From: a virus
Direction: 5' to 3' (one strand)
IMG/VR virus record: IMGVR_UViG_3300024518_006187
Span: 1-47,090 of that record
Length of the DNA: 47,090 nt
A program made the translations under genes and the position numbers. The notes below the pieces were generated by a model that searched no databases, was not told the DNA's origin, and saw nothing but the letters and a program-made list of their open reading frames with translations. This document shows positions 1 through 47,090 of this stretch, piece by piece; position 1 is the stretch's first letter, and each line of letters starts with the position of its first letter.

Positions 1-2298
1 TTTTATCCCGTTACTGATCAAATCGATCAAAAGGGCGCCCAACAAGCCGACGCCGGCCAGAACGGTACCAATACCCCCGCCAACAATAAGCGATGCACCG
101 CCGATGGCGCCAGAGATTGCGGCAGCAGTTCCCTCGTCAAAATCACTAAAATCCTCACGGGAAAGGACAATATCTCTAAATTCTGATAAGAATTTGGACA
201 CACGAGTATTCCATTGTACAAAATCCAATAGCCCTCCTGCACGATCTATATCTTTGAAAGTTCCGGGAATCGTTGAACTACCAAAACCCTTTGAGCCGTA
301 TATGTTCGTCTCTAGGTCTACTATATCCTCAAATCTTCCCAAGACCACCGGATCTATTTCTTCTTTTAAAATTTCGTTTCCAAAACGGTCGGCGCCGGTC
401 CCGGTATTCAGAATACTCCTGATAAAATCAGTATAAGGTTGAATATTTTTTTGATAAGATGTTCTTAAGCCGAAAAATCCCTCCTTACTTGTGGACCCTA
501 TTTCTACCAAACTTTGGGCAATAAAGGCATCAGCTATAGCGTTTGCATTGGGAACTCCTAGATCGGAAATCGTGTCTCTAATTTCTGCTATGAATTTTAA
601 TTTTTGCATTTCGTCAAAACTTTCTTCTAAAAATCCAGAAGTACCGCCAACAATAGAAAATTCGTCACCGAAAGAACTGGCGCCATAAGAGGCTTCCAAA
701 ATGGAGATTTGTTCTTGATATGCATATTCCGACCCGACTTCCATTTTATAGGCAAAAATTTTATATCTATATTTCTTTCCATACTTTACTTGAGAATCAA
801 TATAATTTAATCCCAAATATGTATTTTCGGCGGGGATCCAAAAATTCTGAATTGGCGTTATTGATCCTATTTCAAATTTTGCAATTCTATAAAATAAAAC
901 CTTTGATGTATGCGGCTTCACCCCTAATACAACGTCCTTATAGCTTCTGGAATTTTCATCCAATAATTTTTGATATTCTTCTTTTAATTTGTCTAAATTT
1001 TCTAAATATGATGTCTCGATTGTTTTGTCGGATAGGGGACCTATTAAGTTATTTTTGGTAAAGCTAGCTTCTTCAGAAAAATTCTTATATATTGAAGATT
1101 CTTCAGTTGGATCGGTAGAAATAGGCGCCTCATACATTTTTCGCAATATTTTCAACGCATCAAATACTTTTAGATTATTTTCTTGTATCTGATATATCTC
1201 TTCATAATCCTCCTGTTTTTCATCCAGATAGCTAGATGAGAGAAAGGTGCCTATAAACGGAGTTGAGACAACGGGACTTTCTGGATCCAGCTTTAGGGAA
1301 CCCTCCAATGTGGATATTTCTTGATTCATGATGTCGCAGAATGCCGTTGCCAAAAGACCGTCATATATAGCACTTCTGAAATCATCCTCTTCTGCATTTC
1401 CTGGCGGATTTCCAAAAGAGATTTTTGCAAAAAATGGAAATATATCAACATTTTCCAGCAGCGCAGAACTATCTTTAAAATTTTCTTTTGTTATAAAATA
1501 ATCTGCTATATTTTCAATAAAAAGTCCCGTGGCGCTGCTTTTCAGTGATGCCAGAGCATTTTCTCTTGATGGGTCAAGCGGATCAGGCGTCACAATGACT
1601 TCTAATTTTTTTGTTGTTTTTGTGTCCTTATCATAAAATGTGCTATATTGAGTTCTTGTTTCTTTATCTCCAAAATATTTATAAAAATTTAATAATCTTT
1701 TTTCCAAAACGGTAGCAGAAGATATGGACGATTCATAATTTTCATTTCCATAATTGAAAGTATATTCCACCTCCCCCACTATTAGGGATCTATTATTAAT
1801 ATTCGAAGAATACATGATTGGCGCGTCGATTTCTAAATAATGATCAGAATATGGCCCAAGAATAGCGTCAGAGCCCTCACCACTATAAGATTCTCTCAGT
1901 TGTTCAGCAAAATCTTCGAATACAGATTGGGGTGATTGTCGCAAATCAGAAACATTTATGATTGGTAAATCCAAATTTGGAGTTAATGTGACTTTCTCTG
2001 AATATATTGGGATCTCAATTATTTCTACGATGTCTGTTCCTGGAATCAGAAGGAAAAACGGCTCAAATTCATCCGAACCAATTTCCTCTATTTCCATATT
2101 TGCTTTATTACCGCTCTTTCCATCTGCTTGATAAAATTTGAAGGGCGCATCAGGATTTAGAATGATTTTTTTACCATTACTGAATTTATCAGTCCAATAG
2201 CTATCTATATTTTGTCTAACTAGATCCGTAGAAGAATCATAATTCTCCGCTAAAACAAAATCTTTGTTATTAATCTTTGCGTCTTCTCTTACTGTCAT
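1..2298 (-). CDS. Large virion-associated protein, 3' end cut by window edge
   Basis: The frame is open without a stop from an ATG at 2298 to position 1, giving 766 residues; the C-terminus lies outside the window. I do not recognise the family. Most of the chain is soluble and acidic and reads like a phage structural protein. The last 45 or so visible residues change to a Gly/Ala-rich hydrophobic stretch with GxxxG-like spacing (for example GASLIVGGGIGTVLAGVG), which looks like a membrane-inserting or glycine-zipper segment. The gene starts 3 bp after the stop of the preceding structural gene, so it is the most distal visible member of the baseplate block. A tail or baseplate role is inferred from position. 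A tape-measure or membrane-penetration role is possible but unproven. Confidence 0.8.
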   Translation of the reverse strand, partial: MTVREDAKINNKDFVLAENYDSSTDLVRQNIDSYWTDKFSNGKKIILNPDAPFKFYQADGKSGNKANMEIEEIGSDEFEPFFLLIPGTDIVEIIEIPIYSEKVTLTPNLDLPIINVSDLRQSPQSVFEDFAEQLRESYSGEGSDAILGPYSDHYLEIDAPIMYSSNINNRSLIVGEVEYTFNYGNENYESSISSATVLEKRLLNFYKYFGDKETRTQYSTFYDKDTKTTKKLEVIVTPDPLDPSRENALASLKSSATGLFIENIADYFITKENFKDSSALLENVDIFPFFAKISFGNPPGNAEEDDFRSAIYDGLLATAFCDIMNQEISTLEGSLKLDPESPVVSTPFIGTFLSSSYLDEKQEDYEEIYQIQENNLKVFDALKILRKMYEAPISTDPTEESSIYKNFSEEASFTKNNLIGPLSDKTIETSYLENLDKLKEEYQKLLDENSRSYKDVVLGVKPHTSKVLFYRIAKFEIGSITPIQNFWIPAENTYLGLNYIDSQVKYGKKYRYKIFAYKMEVGSEYAYQEQISILEASYGASSFGDEFSIVGGTSGFLEESFDEMQKLKFIAEIRDTISDLGVPNANAIADAFIAQSLVEIGSTSKEGFFGLRTSYQKNIQPYTDFIRSILNTGTGADRFGNEILKEEIDPVVLGRFEDIVDLETNIYGSKGFGSSTIPGTFKDIDRAGGLLDFVQWNTRVSKFLSEFRDIVLSREDFSDFDEGTAAAISGAIGGASLIVGGGIGTVLAGVGLLGALLIDLISNGIK

Positions 2299-2301
2299 CT
2301 G

Positions 2302-5241
2302 TTAATTCCCCAAATTAATATTGCTGGCCGGGAATATTCCAGCTTGTACGGCTTCCGGAACGTCAACTGGTTCGAACGGGGCTTCTGGACCGAATGGCGA
2401 TTCCGTTGTGGCGCTGGCGTTAAAAATTGGTGCACCCGTGATACCTATCGTGAAAGTGCCCTCGATCAAGAAATATTTATCTGAATATTTTCTTTTTCCG
2501 AAAGAGCTTCCTATTTTATATTTCTGATCCGAATATAGGGTTGCCCTGCAGAGTATAAATCTCCCAGATTCTAAATTTCTCACCTTTGAGCGAGTTAATT
2601 TGGTAAATTTTGGAGACTTAACATTTGGAGCACCAGTAGAATCTTTTTCAAATTCAGATAATACTTCTATTTTTACCAAATTCATATAATTTTCCTTTAT
2701 CATATAATAATTATCCGGACTTGCAAAAAAATCATTAACCATATTCAACCATTGGTTTACAGTTTTGTCAGATTTTGAAGCAAAAATAGCCTTTATGTGA
2801 TTTGGTAAATTTTCTATTTCTTGCCGCAACCTTATGGCCGGATCAACTGTTGAGTCTAGAGAACTTATTGATCTTCCTGGCTTTGTTCGCTTTGGCGGAT
2901 TATCAATCTCTTCCCTCGTTAGTAGGCTCATCGGCTGGTTTGTAATGTCAAAATTATTTACAGATAAATCCCACCCTTCTTCTTCTCTCAAAATAGAATT
3001 GATAAAGGAAGTATACTTATTTGTTTCATCAATTTGTCCCTCATAGCCTCCAACAACAGTGTCATATGAGTCTGGAATTGCCTCTGGAGCGCTTGAATTA
3101 AAATCATCAGTGAATCCCTGCTCTGTGGAATTTATATAAGAATCATTTTCCAAATCTAATGGATCAGTATTTCCCGTCCACCATGATTCACCTATCGATA
3201 TACCAATTGATTGCAAAAAATAAGATATTGACAGATTTGATGGGAGGCTCGTGTCATATTTGTTTTTATAATTTTGATCATTAAAAACTCCGTTATCAAA
3301 TGAGTTCGTTTCTGTTAATATTGTATTATTTATTTTTTTCGGTGCCAAGAATGAACAATAGTTTTCCTCAAAATCAAAAAGTCCGCGATATTCTTTAAAG
3401 GGATCAGTCGGACCGGTCAGACCAAGAGATATATCAGAATTTAATTGACTGAAATCTATCTCTCCTGAATCAAATTGATAGTCTTTTATTAGTCTTCTAA
3501 AATCAAATTCGCATCTAGACAGAAAATCTACATCTGTAAATTTAGAAATACCAATATTACTGTTTTTGTTTATGTTGAGATAATCATAATTTAGATTTGT
3601 CGCATCTAAAAAGTCTGCGTATGTCTTAAAATCCTTTTCGAATTGTAGGAAAAATAAATCTGAATTATTTTTTGAATATGATTTTGAAAATTGTGAGTTT
3701 ACTTGAGAGATTACTCCCGCATTCCCTATCATTTCAGATAATTTAGATATTAATGACAGGTTGTGTCTCATTAATTCAGATGTGGTTTTCTCATATTTCA
3801 GTAAATTTTGAAGATATTTTCTTTGGGTCTCAATATCCTTAATATTAGAATTTAAAGTAAACAAAATATTAAGGATATTGTTGACGGCAGCTAGTGCGCT
3901 GCCCATTTCTGTTGGGCGAGAAATGTTGAATGTTTGCAGTAAATTTTGTGCATTTTCCAATTTTTTCAAAGACTCTATTAGCCACAGCAATATTCCATCT
4001 TGTACCCTTAGTGATACAGAATAGCTATATTTGCCCCCCAATAATGTATCATAATCGCTGAAACCGTATACTTTTAGATACATGTTTTCCGCAGATGCAG
4101 AATCAATCTGAATTGGGAGATTTATTTCTGATATTTCTGCCAATATTGTGTCATCGATTTTGCTCGACTTGGCGGCCCTTATTAAAGTTGGAGAATCCGC
4201 CAATAAATTATCGGAAGTTTCAATAACAATTTTATTTATTTGATCTTTATTTACGGAAATTTTCTCTTTTGTTCCAATTGGATCAAAATTTAATATATTT
4301 TTAACCTCTCTCCTCTTCAATATTATGCTAGCTATTTTTGAATTATTCAACATCGATAATATTTCTGAAGAAATTCCGTTTTGTCTTTCTAGGATTTGAC
4401 CATATCTACTATTATCTATTAAAAATTGTCCCTTATCAAAGAAAAAGACACCTTTTACATCTTGATCTTTTCCATACGAAGCAAACAAATCAGAAATATT
4501 AGAATTTTTTCTCTGTGTGTTTGGAGAAAATATATCGAAATCAAATAAATTATCATAATAATCTGTTCTCATATCTTCGATCTTTGAAGAAATAATGAGA
4601 TTACCATTCTCTATAACTGGAATTCTACTGAATGCAGCATCTTTTTGAGATGTTCCGGTTTGCATAAAAACATATATAACTAAAGTATTTGTTTTCTTGG
4701 GGGAACTCTTCATTGAGAATGGATAATGATATGCAATTGGATTATTAGATGTTCTCGCATAATCTACCTTTATTTTTGGATTAACGCTTCCATCTTCGAG
4801 AAAGGTTTGAAATGTTAATTTTTGAGGAGTAAACGTTATTATGCCGGCTTTTTTATCATCAATATCTTGGGATCTTAGGTTAGACTTTACTGACAAAGTT
4901 CTATCTCTACTCTCGCTTGTTACTATATATACCCTCATATACATATTTAAATTTTTCGATAAATCAAGAGAGGGCAACCCAAAACCATCTGCACCGGTTT
5001 TTAATTGATAATTCAATTCTACAGAGTATTCATCATTATCTTCAGTTGAGGATAAATTTATATTTTTAATGGAAATATTCTTACTTTCCAAGGACAACAG
5101 TGCTGATCGAGTGCGGCTAACCCTACGTCCATCCGCGACTCTGACTCTGCGGGAGATTACACCGGAACCAAAAGGACTTTTTCTTTCTGTTGTCCTGGAT
5201 GCGGGGGCTGCTCCTATAGATTTTTTATCTTTTGTTGTCAT
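2302..5241 (-). CDS. Hypothetical virion structural protein, 979 aa
   Basis: A 979-residue protein starts at an ATG that follows an AGGAAT ribosome-binding site by about 8 bases. The first 50 residues are Arg/Ser-rich and basic (SRRVRVADGRRVSRTRS region). The remainder mixes beta-rich segments with long, Asn/Ser/Leu-rich, probably helical segments around residues 410-530. I recognise no catalytic motif. It sits between a smaller structural gene (12 bp upstream) and the edge-truncated large protein (3 bp downstream), all on one strand, so it is most likely a tail or baseplate component. The function is not known; the assignment as structural is by context only. Confidence 0.75.
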   Translation of the reverse strand: MTTKDKKSIGAAPASRTTERKSPFGSGVISRRVRVADGRRVSRTRSALLSLESKNISIKNINLSSTEDNDEYSVELNYQLKTGADGFGLPSLDLSKNLNMYMRVYIVTSESRDRTLSVKSNLRSQDIDDKKAGIITFTPQKLTFQTFLEDGSVNPKIKVDYARTSNNPIAYHYPFSMKSSPKKTNTLVIYVFMQTGTSQKDAAFSRIPVIENGNLIISSKIEDMRTDYYDNLFDFDIFSPNTQRKNSNISDLFASYGKDQDVKGVFFFDKGQFLIDNSRYGQILERQNGISSEILSMLNNSKIASIILKRREVKNILNFDPIGTKEKISVNKDQINKIVIETSDNLLADSPTLIRAAKSSKIDDTILAEISEINLPIQIDSASAENMYLKVYGFSDYDTLLGGKYSYSVSLRVQDGILLWLIESLKKLENAQNLLQTFNISRPTEMGSALAAVNNILNILFTLNSNIKDIETQRKYLQNLLKYEKTTSELMRHNLSLISKLSEMIGNAGVISQVNSQFSKSYSKNNSDLFFLQFEKDFKTYADFLDATNLNYDYLNINKNSNIGISKFTDVDFLSRCEFDFRRLIKDYQFDSGEIDFSQLNSDISLGLTGPTDPFKEYRGLFDFEENYCSFLAPKKINNTILTETNSFDNGVFNDQNYKNKYDTSLPSNLSISYFLQSIGISIGESWWTGNTDPLDLENDSYINSTEQGFTDDFNSSAPEAIPDSYDTVVGGYEGQIDETNKYTSFINSILREEEGWDLSVNNFDITNQPMSLLTREEIDNPPKRTKPGRSISSLDSTVDPAIRLRQEIENLPNHIKAIFASKSDKTVNQWLNMVNDFFASPDNYYMIKENYMNLVKIEVLSEFEKDSTGAPNVKSPKFTKLTRSKVRNLESGRFILCRATLYSDQKYKIGSSFGKRKYSDKYFLIEGTFTIGITGAPIFNASATTESPFGPEAPFEPVDVPEAVQAGIFPASNINLGN

Positions 5242-5253
5242 CTAAAATAATTC

Positions 5254-6279
5254 CTATTCACATAAATCTTCTGAAGAAACATTTGTGCCATAAATGTCGG
5301 CAACGGCCAATTTTATAAAAGGATTATCTTCAGATACAAAATTCTCATCCGTATAAAACCCTTGTGATCGCAAAATACTAACAGAATTACTTATCAACTC
5401 TCTGTCAACATCATGATCATAAAAAATATCAAAATAATATTCTACATTATCAGTAGTTAATTGGATTTCCAAATCCTCGTCTTCATCGGCCTCGTCTAAC
5501 AATATATTGTTGACGATCTTTTTTCTGATATCTTTTGCGAAACTTAAAGATATCAACTGTTCTTCACCAGTCTCATCCGTGGTGATCTCAAACACCTCTA
5601 CATCGAAGTTCTCCATTTTGAAATCTGTATTTTCTTCCACTATGTCTGCTAAAATATAATTGTTTATTATCTTCAAAAAGGTGCCGTCGTCTGCGGCGTT
5701 GGAGATGATGCTCGGACTTGTCAGTTGATCTTCATAAAATAGTGCGGCTCCCTCCAGGGAGTGGTCATCCATTGCTTCTCCGCCCTCAAATTCAAAATCG
5801 TATTTACCGACATCAATTAAATATTCCATTGTCATATTGATTTGTGGAATCTTCTTTTTACCAAATTTTGTTTCATAGTCCAAATTGTATGAATCTGTTT
5901 CTCCCTTGAGAAATCTAATATTTATTGCGGGTAACTTATCGCTTGATGGTTTTGAATTTCCCAGATCACTGGATAAGCTTGTTCGTTCGGATGGTATAGT
6001 CGGAGTAAGTTTGTCTCCGGTTCCAAAATCTACTTCTATGCTTTTTTCAAATTTTCCGGTAAATTTATATTGTGTCTGTAATTGTGGCGTAAGCTCCCTT
6101 ATTCTGCCCTGCGTATCGTTCTGATTTTCTGAAAATCCTCCGAATTCAGAATCATACACAATATTATCATCAAAAAATGCATAATAAACTGGTCGCATTT
6201 TTCCTCTTGAGAGAAGGTATTTTCCATATGGAGTTAATTTTAAATCTAAAACTTCTTCTTTTTTATTTAAAAAGAGCAT
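5254..6279 (-). CDS. Hypothetical virion structural protein, 341 aa
   Basis: A 341-residue acidic protein whose start overlaps the stop of the 3008-residue gene (TAATG), indicating translational coupling. The N-terminus (MLFLNKKEEVLDLKLTPYGK) resembles, from memory, small structural proteins found beside baseplate genes in marine T4-like phages; I could not check this. The C-terminal half is rich in Asp and Glu and contains an EEQLISLSFAKDIRKKIVN-type segment. No enzymatic motif is visible. A tail or baseplate role is inferred from its place between two large structural genes. Confidence 0.75.
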   Translation of the reverse strand: MLFLNKKEEVLDLKLTPYGKYLLSRGKMRPVYYAFFDDNIVYDSEFGGFSENQNDTQGRIRELTPQLQTQYKFTGKFEKSIEVDFGTGDKLTPTIPSERTSLSSDLGNSKPSSDKLPAINIRFLKGETDSYNLDYETKFGKKKIPQINMTMEYLIDVGKYDFEFEGGEAMDDHSLEGAALFYEDQLTSPSIISNAADDGTFLKIINNYILADIVEENTDFKMENFDVEVFEITTDETGEEQLISLSFAKDIRKKIVNNILLDEADEDEDLEIQLTTDNVEYYFDIFYDHDVDRELISNSVSILRSQGFYTDENFVSEDNPFIKLAVADIYGTNVSSEDLCE

Positions 6280-9200
6280 TATTTCTTCTCCTGTTCAGAT
6301 AATTGCTTGGCAACAGCGCCCTGCGTTAATACGTCTGATTTTCTCTTTTTCGCTTCGGCCGTTGTGGACGAGTTTGTTAGCGATATATCATTGGTTGGAG
6401 GCAGTCCAGTTTGTGATATTGGCGCAGTAGATGCGTCAAGAGTAAGTGGAGAACCATAAGAAATTTGTGCATCCATTTTAGCAAACTCCACCATTGAAAA
6501 GTTATCATAAGGCCAATTATAACCAAATAGCCTATCTTCCGCTTTGGAAGATCCAACAATCTTATTGTAATAATTAGTTTCTGCCCTTTGTTTTACTTTG
6601 AATACCATCCATTTTACTTTGTTTTTCATAGTTTTTATCATTTCCCCAGTCATCAGTGGGTGAGATATTGTTGCTACAGACTCCTTAAACTGAGTTCCAA
6701 ATTTCGGAGCAATATTTTGCCATATATAAGATAGATCATTTTTATCAAAAGTGTGTTCAAAATCAAATATATACATAGCAACTGGCTTCGCTTTTAAATT
6801 TCTTATAAAATCAAATTGTGGTGGGAAAACATACCTTTTCCAAACTTTCTCTGCCATGTCGAGAATATCTTGACTTGTACCTGGTGGGAATAGAACTTTC
6901 GGATTCCTCTTGTTTATTTCTGTGTCTTCTGCGAAAGACGCTATCACAGGAAGTTCGAAAAACAGCTTTTTATCTCTATTTAAATTTTCAGCTTTTCCCA
7001 ATTTTTTAATTGCCTCGTTTTCAACAAATGGTACCGCGACAACGGCCTCATATACTTTTTTAGAGTCTGAGAGTTTTCCCATTCTTGATACCTTGGTCGT
7101 TGGGGCGCCAGCTGTTGATTCACTAAATCCAACAACTTCTGCGAGGGATTTAAAATTCCCGTCATTATAAAATGCCCTATCTTCTGGAGAGAGGGGGGTT
7201 CCACCGATGAGCGCGCCAGGATTTGCCGCATATTCCCTCCATTGTTGTGATATCTCCCTGACTTCCAAAGAAATACCATTATTTCCCTCCGGGATTGTTC
7301 CAAATTGATGCCACATTCCAATGGGAGTCGTTGTTTTCCCGCAATAACCCAACCACGGGTCGCTACCGGTAGTTGGAGTTGTGATATTTCCAAAATTGAG
7401 GGGAGAGGTTTTTTGATCTCCAAAGTTTAAAATTGGAGTCTCGAATTTACTCTGAATTACCCAACGAGGAGTAAGTTTTGTTAAATCATTGCTGGGGACA
7501 AATTCTTTAAGAAATAAATTAACAGATGATGAAATCTGCATTGCATTGAGATTGATATTCTTTTGATGCATTGGATAACTATTATCCTCTCCGCTTGGCC
7601 AATGCCCTCCAGCACTTAAGCCATTGATAAAGTTATTAAATACTCTCCAATATTTTACCGATGCGTTTGCAAAAATTTCGTCTAAAGTGACATTCCCGTC
7701 AGCGGAGGCCTGGAACATAACATCTGCCCATGCCTCGCCAATATAGTAAGGGGGAGTATATGGGGTATAATAACCATTCACAGAATCATTTAAAAGAGTA
7801 TCGACGATAAGGCCGGGGGATGCATCAAATGTTCCGGAAAAGGAACTCGTTCCTGCCATTGGTGGCCCGAAAGCCGATGGTCTAGAATACATAGTCATTA
7901 ATTCAGGCTCGTTAAGGGCGTCGGAGGGTACTCCTATTCGAGCTTTTCCAAATTGCTGAGGGACGTCTCCTGCGGATTCCCGGCCGAGGGAATTTGTGGA
8001 TTTTTTCCCCCTTATTGCTATACGCATTCCATAATATTCTCCATTTTTAACAGTAAAGCCATCTTCTTGATTTTTTGAAATAAGAGAAGTTAATGATTCG
8101 TTTTTTAAGAAAAAATTGGGAATTTCTCCAAAAAAGTTATTAACTATGAGCTTATAATTATTTAAGTTGAGGTCTGACTCTTCTGGATTTTGAAGTTTGG
8201 CAGTAACAGGAATTGAACAAGATGGATGTGGTTCCATATCATAGATACTAATATCTTTAATATTTGATACCGGATCAAGTAATGACTCAAATGAGAACCT
8301 GTGATGTAATATACCACCCTCTCCTGCGTCCCTCCCAACTGCATAATAATCGCTATAGTCTACCGCAGCGGGTGCACCAGAGCCAGAATAATTGAAATAT
8401 CTAATTGTCTCATAAGACGATGTGTAGATCGGATAATCAACAGCGATGCCAGATTTTATAGTATTATACATAATCCCCGGCGAGAAAAATGGTGCCATAA
8501 AGGGTCGCATCTTCAATGTATCTATATCTCCAGCAATAGCCGAGCTGGATCCAAGGCCTGGTATATCCTTAGAATATGTTGACCCCACGACGAACGGTGC
8601 ATAACTTTCAGAAAATGCATTTGCTATTTCCAGCGTTCTTTCGGCCGGATAAAAACCATCATATGCTATGAATTTCATCAGGGCCTTGCAACTAAGAGTC
8701 AGTGATTTTGGTAGATCTTCAATTTTGTCATGCTCTTCGGAAACTATATCAAAGTACTCCATAAAATCAGAAAATGAATAAATTCTATAAAAATTATCTT
8801 GCCCACTATTTTGAGGAGTATCCTCAGAAACTTGTATATCATAGAGGAATGGCTGGCTGCCTGTAGTTTTATAAAAAACTGTCTCTGTGTTGTCCTGATT
8901 TATTCCGAAAATCGAAAATGAAGCAGTATTCGATGCTAAAAATCCATTTGAATCATTCAAATATTTTTGAATATGATCACTTATCCTAAATTCGGGAATT
9001 AATGACATATCTTTATTTTTTAGCCTCATATTATGAACATATAATTCATATTTGTCATAAAACGGAGTTGATGGTGATGATATAAATTGACCATCTTCAA
9101 TATATCCCGCCATCTCATGAGCTTCAAATTTGGCATTTCCCCCGAAAATTGATATGTGACCCAACTGATTGAACGTGGAAATAGTTGGCCACGCGGAGGC

Positions 9201-12200
9201 AGTTAATTCAGACGAAGTTAGGAAAGTTGGAGAAAGAACGGCATTTCGGAGTGCTTGTGGTCCAGTTGGGGAAACCGCTGAATAAACGCTTCCCATCGTA
9301 TGTTTTCTTGCGTATATTGGAGAAGGTAGAATGGCCTCGTCGTCACCGACATTTCCGTCGATTAATCTATAAGCCATTGTATAATCATTTTGAAGTTCTC
9401 CGGACGACCCAATGGACGCACTTTCCGCTATGTATGTTGACAATCCTGTTCCAAATTGCTCTGCGGCGTCAAGTGCCCACGCACTCTGAGATACAACATA
9501 TCCTTGCGAATTTTCTCCGCCAAATTTATCTTTGCCCAGATCAGTCCTATCTTCTCTTGAATTTCTCCAAAATGTATTTTTATATCCAATCCTCTCTCTG
9601 TTTCTTTTACTATACATGTTTATAGTGGAGGGATATATTTGTTCTTGATATGAAAAATACTTTATTTCTTGAACGGGATTTGCTACAACATCTAGTGCAC
9701 TATTTGTATATAAATTTAACACCCTATCATATGATGTTAGGAAATTATCATTAGATTTTTCAATATCAAGAGATATTTGCCTATTTGCAAATAATGTTTT
9801 CTCGTTTCCATAAGAACTGTTAATCCTAAGGTTGTCAAAAGTTATCATTGGCGCGCCAGAATCTACAACATTTCTTGCAACCTTCAAAATATGATTCATT
9901 GGCTTATATTTCGATATAATTGGAGGATCTTCTCTGAATTTCGCGTTATCATCTCTCAAATTATACGCAGTAATATTCGAGCTATTCCACTTTTTGACTA
10001 ATGGATTTTCATAACCTCGGGTTTGTTTCCAGGAGGGGTGCCGATAAGGTCCGTTTCTCTTAAGCAGGGTGGCATTTAGAAGAGAAGGCTTTCCATCAAA
10101 AGGAAGTTTTCCCATAAATCCTCCATCAATTAATTTACCATTAACGGAACTTGAAATGTCTACATCTGTCGGACTGAATCCTGTAAAAGAATTCAAATAT
10201 TCCAGCGGCTCATAAACATTATAGTTTAACCAACTATAGACTGTTGGAATAAATTCCGTAATTGTGTATGCAGATGGTCCAGCCCCAAAGGATCCAAGCT
10301 CTTTTTTGTCAGATCCAAAAGATGATGGCGAAGGTAGAAAGCCAGTGCGGGTATATGAAACAAAATCACTCGCGGAAGAGAAGGTTACCAAATCGCCTTC
10401 GCCGTCATAAGGAAGATATCCAAACGTATTATAAGAAATGGCCGAGGCGGTTATCCAAGCATATTGTAAGTCTGTTCTTGGAATTGGGTGCTGGACATAA
10501 AAGTTATTATAAACCGATGCCGTAACCGTTGTCGACCCCGAATCTTTCATTTGTCTAATTGTATTTCTATTAACCTGATAAACGCTGCCTGTTCCGTTGT
10601 AGTTTAATGAATTTACGAAAGACGGGCCGTTGCCAATGCCAAAGGAATCTGAATAAAACCCAAATTGGTTAACGTGAGATGCTAATAGGAGCCTCTGTAT
10701 TTCCCTTACTTCCGTATTTCTATAATTAATCGCGTTATAAACTGAAAATTCAGCCGCTTCGGGATCTAATTGTGGTCCGCCATCGGAGTCGCCGGCAGTA
10801 GATGGGTCTCCGGGAGATGAAAACCTATTGACAAAGACGTGCTCAGTCCTTCCTCTTTGTGGCTTTGTATAATCACTCAAGCCCGCCACATATGGTGATG
10901 GTGACTCTGTTACACTAAAGCCGCCTGCCTTCACAAATGCAGAATTATTTTCTGTTCTTCCGCAGGTTTGTACAATTTCATAATCTTTTCTATAATTTCC
11001 AAGCTCACCAGTGGCCGCATTATCCTTTATGTTCTTAATATTAAGGATTCTTTTAGCAACCATGTCGCGATAAAGCATTGCGCGAGGGCTATTAACTGGC
11101 TGGTGTATGAATTTTAGAGCCGTTGGGACTGATTGGAATTCCATATTCCAAGCCTCAGGCCTGTTTGATGAATTGTCTGTTCCCCTATTCAGTGGAATAT
11201 GGCGGTGTTGATTTCCTCCCACCCACTTTTCAGTAAAGGGGCCCTGAAGAGGGACTTCCGAGTTTATATACGAGTCAATATGCATATTTTCAATACTAAA
11301 TCCTGGTTGAAACTCATCATTTATTTTTTTATTGTATCCGGAATTTATAGTTATTCCATTTTTTAAGAAATTTTCTGTGGCAATAGACACAAATGGGGCC
11401 AATAAATCCCCAGCTGCGGTCATATATGGGTCGGCACTTATTTTGTTCTGAATTTCATAAGGAATTTTTATTTTAGACACTGGTGTTAAATCGTCAACAC
11501 AATTTACTGTGGAATCTAACTTGTCTGCCGGGACCTCAATCCCTTCAGAAACCCCAAATTTGACAGATTTTTTAATATTTTCTCGAATATTGTTTTTAAT
11601 ATTCAAGCCTGTACTTATTATTTTTGATTCATCAACCTTTAGTCTGAGTGGAGTTGAGAATTTTCTATTTAATGCAGAGATTGTTGTCGATAAAATTTGT
11701 TCTTTATCAGAATCGACGCCGGCATCCCCGGTGGCAAGAGGGGGCTCACCTCTTTCAGCGCGCTCTTTCCACCAAAAGCAAGACTCTCTTTCTTCGCCGC
11801 TTACGGGGCGGTGTCCGGATTTCCAATTATACAGCAGTTCATTAATGCCACGGATTCCGGATTCAGGATCTGATTGCTTCATGTCTACTGTGGGGTATTT
11901 ATTCCAATATTTATTCCTTTCCAGGATGTGGCTTTCTATAACTGTCCTCAAGCCATCTTGCTTAATCGCCGAAGCTGGGAAAAGATTCATTAACATTTCT
12001 GATAATGAGCTATCTATCCACTTATAATACTCAATATATCTCTCGACATCGGGAGTGTCGTCTACTTTTTCAAAAAACAAACTCCTTAGTTTACCAAGAG
12101 CTTTATATTCTTGCCTATATCGATTTACTGGATCGCCTATTAGATTATTGAAATCTAAAATTGTTGAAAAGAAGTTCACTATTTCATCAGTTATTGCGCG

Positions 12201-15200
12201 ATACATACTCTTTTCTATCATATAGTAGAAATTTACTGGGCGAGTTTGTTTTGTAAAAAGCTGCTCGTCCTCGATATTGAAGACCTTGACCATATCGTAT
12301 GAATTTACTATTTCCGGAGTTGTCTGTTTTGCGACTGGCAAAAATTCAACATTTATGGCCTTTATATCTTCTGGATAGAAGAAATCTGCGCGGCCAGTAT
12401 GCTGTTTTCCTACGACATTCCCCATCCAGGAGTATCTTTGGGAAATTTCAGAGGATCCAGAGGAATAATCTAAAACAGTAAATCCCGCATCTGGAACTGT
12501 TGGTACTCCACCTCCAGAATCTGAACCAGTTATTTGATCAAATCTCCATTGAAGTGCCAGAGTTTCCATTTCTGGAATTTCTGTTCCTGTTAAAGATGTC
12601 ACAAAATTATAAGAATTTTTATATGGAGAATAAGATCCAAAATTATCTGAATTTTTAGCGTGTGTTATAATTTCACTATCATTAAGATGTTTCATCCAAT
12701 ATTTTACACTAGATATCTTTAAATCAGATCTGTGAATTGTGGATCCAGTGAAATCTTGCCGGTGGGCGCCAACATAAATTCTCTTTGGCTCTGTTAAGTA
12801 TTTGTCTCCGTCAGTCGTGACTGAGCTGGTTAACAAAATTTCTTGATTAATTATATCTGCGTCTGTGTTGACGGCATAAAGTTCCAAGTCATACTCGGAA
12901 ACATCCGTGCCATCTACTAAGTCAGCATGCTTTCGTGTTGGCCCAAATCTTAAAGCAATATTCCATTTTTTATTGGTATATAGATCCTCGATAATATCAC
13001 TTTGAACATCTATTCCGAAAAAAGAACTAGTTACCACAAGATATCCATCTTTTTGGTTTCTATTTGTATTCGGTCGTACAGAATATACTTGTAAATCGTA
13101 ATCTGTAGAAGGCCAGGAGAAATCTGTCGGTGTTGTCGCGTCTGCCGTATGAAATCCAAAAATAGAGGACGTTTGGAACGGCGTCACATAATAAACATTG
13201 TTGTCAATTTCTTTCTTTTTCGGAAAAATTGCTTCGACTTCGTAAGTGAAGGATGTATATTTTTCCAAAGAGGCGGCAGAGGCGGAAATAAAAGAGACAC
13301 TATTTGGATTTCCGGAAGAGGTTTGCTGATATATTGTTGAATTGAAGGTATCTGGTCGATAAAAATCCACAAAATTCTTCTTTGTATATGAAAAATCATA
13401 ATTTTCATTTAGGTTATATACCAGATTGTTCGCATAAGCGTTAATTTTAATTAAATTCTCGTCTACTCCATAGCACCTTATTAAGTTTCTGAAAGAATTT
13501 GTTGTACCCTTTGATTTATAAATTGATACAATATTGTTGTAAATGTTTTTATATATGATATTTTTTATATTAAACAGCTCGTCAGAAAAATCTTTCTCTT
13601 CATCTCTGTTAAAAATTTGATTCAATACAGAAGAATCTGTAAAGATTTCTGGAGATATTAATCCAATATGTCCCAGCAATTCATCAGAAAATGGAATCTC
13701 CTTGTTACTTCCGCTCACATATGAAATATTTTTAATCTTATTAATTTCTTGGATTTGAAGTTGGAGAGTATCCAAATAGCTTGACATTATTTGGGTTAGC
13801 TTCTTTAGGTTTCCACTTTCATCGCCAGCAGTATCTTCGTCGATTATCCAATTTGGAAAATTATTATATAATGAAGTTGAGTTATTGTAATCATAATATG
13901 TTCCAGATAACTCCATCTCATTAGATAATGAAATAACCAATGGATGCTCTGGATAAATAATTGGGTCCCTGAACTCTGCTTGAGCTGCGCCTGCCAATAC
14001 CATGGCGGAAGAGGTTTTTCTAGAATTTGAAGTGTATCCTGTCCAATTCCCGTTTGTTATTCTTCCCGAGTAATCAAGAACCGATGAATCAATGGAAGAA
14101 TCTCCAACAATTCCTTCATTAAATTTATAATAAACTCCCAAAGAGGCATTTGATATGTCGCTATTTGTTCCGCCATATACTTGTGTAAACCAATATCGAC
14201 CTATATCCTCCGAAGTTCTTGACTCTTTCCAAAATCTAAATTCATCCAGCGATCCAGAGAATTTTCCCCAGCCACGGCCGGCGAAGTCCGAAGTTCCATT
14301 TGAGGCAGATGTAATTAGGGCGCCTATTTGTGCGTTTAGGGCGCCTGTAACTTCATTAAGATTTGATCCAGATGAAGTTGATTCTATTAGATCTCCGTTT
14401 ATATAAAAATCTGTATTTAGTGCTGATCCAGAGTTATATACCCTAAAGGAATAATGACCAAATGTCTGCAATGTTGATAATGTTATATTTTCGCCAAATG
14501 GCTGACTTATAAATCCATCAGATCCCGACCTAACTGTCAGGCGAAATGGAGATGGGGATCCCACGAATAAATCAAATGTATTCAATTCTAGAGTAACTCG
14601 ACCATAAGAGCCAGCAGAAGATGTTGTGTTGTTCCACAAATCAAAAATTACTTCTTTTTGTGTTCTGTTTATGTCTACGGCTTCTTTTTTCAACCAAAAT
14701 TCAACAGTAATTCCATTATCAAAATCTGTCTTAAGGTTACTTTCCCTGCTTCCTTTATTAGTAAAGCCCTGATCATCGTAAATATTTTCGTCATATACAT
14801 TAGAATCATCAAATGTCGAATTTAATGTTTTCCCGACCATTCCCCCCGAAGCAGTATGGGGGCCTCCTTGAAAATATATGTATTCGTCCACGGTGGGGTG
14901 ACCATAATAATAGTTTCCAACATTTGGAAATCCACCTGGCTCTACACCTCCCCAGCCCTCTGCGGAAATATCTATATATCCATTTGTTCTCGGATATTTA
15001 TTCTCCAGTAACCACAAATCTATGTACGTTGATTGATTTAAAAATTCTTGTTTTTCTTTTGAGGCGCCGTCATAAGGATAATTTTCATAGATTCTTGTTA
15101 TTGAATCTTCATAATATTGTTTTGCAGATCCATATCTAGCAAAATTTTCAGGATTGGAAAAATCAATTTGAGGTATAAATCTATTTTTATTTTTCCAAGT

Positions 15201-15305
15201 TTCCGAAATATTTCCCAAAGATTCCCCGTCATTCCTTATATCCTCCGGCTCTTGGGAGAATATTGAATACGGTGTTTCCCCATCAAAAAGATTCCTAATG
15301 CTCAT
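6279..15305 (-). CDS. Giant baseplate/tail protein with LamG-like domain and gpI-like segment, 3008 aa
   Basis: This 9-kb gene dominates the window. Residues about 195-375 read as a LamG/concanavalin-A-like sandwich: an ITVEFWLKK strand, a YSFRVYNSG strand, DFYINGDLIES, and a closing SGSLDEFRFWKESRTSED motif typical of laminin-G folds that bind sugars. A weaker second concanavalin-like unit appears at about 660-880 (KISSVKYWMKHLNDSEI). Between them, residues about 465-625 carry a helical region ending in YKSKGTTNSFRNLIRCYG, which resembles the KGT motif of P2 gpI-type tail proteins. The remaining 2000 residues are beta-rich, Asn/Ser/Tyr-rich and unrecognised. The start overlaps the upstream stop (ATGA). 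The gene order gp25-like, gp6-like, this gene parallels P2 W-J-I. I infer a baseplate wedge or peripheral protein with receptor-binding ability. Confidence 0.85.
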   Translation of the reverse strand: MSIRNLFDGETPYSIFSQEPEDIRNDGESLGNISETWKNKNRFIPQIDFSNPENFARYGSAKQYYEDSITRIYENYPYDGASKEKQEFLNQSTYIDLWLLENKYPRTNGYIDISAEGWGGVEPGGFPNVGNYYYGHPTVDEYIYFQGGPHTASGGMVGKTLNSTFDDSNVYDENIYDDQGFTNKGSRESNLKTDFDNGITVEFWLKKEAVDINRTQKEVIFDLWNNTTSSAGSYGRVTLELNTFDLFVGSPSPFRLTVRSGSDGFISQPFGENITLSTLQTFGHYSFRVYNSGSALNTDFYINGDLIESTSSGSNLNEVTGALNAQIGALITSASNGTSDFAGRGWGKFSGSLDEFRFWKESRTSEDIGRYWFTQVYGGTNSDISNASLGVYYKFNEGIVGDSSIDSSVLDYSGRITNGNWTGYTSNSRKTSSAMVLAGAAQAEFRDPIIYPEHPLVISLSNEMELSGTYYDYNNSTSLYNNFPNWIIDEDTAGDESGNLKKLTQIMSSYLDTLQLQIQEINKIKNISYVSGSNKEIPFSDELLGHIGLISPEIFTDSSVLNQIFNRDEEKDFSDELFNIKNIIYKNIYNNIVSIYKSKGTTNSFRNLIRCYGVDENLIKINAYANNLVYNLNENYDFSYTKKNFVDFYRPDTFNSTIYQQTSSGNPNSVSFISASAASLEKYTSFTYEVEAIFPKKKEIDNNVYYVTPFQTSSIFGFHTADATTPTDFSWPSTDYDLQVYSVRPNTNRNQKDGYLVVTSSFFGIDVQSDIIEDLYTNKKWNIALRFGPTRKHADLVDGTDVSEYDLELYAVNTDADIINQEILLTSSVTTDGDKYLTEPKRIYVGAHRQDFTGSTIHRSDLKISSVKYWMKHLNDSEIITHAKNSDNFGSYSPYKNSYNFVTSLTGTEIPEMETLALQWRFDQITGSDSGGGVPTVPDAGFTVLDYSSGSSEISQRYSWMGNVVGKQHTGRADFFYPEDIKAINVEFLPVAKQTTPEIVNSYDMVKVFNIEDEQLFTKQTRPVNFYYMIEKSMYRAITDEIVNFFSTILDFNNLIGDPVNRYRQEYKALGKLRSLFFEKVDDTPDVERYIEYYKWIDSSLSEMLMNLFPASAIKQDGLRTVIESHILERNKYWNKYPTVDMKQSDPESGIRGINELLYNWKSGHRPVSGEERESCFWWKERAERGEPPLATGDAGVDSDKEQILSTTISALNRKFSTPLRLKVDESKIISTGLNIKNNIRENIKKSVKFGVSEGIEVPADKLDSTVNCVDDLTPVSKIKIPYEIQNKISADPYMTAAGDLLAPFVSIATENFLKNGITINSGYNKKINDEFQPGFSIENMHIDSYINSEVPLQGPFTEKWVGGNQHRHIPLNRGTDNSSNRPEAWNMEFQSVPTALKFIHQPVNSPRAMLYRDMVAKRILNIKNIKDNAATGELGNYRKDYEIVQTCGRTENNSAFVKAGGFSVTESPSPYVAGLSDYTKPQRGRTEHVFVNRFSSPGDPSTAGDSDGGPQLDPEAAEFSVYNAINYRNTEVREIQRLLLASHVNQFGFYSDSFGIGNGPSFVNSLNYNGTGSVYQVNRNTIRQMKDSGSTTVTASVYNNFYVQHPIPRTDLQYAWITASAISYNTFGYLPYDGEGDLVTFSSASDFVSYTRTGFLPSPSSFGSDKKELGSFGAGPSAYTITEFIPTVYSWLNYNVYEPLEYLNSFTGFSPTDVDISSSVNGKLIDGGFMGKLPFDGKPSLLNATLLKRNGPYRHPSWKQTRGYENPLVKKWNSSNITAYNLRDDNAKFREDPPIISKYKPMNHILKVARNVVDSGAPMITFDNLRINSSYGNEKTLFANRQISLDIEKSNDNFLTSYDRVLNLYTNSALDVVANPVQEIKYFSYQEQIYPSTINMYSKRNRERIGYKNTFWRNSREDRTDLGKDKFGGENSQGYVVSQSAWALDAAEQFGTGLSTYIAESASIGSSGELQNDYTMAYRLIDGNVGDDEAILPSPIYARKHTMGSVYSAVSPTGPQALRNAVLSPTFLTSSELTASAWPTISTFNQLGHISIFGGNAKFEAHEMAGYIEDGQFISSPSTPFYDKYELYVHNMRLKNKDMSLIPEFRISDHIQKYLNDSNGFLASNTASFSIFGINQDNTETVFYKTTGSQPFLYDIQVSEDTPQNSGQDNFYRIYSFSDFMEYFDIVSEEHDKIEDLPKSLTLSCKALMKFIAYDGFYPAERTLEIANAFSESYAPFVVGSTYSKDIPGLGSSSAIAGDIDTLKMRPFMAPFFSPGIMYNTIKSGIAVDYPIYTSSYETIRYFNYSGSGAPAAVDYSDYYAVGRDAGEGGILHHRFSFESLLDPVSNIKDISIYDMEPHPSCSIPVTAKLQNPEESDLNLNNYKLIVNNFFGEIPNFFLKNESLTSLISKNQEDGFTVKNGEYYGMRIAIRGKKSTNSLGRESAGDVPQQFGKARIGVPSDALNEPELMTMYSRPSAFGPPMAGTSSFSGTFDASPGLIVDTLLNDSVNGYYTPYTPPYYIGEAWADVMFQASADGNVTLDEIFANASVKYWRVFNNFINGLSAGGHWPSGEDNSYPMHQKNINLNAMQISSSVNLFLKEFVPSNDLTKLTPRWVIQSKFETPILNFGDQKTSPLNFGNITTPTTGSDPWLGYCGKTTTPIGMWHQFGTIPEGNNGISLEVREISQQWREYAANPGALIGGTPLSPEDRAFYNDGNFKSLAEVVGFSESTAGAPTTKVSRMGKLSDSKKVYEAVVAVPFVENEAIKKLGKAENLNRDKKLFFELPVIASFAEDTEINKRNPKVLFPPGTSQDILDMAEKVWKRYVFPPQFDFIRNLKAKPVAMYIFDFEHTFDKNDLSYIWQNIAPKFGTQFKESVATISHPLMTGEMIKTMKNKVKWMVFKVKQRAETNYYNKIVGSSKAEDRLFGYNWPYDNFSMVEFAKMDAQISYGSPLTLDASTAPISQTGLPPTNDISLTNSSTTAEAKKRKSDVLTQGAVAKQLSEQEKK

Positions 15306-16777
15306 GCGTTTTCTACCCTAAATTTCCACTCATATGGCTGCTCTATGTAACTATCTACAGACTCGTCATAGTATGCAACACTAATTTTATAAGAATAGCC
15401 AGACTCCAGCAACCGCATATCAAAATCAAAATAATTCCCACTCATATCATATGATAGTGCTGTAGCATTATCGCTTCCGGTATTGTGTGGTACCACAATC
15501 AAATCATCAATAATTCTAGTTATTTGATAGGATGCGCTCTCGATTGTCATAGTATCTGTTTCTGTTGTTGCGACAGTATAAATTGTTGGACTCCAATCCT
15601 TGTCTCTGACATAAAATTCAAATCTTGTTGTCTCATTTTGACTATAAACTGACTTTAGATTTGTCAAAGCTGTGACCAATCTAGGATATGGACTATAAGT
15701 ACTTGCTGCGTACTGGGTGATTGCGAATGTGCCGGTATGATAAACCTCCGTCATTCCAAAATCAAACCACCTATCGTAAGCAACACTTGAGGTAGTATCA
15801 AGAGAAAAAGAAGCAGTATAAATTCCCGTAGATGAATGACCCCCAGTGATAGTTGGTCCGATTGTAGATCCACCCGATATTGAATCATATATACAAACCT
15901 TCAACTGACCTGTTCCAATACCTGGAATGTTTTTTAGTCTTCCTCTTATAACATTATATAGATACAGGGTTTGTATATTTTCTTCCGCTGTTACTAGGGA
16001 GCTGCTGGCATAAAAATTACCCCTGTCATCTTTTATTGTATTATTCCATTTTGCCTCTATTGTTGGGCGCTTGAAGAAATATTCAGATCCCCTTCCAAAA
16101 AATTTCTTCGTATACCAAGTATCTGTACTTCCGCCTGGATTAAAGAGTTGGCTTCCCACATCAGCACCCACAGAGTTTGAAAAAAAGGCCTCCTGACTAG
16201 AGGTAAAGTGTATTCCAATGCCATAATTATCTATTGTTCCATCTATCCAATTTTCTACCAAAGCTGTAATGTCCATTTTAAGATTTTCATTTCCAATCGG
16301 GAAAACTTGAGAATATACCGGCGATGATAAATAGTCACCGCCCTCTCTTGTCCATGGTGCTGATTTTCCAGCATTTATCCAGTTTGATCCCTCATTTTGT
16401 TTAACGACATCTTTATATTCATCCATATCAAGGCCGGTGCCCTCTTGCCACGATTGAGATATAGGCAATATAACCAATTCGCCTTCCCTTGGGGTAGTCT
16501 GATTATGCGGAGCATTATACATATTTAAGTAAAAACTAACTTTTCCACTATCGGGGATAATCCCAGAAGACCTATCGGAAGATATTTGACTTACTGGAAA
16601 TTTTATTAATATTCTTTCCAACTCCGTGGATCCAGAAGATGCCTGACCGTAGATTGAAAATGTTTCCAAAATGTCCGAAAGACCCATGTTTGCGCCTGTT
16701 CCGCGAGTTTGCAAATCCATCTTAAATGCATTTGTTATAGTATTGTCAGCATCAGAAAAGTATTTTTTAATCGCCAT
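15302..16777 (-). CDS. Virion protein with DNRLRE-like carbohydrate-binding domain, 491 aa
   Basis: The N-terminal 240 residues resemble the DNRLRE/CBM96 type beta-sandwich: an ISQSWQEGTGLDMDE segment and, about 80 residues later, MDITALVENWIDGTIDNYG, which is the family's characteristic 'T..v..W..G...NyG' pattern. The C-terminal half has repeated beta strands suggesting immunoglobulin-like or fibre-like folds. The start overlaps the end of the gp6-like gene (TAATG) and its stop overlaps the start of the 3008-residue gene (ATGA), so the three are translationally coupled. DNRLRE domains occur in secreted surface proteins; here a structural or glycan-binding part of the baseplate periphery is inferred. 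Confidence 0.75.
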   Translation of the reverse strand: MAIKKYFSDADNTITNAFKMDLQTRGTGANMGLSDILETFSIYGQASSGSTELERILIKFPVSQISSDRSSGIIPDSGKVSFYLNMYNAPHNQTTPREGELVILPISQSWQEGTGLDMDEYKDVVKQNEGSNWINAGKSAPWTREGGDYLSSPVYSQVFPIGNENLKMDITALVENWIDGTIDNYGIGIHFTSSQEAFFSNSVGADVGSQLFNPGGSTDTWYTKKFFGRGSEYFFKRPTIEAKWNNTIKDDRGNFYASSSLVTAEENIQTLYLYNVIRGRLKNIPGIGTGQLKVCIYDSISGGSTIGPTITGGHSSTGIYTASFSLDTTSSVAYDRWFDFGMTEVYHTGTFAITQYAASTYSPYPRLVTALTNLKSVYSQNETTRFEFYVRDKDWSPTIYTVATTETDTMTIESASYQITRIIDDLIVVPHNTGSDNATALSYDMSGNYFDFDMRLLESGYSYKISVAYYDESVDSYIEQPYEWKFRVENA

Positions 16778-18570
16778 TATTTCACCACTCCAGTTATATC
16801 TACATTGGGAAATTTTACCTCAAAACAAACATTTGCTGGACAAGATAAATATCTTCCATCTGCAGATAAATTTTCTGATATATTATATCCGACATCCGAA
16901 TAAATTCCCCCATTTTTGTTTATGAGAAATACATTTTGTGTGTCTATTACTCCCCTTATCCTATTAAGTTCGTAATAAATATCAGTTATATAGAGGGGGT
17001 CTCCCATTTGTAGTGGTTTTAAATATTTTTCTGCCAATACACTAATACATTCACTATATATATCCTCTTTATTGAAGCTTGGATCTCCGATTATTTCGAA
17101 AGAAATTCCCAAATTAACTATCTTTCCATCGACAATATCGATTGTATCATTGATCATTTTATAATTTGATATCCAAATTCTTAAATTTTCCTTCAGAATA
17201 CTATTGGCAAGAGTCAATTTACCATTATAATCAGTAGAGAGAATATATAAGTTAAGATTTCTCTTAAAAGAGTCTTGATCCATGATTATGTTGCACCTAT
17301 TAATGGACCCATATTTTGCTGGCATTGCATAGGTCATAGATTCATAATCTCCCAATGTCACTGCTCGATTTTGGGTTGAAAAATAAGAGATTGCTCTTTG
17401 CTTTATTTCTTCATTTGAGGGTGAGACAGATGATCCAACTATTTGCTCCTCATTGTTTACTTCGATAGATGTATGCACTTGATTCAACTTTCTCGAATTT
17501 AATGATGATACATCTATAAAATCGACTTTTAAATCTGAGATTGTTCTTATAGCCCCAGATGGTGCATTTGGATTGGAATTACTATTTCTTCTATAAGTTA
17601 CTTTCAATTGTGTATCCGATGGAGAAATTCCCAAAGAATCGGTCGTCATCAGCTTTGATGGGTCCAAATTTACGTCGGTTACATAATCTCTGCCGTATAA
17701 TTTTAAAGAAACAGAAGATGGATCCGCCACAGGATCGATTGTCAATTCGTCCTCGGATCCAAATCCAAATTGCAAATAATAATTTTCCCCATCATATTCA
17801 AAAGTAAATCTTCTCGGAACGATAATCGGCCTCAAGAGTTCACGAACAGTATCAAAATTATTGTTTTTATTTGCAAAAGATCTGTACACAACATTTTGTG
17901 CCAAGTGATCTACCTGATAATATAGATTGCTATCCGTATCCTCCACAGACAAAATTTCTACAATCTGTGTGTCTCCTAAAATAACTTTTCTAAATCTTTT
18001 GAAATCTCCAATATCATATATTTCTTGTATAATATCTCCTGATATTACTTTTCCTGTTGCTCGTACTGCATAGTGAGTTGGAACACCAGTCGAGGGATCA
18101 ACTCTTCCGACAACAATCTCATTTGCAGGATTATCGAATCTCACATCTTCAGTTAAAATAAAATTTTTCCCCTGATCTGTAGAAAATGTCGACTGCTGCC
18201 GAATGATCGGGAAAAAAGACGTATCGGGGCCCAAACCCAATGTGTTTGCCGGAATCAAAGTATAAAGAGATACGAGACCAGAAGAGGAAGCCACATCATT
18301 ATACTTATATCCCATCTGCCTTGACAAATTAATTATATTTCTTTTTTCAAAGGCTGTTTGCAAAAAGGATTCATTAACCTGATAATCTAGATAATAAGAC
18401 AGGACATCACCAACATATGAAACAGTATCCATCATAAGAGACCCGAAAGATGCCTCATTAAAATCTTGATATACTTCTGGATAATATCTTTTTGCATAAT
18501 CCACCAAAGATTTTTTTATCGAATCAAAATCTCTAGAGGTATAATCAATTGATACTTTTTTCTTGGCCAT
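16777..18570 (-). CDS. 6: Baseplate wedge protein, gp6/J-like, 597 aa
   Basis: The N-terminus (SIDYTSRDFDSIKKSLVDYA, then YPEVYQDFNEASFGSLMMD and SYYLDYQVNESFLQTA) is the hallmark of T4 gp6 and P2 gpJ family wedge proteins, which form the inner ring of contractile-tail baseplates. The length of 597 residues is close to that of T4 gp6. The middle contains the strand-rich region and a C-terminal part (LGDYESMTYAMPAKYGSINR) typical of this family. An AAGGAAA ribosome-binding site precedes the ATG. It lies directly downstream of the gp25-like gene, with 13 bp between them, matching the usual W-J or 25-6 association. The assignment rests on motif recognition and gene order. Confidence 0.92.
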   Translation of the reverse strand: MAKKKVSIDYTSRDFDSIKKSLVDYAKRYYPEVYQDFNEASFGSLMMDTVSYVGDVLSYYLDYQVNESFLQTAFEKRNIINLSRQMGYKYNDVASSSGLVSLYTLIPANTLGLGPDTSFFPIIRQQSTFSTDQGKNFILTEDVRFDNPANEIVVGRVDPSTGVPTHYAVRATGKVISGDIIQEIYDIGDFKRFRKVILGDTQIVEILSVEDTDSNLYYQVDHLAQNVVYRSFANKNNNFDTVRELLRPIIVPRRFTFEYDGENYYLQFGFGSEDELTIDPVADPSSVSLKLYGRDYVTDVNLDPSKLMTTDSLGISPSDTQLKVTYRRNSNSNPNAPSGAIRTISDLKVDFIDVSSLNSRKLNQVHTSIEVNNEEQIVGSSVSPSNEEIKQRAISYFSTQNRAVTLGDYESMTYAMPAKYGSINRCNIIMDQDSFKRNLNLYILSTDYNGKLTLANSILKENLRIWISNYKMINDTIDIVDGKIVNLGISFEIIGDPSFNKEDIYSECISVLAEKYLKPLQMGDPLYITDIYYELNRIRGVIDTQNVFLINKNGGIYSDVGYNISENLSADGRYLSCPANVCFEVKFPNVDITGVVK

Positions 18571-18583
18571 TTATATGTTTCCT

Positions 18584-18982
18584 TTAAATTCCTTGTGCGT
18601 CGTCCGAGGACAAATTGAGAAATAATTTCTCGTTTGTTGTAAATCCCGGTATGAAATATGTTATAATTACTCTCCAGGTATTTGCAATTTCTTCCGGCAA
18701 AAATACTTCCATATTTGTTAAGGAAATATATGGTATATATTTGTCGACCTGCTGATATGTTCTCTCTATTAGGAGCGTTTTTTGTATATCTGAATCTTGA
18801 CTGAAAAGATATCTGCTTATTCCCACCCCAAAATCTGGATTCATTATTCTCTCTCCAGGGTTTGTCAGCACTAACATTTTCAAATTTTGAGCACCGACTT
18901 CTTTGATTGTTTTCAATAATCCATATGGGCCATCTATTTGGTTAACAATTAATGGTAATTTTGGAGAAAATCCATATGCCAC
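18584..18982 (-). CDS. 25: Baseplate wedge protein, gp25/W-like (lysozyme-fold), 132 aa
   Basis: A small protein with the diagnostic gp25 core MLVLTNPGERIMNPDFGVGI followed by SRYLFSQ, about 35-60 residues from the start. Family members (T4 gp25, P2 W, type VI secretion TssE) connect the wedge to the tail tube and are thought to trigger sheath contraction. The start codon is GTG, supported by an AAGGAAA ribosome-binding site about 8 bases upstream and by the family's expected N-terminus. One base separates the preceding stop from the GTG. The length of 132 residues is normal for the family. Confidence 0.94.
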   Translation of the reverse strand: MAYGFSPKLPLIVNQIDGPYGLLKTIKEVGAQNLKMLVLTNPGERIMNPDFGVGISRYLFSQDSDIQKTLLIERTYQQVDKYIPYISLTNMEVFLPEEIANTWRVIITYFIPGFTTNEKLFLNLSSDDAQGI

Positions 18983-18983
18983 T

Positions 18984-21900
18984 TTATATTTCCTTTTTTA
19001 TTGCTTTAAATAAAAACTTTTTAGAATTAACAAATGCCCTCCCAGAAGTGTCCGGAAAATCTCTTGATTTCCACTTGGTAACATCCGAGGGGTAATCTCC
19101 TGCTTCTAAAAATGTTGAAAAACTTTCACTAGTATAAATAGTGTTCAAAGATAATAAATTTTCTATATTCATTCCCTTATAATAAAAATTATTAAATTCA
19201 TCAGTACTCGTTAGGCCCTCCAACATTTTATTAACGTCATATTCATCAATAATTGATCTGCTCATTACCCTGTCTTCTATTTCTTTTTCGAATTTTATTA
19301 TGGGAAACAGAAATTTATTTCCTTCAGGATCTTTATTTTTCAACAAAAATGCCTTGCTATCTTCCCTTTGTTGTTTAGTAAAGGTGTCCACACCTGCACC
19401 CAGAGAGGAATAGTCGCCGGCAGAAGATATTCTTATTCCAAATTTCCAACTATCATAAAATTGACTAATATTTGCCCCAGATTCTACTATTCTTTTTTGA
19501 AAATCTTGCAAATTTTCAACTATTTCTGTCCCATCTTTAGAAGTTATTTTTATATATTTCTCGATTGAGTCTCCAAGAAAATCTACAAAGGATTCGAGAT
19601 TAAGCCCAATATCATCGACATTGTTAAATACATCCCTTATTTGTAATTCTTCAGAAATATATTCCTTTGTTGTTGAAAATTTTGGAATTTCACGGAAGCC
19701 CTCCAGCGATCTCAACGCTAATTGAAAACTCTTTATGCATCCTTGAAAAATATTCTCTATCATATCTTTAGCAACATTTTCTAAATCACCCTGAAGATTT
19801 TCCAAAAAATCTTCCTTATTTCTGGGGATTGATCGATTTATCCACGAAGATATTTGATCATTGATATTCCCGATGCTTTCTTCTGTATTGTTATTTTTTA
19901 TTTCATAAATTCCTGATTCTACACCTTTTAAATATATTTGCGTCATGTCTTCAAAAAAAGATAACCTTAGTTTATCTGATCCAAAACCATATTTTTCCAT
20001 ATTTTGAATTAATTTTTCATATATATATGAAGAAATAATATCACCTTCTTGAAATAAATCTGGAGAAAATGTTTCAAACAATTGAGTAGATTTCCAACAT
20101 TGTTCTGAAATTATCAATCTTATTATTAAATCGAAATACAAATATCTTTGCACTATTTCAGATTTTGTTAAAATATCATTAAATGGTATGTTTTTTGATT
20201 TTTGCAAATTTGCTTGGGGAGGATCATCCAGAGCCTTATAAAATTCTTTTGCGGATGATTGGGGGGCGCCTAATAAAAGCGGTATTAAATCTTTATTATT
20301 TTTTAGGCTATTATAGATTCCATTTTCCTTTTTCCAGCCCAAATAAAACCAGCCTTTTCCAGAGATTTGATCTTTTATATCATCGTAATACCTATCTACA
20401 ATATCTGGGTAAATGTTGCTCATATATTTATTTATTATCTCATTCTTTGTCGATAAATCAAGAAAGCCCAAATTTTCACTTAAGAGGTCTACAATTTTCT
20501 GAGACGAGGGCGCGTAAGTTATTCCCTTTCCTTGTTCTTTTAAATTTAGAACTTCATTCCCATTATTTTTAATTATGATGCCGTTATTTTCTAGAAGAGT
20601 TATATTGTCTGATCCATAATTCAGCTTCACATTGTACAATTTATTTAGTTTGGGATTGATATTGGGGATGCTACCTTCTAGGTCTGGCTTCCAATTCTCG
20701 AAAACGCCGATATTAGATCGAATTTGTTCTAAAAGATCGGTGCCATCTGGCAAACTGATGATATCCGGTAATACCTTTGCTTGCACTAGTAAACTGTTCA
20801 TTGCTGTTAGGGCATTATTGTAGCTTGTTCCCTCTACGCTGAGAACCATATCCAAGAGGCCCTCAACTTCAAATAGATCTGTATAGTATAACTCCTTTAA
20901 TCCATTTACGATAGTATCTACAACAACATTGTGAAATTCTGCTTGCTGTTCCCTTACCTTTCCAAGTATTGGTCCGTTTTTATCAGTCAATATTTCAGAT
21001 ATTTTTCCGATCATGGGGCCGGCGGGGTCTCCGATCATATCAACCGCATAGCATATCTTATTTTTTTGAATATCTTTTAGGGTTTCCTTCATTTTATCAA
21101 TCTGTTCTTGCGTTATTTCTGGCTTATTATTGAAATAGGCCAAGTCTAACATTGAAGAATCCTCTTTTTGGCAAAAAATATCCCCGTCAATTGTTTGAAG
21201 CCCCTTGAAATAGGCCCTTTCTAGTGATGATATGTCTATCAATTTCCCCATTTCTAGAAAAAAGAGTTCTATATCTCCATAATTTCTCAAATTCTGACTT
21301 ATTGCGGGAAAATTTCCGCCTTGTATCAATTCTGTCATCTTTTGAAAGGTAGTATCTCCGGATAACCCCTTCAATAATTTAATTTTTTCATATTCTCCGA
21401 GCATTTTTGAAGACGATTGTAGAAAACGATTGATTTCATCATTGCTAATGTCCCCAGAAGAGGGTGAAGGCATATTTTTTATGACATCATTTATCGCATT
21501 ATTGATATTTGCTCTACTATTGCTGCTTTTTCCAGACGAATTGGCGATTGCATTTTGCAAATAATCCTCTTTTTGAAAAAAATCAGGGATATAGTCCCCA
21601 TTCTTAAAATAATTCACATCTCCAGATATTCCTGCTGATATTATTTGGAATAATTGGTCCATTGTCGCGATGATTAGCTTTACGGTGAGATTTATTATGA
21701 GATTTTTTGCCTCTTCAACGATAATTCCAACGATTATTGATGGCTTTGGGGTTAAAGAGACAACGGCGCTCAAAATATCGTCTATTTCTGGAATTTGGAA
21801 TCTTCCATCACACCAATTGGAAGTAATTCCCGATTGTGCAACCAATCTTGGGGCAGCGCATTTGTCCAGGATGCTCTTTGTCATGTCTGTAAAGAAATTT

Positions 21901-23531
21901 AGCCACCCCATCTCATCCGGAAATGAATTGACCAAGACATTTAGGGTATCTTGTGCATCAACGGACGCTATAATCGAATCTTTATACGCTGAAAATCTAA
22001 AATCTATATCTGTTTCTTCCTCGGCAGTTGGTATTTTGAATGTATATTGCTCGATAATCGGATCGTCGGTTTCAAGATCCTTAAAATAATCCGGCGGCGT
22101 ATATCCTGCGGCCTTCCAGGGCGGGATTGTGTCACCAACAAACTTCCTATATCTCTCCAAAACTTCCGTATTTTTCCCCAATCGAATCAATTCCGCCTCT
22201 AATTTGGAAACATTTTCATTCTTTAGGTTCTGCAAAGCGCATTTTGATAGCTCATCAGAGTATTCTTGAGGTTCCAGATAGGAAAAAACAGTATTTAAGG
22301 CCAATGAAGTCAAATCTCCAATGCCGCAGAGGCCGAGTCGATTTAAAAAATCCTTTCCAAGACTCTGGAGGGCCAGTTTTCCTTGTTTTTTCATTATTTT
22401 TTGTAATACATCCGGCAAACTAATAAAAAATGTATCCTGAACGGCCAAAGAATATTGTCGAGCAAAATTCCTTCTCTTTAGTTCGTCGCTTGAGAGCCTT
22501 TCATTAAGTTTTTTTCTATCCTCTGGCGTCATACAGGGAGACGATGACACGGAAATTAATATTTCGTCTTTTAGAAGAGACAGGGACTTATTCGATATCT
22601 CCTTCATAGAAGAAATATTCTTGGATACCATATTATTATCAACACCGTATGCTGCCCCAGAGTTATTGGTCCTCTTGATTGCAGATACATTTGGCTCTGA
22701 TATTGTTGGTTTATTTAGAAAATATGATTTTATAGCATCCCTGAACGTGAAATCGCTTCTTTTGATATCTTTTTCCAAGTTTGCCAAATTATAAATAAAA
22801 AATGTTGTATTTCCCCTGTCTTGCGGGTCAGATTCTTTATATTCACTGAATTGTTTCAGCAGAATTTTGTTTTCCAATATTGAACTCATGAGAGAAATTC
22901 TTAAAATTTTATATTCCTGATCAAACGAGAATTCTATTCTCTCATAGTCTGAAACATTCACATTGTTATTCTCTATTAGATCATTTAGGCTTTTTCTAAA
23001 TTTGAATAATTTTTCAGATTCAACTTGAAAATCTAAACCAGAGTAAACAATCCTGGAGCCCCTGTAGAGGTCCCTTACATAATCTTTTTGATATCTTACA
23101 AACATGTTTGATATCATTTCTATTTTATCAAAAAAGGAATTGATAGAAAATAATACGTCTATAGAATTCTCAATTTCTACTTCTTCTAAATCTTTTAGAT
23201 TCTCAGCATCTTCTCTCGGAATTCCCAGTAAAATTTTCTCTTTTGTTAGGGGTGCCGGGTCAATATAGTGACTCAATAAAACTACTTTTTTCTCTAGCTC
23301 TTCCAAAATTTCTTCATCATATTGTTTTGCTAAATTATCTAAAACATTTATAATAAAATTACGGTTATACTTTAGGGAAAAATTAATTAATTCATCGTCG
23401 GCCACGACTTCCTTATCTGTCACAATACTTGAGACATATAGATCACCACCTTGGTCAAAATAAACTTTTTTATCTATCGCAAGAGGCCAATCTTTTAATA
23501 ATGGCGGAAATGATGTGTTCACGGAAGTCAT
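18984..23531 (-). CDS. Large helical virion protein of unknown family, 1515 aa
   Basis: A 1515-residue, mostly helical, Lys/Asn/Ile-rich protein encoded between the putative spike gene (TAATG overlap) and the gp25-like gene (1 bp gap). I recognise no family. The first 300 residues contain charged helices with coiled-coil character. Around residues 600-680 a hydrophobic helical stretch (PSIIVGIIVEEAKNLIINLT) stands out. The middle contains a Gly/Pro segment (YAVDMIGDPAGPMIGKI). Position inside the baseplate block makes a baseplate hub or wedge component likely. A tape-measure protein is a weaker alternative, because that gene normally precedes the hub genes. Confidence 0.75.
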   Translation of the reverse strand: MTSVNTSFPPLLKDWPLAIDKKVYFDQGGDLYVSSIVTDKEVVADDELINFSLKYNRNFIINVLDNLAKQYDEEILEELEKKVVLLSHYIDPAPLTKEKILLGIPREDAENLKDLEEVEIENSIDVLFSINSFFDKIEMISNMFVRYQKDYVRDLYRGSRIVYSGLDFQVESEKLFKFRKSLNDLIENNNVNVSDYERIEFSFDQEYKILRISLMSSILENKILLKQFSEYKESDPQDRGNTTFFIYNLANLEKDIKRSDFTFRDAIKSYFLNKPTISEPNVSAIKRTNNSGAAYGVDNNMVSKNISSMKEISNKSLSLLKDEILISVSSSPCMTPEDRKKLNERLSSDELKRRNFARQYSLAVQDTFFISLPDVLQKIMKKQGKLALQSLGKDFLNRLGLCGIGDLTSLALNTVFSYLEPQEYSDELSKCALQNLKNENVSKLEAELIRLGKNTEVLERYRKFVGDTIPPWKAAGYTPPDYFKDLETDDPIIEQYTFKIPTAEEETDIDFRFSAYKDSIIASVDAQDTLNVLVNSFPDEMGWLNFFTDMTKSILDKCAAPRLVAQSGITSNWCDGRFQIPEIDDILSAVVSLTPKPSIIVGIIVEEAKNLIINLTVKLIIATMDQLFQIISAGISGDVNYFKNGDYIPDFFQKEDYLQNAIANSSGKSSNSRANINNAINDVIKNMPSPSSGDISNDEINRFLQSSSKMLGEYEKIKLLKGLSGDTTFQKMTELIQGGNFPAISQNLRNYGDIELFFLEMGKLIDISSLERAYFKGLQTIDGDIFCQKEDSSMLDLAYFNNKPEITQEQIDKMKETLKDIQKNKICYAVDMIGDPAGPMIGKISEILTDKNGPILGKVREQQAEFHNVVVDTIVNGLKELYYTDLFEVEGLLDMVLSVEGTSYNNALTAMNSLLVQAKVLPDIISLPDGTDLLEQIRSNIGVFENWKPDLEGSIPNINPKLNKLYNVKLNYGSDNITLLENNGIIIKNNGNEVLNLKEQGKGITYAPSSQKIVDLLSENLGFLDLSTKNEIINKYMSNIYPDIVDRYYDDIKDQISGKGWFYLGWKKENGIYNSLKNNKDLIPLLLGAPQSSAKEFYKALDDPPQANLQKSKNIPFNDILTKSEIVQRYLYFDLIIRLIISEQCWKSTQLFETFSPDLFQEGDIISSYIYEKLIQNMEKYGFGSDKLRLSFFEDMTQIYLKGVESGIYEIKNNNTEESIGNINDQISSWINRSIPRNKEDFLENLQGDLENVAKDMIENIFQGCIKSFQLALRSLEGFREIPKFSTTKEYISEELQIRDVFNNVDDIGLNLESFVDFLGDSIEKYIKITSKDGTEIVENLQDFQKRIVESGANISQFYDSWKFGIRISSAGDYSSLGAGVDTFTKQQREDSKAFLLKNKDPEGNKFLFPIIKFEKEIEDRVMSRSIIDEYDVNKMLEGLTSTDEFNNFYYKGMNIENLLSLNTIYTSESFSTFLEAGDYPSDVTKWKSRDFPDTSGRAFVNSKKFLFKAIKKEI

Positions 23532-24493
23532 TATGTTGTCCTATTTAAGTCACTATTGATATATTTTGCACCCAATGAGGTTAAATGATTCAAATCATCA
23601 AACAATAAATTCATTTTTTGTGAGGTACTTTGTATAATATAGTTTACATTATCTATGGTAGCCAGCAACGTAGATGGTACCAATTCGACTGATGGGGCAG
23701 CAACTAGTGGAAATCCAGTTGGGCCTGGGCCAACGATATGAGTGTGGGCTTGTAAAGCTGCTGCATATGTTTGCTGTGTTTGTGCCTGATCCATGACAAT
23801 ATCTGTAAGTTTATTGATTCTTTTTATAATTTTTTCTAAAACTAAAATTACGTTATCACCCTTAACAATGGGCTGAATATCCGAATCATTATTATTTGCT
23901 ATTAATTCTATCCCCGATCCACTTCTTATTTTTCCGCCTTTTGAATTCTTGCTGCCGTATTGAGAAGTAACAAGCTTTATTCCCCTTCTTCCGATGACCG
24001 CTACGCCGTCTGCCTTGATTCCAACTCCCGAGCGAGATTCAAATTTTGAATTATCTCCTTTTACTAGATTAAATGCCGAGTCTAAGTCTGTGGTTTGTGA
24101 ACAATATATTCTTGCAGCGTCATATGCGAAGCTGTCATTTACAAAAATATTGGCATTATTTGCAACATCTGGAACAGCCGACATTCTTCCGGTGACTAAG
24201 TCTATGCATGATGCTGGTGTACCTAACAAGGAGTGACCCGAGCCTGGGCCGGCAGGGGCGTCTTCGGAAAGATTAATCGATGCACCACTATTGGAGAAAA
24301 TTTTTGAATTTTCTAAAGAATTATATGTCGGAAGACTTAAAAATTTAGCCTTTCCTGATATGCCAGCACCCATTACAGTATTTGAATTCTCTTTTGTCGC
24401 AGATATATTTTTTTGCGTTGGACTAAAAAATGCTTCGGCTGCGGCATTAATAAATAAAGAATTTGCTATTGGTGGCAATAAAGTCAATCCCAT
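23531..24493 (-). CDS. Putative baseplate spike/hub-associated protein, 320 aa
   Basis: A 320-residue protein with a repetitive, Gly-rich beta pattern in the middle (SRSGVGIKADGVAVIGRRG, then a GIKLVTS turn and RSGSGIELIANN) that looks like a short beta-helix. It is followed by a helical stretch and a QAHTHIVGPGPTGFP motif; the His-x-His pair recalls metal-binding HxH motifs at phage spike tips. It directly precedes the 1515-residue gene and follows the M23 peptidase, close to the gp25-like gene, as a P2 V-type spike would. The family is not firmly recognised; the spike role is an inference from fold impression and position. Confidence 0.7.
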   Translation of the reverse strand: MGLTLLPPIANSLFINAAAEAFFSPTQKNISATKENSNTVMGAGISGKAKFLSLPTYNSLENSKIFSNSGASINLSEDAPAGPGSGHSLLGTPASCIDLVTGRMSAVPDVANNANIFVNDSFAYDAARIYCSQTTDLDSAFNLVKGDNSKFESRSGVGIKADGVAVIGRRGIKLVTSQYGSKNSKGGKIRSGSGIELIANNNDSDIQPIVKGDNVILVLEKIIKRINKLTDIVMDQAQTQQTYAAALQAHTHIVGPGPTGFPLVAAPSVELVPSTLLATIDNVNYIIQSTSQKMNLLFDDLNHLTSLGAKYINSDLNRTT

Positions 24494-24505
24494 TTTAATT
24501 TCCTC

Positions 24506-25939
24506 TTACTTCAATTTGTAGTTTGGCCATCTTTTTCTGACAGAAGTAATTATTTCCTTGGCCTTTTCATCAGAAATTTTTACAACTTTTGGATATTCAA
24601 AGGTTAGGGGGTCTATATATCCAGAACGATATCCACTAATTCCCTTATCTTCATCATTTGTTATGCTTATTTCAAAATGAAGATGGTATCCAGTTGTTCC
24701 ACCGGATCCGGGAGTATTTTTCAGGCCGCCTGTATATGCTATAACATCACCTGCTTTTACTATTTTTCCCCTTTTTATGCCCTTTTCTATCATAATATTG
24801 TGCATATATGTGCTCTTAATTTTATAATTCTTTCCCGTCCGATCTCGAATTGAGCCGGCGCCGATTTCTTCGACTCGCCCAGTCGTCGGATCTGCCTGAT
24901 ATCTGCCAGATTCTGGTAAATATTTTTCTGGCAACCTACCGTGATTAATAACCACATAACTTATACATGGGTGGCCAGACTTATCTGTACACTTCGATGT
25001 TTCTTTTGGAAATACCACCTTTTCTACCCATCCGGATGCGACAGCAACGATGGGCAGCAAACCTCGGGCCCAACAGTCCAATCCCGTGTGCATTTTCACT
25101 TTCTTGGTAACTGGATGGATTCTAAACCCAAACCCACTTCCGGCGCGAATTGCATATTTATCCGTAGTTACTAGAGGATTATATTCTGGTTTCCAAATAT
25201 CCATCTGAATAACCTCATCTACCACCTCTTTTGAATAGCCGAGTTTTGCCACGACTTCATCCACTTCCGTACTTTTCCTTACTTTTCCAAATGTGCTCGA
25301 ATCGGATACTATTGTATTTTTGGTAGGATTTATGGAGGAAGGGTTGGTAAATGGAGTAGAAGCTGAATCTGAATTGGATGAAAATTTATCTAAATCGCTT
25401 ATTATTCCCCTTTCTTTTTGTATATTGACGAGCTTTACACGATCTTGCGTCTCGTCAGTATATACTTGATCTATGAAGGCTCCAATTTTTAATCCGGTGT
25501 CTTTTGATATTATTAAATCAGACTGAAGAGAGGCGTTCACCTCTCTTTTATATTTGTCTTTTTCTGTTGGATTTTCTCCAAAAGCCCAAGATGGGTCGCC
25601 CATGAATGCTTTTGATTCTGCATTTCTTGTTTTAAACTTTTGTAAGTTTTGGGTGTCCTTGTTGCCGGCAGTATTCATATTTTTCTGAATTGCTTTTTCA
25701 TAATCAGAGAGCGCCTCTTCCTTCATTACAATGGCTGTTCTCTCAATTCCTGGATTTTTATTTTGAGAGTCTCTAACAGACTTATTAACTACTTCCGGAA
25801 TTATCGCAGACGTTGCGCCTCGCTCTGTCTGGAGATCCTCTGTGTATCTATTTATTGATCTTTCCCAGTTATTTCCTTGGCCAAGGGTATTAAAAATCTC
25901 CGCCTGCTTAAGCATGTCTTCGGGAGTTTTACCGGCCAT
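24506..25939 (-). CDS. M23-family peptidase domain protein (tail-associated lysin), 477 aa
   Basis: Residues about 260-430 form an M23 (lysostaphin-type) zinc peptidase: GFGFRIHPVTKKVKMHTGLD gives the H-x3-D pair (His284, Asp288), His380 lies in the expected intermediate position, and GYHLHFEI gives His419 and His421. Such enzymes cut peptide bonds in peptidoglycan, and tail-associated versions help the tube cross the cell wall. The N-terminal 250 residues are charged, low in complexity and probably a tail attachment or linker region. I start the gene at the ATG at 25939, which follows GGGAG and overlaps the upstream stop by 11 bp; an upstream in-frame TTG has no better support. No signal peptide is visible, fitting a virion role. 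Confidence 0.88.
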   Translation of the reverse strand: MAGKTPEDMLKQAEIFNTLGQGNNWERSINRYTEDLQTERGATSAIIPEVVNKSVRDSQNKNPGIERTAIVMKEEALSDYEKAIQKNMNTAGNKDTQNLQKFKTRNAESKAFMGDPSWAFGENPTEKDKYKREVNASLQSDLIISKDTGLKIGAFIDQVYTDETQDRVKLVNIQKERGIISDLDKFSSNSDSASTPFTNPSSINPTKNTIVSDSSTFGKVRKSTEVDEVVAKLGYSKEVVDEVIQMDIWKPEYNPLVTTDKYAIRAGSGFGFRIHPVTKKVKMHTGLDCWARGLLPIVAVASGWVEKVVFPKETSKCTDKSGHPCISYVVINHGRLPEKYLPESGRYQADPTTGRVEEIGAGSIRDRTGKNYKIKSTYMHNIMIEKGIKRGKIVKAGDVIAYTGGLKNTPGSGGTTGYHLHFEISITNDEDKGISGYRSGYIDPLTFEYPKVVKISDEKAKEIITSVRKRWPNYKLK

Positions 25940-26225
25940 TCTCCATATCTCCCTGTAACAAATCAAATATTTCCTTTTTATCGTCGGAGGTGAGACCCGA
26001 TTGTTTAGATTCCTTTTTTTGTAAAAGGGTTGAAATTTTAACCATTTGTTCGTTTGATCTCTGAAGAGTCTCTACATATTTAGCCGCCGTCATTCCGACT
26101 TCTTTGTGGCGCTCCTCATTTTTACTAAGATATACCATAACATCGTTTAATAACCTCTTGGTTATTGCCCTATCGTCTCGAATATTATCAATAGCCTCTT
26201 TTATATATTTTTCCAATTTTTCCAT
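25929..26225 (-). CDS. Small coiled-coil protein, 98 aa
   Basis: A 98-residue, highly charged and almost entirely helical protein with heptad-like spacing (AKYVETLQRSNEQMVKISTL). It ends with a short acidic tail that overlaps the start of the M23 peptidase gene by 11 bp. It follows the sigma-factor gene after 3 bp. I do not recognise the family. Its position at the head of the tail block suggests a small structural or assembly protein, but this is only context. Confidence 0.75.
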   Translation of the reverse strand: MEKLEKYIKEAIDNIRDDRAITKRLLNDVMVYLSKNEERHKEVGMTAAKYVETLQRSNEQMVKISTLLQKKESKQSGLTSDDKKEIFDLLQGDMENGR

Positions 26226-26228
26226 GTT

Positions 26229-26960
26229 TCATTGCTCCCCCCGGTCCCACTTTCCCTTAAAAGTTTTATATTTCTTTCTCATTCTATTAAGGGAATTAAC
26301 GATTTGTTTGGTATTGAGTCCGGTTATTTCCCTCATGTACAAATAAATAGCCTTCTTGTTGAAAATTTCTATGTCATCAGGAGATTCTAGTAATATTTTT
26401 ACTGCTTCGAGAACCTTCTTCTCATTCTCTTTCAATTTTCCAGTATCCCATGTTTCAATTTCCTTCCAAAGATGTTGCCAAAATTCATCTTTTTCTCTAT
26501 TTTCGTCATATTTATTGAAGATTGAAACATGCTTCAATTCCAATTCTTTTGAGAGATTTTCAAATTCAATTTCTCTTTGGTTTTTCTTTTTATTCTTTTT
26601 TACTTTTTGAATAAACCAATTTTTTGTTATGACAGAAAAGTAAGAAAACGCTTTAGATCCCTTATCTGGATTAAATTTTTCTAAAATTGTAATTAACCAA
26701 ATTTTACATTCATCCCTCAGAGAATCAATATTTGGAAGAGTAGTAAACCTATATGTGAAAACAATCTTATCCACCATTTGATCAAACGCGGTCTTTAACA
26801 ATGTTACATATAGTTCCTCCCTTCTCTTGAATGTCGTTTCTGGCTTATTATATTCTATAATTGCATCTTCATGTACCTGTGTAAAATATCTTTTAGAATT
26901 TTTTGATCTTCTAATTCTTCTTCTTTTCTTCTTAGGCTTCTTTTCTTCTTCTGTCGTCAT
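26229..26960 (-). CDS. Late-transcription sigma factor, gp55-like, 243 aa
   Basis: Residues about 45-125 resemble sigma-70 region 2 as found in T4 gp55 and its cyanophage relatives: a helix with DECKIWLITILEKFNPDKG, then SKAFSYFSVITKNWFIQKVK, the stretch expected to contact the -10 element and core polymerase. The N-terminus is a strongly basic tail (KKPKKKRRRIRRSKNSKR). The C-terminal 80 residues are helical and include a possible region-4-like or co-activator-binding helix pair (TGLNTKQIVNSLNRMRKKYK). T4 gp55 directs host RNA polymerase to late promoters. The gene overlaps the upstream membrane-protein gene by 29 bp and immediately precedes the tail genes, which are probably among its targets. 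Confidence 0.82.
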   Translation of the reverse strand: MTTEEEKKPKKKRRRIRRSKNSKRYFTQVHEDAIIEYNKPETTFKRREELYVTLLKTAFDQMVDKIVFTYRFTTLPNIDSLRDECKIWLITILEKFNPDKGSKAFSYFSVITKNWFIQKVKKNKKKNQREIEFENLSKELELKHVSIFNKYDENREKDEFWQHLWKEIETWDTGKLKENEKKVLEAVKILLESPDDIEIFNKKAIYLYMREITGLNTKQIVNSLNRMRKKYKTFKGKWDRGEQ

Positions 26961-27270
26961 TGATTATTCCCTCTTCTTCTGTTATCTCCTCTTCCGAATA
27001 TAAATCATATTGAGAGAAAACCTCTGTTATATCTTGAGCGTGCCTCATTAAATGCCTCAACGTCTCATCTCCATAAAACATTTCTAATTCATATACTGAT
27101 TTTAGGTGATTTGTAAAATTAATAATAATATTTATAGTTTCTGTTAATTCTTCATCATATATTCTTATTTGTTGAATTGACTTCCAACTATACCACATTA
27201 AAAACATATTAATAGATAGAGATGCTATGAAAATTAAAAATAAAATTACCAATATAGCTGTCCAACTCAT
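26932..27270 (-). CDS. Small membrane-anchored protein, 112 aa
   Basis: One strong transmembrane helix occupies residues 3-26 (AILVILFLIFIASLSINMFL). It is followed by a cytoplasm-type, acidic helical domain that ends in a Glu-rich and then Arg-rich tail (DDRRRKEA). No enzymatic motif is seen. The start overlaps the FmdB-like gene by 4 bp and the end overlaps the sigma-factor gene by 29 bp, so expression is tightly coupled. The function is unknown; a membrane-located regulator or lysis accessory would be speculation. Confidence 0.75.
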   Translation of the reverse strand: MSWTAILVILFLIFIASLSINMFLMWYSWKSIQQIRIYDEELTETINIIINFTNHLKSVYELEMFYGDETLRHLMRHAQDITEVFSQYDLYSEEEITEEEGIINDDRRRKEA

Positions 27271-27527
27271 ATCTTATATTCCTTTTTTCTTAATTTTTTC
27301 TTCTCTTCTTCAACTGATTTTTTATTTGCTTCAATATATTCCTCAACCAGTGATCCAACTTTTTTTTCAAAATTTTTATTAATTTTAACAATATATGTTG
27401 GAATGGATGGAATACGACGGAAAGCCTGTGAACTGCAAGAAACGCAATCCTCCAGGCTTTCTAACATGCCGTGTTTTATCTCGAAGTATTCATCGCATTC
27501 TTCGCAATGATAGTTATACGTCGGCAT
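27267..27527 (-). CDS. FmdB-family zinc-ribbon protein, 86 aa
   Basis: Starting at the Met at 27527, the protein begins MPTYNYHCEECDEYFE, the classic start of FmdB-type putative regulatory proteins, and has four zinc-binding cysteines at residues 8, 11, 28 and 31 (CxxC then CVSC). The remaining 50 residues form a Lys/Glu-rich helix. FmdB-like proteins are small zinc ribbons of uncertain, possibly regulatory, function and are common in phage genomes. An upstream in-frame ATG at 27554 exists but would add residues absent from the family. The start overlaps the previous gene by 14 bp and the end overlaps the next by 4 bp. Confidence 0.85.
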   Translation of the reverse strand: MPTYNYHCEECDEYFEIKHGMLESLEDCVSCSSQAFRRIPSIPTYIVKINKNFEKKVGSLVEEYIEANKKSVEEEKKKLRKKEYKI

Positions 27528-27705
27528 CTGTCCGTTCTTCTTCTTGTTGACCAAACTCTAAAATGGGTGGATTTTCCACTACCAATCCATCGTCGGTCTC
27601 TTTAAAGACGAATTCTTGAAAAACAGGAACAATGTCTGACTGCTCCATCAATGATTTTTGTAGCGCCATCATTACTGCGCCAATTGCTTGATTTGATAAA
27701 TGCAT
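27514..27705 (-). CDS. Small conserved-type phage protein, 63 aa
   Basis: A 63-residue acidic protein (MHLSNQAIGAVMMALQKSLM at the N-terminus) with an amphipathic helix followed by a strand-like FVFKETDDGLVVENPP segment. The start is well supported: a GGGAG ribosome-binding site lies about 7 bases upstream and the promoter at 27727-27755 lies just before it. It is the first gene of the unit that leads into the sigma factor and tail genes. The family is not recognised. Confidence 0.78.
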   Translation of the reverse strand: MHLSNQAIGAVMMALQKSLMEQSDIVPVFQEFVFKETDDGLVVENPPILEFGQQEEERTDADV

Positions 27706-27726
27706 AATTATCTCCCTTGTATCTAT

Positions 27727-27755
27727 ATTATAACCCTTTATTCTCCATTTGTCAA
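27727..27755 (-). promoter_or_regulatory. Sigma70-like promoter (TTGACA / 17 bp / TATAAT)
   Basis: Reading the minus strand, TTGACA occupies 27755-27750 and TATAAT occupies 27732-27727 with a 17-bp spacer, a perfect match to the housekeeping sigma consensus. It lies between the end of gmd and the 63-residue gene, whose start is about 22 bases beyond the -10 box. Predicted transcription covers the FmdB-like protein, the sigma factor and probably the tail genes. An 8-bp inverted repeat overlaps the -35 region and spacer. Confidence 0.8.
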
Positions 27756-27772
27756 GGAATAAAGTGAATTAT

Positions 27773-28741
27773 TTAAATTTCCTTCATCCACCTTTCTATC
27801 ATCTCTTGAAGCATCGACTCGAATGTGTATTCGGGGGCCCACCCAAGAACATCGCGAGTAGTTTGCGAATCACCTTTCAGATATTTAAGCTCTTCTGGTC
27901 TCATATATTTTGGATTTTGCACGATATAATCGCGATAATCCATATCCAATTTGGTAAAAACTACTTCACAAAGATCCCTGACAGAGTGAGTTTCTCCGGT
28001 CGCAACGATAAAATCTTCCGGAGTATTATGATTGATAATCTTCATCATGGCCCTAGTATAGTCTTTCGAATGTCCCCAATCTCTATAAGAATCTAGATTT
28101 CCAAGTTCAAGCTTGTCTTTCAACCCTCTTTTGATTTCAACTGCCGTTTTTACAACCTTATTTGTAACAAAATTTGTCCCACGTCTGGGAGATTCATGAT
28201 TAAAAAGAATTCCATTGCAGGCGTGAAGACCATAGGCGTGCCGATAGTGCCTAACTAAATTATACCCAAGTACTTTTGAGCACCCATATGGACTTACTGG
28301 ATTCATTGGGGTAGTTAATCTTTGAAAACCATCTTCGTCAACCGAATTTCCAAACATTTCCGATGAGCTGGCTTGATAGAATTTTGCATGAGGTACAACA
28401 GTTCTATAAATTTCCAGCATATTCAAAACACCCAAAGCGTTGGTTTGAATAGTAAAAGAGGGAACGTCAAAACTAATTCTCACATGACTCATCGCTCCTA
28501 AATTATATATTTCATCTGGTTGTACTTCAGACATTATTCTAAAGAGTGAGGGGTAATCTAATAAATCTCCGTAAAAAGTTTCTACTTTTTTATTAATATG
28601 GACAATACGAGAATTTTGATTTTCAGCTACTGAGTGTCGCCGAACTATTCCGTATACCTCATATCCTTCTTCTATCAAGTGTTCGGATAAATAGCTTCCG
28701 TCTTGGCCGCCGATTCCTGTTATTAAAGCTTTTTTGGTCAT
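27773..28741 (-). CDS. gmd: GDP-mannose 4,6-dehydratase, 322 aa
   Basis: This short-chain dehydrogenase-type enzyme converts GDP-mannose to GDP-4-keto-6-deoxymannose, the precursor of GDP-fucose, GDP-rhamnose and GDP-perosamine. The Rossmann motif GIGGQDG is at residues 9-15, the RRHS segment typical of Gmd at 34-37, the catalytic Ser-Ser-Glu around 126-128 (QASSSEMFG), and the Tyr152-x3-Lys156 pair in SPYGCSK. The length is slightly shorter than bacterial Gmd (about 350-370) because the C-terminus is compact. It overlaps the methyltransferase gene by 4 bp (ATGA) and is the last gene of the glycan operon. No GDP-fucose synthase (Fcl) is visible in the window. Confidence 0.95.
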   Translation of the reverse strand: MTKKALITGIGGQDGSYLSEHLIEEGYEVYGIVRRHSVAENQNSRIVHINKKVETFYGDLLDYPSLFRIMSEVQPDEIYNLGAMSHVRISFDVPSFTIQTNALGVLNMLEIYRTVVPHAKFYQASSSEMFGNSVDEDGFQRLTTPMNPVSPYGCSKVLGYNLVRHYRHAYGLHACNGILFNHESPRRGTNFVTNKVVKTAVEIKRGLKDKLELGNLDSYRDWGHSKDYTRAMMKIINHNTPEDFIVATGETHSVRDLCEVVFTKLDMDYRDYIVQNPKYMRPEELKYLKGDSQTTRDVLGWAPEYTFESMLQEMIERWMKEI

Positions 28742-29370
28742 TTTTTCTTCCTTAAAAGATATGCACTGTTAGGAACATATTGGTTATCATTTTTTAGTCT
28801 CTCGAAATCTGGTAATGCTTCGTTCAATAAGCTGTCATAATCATGACTATTATAATTTTCAATTAGAAAAATGTACTTACTAGATAATCTTCCCATATTT
28901 TTAAGGAATGAAACTGCCTTGTGATGTTCGAGGTGCATTGTTACTGCTTGAGTATATACAAATTCGTGGGTACCCAAGGCTTCTATTCCGGAAGCCTTAG
29001 TCATATCTTTTTGAACAATCCTATGATTAAAATCATAATCTTCTAAATTTAAATATTTATACCCTAAATCAATCTGCGATTGTGCGTAATCACACCCAGC
29101 AACCGACACTTGTGGATATAAACTATCGATATTAATTAAGTGCATGGCACAACCACAACCACATTCAAAAACAGATTTAACACCCAACTTGTGAACTTGA
29201 TAATATATTTCTTTCCAATTGGGATGTAAATTAGCAAAACTTTCATTAAATTTTTCATCTTGGGAAGATTTTAAAATTATGGTATGCTGTGTAGTGGTTT
29301 CTATTAATTGTTTTTCATAATTGGTTTCTGTATAGGTATTCCAATCAAAATCATCATAGGTTTTTATCAT
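28738..29370 (-). CDS. SAM-dependent methyltransferase, class I, 210 aa
   Basis: The SAM-binding motif I is SVFECGCGCAMHLINID (residues 66-82), followed by an acidic turn in VAGCDYAQSQIDLG, the usual motif II. Later the chain has a FVYTQAVTMHLEHH segment as in family members with a motif-IV-like strand. The fold is a standard Rossmann methyltransferase. Substrate is not evident from sequence. Its position between the DegT-like gene and gmd suggests O- or N-methylation of a sugar in the glycan pathway. It overlaps gmd by 4 bp and follows the DegT-like gene after 1 bp. Confidence 0.82.
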   Translation of the reverse strand: MIKTYDDFDWNTYTETNYEKQLIETTTQHTIILKSSQDEKFNESFANLHPNWKEIYYQVHKLGVKSVFECGCGCAMHLINIDSLYPQVSVAGCDYAQSQIDLGYKYLNLEDYDFNHRIVQKDMTKASGIEALGTHEFVYTQAVTMHLEHHKAVSFLKNMGRLSSKYIFLIENYNSHDYDSLLNEALPDFERLKNDNQYVPNSAYLLRKKK

Positions 29371-29371
29371 T

Positions 29372-29971
29372 TTATTTATCCTTTGTTTTAAAAATTTCCA
29401 TTTTTGTTAAATCTGGCCAGTCTTCTACAACCCATTGTTTGGGGGGAGTGGCTATTGCGGCGGGTAATTTTTGTAATCCTAGCGTGGCCGTTTCTGGTGT
29501 CATATAATAATGGTATCCCATTGATGTTATATTTTGTTCTCTCCAGGGGATATCCGGATCACGGCCGTCATACGTCATCTTTTTTAACTCTCTGGCGTCT
29601 ATACTATTATTACATAATATAACACCTCCACGACCTAATGTCAAGTGTTTTTTGAATTGAAAGCTAATATTCATAAAAGTTCCAGGAATATAACTATTTT
29701 TTTCCCACAATACGGCGGCGTCAATAACTCTATCTGTTAAATAATAATAATTTTTCCAATTCTCCTCTTTCCAAGTCATCTCTATTCCAAGTTTTTCAGC
29801 AAGGAAGGGGATGGATATATAGGTATGTTTTGGTACTACAATTTTATCAGCCTTAATATATCTCAAACATAACTCAACGCCGTGAGTACAGCAATCCACA
29901 GCGACGGCATACGGCGCGCCAAAAAAGTCTGCTATTTGATGCTCAAATTCTGATATAACTTTAAAACTCAT
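29372..29971 (-). CDS. Compact DegT/DnrJ/EryC1-type sugar aminotransferase, 199 aa
   Basis: The chain keeps the PLP-site hallmarks of DegT/DnrJ/EryC1/StrS enzymes: a VIDAAVL segment with the pyridine-nitrogen Asp84, and SFQFKKHLTLGRGG, where Lys108 aligns with the Schiff-base lysine of SFHxxKxxTxGEGG. The family normally runs 360-400 residues. This one is about half as long and lacks most of the small C-terminal domain, with internal loops also shortened. With gmd in the same operon, amination of GDP-4-keto-6-deoxymannose to GDP-perosamine is a plausible reaction. The retained lysine argues against a ColD-type dehydratase, which has His there. It could be an active minimal enzyme or a degenerate one. 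Confidence 0.78.
   Translation of the reverse strand: MSFKVISEFEHQIADFFGAPYAVAVDCCTHGVELCLRYIKADKIVVPKHTYISIPFLAEKLGIEMTWKEENWKNYYYLTDRVIDAAVLWEKNSYIPGTFMNISFQFKKHLTLGRGGVILCNNSIDARELKKMTYDGRDPDIPWREQNITSMGYHYYMTPETATLGLQKLPAAIATPPKQWVVEDWPDLTKMEIFKTKDK
29616..29644 (-). promoter_or_regulatory. Possible internal promoter (TTGACA / 17 bp / TATATT)
   Basis: On the minus strand TTGACA lies at 29644-29639 and TATATT at 29621-29616, with a 17-bp spacer, inside the DegT-like gene. It could add transcription of the methyltransferase and gmd. It overlaps the conserved coding of LTLGRGGVIL, so chance is a serious alternative. Confidence 0.3.
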
Positions 29972-29987
29972 AATTTATTCCCTTCCA

Positions 29988-30581
29988 TTAAAAGTATTTC
30001 TCATATAAAATATTTTTTTCCATATATTCATCCCAACTAGTTAAATCATATATTTTTTTATTTTTCAGTTTACCATCTCTATAAACGGACATAGATTTTT
30101 GTTGGTGGCTATCAATTTCTAATAAAAAGGTAGTCACATCGATATCGAACCCCATAAATTTTATTATATCATCCAATGATTTTCCGCTTATTAAATCCTC
30201 ATACCTGATTAATATTTTATCACCAACAAATTTATCATATATTTGCAATGAATTTAGATAATAATCTAGTTCAAATTTTACGTTAGCCCAATTGAAGGAC
30301 TTTGGATATGTTCTTATCAGATTTGAAAAAGCACTTTTTTTATAATCCCTTAGTAGAAAAATTAATTTATCTTCTTGTTTTAAAAAAGAAGGTGCCATTT
30401 TATGTCCATATTTTAATATTATTTTCTTATCCGTGATCGTTATATTATCACATAACGTGTATATGGGGGGATCCCAATCCAGACTCCCATATAAAAAAGA
30501 AGTTGGGCGATGGGTCAAATATTCCACACAATATCTTAACCAGTTCGCGCCGCTTCTAGGGTGAGATAAAGAATATATCAT
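29988..30581 (-). CDS. PAPS-dependent sulfotransferase-like protein, 197 aa
   Basis: The N-terminus SLSHPRSGANWLRY (residues 4-17) is the 5'-phosphosulfate-binding loop of sulfotransferases, which normally reads sxPRSGsTWl. The 3'-phosphate motif is recognisable at IFLLRDYKKSAFSN (74-87, Arg78), and ILIRYEDLIS is the family's typical YEDL strand. Such enzymes transfer sulfate from PAPS to a hydroxyl or amine; here a sugar is the likely acceptor given the surrounding glycan genes. The length of 197 residues is short compared with about 250-300. It overlaps the acyltransferase gene by 1 bp. No PAPS-synthesis gene is seen, so the donor would come from the host. Confidence 0.85.
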   Translation of the reverse strand: MIYSLSHPRSGANWLRYCVEYLTHRPTSFLYGSLDWDPPIYTLCDNITITDKKIILKYGHKMAPSFLKQEDKLIFLLRDYKKSAFSNLIRTYPKSFNWANVKFELDYYLNSLQIYDKFVGDKILIRYEDLISGKSLDDIIKFMGFDIDVTTFLLEIDSHQQKSMSVYRDGKLKNKKIYDLTSWDEYMEKNILYEKYF

Positions 30582-31111
30582 TATTCTAATTCCTTTGCTT
30601 TTCTTTTAATTTTATTTCCATCGATGATTTTGACTAGTTTAGCTGGATTTCCTTTATAAACGCCCCAGGCTGTAGTATCGCCAATTAAAAGCGAGCCAGC
30701 AGTAATCAGAACGCCCTCTCTTAAAATTGATCCCGGGAGAATGATGGCATTCGTGCCCACATTTGAAAATTTTTCCATTATAACGGGTTCGATAATTTGT
30801 TCCCCCTTAAGGTGAGTTGGGATAAGTGTTCCAAATAATCCGGAGTCGTCAAATCGATCCGAACCACAAATAATTCTTGCGCCGGCCATTATATTATTAA
30901 ATCCTTTAGCGACAAATAGACCATCTTTTCCTCCAATACAGGTAACATAGGGCCCGATGTGAACATAATCTCCTAGCTTAAGTTGCGTGGTACAATAAAA
31001 ACCTTTATCAACAGCTACATGATTTCCCATCTCCACGCAGTCTTCCCTTTTAAAAACAACGTCTGATGCGATGAACACATCTTCGCCTTTATTTTTCATA
31101 CATCTATCCAT
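30581..31111 (-). CDS. Hexapeptide-repeat (left-handed beta-helix) acyltransferase, 176 aa
   Basis: The sequence shows the [LIV]-G-x4 hexapeptide rhythm of left-handed beta-helix acyltransferases (LGDYVHIGPYVTCIGG, FSNVGTNAIILPGSILREG, LITAGSLLIGD), followed by the usual WGVYKGNPAKLV end motif of sugar O- or N-acetyltransferases. The acceptor is not evident. Beside Gmd and a DegT-like enzyme, N-acylation of an amino sugar such as perosamine is plausible. The start at 31111 overlaps the upstream gene by 16 bp. An internal Met at 31099 is also possible, with a weak ribosome-binding site. Confidence 0.85.
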   Translation of the reverse strand: MDRCMKNKGEDVFIASDVVFKREDCVEMGNHVAVDKGFYCTTQLKLGDYVHIGPYVTCIGGKDGLFVAKGFNNIMAGARIICGSDRFDDSGLFGTLIPTHLKGEQIIEPVIMEKFSNVGTNAIILPGSILREGVLITAGSLLIGDTTAWGVYKGNPAKLVKIIDGNKIKRKAKELE

Positions 31112-31929
31112 TCTTTGTCAAATCTTTGGGGCCACCAAATTGTTATTGAGGTGTCCGCATATTTGTTCCAATGTGGAACTATTTTGGCGCCGTAAAAACA
31201 ATCATGCAATAATTTATCGTCGTATCCATATATGTTTTTAGCCTGATCCGGTCCAGCAGCTGAATAATCTTTTTCGGCTTTTCCGTCTTTGTTTAAGAAC
31301 ATTTCAAGGGGGATATTTTTATCTTCTTCTGCCAACAATTCATTATCTACGAAAAATAAATTATGATTATTTACTCTAAAAATTAAACTATATCCCTTAG
31401 ACTCTCCCAATTTTTTAAAGGCAGGAATAGAGGCACCATAATAATAAATTGAAGGCACCGTTGAATCGAGTGTAGGATTATATTTTATGGCCTTAGAATC
31501 CCGTTGGTTGGGAAAATTACAGTTGAATTCGGCCACCACCACTCTTGGTCTAAATCTGCTTTCATCTAATGCTTTCCACACCCAATAATCGTTCCCATCT
31601 AAATCAATGGATAATAGGTCAAAAGACTCTGGAACATTATGTTTATCAAATAGATCATTTATATTTTCCGCAGTAATAAATGCATGCTGAACATAATCGA
31701 GCTTGTCGGCTTTTTCTTTGTTACCCTCCAACAAGAGACCATTCCATCCCTGATCTATTCTGAGTCTGGCTGTATTAGAAAATGCAATGCCATCCCAGGC
31801 GCCGAATTCAACAAAGTATTTATTTGTAGTGCCAATATTATCAAAAATACCTTCGATTATTCCATCCTCTATGGTTTGAGAATAAATTCTTTTTCTGTAA
31901 TTTATTAATTGATCTGCAAATGGTTTCAT
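31096..31929 (-). CDS. FkbM-like methyltransferase-fold protein, 277 aa
   Basis: Residues about 38-48 (YFVEFGAWDGI) form a SAM-binding motif I, followed by the acidic position in NGLLLEGNKEKAD, and FDLLSIDLDGNDYWVWKAL resembles the D-x-DGxxxW/E motif of FkbM-type proteins. The C-terminal 130 residues form an additional domain (AKNIYGYDDKLLHDCFYGAK) not typical of small FkbM enzymes. FkbM family members commonly O-methylate sugars. The start is supported by AAGGA. The gene lies 11 bp after the classical FkbM gene, and its end overlaps the acyltransferase gene. Confidence 0.78.
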   Translation of the reverse strand: MKPFADQLINYRKRIYSQTIEDGIIEGIFDNIGTTNKYFVEFGAWDGIAFSNTARLRIDQGWNGLLLEGNKEKADKLDYVQHAFITAENINDLFDKHNVPESFDLLSIDLDGNDYWVWKALDESRFRPRVVVAEFNCNFPNQRDSKAIKYNPTLDSTVPSIYYYGASIPAFKKLGESKGYSLIFRVNNHNLFFVDNELLAEEDKNIPLEMFLNKDGKAEKDYSAAGPDQAKNIYGYDDKLLHDCFYGAKIVPHWNKYADTSITIWWPQRFDKEWIDV

Positions 31930-31940
31930 TTAAAATTCCT

Positions 31941-32552
31941 TTATTTTTCCCACGCTTCCCAGACAAAGGGATAATTAAAAATTTTATTATATCCCAAAGC
32001 TGATAGGCTGTTTTGAATGCAATTTCGTTCGTGAAGACAATCAATCCCTTGGACTTGATGGAATTGAATTTGTAATTTTTTGAATCGGTTTATGGTCCCT
32101 GTGCGGATCCACTCTTTTAAGACTGTGTATTCGGCACCCTCTATATTAATTTGAACTAGATCTACTTCTTGAATATTAAAATCTTCTAGGATTTCTTCAA
32201 TCGGATACAAGGAAATTTTAGTAGTTCCGGAAGGCGAGTCATTTAAACAAAGCGTTGCATCACCGTCTAAATTAATAGTAATTTCTTTGCTCACGTCAGG
32301 GGAAACCCCCACCATTTTAGACAAAACTCTTGGAGAATTCAAAAATCTTTGTTTTAGTATTTTATAAAAGTCTGGTACTGGCTCTAAAATATAGATTTGA
32401 CAATCGTATTTTTCTAAAATTTGAGATGCCCATACACCAGTATATCCTCCGATATCCAGTACAATAGAGTCTCTGTTCAGATTATGATTTAAATTATGAG
32501 TGAGATCGCCATTGTCAGCAAACCATTTTTTAATACTCTCTTGGTTCAACAT
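31941..32552 (-). CDS. FkbM-family methyltransferase, 203 aa
   Basis: The SAM-binding motif VLDIGGYTG is at residues 31-39, IYILEPVPDFYKIL supplies the acidic motif II, and DLVQINIEGAEYTVLKEW is the diagnostic FkbM motif (D-x-IKIDvEGaE). The length is normal for the family. FkbM enzymes transfer methyl groups from S-adenosylmethionine to hydroxyls, often on sugars in polysaccharide or antibiotic pathways. It lies 3 bp downstream of the cupin gene. Methylation of a glycan assembled by the neighbouring glycosyltransferases is inferred. Confidence 0.88.
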   Translation of the reverse strand: MLNQESIKKWFADNGDLTHNLNHNLNRDSIVLDIGGYTGVWASQILEKYDCQIYILEPVPDFYKILKQRFLNSPRVLSKMVGVSPDVSKEITINLDGDATLCLNDSPSGTTKISLYPIEEILEDFNIQEVDLVQINIEGAEYTVLKEWIRTGTINRFKKLQIQFHQVQGIDCLHERNCIQNSLSALGYNKIFNYPFVWEAWEK

Positions 32553-32555
32553 GGT

Positions 32556-32999
32556 TTAATTATCCTCGTTGGGGGTGAGGAATTCTTTATCTAATTTTTG
32601 TCCCTCATAGGGGCCAGTTTTATATTCATAAACTATTGTATTATCTTCTAAAATTTCGTAAGTATGACCGCCGTGTAAAGTAAAGCTGGCATCTCCGGCT
32701 TGTAAAATTGGTTCTGCGATGAGAGAGTCATCTAGATCATAAAATTTACATTTTACACTCCCCCTAATTACTACCCAACTTTCTTGGGCTATTTGTTCCG
32801 AATAATGTCTATCTTTTTTGATATGTTTGTGGGGCGGGAAAGTTTTTTTATTATCCATTTTCAAAAGAGAGCACTGTATAAAATTATTACTTGGGACAAT
32901 ATCAATACGATGTGTGGTTAATTCTGAAAGGGTTTCTCCTAAGTGAACTACTAGATGTAGGAGAATGTTCGGGGTGATTTTTGAATATATTTTTTCCAT
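32556..32999 (-). CDS. Cupin-fold protein, 147 aa
   Basis: A single cupin barrel is suggested by FPPHKHIKKDRHYSEQIAQE (His57, His59 region), SWVVIRGSVKCKFYD, and the second motif AGDASFTLHGGHTYEI (His109, His112). Metal-binding His residues are thus present in both halves. Family members range from sugar isomerases or epimerases to small-molecule sensors. In this cluster a dTDP- or GDP-sugar isomerase, or a WxcM-like role, is possible but not shown. It lies 1 bp after the GT10-like gene and 3 bp before the FkbM gene. Confidence 0.78.
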   Translation of the reverse strand: MEKIYSKITPNILLHLVVHLGETLSELTTHRIDIVPSNNFIQCSLLKMDNKKTFPPHKHIKKDRHYSEQIAQESWVVIRGSVKCKFYDLDDSLIAEPILQAGDASFTLHGGHTYEILEDNTIVYEYKTGPYEGQKLDKEFLTPNEDN

Positions 33000-33000
33000 A

Positions 33001-33819
33001 TTATTTATTTATGTATTCCTCCCAAATAAAGTCTTCAGGGTGCTTAAAATTGCAAGCTATTTCAAAATTTTCCTCTATATGTGATAGTTTATCATGATAT
33101 AGGTCATATGTCAAGTCACAAAGCGAAAAATCTTTTAAATTAATTATTCCTTCCGAATTAAAATAACTGTCCACACAGGGAGAACCATAATAAACCGGAA
33201 TTGTCCCAACAACAAAACAATCTGTTATTTTTTCGGTGAACATATTATTATAATTTCCATTTTCCATCGCCATTGAGAAACAATAATCTTTGAGTCCGTC
33301 TATCTTGTTTTCAATTTGTCTTTCTCTTCCACGGCCGAAAATATCTATTTTATTTTTTAATTCATTGGCTACTTGATTCCGGTAGGTATGATCAGGGCAC
33401 ATGTTTTTAATGGAAGCAATCATCGAAATTAATTTAGTTTTTTGATATAATTTCCTGTCTTTTGGCAAGATCCAAGAAGTGGCGGGAGGGGGTATTAATT
33501 TTATTTTCTTTGACACATCCAGGAGCGAAATATCATGAGTGAAAATATATTCATAATTATTTTCTAATAATTCAATTCTGTCGACGACATTTTGGTATAA
33601 GGGGCCGATTATTGTTTTAGATTCACTCAACATTGCGTAGTTTGTTTTAGATTTATCCACCGGAGAGAAGATAGCGTTATCGACATGAATTGAAATGTCC
33701 GACGAGTTATCTAAAACCCATTCTACCTTGTTAGGAAGAATATATCCATTAGTGCTTAAGCAATGATTAAACCCGCCTCCAATAAGATTTATTTTCCCTT
33801 TTTTCAAATTTTTATCCAC
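33001..33819 (-). CDS. GT10-type alpha-1,3/1,4-fucosyltransferase-like protein, 272 aa
   Basis: The GT10 signature is clear in the C-terminal half: KDYCFSMAMENGNYNNMFTE with Glu186 and Asn187, then the TEK triplet (195-197), and DCFVVGTIPVYYGSPCVD. In family members these residues bind GDP-fucose. The N-terminal half is less conserved, as usual for the acceptor-binding domain. The start read from the frame is GTG at 33819, overlapping the upstream fusion gene by 16 bp, without a clear ribosome-binding site; a TTG four codons on is an alternative. GDP-fucose could come from Gmd plus a host or distant Fcl. The enzyme may also use a related GDP-deoxysugar. Confidence 0.85.
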   Translation of the reverse strand: MDKNLKKGKINLIGGGFNHCLSTNGYILPNKVEWVLDNSSDISIHVDNAIFSPVDKSKTNYAMLSESKTIIGPLYQNVVDRIELLENNYEYIFTHDISLLDVSKKIKLIPPPATSWILPKDRKLYQKTKLISMIASIKNMCPDHTYRNQVANELKNKIDIFGRGRERQIENKIDGLKDYCFSMAMENGNYNNMFTEKITDCFVVGTIPVYYGSPCVDSYFNSEGIINLKDFSLCDLTYDLYHDKLSHIEENFEIACNFKHPEDFIWEEYINK

Positions 33820-35342
33820 TCGGAAGGAATTAAATCTTTGGGATTTTCTTTTATTTTAAATCCAAACCACTCATTCGGGGCTACTATTCTCTTATTTTCA
33901 TTGAGATTAAGCCATGCGGGCCACCAAGAAAATGAGGAGTTCGCAATAATATTATTTTTGCAAAGGGACATTAAATAGAACTCTATATAATCCTTTTCGT
34001 TCTCAATAAAAATAAATTTATCTCCCTTAAAGGTTTCTTTACACCACTCAATATCATCGCTAAAAACTAAATAAAAATCAGCTTTTGGAAATAATTTTAT
34101 TGCTTTTTCATAATAATCTTTAGACAGTACCACATGGTGGTCGGGGAATTTTAAATAATCCCCCCGCCTTATATGAAGAGAAACAGTGTTTGAATCTAAA
34201 AACTGAGAGTATTTTTTTCGTATTTGTTTTTCCATCTCTTCCGGCATTTTAAAAATATCTCTTATTTCATTTGAATTATGGTGGAAATATTTTTCACTCT
34301 GAAAAAACCCCTCAAGGATACTATCGTCGCTGGAAAAATTGATTTCTTCATAATAGAAGGGGAAATTAATAACTCGTTCCGTTCCGGTGGGGCCCAAAAT
34401 ATTTAAATTTTCAAAAATTTTCAAATATTCATTAGCGTGTTTGAGATTTGGATTGTAGGTTTTATCATCATTTAAATAATCTAGTTGTTGATGCAAATTG
34501 GGGAAAGAAGCCATCATTCCTTTATCTGCGGCCAAACTTAGGGTCGCGGCTATTTGGAACATCATGTTTGCAAAACCACCTTTTAAATAACAATAAAGTA
34601 TTTTAATTTTTTGATATTTGGGTTTATGTCGAATTTCGTGTTCTAATTTAAGCTGTAAAGTATTGTCTATTTTATGATCATTTAGAGGATTATCTAAATT
34701 ATAGACATACATGACTTCTTCAACATAATGACTTCGGTGGCCCGACATTTCTAACATCGGAAACATAAACGCAAGATCCCAAGTCATCTTATAAAAATTT
34801 CCATCCCCATCTAAAAGATCTTCTTTTTTGATCCTTTCCCAAAGATGATATTTGAATGTTCTAAGGTGCGAAGAGCACCACTCAAAAGATCTGAATGAAT
34901 TGGTTTCTATAATATTTTTAGGAATTTGTTTTGCGAATTTGCCGCGTCTATTATTTGGATATTCCGCATAACTCCCATAAGTGATCCAGCATTTTGAAGA
35001 ATTGTAGATATTATTTACCTTTTCCAAGACATCCCTAGATGCCAACCAATCGTCGCCATCGAGAGTTAAAATGATGTCTTCTGCTTTCGGATTTGAGATA
35101 TTAATCCCATCATAAATATTTTTTAGGGCTAGTGCCTTTTCAGTATTCGCAATTAGTTTAAACCTTTCGTCACCCTCAATTTCCTTCCTGATAACTTCTA
35201 CACTGGAGTCTGTGGAGAGATCATCTAGAATAATACACTGAAAATTTTTATACGTTTGGGCCTTTACAGATCTTAAACAAATTTTAATCCACTTTTCAAC
35301 ATTATAAAGGGGAATAACAATTTTGAAATGATTATCTATCAT
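33804..35342 (-). CDS. GT2-GT11 fusion: bifunctional glycosyltransferase, 512 aa
   Basis: Residues 1-235 are a GT2 (GT-A) domain: VIPLYNVEKWIKICLRSVKA, LDDLSTDSSVEV, and the metal-binding LDGDDW at 94-99. Residues about 246-510 are a GT11 alpha-1,2-fucosyltransferase-like domain beginning ILYCYLKGGFANMMFQIAAT, with the donor-binding HIRRGDY motif at 390-396 and the NSSFSWWPAWLN motif at 468-479. Each half is near full length, so one polypeptide could add two successive sugars. The fused genes overlap their neighbours by 4 and 16 bp. The order GT2 then GT11 in a single frame, with no internal stop or start signal, supports a true fusion. Confidence 0.88.
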   Translation of the reverse strand: MIDNHFKIVIPLYNVEKWIKICLRSVKAQTYKNFQCIILDDLSTDSSVEVIRKEIEGDERFKLIANTEKALALKNIYDGINISNPKAEDIILTLDGDDWLASRDVLEKVNNIYNSSKCWITYGSYAEYPNNRRGKFAKQIPKNIIETNSFRSFEWCSSHLRTFKYHLWERIKKEDLLDGDGNFYKMTWDLAFMFPMLEMSGHRSHYVEEVMYVYNLDNPLNDHKIDNTLQLKLEHEIRHKPKYQKIKILYCYLKGGFANMMFQIAATLSLAADKGMMASFPNLHQQLDYLNDDKTYNPNLKHANEYLKIFENLNILGPTGTERVINFPFYYEEINFSSDDSILEGFFQSEKYFHHNSNEIRDIFKMPEEMEKQIRKKYSQFLDSNTVSLHIRRGDYLKFPDHHVVLSKDYYEKAIKLFPKADFYLVFSDDIEWCKETFKGDKFIFIENEKDYIEFYLMSLCKNNIIANSSFSWWPAWLNLNENKRIVAPNEWFGFKIKENPKDLIPSEWIKI

Positions 35343-36172
35343 TGAAATGCTCCCGCGACTTTTTTCAAAATCTCCGCTTTCTTGTTCGTCATAATATCAA
35401 TCAATTCTTCGCCCTTCTTCTTAAACCAAGGCTCACTGGAGGCTCCAACTCTAGAATTTGTCACCACCCCCATATTCATCATTCGGGCCTCGACAACAAT
35501 TCTTGATAAGGTTTCTGGAGTTTTTGGAAGAAAGATCAATTTAAAATTATTACTCAAATTATCTAAAAATTTATTATATGGCGATGGTGGTATTAATTCA
35601 TATTGAATTTTATTATATTCACAATAGACCACCGCATCGCGAGTATTTTTATGCTCAATGTTTGAGTGCATGATAGAATATTTTCTAGCTTTTTGCTTTT
35701 GACAATTTTTCTTCATTAGCGCCAAAGACTCGTCAGACCATAAATTACCACCCAAATTTATAATATTATCCAATCCTAAATTTTTTTTCACTATTTCAGA
35801 ATGAAATTTAGATTGACAAAAAATTGCAATAGCGCTCTTATAAAAATTATAATTTACTATTTCTTCTTTTGGCGCGATATAGTCCTCATATAGAGCCGGA
35901 TTTCGAGATTTTAAATATTTATGATCGTGCTCATAAATAACATATCTCATTTTTGTTAATCTTTTTTTTATTTCTTCAGATAAGTGCATAAAATTTGATA
36001 TTATATAATTCTTTTTGTTATTTTTTTCAAGATATTCTTCTGTTAAATCTCTGCTTTTGATTTTTTTAACAGTTGACAAAGTAGACAAAAGAGAGACAAA
36101 TTCTTCATTATTCAACTCTCCTCCGCCCAAAATTTCATCAGAAAAATAGTCTGCTACAAAAACAAAATTCAT
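35339..36172 (-). CDS. GT-B fold glycosyltransferase-like protein, 277 aa
   Basis: The N-terminus FVFVADYFSDEILGGGELNN resembles the first strand and Gly-rich loop of GT-B glycosyltransferases. The middle carries SAIAIFCQSKFHSEIVKKN, and the C-terminal region FLPKTPETLSRIVVEARMMN has an acidic spacing like the E-x7-E motif of GT4 enzymes, followed by MGVVTNSRVGASSE. The length of 277 residues is short compared with about 350-400 for GT4, so the second Rossmann domain is compact. Donor and acceptor are unknown. ATGA overlaps on both sides tie it to the flanking glycosyltransferase genes. Confidence 0.7.
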   Translation of the reverse strand: MNFVFVADYFSDEILGGGELNNEEFVSLLSTLSTVKKIKSRDLTEEYLEKNNKKNYIISNFMHLSEEIKKRLTKMRYVIYEHDHKYLKSRNPALYEDYIAPKEEIVNYNFYKSAIAIFCQSKFHSEIVKKNLGLDNIINLGGNLWSDESLALMKKNCQKQKARKYSIMHSNIEHKNTRDAVVYCEYNKIQYELIPPSPYNKFLDNLSNNFKLIFLPKTPETLSRIVVEARMMNMGVVTNSRVGASSEPWFKKKGEELIDIMTNKKAEILKKVAGAFQ

Positions 36173-37440
36173 TCAACTTCTCTTATATCTTCCTGCAATT
36201 CACTCAACCAACCTTCCATATCTACTCCGTCATCTGAGTCCGAATAGACATTTTCGCAAAACCGGCTATACATTGTCTCTTCTGTAAAGGTTCCCACGAG
36301 ATACTTTTGGAGTTTTTTAGCATTTCTCTTGAACCGAGAATATTCACTGCGTACCTCTCGGAGTCTTCGTTTAAAAGAAGCCTCCCTTGGAAATGCCCAT
36401 TGTGAATCCGCCTGAATCACCCCATTCCAGACTGCCTCTGGCTGAACATTTTGAAGTTCATATTCAATAGATGCAAACATTGGCTTTTTCTTTCCGTTTT
36501 TTCTTCTTGTATCTGGCATATAGAGAAAATCACAATGGCCAGACCAACCAGGAACTGCGACAGGTAATCCATTATAGGCCGCTTCGAAAAGTGGCAAACC
36601 AAACCCTTCACCGTGGGTTGTTGAAATAAGGCATTTGATTTTTGGGCATTGATATAGCCCCGTCATCTCTTCTTCCGTTAAATCTCCGTGCAAAAGATAT
36701 ACCTTACATTTTCTTTCTCCATGTTTTGCAAGGATATTTCTTAATTTTTTTTCTGTATGTTCCCTATCAATAATACTATTATTTTTAATTGAAGTTTTTA
36801 ACACTAGACCGACTTCTTGATCAAAATTTTCTTCGACAAACCAATTAATCAGATTATTAAAATTTTTTCTTGGGCCCCACTGTGATATTGCGAGATAATT
36901 GAAATCATATTCTAATTTTAAATTAACTGATTTCTTCTTAAAATTTCTTACCGGATAGCCGACTGCCTCAACTGGCGTTTGAGTAATCAAATTAATAAAT
37001 TGTCCTGTATCTTTATGCTTCCCCTGATATGAAGTATTCTGAAATATTTCTTTAGAGTGATTTGAAACAACAATTATTTTATCCATTTCGTTTGCTTTTT
37101 GGATCCAAACTGGTGCAACTTTTGTCGTTTCTATGCCGGCTGTATATCCTATATTAATTGGTGCCAGACGTTTCCACTCATTTGGAATTGTAATTTGTAA
37201 AGAAATATCATATTTCCCTTTCATCTGATTAAAGGCATGCGTCTGAGCTATTTTTTGATCTATCCAAGTTCTTTCTTCGTTCGCAAGACTTACCCATCCG
37301 GTTTGTCCCCACTTTGTAGGAACAATATAAATATCAAAAATATCCTCCCTAGTTCTCAGTGCGCGCAACGCGAACCGTGCCTGCTCCCCATACCCAGATT
37401 GTGATAAAACTGGCCCTGTTATTAAAACCCTCTGTCTCAT
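36169..37440 (-). CDS. GT4-family glycosyltransferase, 423 aa
   Basis: A full-length GT-B enzyme. The acceptor domain includes GPVLSQSGYGEQARFALRAL. The nucleotide-sugar site is AISQWGPRKNFNNLINW, and the retaining GT4 E-x7-E motif is HGEGFGLPLFEAAYNGLP with Glu278 and Glu286. No signal peptide or transmembrane segment is seen, so it would act in the cytoplasm or at the inner membrane face. It lies between two other glycosyltransferase genes with 4-bp ATGA overlaps at both ends. The specific sugar transferred cannot be read from sequence. Confidence 0.88.
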   Translation of the reverse strand: MRQRVLITGPVLSQSGYGEQARFALRALRTREDIFDIYIVPTKWGQTGWVSLANEERTWIDQKIAQTHAFNQMKGKYDISLQITIPNEWKRLAPINIGYTAGIETTKVAPVWIQKANEMDKIIVVSNHSKEIFQNTSYQGKHKDTGQFINLITQTPVEAVGYPVRNFKKKSVNLKLEYDFNYLAISQWGPRKNFNNLINWFVEENFDQEVGLVLKTSIKNNSIIDREHTEKKLRNILAKHGERKCKVYLLHGDLTEEEMTGLYQCPKIKCLISTTHGEGFGLPLFEAAYNGLPVAVPGWSGHCDFLYMPDTRRKNGKKKPMFASIEYELQNVQPEAVWNGVIQADSQWAFPREASFKRRLREVRSEYSRFKRNAKKLQKYLVGTFTEETMYSRFCENVYSDSDDGVDMEGWLSELQEDIREVE

Positions 37441-38696
37441 ACAATCTCCCTAATTTCCCAAGGTTTATATCCTCTTCTTGTTTCCCAGGATCCATGGTTT
37501 TCTATGATAGAGTCCATCAAATTAATCCAATTTTTCTTATAAGTCTCAAAATTATAATTTTTAACAACATGCTGGCGCCCCCTTATTCCAAGAATTTTTC
37601 TCTCATTGTGAGACATCAAAAAAATGTCTCTCAGAGCCTGTATAAAGTCCTCTTTGGAAACCCTATCTTCGTAGATGTATGGAACCTGCTGAGAGCCTAT
37701 GATGGCCTTTGAAGCCGGTGTGAGACCTATTCCAAACCACTCTTTTCCATCCGTAACTTGCTCTTGCAATCCGCCCGTCATATTAACAATAATAGGAGTC
37801 TGGCATGCTAGTGATTCCAGAGTTGCCAACCCGAAACCCTCAGCATCTGATATATTAATGGTGCAATCAGACATATTATACATTGTTGCCAAAACAGATG
37901 GATGAACTTTTTTGTTCGATAAAAGAATGCGGCCGTCGTCTGCATTTAAATTTGATATTAAAACATTCAGGTCTTGCCCATTTGGGTCATTGGGGTCGGT
38001 ATGCATTATCAATCTTACATTTTCTGGGCCCACTTCCTCTGCGAATTCATTAAACCAAGTAACTAGGGATCCGCTCATTTTTCTTCGCGCGTTCCTATTG
38101 TTCCAAAAGAAGGTAACTCTATTTTTATCTTCCCCAAATTGTTTACTTCTCGTCTCTCTGATCTCCTCATCCGACATTGGAGAAAAAATATTCATATCTA
38201 CTGCGTGTGGAATATAATGATTTTCAACATCTGGGGCGACATTATTGACAATATCATATGTTACTTTTGAAATAGAGGCGATGATGTCTGTTGAATCATA
38301 AAACTTTTTATTATAATTTGGATATGGATAATTATCCCACACATGATAATAAATCATTGGAACATGTACTCTAATTTCATTTTCCAATACCCACAACCAT
38401 TCATAAAATCTGGGATCTGTCATAAACCAAAGAATATCTGGCTTTTCGTTAAAAATAGCCGATCTAACCATTTCCTGTGTACCATAACCCTTTACTGGAT
38501 AAACAATCCAATCATCTTCCCACCCCTCTATTTTTTGTGGATTATAATCCTTATGTTTAACTGCTCCACCCAAACAAATAAATTTATATCTGCCAGTTTT
38601 TAACAGCGTTTCAATAACATACCTTGTCTGTGTGCCGACTCCCGATGGGGCCAGAGGGTGATCAGCAATCACCAAAACCTTCTTTTTTTCTGTCAT
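37437..38696 (-). CDS. GT4-family glycosyltransferase, 419 aa
   Basis: A full-length GT-B protein, not closely similar by eye to its neighbour but in the same clan. The N-terminal loop is ADHPLAPSGVGTQTRYVIET (Gly-rich, acceptor side). A FFWNNRNARRKMSGSLVTWF segment marks the start of the donor domain. The E-x7-E motif is SDAEGFGLATLESLACQTP with Glu286 and Glu294. It is the first dedicated glycosyltransferase after the nuclease gene (9 bp gap) and overlaps the next glycosyltransferase by 4 bp. Role: one sugar-transfer step in the assembly of the phage-encoded glycan. Confidence 0.88.
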   Translation of the reverse strand: MTEKKKVLVIADHPLAPSGVGTQTRYVIETLLKTGRYKFICLGGAVKHKDYNPQKIEGWEDDWIVYPVKGYGTQEMVRSAIFNEKPDILWFMTDPRFYEWLWVLENEIRVHVPMIYYHVWDNYPYPNYNKKFYDSTDIIASISKVTYDIVNNVAPDVENHYIPHAVDMNIFSPMSDEEIRETRSKQFGEDKNRVTFFWNNRNARRKMSGSLVTWFNEFAEEVGPENVRLIMHTDPNDPNGQDLNVLISNLNADDGRILLSNKKVHPSVLATMYNMSDCTINISDAEGFGLATLESLACQTPIIVNMTGGLQEQVTDGKEWFGIGLTPASKAIIGSQQVPYIYEDRVSKEDFIQALRDIFLMSHNERKILGIRGRQHVVKNYNFETYKKNWINLMDSIIENHGSWETRRGYKPWEIREIV

Positions 38697-38705
38697 CTTT
38701 AACCT

Positions 38706-39467
38706 CTATGGACATTCCGGTGATCTACAAAATTCGCACTTTGTGCATGACCGCTTGTCCTTAATATAATTCTTTTTCTTAATATTGAAAAGCGCCTTCT
38801 TTAAGAGATTGGTGGCGTTCTCCATTTTTTTATTTCCGCTCGTAACTCTAAAAATCTCCACTCTATCTTTCTTCGCTGTTCTCTTCAATAATGCGAAGTG
38901 AGTTTCAATATCTTTTAAATCAACACCATGTTGCTTGGCAAAAAAGACCTTGTATAAAGTCAATTGGTATGTGACCATTGGATCGGAGCGCCGTCTCATA
39001 TTCCAACCCCATGAGCAAGATTTCCAATCAATAATATGATATTTGCCATCGGGTGTTTTTACGACTGCATCAATATATCCCTTAAAGCTATAATCCTCAT
39101 CATCGATTGGAACCATCAACTGTTCTTCTGTTGAGATGACCACATAGCCATCGGAAAAATATTCTGCCATTGCAGGCATAATTTCTGGAAGTATTCCCAT
39201 TGCTTGTGTGGCCATTTTTTCGGGATCTTCCCGGAATTTTATGTCATCGTCAAGCTCTGCAAGGCACTGTTCGAATCTCTCGACAAAGTATTCTTGCGGC
39301 TCAAATGTTTCATGAAGCAATTTCCTTTCGGCGACATCGTGGATGGCCGTTCCAAACGCAGTATATTCATTTCCCCGGAAACCCTTGAGCTTATCGATGT
39401 AAGTCAATTTATGGTAGAACGGGCAGAAATTCCAATTTTTCAATTCCGAAAACGAAATGTGTGGCAA
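38706..39467 (-). CDS. Cas4/RecB-like PD-(D/E)XK nuclease with Cys cluster, 253 aa
   Basis: Motifs follow the Cas4/AddB-type exonuclease order: Cys15 in NFCPFYHKL, GTAIHDVAE with His43, GYIDAVV with Asp133, IIDWKS with Asp147 and Lys149, a TYQLTLYKVFF motif IV, and a C-terminal cluster with Cys241, Cys244, Cys247 and Cys252. One N-terminal and three C-terminal cysteines usually bind a 4Fe-4S cluster. The start codon is TTG directly after the upstream TAA (TAATTG), with GAGG five bases before it. Likely roles are DNA recombination or end processing. Its place at the head of the glycan genes may be only positional. A promoter lies about 60 bp upstream. Confidence 0.87.
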   Translation of the reverse strand: MPHISFSELKNWNFCPFYHKLTYIDKLKGFRGNEYTAFGTAIHDVAERKLLHETFEPQEYFVERFEQCLAELDDDIKFREDPEKMATQAMGILPEIMPAMAEYFSDGYVVISTEEQLMVPIDDEDYSFKGYIDAVVKTPDGKYHIIDWKSCSWGWNMRRRSDPMVTYQLTLYKVFFAKQHGVDLKDIETHFALLKRTAKKDRVEIFRVTSGNKKMENATNLLKKALFNIKKKNYIKDKRSCTKCEFCRSPECP

Positions 39468-39878
39468 TTATTCCTCAGTGACAGATTTTGTCTCGGGTAA
39501 GATGGGAGATTCTTTTTTCTCTTTTACTATTATAACATCTTCAGAAGATTTGTCAAGTTGTTTTTCAGTTTTTTTTGCCTTTCTTGGTGTATTTTTAGAA
39601 GTTTTCCTTGTTGTGCGTGTCTTGGGCCTCAATTTCGGCTTAATATGGTCGGCATCCTCAAAAATCCAAATATCACTACATGATCCTCTAAAATTATCTA
39701 TTTGGCCAGTTTTTAAGCATTCTCCCACATTTAATTTATAATCGTTAATTAATTTTTCTTTAACTATTCTTTCACTTAAATATATCCTCTTTTTACAATT
39801 CCTGTGTCTATATTCAAGTACGGAAATTTCGCAAACTATTTTATTGCTTTCTTTTTTAATTTTAACTTCCATCTTCAT
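39468..39878 (-). CDS. Unknown protein with basic, low-complexity tail, 136 aa
   Basis: Residues 1-80 form a small, possibly beta-rich domain with four Cys (KIVCEISVLEYRHRNCKK, VGECLKTGQ, GSCSDIW). Residues 85-136 are a low-complexity, Lys/Arg/Thr-rich and then acidic tail (KPKLRPKTRTTRKTSKNTPR). The basic tail could contact nucleic acid. The ATG at 39878 has an AGGAG ribosome-binding site five bases upstream and overlaps the previous gene by 17 bp. I do not recognise the family. A promoter for the following operon is embedded in its 3' end. Confidence 0.72.
   Translation of the reverse strand: MKMEVKIKKESNKIVCEISVLEYRHRNCKKRIYLSERIVKEKLINDYKLNVGECLKTGQIDNFRGSCSDIWIFEDADHIKPKLRPKTRTTRKTSKNTPRKAKKTEKQLDKSSEDVIIVKEKKESPILPETKSVTEE
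39529..39556 (-). promoter_or_regulatory. Sigma70-like promoter (TTGACA / 16 bp / TATAAT) inside a coding region
   Basis: On the minus strand TTGACA lies at 39556-39551 and TATAAT at 39534-39529, spacer 16 bp. It is within the 3' part of the 136-residue gene, about 62 bases before the TTG start of the nuclease gene, so it could drive the nuclease and glycan genes separately from the genes upstream. The spacer holds a perfect 6-1-6 palindrome. Confidence 0.65.
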
Positions 39879-40551
39879 GTAACTCCTGTATTTTTATATA
39901 AAGTTCTGGGCATATATTTTCTAAATATCTTCTATCGTCTAAAAAATAATATTCAAAACCATTTGCGAAATATTCTCTCAATGATGTTGCGCAGTACGCG
40001 GATGTAAAGAGATTATATGACGCACAAATAAAATTCAATCTATCATATCCAACTATTTTATATAAAAAATTATCAAGCTCTAATGAATATTCCGAATCCA
40101 TCATTAAATCACTATCAGGATTTAAATCTTCTTCTTTTAAAATATTATATAACTTTTTTCTCTTTTGTAAAAATTCTCTTTCTATTTTTCCATCGCCATA
40201 TATTAAATAACCGTGAGGTATTTCCAAAGAGTGCGCAATCTCATGAACAATGTCGTCAATTAAATCTTGTTCATCATCTTGTTTATTACTAACATATATA
40301 GCGCCGTCTTTATACGCCGCATTCGTTTCCATTTTATTAAATTCATCAAACATTCCAACATATATGGAATCTATTTCCTTAGTTAGATGTGGTGGAATTG
40401 AAGTATTTATTATATCCAAAATGTCTCGTATATCAATTCCATTTTCCAATTTGTCTTTTATATAAACTTGCACTGATTCACTCATAATAAATTCTTTTTG
40501 CTGTTGTTGAGCATTAAATGTTGATATCTTTAAATAGTCAAGTTTATACAT
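39862..40551 (-). CDS. Putative zinc metallopeptidase (HExxH), 229 aa
   Basis: The motif IVHEIAHSLE places HExxH at residues 103-107, on a predicted helix. About 90 residues later, SLREYFANGFEYYFLD offers Glu193 as a third zinc ligand in the E-x-F-A context seen in anthrax-toxin-lethal-factor-like and related peptidases (gluzincin type). No signal peptide is visible, so the enzyme would act in the infected cell. The first 22 residues may not be translated: a Met at 40485 (MSESVQVYIKD) is an alternative start, and neither has a strong ribosome-binding site. The target is unknown. Confidence 0.75.
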   Translation of the reverse strand: MYKLDYLKISTFNAQQQQKEFIMSESVQVYIKDKLENGIDIRDILDIINTSIPPHLTKEIDSIYVGMFDEFNKMETNAAYKDGAIYVSNKQDDEQDLIDDIVHEIAHSLEIPHGYLIYGDGKIEREFLQKRKKLYNILKEEDLNPDSDLMMDSEYSLELDNFLYKIVGYDRLNFICASYNLFTSAYCATSLREYFANGFEYYFLDDRRYLENICPELYIKIQELHEDGS

Positions 40552-40820
40552 TATTCGCTACGCTTATTATCCGAAGGATACTTTATGGTAGCATACGAAA
40601 TGCTTGAGTCATTTAACCCACTCTCATAACCTCTTATATAATTTTCTTCTGCAACCGTTATAAATAACTCAGGGAATTCAGACACTAAAACATCAATTAC
40701 CATTTCCATAGTTACCTCCTGATTTTCTGGCTGGAGTTTTTCTCCAACATAATTTATTAGCAATTCCTTCAGCTCGCCATCAGTGACAATAATTTTTTTT
40801 AAATTTCCTTCATTAGACAT
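40551..40820 (-). CDS. Small acidic protein, 89 aa
   Basis: An 89-residue, acidic, probably helical protein (NYVGEKLQPENQEVTMEMVI) ending with a charged tail. It has no recognised family. It is the first gene after a near-consensus promoter and overlaps the metallopeptidase start by one base (TAATG), so both are co-expressed. Confidence 0.72.
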   Translation of the reverse strand: MSNEGNLKKIIVTDGELKELLINYVGEKLQPENQEVTMEMVIDVLVSEFPELFITVAEENYIRGYESGLNDSSISYATIKYPSDNKRSE

Positions 40821-40847
40821 TTATAAATCTCACTCTTCTATTATAGT

Positions 40848-40876
40848 ATTATAACCTTTATTATTGAGTTTGTCAA
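40848..40876 (-). promoter_or_regulatory. Sigma70-like promoter (TTGACA / 17 bp / TATAAT)
   Basis: On the minus strand TTGACA lies at 40876-40871 and TATAAT at 40853-40848, spacer 17 bp, in the 64-bp gap between phoH and the 89-residue gene. It shares TCCTTGACAAA and an AATAAAGG element just before the -10 box with the promoter at 27727-27755. It would start the long unit that includes the glycan genes. Confidence 0.8.
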
Positions 40877-40884
40877 GGAAAAAA

Positions 40885-42216
40885 TTATAATATTTTTGAT
40901 GCTATTGTGGCTAGGCGAGATCTCTCGCCTTTTTGTAAAGTTATGTGCCCAGAAATATCATATTCTTTAAAATTTTCAACGGCATGCACCAATCCGTTAG
41001 AAGTTTCATCAACATAAATATTATCTATTTGTTCTATATCTCCCGTCAGAACAATTTTGGTATTTTCGCCAACTCTTGTCAAGATAGTTTTTATTTCATG
41101 ACGCGATAAATTTTGAGCCTCATCTATTATAATATATGCATTTGAGATAGATCTCCCACGGATATAAGTTAGAGCTTCTATTTCTATTATTCCAAGACTC
41201 ATATATTCTTCTAAAGTAGCCTTATCATTTCCCAATATATTTTGTAAATTGTCCTGGATTGGCATAAGCCATGGATGCATCTTTTCCTGTAATGTGCCAG
41301 GTAGAAATCCGATATCTTTCCCCATCGGTTGCACGGGGCGGGACACAATTATTTTGTTATATATTGGGTCTATTTTAGAAAAGGGATCCTTTATCGTTTG
41401 AGCAACGCCTGCTGCTATTGCCAACATAGTTTTTCCACTACCAGCCTTTCCGACAATAGTTGTTAACGAAATTTTGGGGTCCATTAATAAATCTAAAGCA
41501 AATGCTTGCTCTTTATTTCTTGGCTTTACTCCCCACACCCCCCTTTTATCATAATCTTTAATGCGAGAGTAGGTACCGTTTCTATATCGACAAAGAGCAG
41601 CCCTTTTAATATCAGACGACGATTTTAACATTACCGAATCATTATTTTGAAAATTATTTTCTTCCAACTCTTCTTGGGCGGCATGGATTTTATTTTTTTC
41701 ATAAATAAAATCTATCTCACCATCACCAACAAAAACAGTTTTAAATCCAGTATATAAATCTTCCTGAAATTTTATTATTCTATCCTCTGTATAACCTTCT
41801 GAATGAAGGCCTAGAGAATCCGTCATAACCCTCATATTGATATCTCTTGAGACGAGAATAACTTGTTTGTCAGATCTCTTTTTTATACCAAGAGCTACAG
41901 TCATAATCGTATGATCCGGGTCATTTTTTGCGAAATCTGAAGGAAAGTCTTCCATATTCACCCTAACGACCTTAAGTATTCCCTTGTTTTTTCCCAAAGG
42001 CACGCCAGATTGGAGACTCCCCGCCTCTCTTAAATTATCAAATTCCCTAATAATATTTCTAGCATTGGCGCCAACTGCATCTTGTCTTTTTTTATGATTG
42101 TCTATTTCTTCCAATACTTTCATTGGAATTACTATATCATTATTTTCATAGCGATATATACAAGTTGAATCTGTTAAACACACGCTTGTATCTATAATAT
42201 AGATCTTATTCGTCAT
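40885..42216 (-). CDS. phoH: PhoH-like ATPase with N-terminal PIN domain, 443 aa
   Basis: Residues 1-170 form a PIN-type nuclease domain (KIYIIDTSVCLTD with Asp9, MKVLEEIDNHKK, and later acidic positions near Asp101 and Asp125). Residues about 235-443 form the PhoH ATPase: Walker A GKAGSGKT at 256-263, Walker B YIIIDEAQN at 361-369, and a VLTGDIEQID sensor segment. The PIN-PhoH architecture matches bacterial proteins linked to RNA unwinding and cleavage; many marine phages carry phoH. The start (MTNKIYIID) fits the PIN fold, but no ribosome-binding site is visible. A terminator-like hairpin lies just upstream and a promoter for the next unit just downstream. Confidence 0.93.
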   Translation of the reverse strand: MTNKIYIIDTSVCLTDSTCIYRYENNDIVIPMKVLEEIDNHKKRQDAVGANARNIIREFDNLREAGSLQSGVPLGKNKGILKVVRVNMEDFPSDFAKNDPDHTIMTVALGIKKRSDKQVILVSRDINMRVMTDSLGLHSEGYTEDRIIKFQEDLYTGFKTVFVGDGEIDFIYEKNKIHAAQEELEENNFQNNDSVMLKSSSDIKRAALCRYRNGTYSRIKDYDKRGVWGVKPRNKEQAFALDLLMDPKISLTTIVGKAGSGKTMLAIAAGVAQTIKDPFSKIDPIYNKIIVSRPVQPMGKDIGFLPGTLQEKMHPWLMPIQDNLQNILGNDKATLEEYMSLGIIEIEALTYIRGRSISNAYIIIDEAQNLSRHEIKTILTRVGENTKIVLTGDIEQIDNIYVDETSNGLVHAVENFKEYDISGHITLQKGERSRLATIASKIL

Positions 42217-42243
42217 GTAATTATAACTAGTTTACCAAAATGA

Positions 42244-42267
42244 GAAAATCACCATAAAGGTGATTTC
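42244..42267 (-). terminator. Terminator-like hairpin before phoH
   Basis: On the minus strand GAAATCACC, a TTTAT loop and GGTGATTTTC form a stem of 9-10 bp directly after the stop of the 81-residue gene, followed by CTCATTTT. The trailing T-run is interrupted, so termination may be partial. Confidence 0.55.
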
Positions 42268-42268
42268 T

Positions 42269-42514
42269 TTATAAGCAACTTTTTTCAATCCACACTATTG
42301 TTTTTATATTTTCACCAGCCACCAGATGTTCAATACAATTCGCGGCGGTCAAGACAGCTATCAGGCCTTTATCACTGCATTTCCATGTTTTTTTTATTTC
42401 AACCTCTTGATCGTGGGAAAAAAAAGATACTCCATATTCATCCAATATTGGATGAATTTTTCCTTTTTTATTATTTTTTGAAATATAGCAGGGAGTACCC
42501 TTCTTAACAATCAA
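42269..42514 (-). CDS. Small hypothetical protein, 81 aa
   Basis: An 81-residue beta-rich protein (KKGTPCYISKNNKKGKIHPI, then an EIKKTWKCSDKG segment) with a pattern like small SH3-type or KOW-type barrels, but I cannot assign a family. The only usable start in frame is TTG at 42514; there is a weak AGAGAAT purine stretch upstream. It lies 16 bp after the 98-residue gene and is followed at once by a terminator-like hairpin, so it is the last gene of its unit. Confidence 0.62.
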   Translation of the reverse strand: MIVKKGTPCYISKNNKKGKIHPILDEYGVSFFSHDQEVEIKKTWKCSDKGLIAVLTAANCIEHLVAGENIKTIVWIEKSCL

Positions 42515-42530
42515 AATAATTCTCTGTTTA

Positions 42531-42827
42531 TTAGTCTAAAAAGAAATTCTCATCATCTGATTTAATTTCTATTACGTCTTCTTTCTTATAATAATCTTCT
42601 ATTGCTTTTCTAATAGTATTCGCTGAAGGATGTCTATTGCTGGGGTGATTTTTTTCTCTTAAATATTGTCGTATATACGATTCTGGAACAACATACATTA
42701 TCCCATATGGGGCCTCCATAATTCCAGGTAACATAGAACACATTCCCACGCCCGCCTCTCCGGAGTATACAGTTTTCCCGTTATCGTCTATAAAATCATC
42801 AGCAACGATGTAGAGAAACCAGCTCAT
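42531..42827 (-). CDS. Small hypothetical protein, 98 aa
   Basis: A 98-residue protein with a conserved-looking N-terminal half (MSWFLYIVADDFIDDNGKTV) and a PYGIMYVVPESYIRQYL segment, then a basic helix and an acidic tail (IEIKSDDENFFLD). No family is recognised. It lies 8 bp downstream of a short membrane-protein gene and shares its direction. Confidence 0.7.
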   Translation of the reverse strand: MSWFLYIVADDFIDDNGKTVYSGEAGVGMCSMLPGIMEAPYGIMYVVPESYIRQYLREKNHPSNRHPSANTIRKAIEDYYKKEDVIEIKSDDENFFLD

Positions 42828-42835
42828 TATACTAA

Positions 42836-42961
42836 CTATGTTTCATTTTCAGGAAAAACCCCATGATAGAAAAAATAAATTAAAATTGCGGCCGCGACTG
42901 CAGACCACCACCCTACGAAAATAGATCTCTTTGTGGCCCTATAAATAAACCTTTTAATCAT
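42836..42961 (-). CDS. Very small membrane protein, 41 aa
   Basis: A 41-residue reading frame begins at an ATG that overlaps the stop of the nucleotidyltransferase gene (ATGA) and ends with TAG at 42836. A basic start (MIKRFIYRATKRS) is followed by one transmembrane helix (FVGWWSAVAAAILIYFF) and a short polar end. This is the layout of small phage membrane proteins, with an inside-positive N-terminus. Translational coupling and a gap otherwise empty of genes support it. The function is unknown. Confidence 0.62.
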   Translation of the reverse strand: MIKRFIYRATKRSIFVGWWSAVAAAILIYFFYHGVFPENET

Positions 42962-43329
42962 CCAATATCCCACAACATAACAATTCCCAATTCTTCACAG
43001 GTCAATTTTTCTGGTGTATTTTTTTCGTTTCTATTTCCGCCGTTGGCAAAATATGTCGGACGATGTTCTATGAGTGCTGCACAAACAGTATCATCCTTGT
43101 CGTCAACTGATACTACATCTACAACCCCCTTAATCGCAATTAAAAATTCTTTTCTTTCTTTAAAACCGATAGAATTAAAACCTCTTCGGCGAAATAGCCA
43201 CTCATCCGAGTTCATAGCAACTATTACATCCCCATACTCAGAAGCTTTTCTAATCAATCGTATATGGCCGACGTGAATAGGATCAAAGCCGCCAGATATC
43301 ATAACTGTGTCATAGGGGCCCCTATTCAT
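42958..43329 (-). CDS. Cytidylyltransferase-like nucleotidyltransferase, 123 aa
   Basis: The HxGH nucleotidyltransferase signature is present in ISGGFDPIHVGHIRLIRKAS, followed by VIVAMNSDEWLFRRRG and a FKERKEFLIAI stretch, matching the TagD/HldE-C/adenylyltransferase family that makes nucleotide-activated sugars or alcohols. The YFANGGNRNEKNTPE segment is also as in relatives. The protein ends at IVMLWDIG, where many homologues continue with a K-x-SS type motif, so it is short at the C-terminus. I chose the ATG at 43329, about nine bases after AAGGA, rather than the upstream in-frame ATG at 43350. The substrate is unknown. Confidence 0.85.
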   Translation of the reverse strand: MNRGPYDTVMISGGFDPIHVGHIRLIRKASEYGDVIVAMNSDEWLFRRRGFNSIGFKERKEFLIAIKGVVDVVSVDDKDDTVCAALIEHRPTYFANGGNRNEKNTPEKLTCEELGIVMLWDIG

Positions 43330-43507
43330 TATCGCCATATCCTTTTTCAATCAGACACTCCCTTATTTTCAATGTTTTTTCAAGATCTGGATTTCCATAA
43401 GCAATAGTCATAACTGACCACGAAACAACAGATGCTATTATTGCACCCACCACTATTCCGGCTCCAAATACAAAATATGATTTTATTAATTTTCTAAATA
43501 ATTTCAT
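43322..43507 (-). CDS. Small membrane protein, 61 aa
   Basis: Sixty-one residues with a basic start (MKLFRKLIKS), one transmembrane helix at about residues 12-37 (FGAGIVVGAIIASVVSW), and a charged C-terminal tail. It overlaps clpP by 14 bp and the nucleotidyltransferase by 8 bp, so expression is coupled. The GxxxG-like spacing inside the helix suggests helix packing. The function is unknown. Confidence 0.7.
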   Translation of the reverse strand: MKLFRKLIKSYFVFGAGIVVGAIIASVVSWSVMTIAYGNPDLEKTLKIRECLIEKGYGDNE

Positions 43508-44108
43508 CTACCAACCCATACTTTAAGCATGTCTCGGCATCCCACCACAAATCGTGCTTTAGAATTTTATTTAATTCTTTTTTTGGAATTTTTGTGTGCT
43601 CTTCATAGATATCTATAATCATTTTCATAAGCCTATCGCTATTTTCCATATCATCCTTCATATCTTGGTATTTTCCCCACATACCTGATGATAATTGATG
43701 AATCAGCATATAAGCATGCTTATTAATTTGTCTATGATCTGCAACCACACTCATAATGGTCGCAGCAGAAGCGGCACACCCATCGATGACAGAGACCACG
43801 GGAACTTTTGATCCTATAATATAATCAACAGAAGAAAATCCCGCAAATACAGAACCCCCATAAGAATTAATATGAAGATAAATTTTTCCAGGATCAGTAT
43901 TAAGGACAGTACCGCGAGCGAGAGCATCGTTAGCTATATCTTTTAATTTCATATTGAGTGTTAGGTTTTTTCCCCTCGTAACCTCCGTATAAAAATAAAT
44001 TCTATTATTTTTCGTCTCTATTTTACTATTATCTTCTGGTTTGGCATTTTCGTAATCTGTACCATCAACTGGCGTTGGGATTGCTGCCCAATATACATCT
44101 TTAATCAT
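43494..44108 (-). CDS. clpP: ClpP-family serine protease, 204 aa
   Basis: The ClpP/crotonase-like protease fold is shown by the oxyanion-strand region HINSYGGSVFAGFSSVDYI, the nucleophile motif DGCAASAATIMS with Ser114, the catalytic MLIHQ with His137, and the acid in LKHDLWWDAETCLKYGLVD, most likely Asp186. The length matches host ClpP. In phages such proteases can be capsid-maturation enzymes (S14-type) or auxiliary ClpP copies that alter host proteolysis. No head genes are in view, so the role is open. The gene ends overlapping a small membrane-protein gene and is preceded by tRNA-Arg. Confidence 0.9.
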   Translation of the reverse strand: MIKDVYWAAIPTPVDGTDYENAKPEDNSKIETKNNRIYFYTEVTRGKNLTLNMKLKDIANDALARGTVLNTDPGKIYLHINSYGGSVFAGFSSVDYIIGSKVPVVSVIDGCAASAATIMSVVADHRQINKHAYMLIHQLSSGMWGKYQDMKDDMENSDRLMKMIIDIYEEHTKIPKKELNKILKHDLWWDAETCLKYGLVDEII

Positions 44109-44132
44109 TTTCTTTTCCTTTTTTTATGTGGG

Positions 44133-44206
<74 letters not shown>

Positions 44207-44214
44207 TCATATTA

Positions 44215-44682
44215 TTAATAATCTTCAATTTCCAAGATTCCCATAGGATGATCAACCTCAACAGTCCACCCAGCTAATTCAAAATCTGCAAGTTCTGAAA
44301 TTGCGGCGACAGTTGTTTCCACAGTTGTTGATACTGTAGTGGTGCCTCTTTTATAATCATGTCGCTCTGTTAAGGCCTCGACCCATTCGTAATCTTGCCA
44401 ATTTTCATCTACGACGTCTTGTACGAAATTTTCAAAATCAAATGAACCCCTCTTATAGTCCTCCAACATCCCGTTTTCTCTCATCTCCGCCAACACCTGA
44501 TTATTTCCGAGTAGTGGATTTAAAATCATGTCTGTTAAGAATGCTGTAATATTTGTTTCTTTAACTGCATTTTGTTCAAAATAATCAGTTGAATGATTTA
44601 CATCCACCTTTTCCTTAAATTTAAGTCTAGCAGTTGAATCGGGATCTAAATTTGAATTTCTAAGTTTTTGAAGTTTTGACAT
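44215..44682 (-). CDS. Hypothetical protein, 155 aa
   Basis: A 155-residue acidic protein with no recognised motif. The N-terminal half is polar (SNLDPDSTARLKFKEKVDV), the middle has a Phe/Asn-rich FDFENFVQDVVDENWQ segment, and the end contains a Thr/Val repeat (TTTVSTTVETTVAAISEL) that looks like a strand-rich linker. The start overlaps the preceding stop (TAATG). It sits between two tRNA genes. A small structural or accessory protein is possible, but the function is unknown. Confidence 0.7.
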   Translation of the reverse strand: MSKLQKLRNSNLDPDSTARLKFKEKVDVNHSTDYFEQNAVKETNITAFLTDMILNPLLGNNQVLAEMRENGMLEDYKRGSFDFENFVQDVVDENWQDYEWVEALTERHDYKRGTTTVSTTVETTVAAISELADFELAGWTVEVDHPMGILEIEDY

Positions 44683-44891
44683 TATTTTTTTCTCCTAGTT
44701 TTTTGTGTTTCCTCTGCCATTTTTTTCAAAAGTCTAGTTCTTTCTTTTATGGCGCCAGTATCTTTACCGAGCCGGAAATCAAGCACGTCTAACTGTTGCT
44801 GGCTTGTTAAGTTTTCCCTAGCTAGCTGCCTCATTTCGGCCTCTTCCCTTCTCATTTCGCGAGTATATTTGTGACCATCGCGTCGTTTCAT
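44682..44891 (-). CDS. Small charged protein, 69 aa
   Basis: Sixty-nine residues dominated by Arg, Lys, Glu and Gln, almost certainly one or two long helices (EMRREEAEMRQLARENLTSQ) ending in KTRRKK. A GAGGAG ribosome-binding site lies about six bases before the ATG. It follows the CAU tRNA and overlaps the next gene by one base. The basic helical character would suit nucleic-acid or protein binding, but no family is recognised. Confidence 0.7.
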   Translation of the reverse strand: MKRRDGHKYTREMRREEAEMRQLARENLTSQQQLDVLDFRLGKDTGAIKERTRLLKKMAEETQKTRRKK

Positions 44892-44908
44892 TTTTTCTCC
44901 TCTGTTAA

Positions 44909-44985
44909 TGGTGGGCCCACCAGGACTCGAACCTGGGACAATCCGGGTATGAGCCGGGTGCTCTGACCAACTGAGCTATAGGCCC
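44909..44985 (-). tRNA. tRNA with CAU anticodon (Met or Ile2), CCA encoded
   Basis: A 77-nt cloverleaf on the minus strand: acceptor GGGCCTA with TGGGCCC, D-arm GCTCAGTTGGTCAGAGC, anticodon loop CTCATAC (CAU), T-arm CCCAGGTTCGAGTCCTGG, then A and an encoded CCA. It lacks the 1-72 mismatch of initiator tRNA. It may be elongator Met or an Ile2 tRNA needing lysidine; sequence alone does not settle this. Confidence 0.92.
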
Positions 44986-44998
44986 GAGTTATATTATT

Positions 44999-45027
44999 AA
45001 TATATCACGACCTCAATCCGTTGTCAA
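44999..45027 (-). promoter_or_regulatory. Sigma70-like promoter (TTGACA / 17 bp / TATATT)
   Basis: On the minus strand TTGACA lies at 45027-45022 and TATATT at 45004-44999, spacer 17 bp. The predicted start is near 44992, a few bases before the CAU tRNA. The -35 box overlaps the end of the upstream hydroxylase-type gene. It would drive the tRNA-to-81-aa-gene unit. Confidence 0.7.
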
Positions 45028-45477
45028 GTCTTTTTTATAATAAGTTCCAAAAATTTTATCAATGACTGGCATTGTACCTGAAAAATTATGCCTTGCAGAT
45101 TTTCTGTGATGTATATAATGATGATAAGAGCAAGGATTATCCTGGTTGTCATTGTGCATCCTGTGGTGTAACCACTCATAATAGAATGCGTAAGAGATGT
45201 ATCCGATCGCGAAAGAAATCGAGACTAAAGATATCAGCAAGAATGCGAGTCCAAATAATAGTTTTGCCCACATTGGCAATAATAGGTGATTATTTCTTTT
45301 TTCATTATAATCATTCCTGTGGTGAGTCATATGAAGTCTTTTGATGTGGTGTAGGAGCGGCCACTTACCAAGGGGTCCATGGCCAACGAATCTGTGATTT
45401 AAATAAAATATCAAAGATGTAAAAAGAAATCCAACAATAAATAAAATTAACTCAATCAACACACTTTCCCCCATCAT
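45013..45477 (-). CDS. Fatty-acid hydroxylase/sterol desaturase-superfamily membrane enzyme, 154 aa
   Basis: Histidine boxes match the di-iron membrane hydroxylase superfamily: HRFVGH, HHIKRLHMTHH, HHRMH and HHYIHH, followed by FGTYYK, resembling the D-x-x-GT end of the family. Two hydrophobic blocks (about residues 8-28 and 71-101) span the membrane. At 154 residues it is short, close to the small carotenoid or fatty-acid 2-hydroxylase type cores. I start it at the ATG at 45477; an adjacent TTG is less likely, and no clear ribosome-binding site is visible. It may hydroxylate a host lipid during infection. It lies 22 bp after the LpxH-like gene. Confidence 0.82.
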   Translation of the reverse strand: MMGESVLIELILFIVGFLFTSLIFYLNHRFVGHGPLGKWPLLHHIKRLHMTHHRNDYNEKRNNHLLLPMWAKLLFGLAFLLISLVSISFAIGYISYAFYYEWLHHRMHNDNQDNPCSYHHYIHHRKSARHNFSGTMPVIDKIFGTYYKKDLTTD

Positions 45478-45499
45478 CAATATAATTATATGATATTTT

Positions 45500-46171
45500 T
45501 TATTTTTTTAAAAAATTTCTTAGTCTTACGACCCCATCATTTATTTCCACATATGTTGCGTGAGACACCCAGTCTCCAGTATTAACGTAAGTTTTAATAT
45601 CTTCGTTCTCATCTATCCATATTAAAACTTCCGGGACATGAGTATGTCCGACTATTAATACATCTACATCATTATTTAAATTCATTATTTCCCACAACCT
45701 TTTAACTTTTCGTCTATTAATTTTTAAATTATTAAACCAAGCTGTGGCGTCCCAGCCAGTGAACCTTTCTAAAATATCCTGAAATACTGATATTATTTTC
45801 ATCAATGCCCTATAATGGACAATGCCTTTTTCATATTTATCCCCGTGCTCAATCCTGAAATAGCGGCCGCTTTCATAGAATTCATAGGTTTCCATAAATT
45901 CAATTCCAAATAATCTTTTTCCTATAAATTTAGAAATGGCCCTATCGTGATTTCCAACAATATAAATTATTTCTTTCCCGTAATCTATACTCTTTGCTAT
46001 ATCCAAAGCCTTTTCGGTGAAAACTGGAATCTTAAGGAATTCAATTATATCCCCATTTAATATCAGTTGATCATAGTCGGTGGTCTTTATAAATTCTAAA
46101 AGTTCACTTTCTTTATAAAATTTTGATCCTATATGGGTATCTGATATTATCAGTCTTTTCACTTTTTTCAA
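45500..46171 (-). CDS. LpxH-like calcineurin-family phosphoesterase, 223 aa
   Basis: All metallophosphoesterase motifs are present: SDTHIG (Asp11, His13), NGDIIEF (Asp41), GNHD (Asn74, His75), EHGD (His109) and GHTHVP (His176, His178). The late VNTGDWVSHATYVEINDG segment resembles COG2908 UDP-2,3-diacylglucosamine pyrophosphatase-like proteins, from memory. The probable reaction is hydrolysis of a phosphate or pyrophosphate ester; a lipid A intermediate is the family's known substrate, but this is not shown here. The start is TTG directly after the upstream TAA (TAATTG). Its neighbour is a lipid-hydroxylase-type gene. Confidence 0.87.
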   Translation of the reverse strand: MKKVKRLIISDTHIGSKFYKESELLEFIKTTDYDQLILNGDIIEFLKIPVFTEKALDIAKSIDYGKEIIYIVGNHDRAISKFIGKRLFGIEFMETYEFYESGRYFRIEHGDKYEKGIVHYRALMKIISVFQDILERFTGWDATAWFNNLKINRRKVKRLWEIMNLNNDVDVLIVGHTHVPEVLIWIDENEDIKTYVNTGDWVSHATYVEINDGVVRLRNFLKK

Positions 46172-46477
46172 TTATTCCAATATATTATAAATAACCACCG
46201 TTCTTATTCCATTATATGTGTGGGGAATCTCTTTTCTCAATATCTTTGCGTAGGAGCGCTTAGTGACACTTATATCTAATATTTTTCCGCCACTATCTGA
46301 ACTACATTTTATTTTTATATCAGCGTCTAATGATACCAGAGGTTGAAATTCTGAATATGCTAAGTCAATTATTTCTTTTATGTCTAATATTTCTTTCATG
46401 TCGTTGTGCAGCATTTTATTAAAAAAGATACAGGAAGTGCCAGTTAACTCGGATAGCTGGCATCCTAGCCCCTCCAT
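46172..46477 (-). CDS. Small hypothetical protein, 101 aa
   Basis: A 101-residue protein of unknown family; the C-terminal half shows strand-helix alternation (IKIKCSSDSGGKILDISVTK) ending in RTVVIYNILE. The first ATG at 46477 has no ribosome-binding site; in-frame Mets at 46414 (MLHND) and 46399 (MKEILDIKE) are alternatives. A 14-codon frame with a strong AAAGGAGG motif ends inside its first codons, hinting at reinitiation. It abuts the phosphoesterase gene (TAATTG). Confidence 0.6.
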   Translation of the reverse strand: MEGLGCQLSELTGTSCIFFNKMLHNDMKEILDIKEIIDLAYSEFQPLVSLDADIKIKCSSDSGGKILDISVTKRSYAKILRKEIPHTYNGIRTVVIYNILE

Positions 46478-46509
46478 AATTCGGGGAAAATAGGTAAAAA
46501 ATCATACAT
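46465..46509 (-). other. Possible 14-codon leader ORF with strong ribosome-binding site
   Basis: The peptide MYDFLPIFPELWRG is preceded by AAAGGAGGA, 12 bases before its ATG, and its TAG stop lies inside codons 4-5 of the 101-residue gene in a different frame. A leader or reinitiation role is possible, but the frame is very short and may be chance. Confidence 0.3.
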
Positions 46510-46576
46510 TATTAAAAAAATCCTCCTTTATTCCCCAAGGTTCGTTAGAGACAATAAACCTATTTTTTTATAACTA

Positions 46577-46963
46577 TTAACTTCCTGGCAAGATATCTTC
46601 TTCCTCTTTCTCAATGAAATAATCATCTATCCCGTATTTTTTTCTCAATATATGAAAAGACTGTTCTTTTAGACCAAGGAAACGCATTGCCTCTGCCTGT
46701 GTTCTAGTTGCAGAAAAGGCATATTTAAATATCGCGTCTTGGACAATATTATTTAAAGAATTCCATATTGGAATTCCGTACATACGATTTGAAATTGATC
46801 TTGTTGATAGCTCTAATTTTAAAGCAATTGTTTCTTCTAACGTTAAATTGCCGAGCATGATTTCAAATTCTTCATTAGATCTTCTTTCTTTTTTTAATTT
46901 ATTACTAATACTATAATTTTTATTTTTACCATTATAATTTTTTTTACGCTTCCAGGAACTCAT
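46577..46963 (-). CDS. Fis-like helix-turn-helix protein, 128 aa
   Basis: The N-terminus is very basic (MSSWKRKKNYNGKNKNYSIS). Residues about 76-111 resemble the HTH_8/Fis DNA-binding fold: AIFKYAFSATRTQAEAMRFL followed by GLKEQSFHILRKKYGI, matching the family pattern where a helix with T/N-x-x-x-A and then LG precedes the recognition helix. A TAGGA ribosome-binding site lies about seven bases before the ATG. Family members bind DNA as regulators or nucleoid proteins. The 9-bp tandem repeat array starts 17 bp upstream of the gene, a possible target. The acidic C-terminal tail (IEKEEEDILPGS) is unusual for Fis. Confidence 0.78.
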   Translation of the reverse strand: MSSWKRKKNYNGKNKNYSISNKLKKERRSNEEFEIMLGNLTLEETIALKLELSTRSISNRMYGIPIWNSLNNIVQDAIFKYAFSATRTQAEAMRFLGLKEQSFHILRKKYGIDDYFIEKEEEDILPGS

Positions 46964-46980
46964 TAAATTTCCTAAGTATT

Positions 46981-47070
46981 AGTATGTTTAGAGTGTTTAG
47001 TATGTTTAGTATGTTTAGTATGTTTAGAGTGTTTAGAGTGTTTAGAGTGTTTAGAGTGTTTAGAGTGTTT
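46981..47070. repeat. Ten-copy 9-bp tandem repeat array
   Basis: Ten exact 9-bp units occur as two variants, A = AGTATGTTT and B = AGAGTGTTT, in the order A B A A A B B B B B, followed by a TATTATTAATATA tract. The units differ at two positions. On the transcribed strand they read AAACATACT and AAACACTCT. The array ends 17 bp before the HTH gene and may be a binding-site cluster, a transcribed leader or a slippage-prone spacer. Confidence 0.92.
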
Positions 47071-47090
47071 AGTATTATTAATATAACAGT

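Follow-up and report, generated by a model that had tools for sequence, protein, structure and literature searches.

The locus raises the question of whether two glycosyltransferases that some related phages encode as separate genes have truly become one protein and, if so, how they were joined and what their product would do. The window, that is the whole stretch of 47,090 nucleotides that was analysed, is an IMG/VR virus record of an incomplete genome carrying baseplate-wedge genes, in line with the label 'phage' given to it in a first-pass annotation.

Two glycosyltransferase domains in one frame

Translation of positions 33804-35342 gave a single uninterrupted frame of 512 codons on the minus strand. 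The features of this region are as follows.

33804-35342, minus strand: fused GT2-GT11 gene, 512 aa
34623-35342, minus strand: GT2 domain, residues 1-240 (PF00535, GT2 tree and synteny), part of the conserved upstream core
33807-34601, minus strand: GT11 domain, residues 248-512 (PF01531, GT11 tree and synteny), part of the exchangeable downstream cassette
35049-35060, minus strand: DGDD motif, residues 95-98, GT2 half
34155-34175, minus strand: HIRRGDY motif, residues 390-396, GT11 half
33921-33941, minus strand: NSSFSWW motif, residues 468-474, GT11 half
34599-34601, minus strand: fusion joint, codon ATA (Ile248), where separate-gene relatives have the GT11 start ATG
33001-33819, minus strand: GT10 (alpha-1,3-fucosyltransferase-like) gene (PF00852), overlapping the end of the fusion gene by 16 nt

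The first-pass annotation had proposed that a full GT2 and a full GT11 domain, recognised by these three motifs, share one frame, and the motifs and Pfam matches bore this out. PF00535 matched residues 8-133 (3e-22; 79.8 bits versus a curated cut-off of 23.3) and PF01531 matched residues 237-510 (1.8e-26; 93.5 bits versus 23.9), while PHROG 2644 (glycosyltransferase) matched residues 254-512 (2.7e-62). Since the scores were well above the Pfam cut-offs and the PHROG match was found as well, chance can be excluded for both domain matches. The HxRRxDY and NSxFSWW motifs of the GT11 family were both present, starting at residues 390 and 468. An AlphaFold2 model of the 512-aa protein, built from 36 sequences, had a mean pLDDT of 91.8 and a pTM of 0.84, with two well-folded predicted domains. 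The nearest PDB folds were GT-A enzymes that match the GT2 half, such as SpsA 1h7q and 5hea. Because these fold neighbours include enzymes that use different donors, the donor of the GT2 half cannot be read from the fold.

The neighbouring GT10 gene passed the PF00852 cut-off (5.9e-11; 42.8 bits versus 23.9), and the best solved-structure matches of its product were the alpha-1,3-fucosyltransferases 5zoi and 2nzw. When it was aligned with the Helicobacter pylori FucT residues Arg195, Asn240, Tyr246, Glu249 and Lys250, whose donor-site roles have been described (PMC7826918), Tyr246 was replaced by Met and the other four were kept. A profile scan with the window's own GT10 returned two relatives only. 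The first-pass observation that two fucosyltransferase families lie side by side was upheld, and the association goes beyond mere adjacency: in 13 relatives, GT2, GT11 and GT10 are joined in a single chain.

The joint and the boundary between core and cassette

In the separate-gene relatives L003, L016 and L111, the sequence ATGA combines the GT2 stop with the GT11 start in a 4-nt overlap. In both the window and L096, the GT11 start ATG has become ATA and the GT2 and GT11 frames are brought together; just before this site L111 has AT, as compared with GAG in L096. The linker in the window contains no in-frame ATG, GTG or TTG. L096 is an independent contig that is colinear with the window across most of 40 kb, the protein identities lying largely between 40 and 90%, and it carries the same fusion at 66% identity. 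Although the closest separate-gene relatives depart from the fused frame at the joint by a small shift, the recurrence of the fusion in L096, the GT11 start codon mutated in both contigs and the linker devoid of start codons rule out a sequencing frameshift or assembly artefact for practical purposes. Relatives show both separate GT2/GT11 genes and fusions; neither of the outcomes that the first-pass annotation had named as speaking against a fusion, a frameshift or halves separate in all relatives, was found.

The surrounding genes that bear on the position of the joint are listed here.

37437-38696, minus strand: GT4 glycosyltransferase of the core (profile match and synteny)
36169-37440, minus strand: GT4-like glycosyltransferase of the core (profile match and synteny)
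35339-36172, minus strand: u277, core gene directly upstream of GT2, conserved in L096, L098, L003 and L099-L101
32556-32999, minus strand: u147, downstream-cassette marker, 63-79% identical in cassette relatives
31941-32552, minus strand: FkbM methyltransferase (PF05050)
31096-31929, minus strand: FkbM-like protein (below cut-off)
30581-31111, minus strand: hexapeptide acyltransferase-like protein (below cut-off)
29372-29971, minus strand: short DegT aminotransferase-like protein (PF01041)
27773-28741, minus strand: GDP-mannose 4,6-dehydratase, gmd (PF16363, 1.2e-110; structure match 1db3)

Judging by gene order and sequence kinship, the joint is the meeting point of a conserved core (GT4-GT4-u277-GT2) and an exchangeable cassette (GT11-u147-FkbM-DegT-GMD). 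The closest kin of the window's GT2 half were L096, L098, L101, L099 and L003 (60-68%), and those of its GT11 half were L096 (64%) followed by L111, L124 and L121 (51-53%), the GT2 of the latter three being merely about 40% identical to that of the window. The kin assigned to the window differ between the GT2 and GT11 trees because the gene maps of core and cassette follow different relatives: between PhoH and GT2 the window is colinear with L096, L098, L003, L101 and, as far as the locus reaches, L099 and L100, while between GT11 and gmd it looks like L016, L111 and L110. Strong core genes together with the u147 marker occurred only in the window and L096; in L123 and L152, u147 was paired with a weak u277 match (35%). 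The comparison of L096 with L098 places the boundary precisely. Upstream, the two share 80% DNA identity over 5.7 kb, rising to about 97% within GT2, and their homology ends at the end of GT2, from where they are unalike; in L098, GT2 is unfused and the separate GT11 gene is a different one. From these maps, the fusion evidently sits at a boundary where phages exchange cassettes. The locus captures the birth of a multi-domain glycosyltransferase, in which neighbouring genes of different modules were joined at a recombination boundary, and this boundary lends itself to a direct test of the means by which phages diversify the sugars that they make. Another conserved member of the upstream core, at 39862-40551, gave a weak, below-cut-off Pfam match to the ATLF domain, which is not evidence of a toxin.

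Fusion states and origins among related phages

Profiles built here were run on all fetched loci, yielding 156 non-redundant GT11 domains (95% identity). GT2, GT11 and GT10 formed a single chain in 13 of the 156 contexts, a GT2-GT11 fusion adjoined a separate GT10 in 5 and stood alone in 6, so that GT11 was fused to an upstream GT2 in 24; in a further 28, GT2 was the adjacent upstream gene, and the remainder lacked a close upstream GT2. These proportions are biased by the scans, which place full-length matches at the top of the ranking. Among fused or adjacent pairs, GT2 was the upstream partner of GT11 in 52 cases and the downstream partner in 3, and all fusions were GT2-first (24/24). Pfam confirmed the three domains in L004, L006, L008 and L017. 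The structure model of a triple fusion reached a pTM of 0.59, and its domain arrangement was therefore left unused. Fused, adjacent and swapped states are all found among these related phages.

Several other arrangements were seen at these loci. GT2-GT10 fusions with GT11 as a separate gene at the same locus were found at L059:2539-4191, L060:131-1783 and L062:5947-7641, Pfam-confirmed for L059 and L062 and by profile match for L060. A UDP-galactopyranose mutase is fused to GT11 at L032:4657-6624, and GT2/GT7C-like and GT25 domains are fused to GT11 at L047:5956-8193. Behind GT2-GT11-GT10 in L008, a fourth domain (L008:8581-8850, residues 872-961 of a 1085-aa frame) bears a weak resemblance to GT29 (sialyltransferase), with E 1e-4 and 22.1 bits versus a cut-off of 23. 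At L029:6001-6753, one TAG lies inside the GT11 match; it may simply mark where the frame ends, or it may hint at a reassigned stop.

In the GT11 tree, the window and L096 formed a pair (support 99) within an 18-row clade (100) whose other 16 rows are unfused. Elsewhere lay the L007 group of seven double fusions (100) and the triple-fusion group of 16 rows (99). Forcing all fusions into one clade cost 103 log-likelihood units, and the AU test rejected a single ancestral fusion (p-AU 8e-5); under a constraint that united the window pair with the triple fusions alone, p-AU was 0.016. In trees of 51 pairs, the L007 and triple-fusion groups mostly fell together, and these two may share one origin. 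At least two origins of the fusion are supported, and three are likely. Across the pairs, GT2 and GT11 distances correlated (Mantel r 0.62), with 0 of 2000 permutations as high.

Among 50,697 isolate phage records, no single place matched as much as 80% of either the window protein or a triple fusion. A megablast DNA search of isolate phages gave no match, and blastn gave one short match, to the GT10 region of S-SRM01. A search of the open-access literature found no GT2-GT11 or GT11-GT10 phage fusion. Multi-domain viral glycosyltransferases are already known; what appears new, within reach of these searches, is that phage contigs carry a GT2-GT11-GT10 series, that its members were fused repeatedly and that the joint coincides with a cassette boundary.

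A candidate sequential glycosyltransferase

The closest working precedent is PgtA of Dictyostelium and Toxoplasma, in which a GT2 domain adds beta-1,3-Gal and a GT74 domain then adds alpha-1,2-Fuc on Skp1 (PMC6939170). PgtA resembles the window protein as a single cytosolic chain in which a GT2 and an alpha-1,2-fucosyltransferase domain add sugars in sequence (PMC6939170). Unlike the phage protein it is eukaryotic, its acceptor is GlcNAc on Skp1 hydroxyproline and its domain order varies by species; as the second domain of the window protein is GT11 rather than GT74, this protein is outside the PgtA family. A111/114R of chlorovirus PBCV-1 has galactosyl-, xylosyl- and fucosyltransferase domains (PMC7826918) and thus, like the triple fusions, is a viral single-chain multi-glycosyltransferase with an H. 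pylori-like alpha-1,3-FucT domain last. It belongs, however, to an algal virus, its first two domains are different and no GT11 domain has been reported in it; compared with its three domains, the window protein has two glycosyltransferase domains and 13 relatives have three. The best viral fold match was Bodo saltans virus A0A2H4UUT1 (494 aa, named alpha-1,2-fucosyltransferase), which aligned over both halves but is a giant-virus protein with 22% identity, its domain make-up being deduced from the fold alignment only. GT11 also occurs in sugar clusters of cyanophages (Synechococcus phages Bellamy and S-SRM01; S-SCSM1, where it accompanies GDP-fucose genes, PMC9602691), although there the GT11 half alone matches the window protein. 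A 664-aa Saccharibacteria protein (L085), one of the fused cases of the census, has GT2 and GT11 in one chain and in the same order, but it is bacterial, distant in sequence and has more than 200 residues between the two Pfam matches.

Since the region holds several glycosyltransferase genes, methyltransferase-like and acetyltransferase-like genes and gmd, we regard it as a glycan-building cluster. Gmd catalyses the first step towards GDP-fucose and other GDP-6-deoxyhexoses; for the window gene, TIGR01472 was the best match, yet below its cut-off. The DegT-like protein is only 199 aa long and matches two separate parts of its family, with similar short forms in the L016 and L096 contigs. No hydrophobic stretch of transmembrane strength was found in the cluster proteins, nor could a flippase, polymerase or ligase be recognised; because of this, assembly is likely to take place in the cytosol, on a protein or host carrier.

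We consider it fairly probable that the fused gene encodes a soluble, sequential bifunctional glycosyltransferase that works like PgtA, on the strength of the fixed domain order, the repeated independent fusion and the PgtA precedent. The GT2 half would be the last enzyme of the conserved phage glycan-assembly core, after GT4, GT4 and u277, adding a sugar to the growing glycan in the cytosol. The GT11 half, as the first enzyme of the exchangeable decorating cassette, would then take L-fucose (or a 6-deoxyhexose related to it) from the GDP-linked donor and attach it to that sugar, and the separate GT10 could add a second such residue nearby. The glycan might decorate a protein of the virion or a polysaccharide of the host surface and change recognition by hosts, other phages or grazers. 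If the halves do act in sequence, these proteins would provide ready-made single-chain fucosylation enzymes.

Overlapping genes can also fuse neutrally: the stop and start may have been lost with no gain, leaving two independent enzymes with different acceptors. With the 4-nt overlap of the separate genes, one small indel and one substitution suffice, and fused, adjacent and distant states vary freely among relatives. We nevertheless hold this to be unlikely, as fusion occurred repeatedly and always in the same order, and was retained at the observed divergence between the window and L096 with purifying selection on the GT11 half (dN 0.25, dS 1.5, dN/dS about 0.17; dS of the GT2 half was saturated).

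There is a comparably small chance that the GT11 half transfers a GDP-6-deoxyhexose other than L-fucose. The window has gmd and no recognisable GDP-fucose synthase (fcl), and therefore GDP-fucose may have to be made with a host enzyme or with one encoded where the genome is missing; alternatively, a different GDP-6-deoxyhexose may be the donor. Moreover, a DegT-like gene lies two genes from gmd, so that the product may be GDP-perosamine. Like the Met at the Tyr246 position of the window's GT10, this counts against the main reading. On the other hand, GT11 and GT10 are both fucosyltransferase families, the window genome is incomplete and a host may supply the enzyme. Among related records with fused or adjacent GT2-GT11 pairs, to which the counts were confined and many of which are fragments, gmd was found in 34/50 and an fcl-like gene in 30/51; in the triple-fusion records L017 and L105, gmd and fcl-like genes lie next to each other, at a distance of about 2 and 9 kb from the fusion.

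That one half is catalytically dead, serving only as a scaffold or acceptor-binding part, is improbable in view of the dN/dS of GT11 and the invariance across eight fusions of D95, D97 and D98 in GT2 and of R392, R393, N468, W473 and W474 in GT11.

Within the sequential reading, a bolder extension strikes us as doubtful: the triple fusions and the two-gene form of the window might make a difucosylated Lewis b/y-like terminus, as a repeatedly arisen assembly line whose cassettes are traded at the GT2 boundary, with GT2 as the fixed docking point for exchangeable terminal sugars.

A role in defence was also considered and rejected, as neither the glycosyltransferases nor gmd matched anything in PADLOC; the only matches were weak ones, helicase-like for PhoH and Cas4-like for the PD-(D/E)XK nuclease. 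Elsewhere in the window, 6279-15305, adjoining the baseplate genes, encodes a protein of 3008 aa that has a laminin-G-like lectin domain (PF13385, 1.5e-6) close to the N-terminus, and 45013-45480 is a fatty acid hydroxylase-like gene (PF04116, 3.6e-12) that is conserved in the L096 contig.
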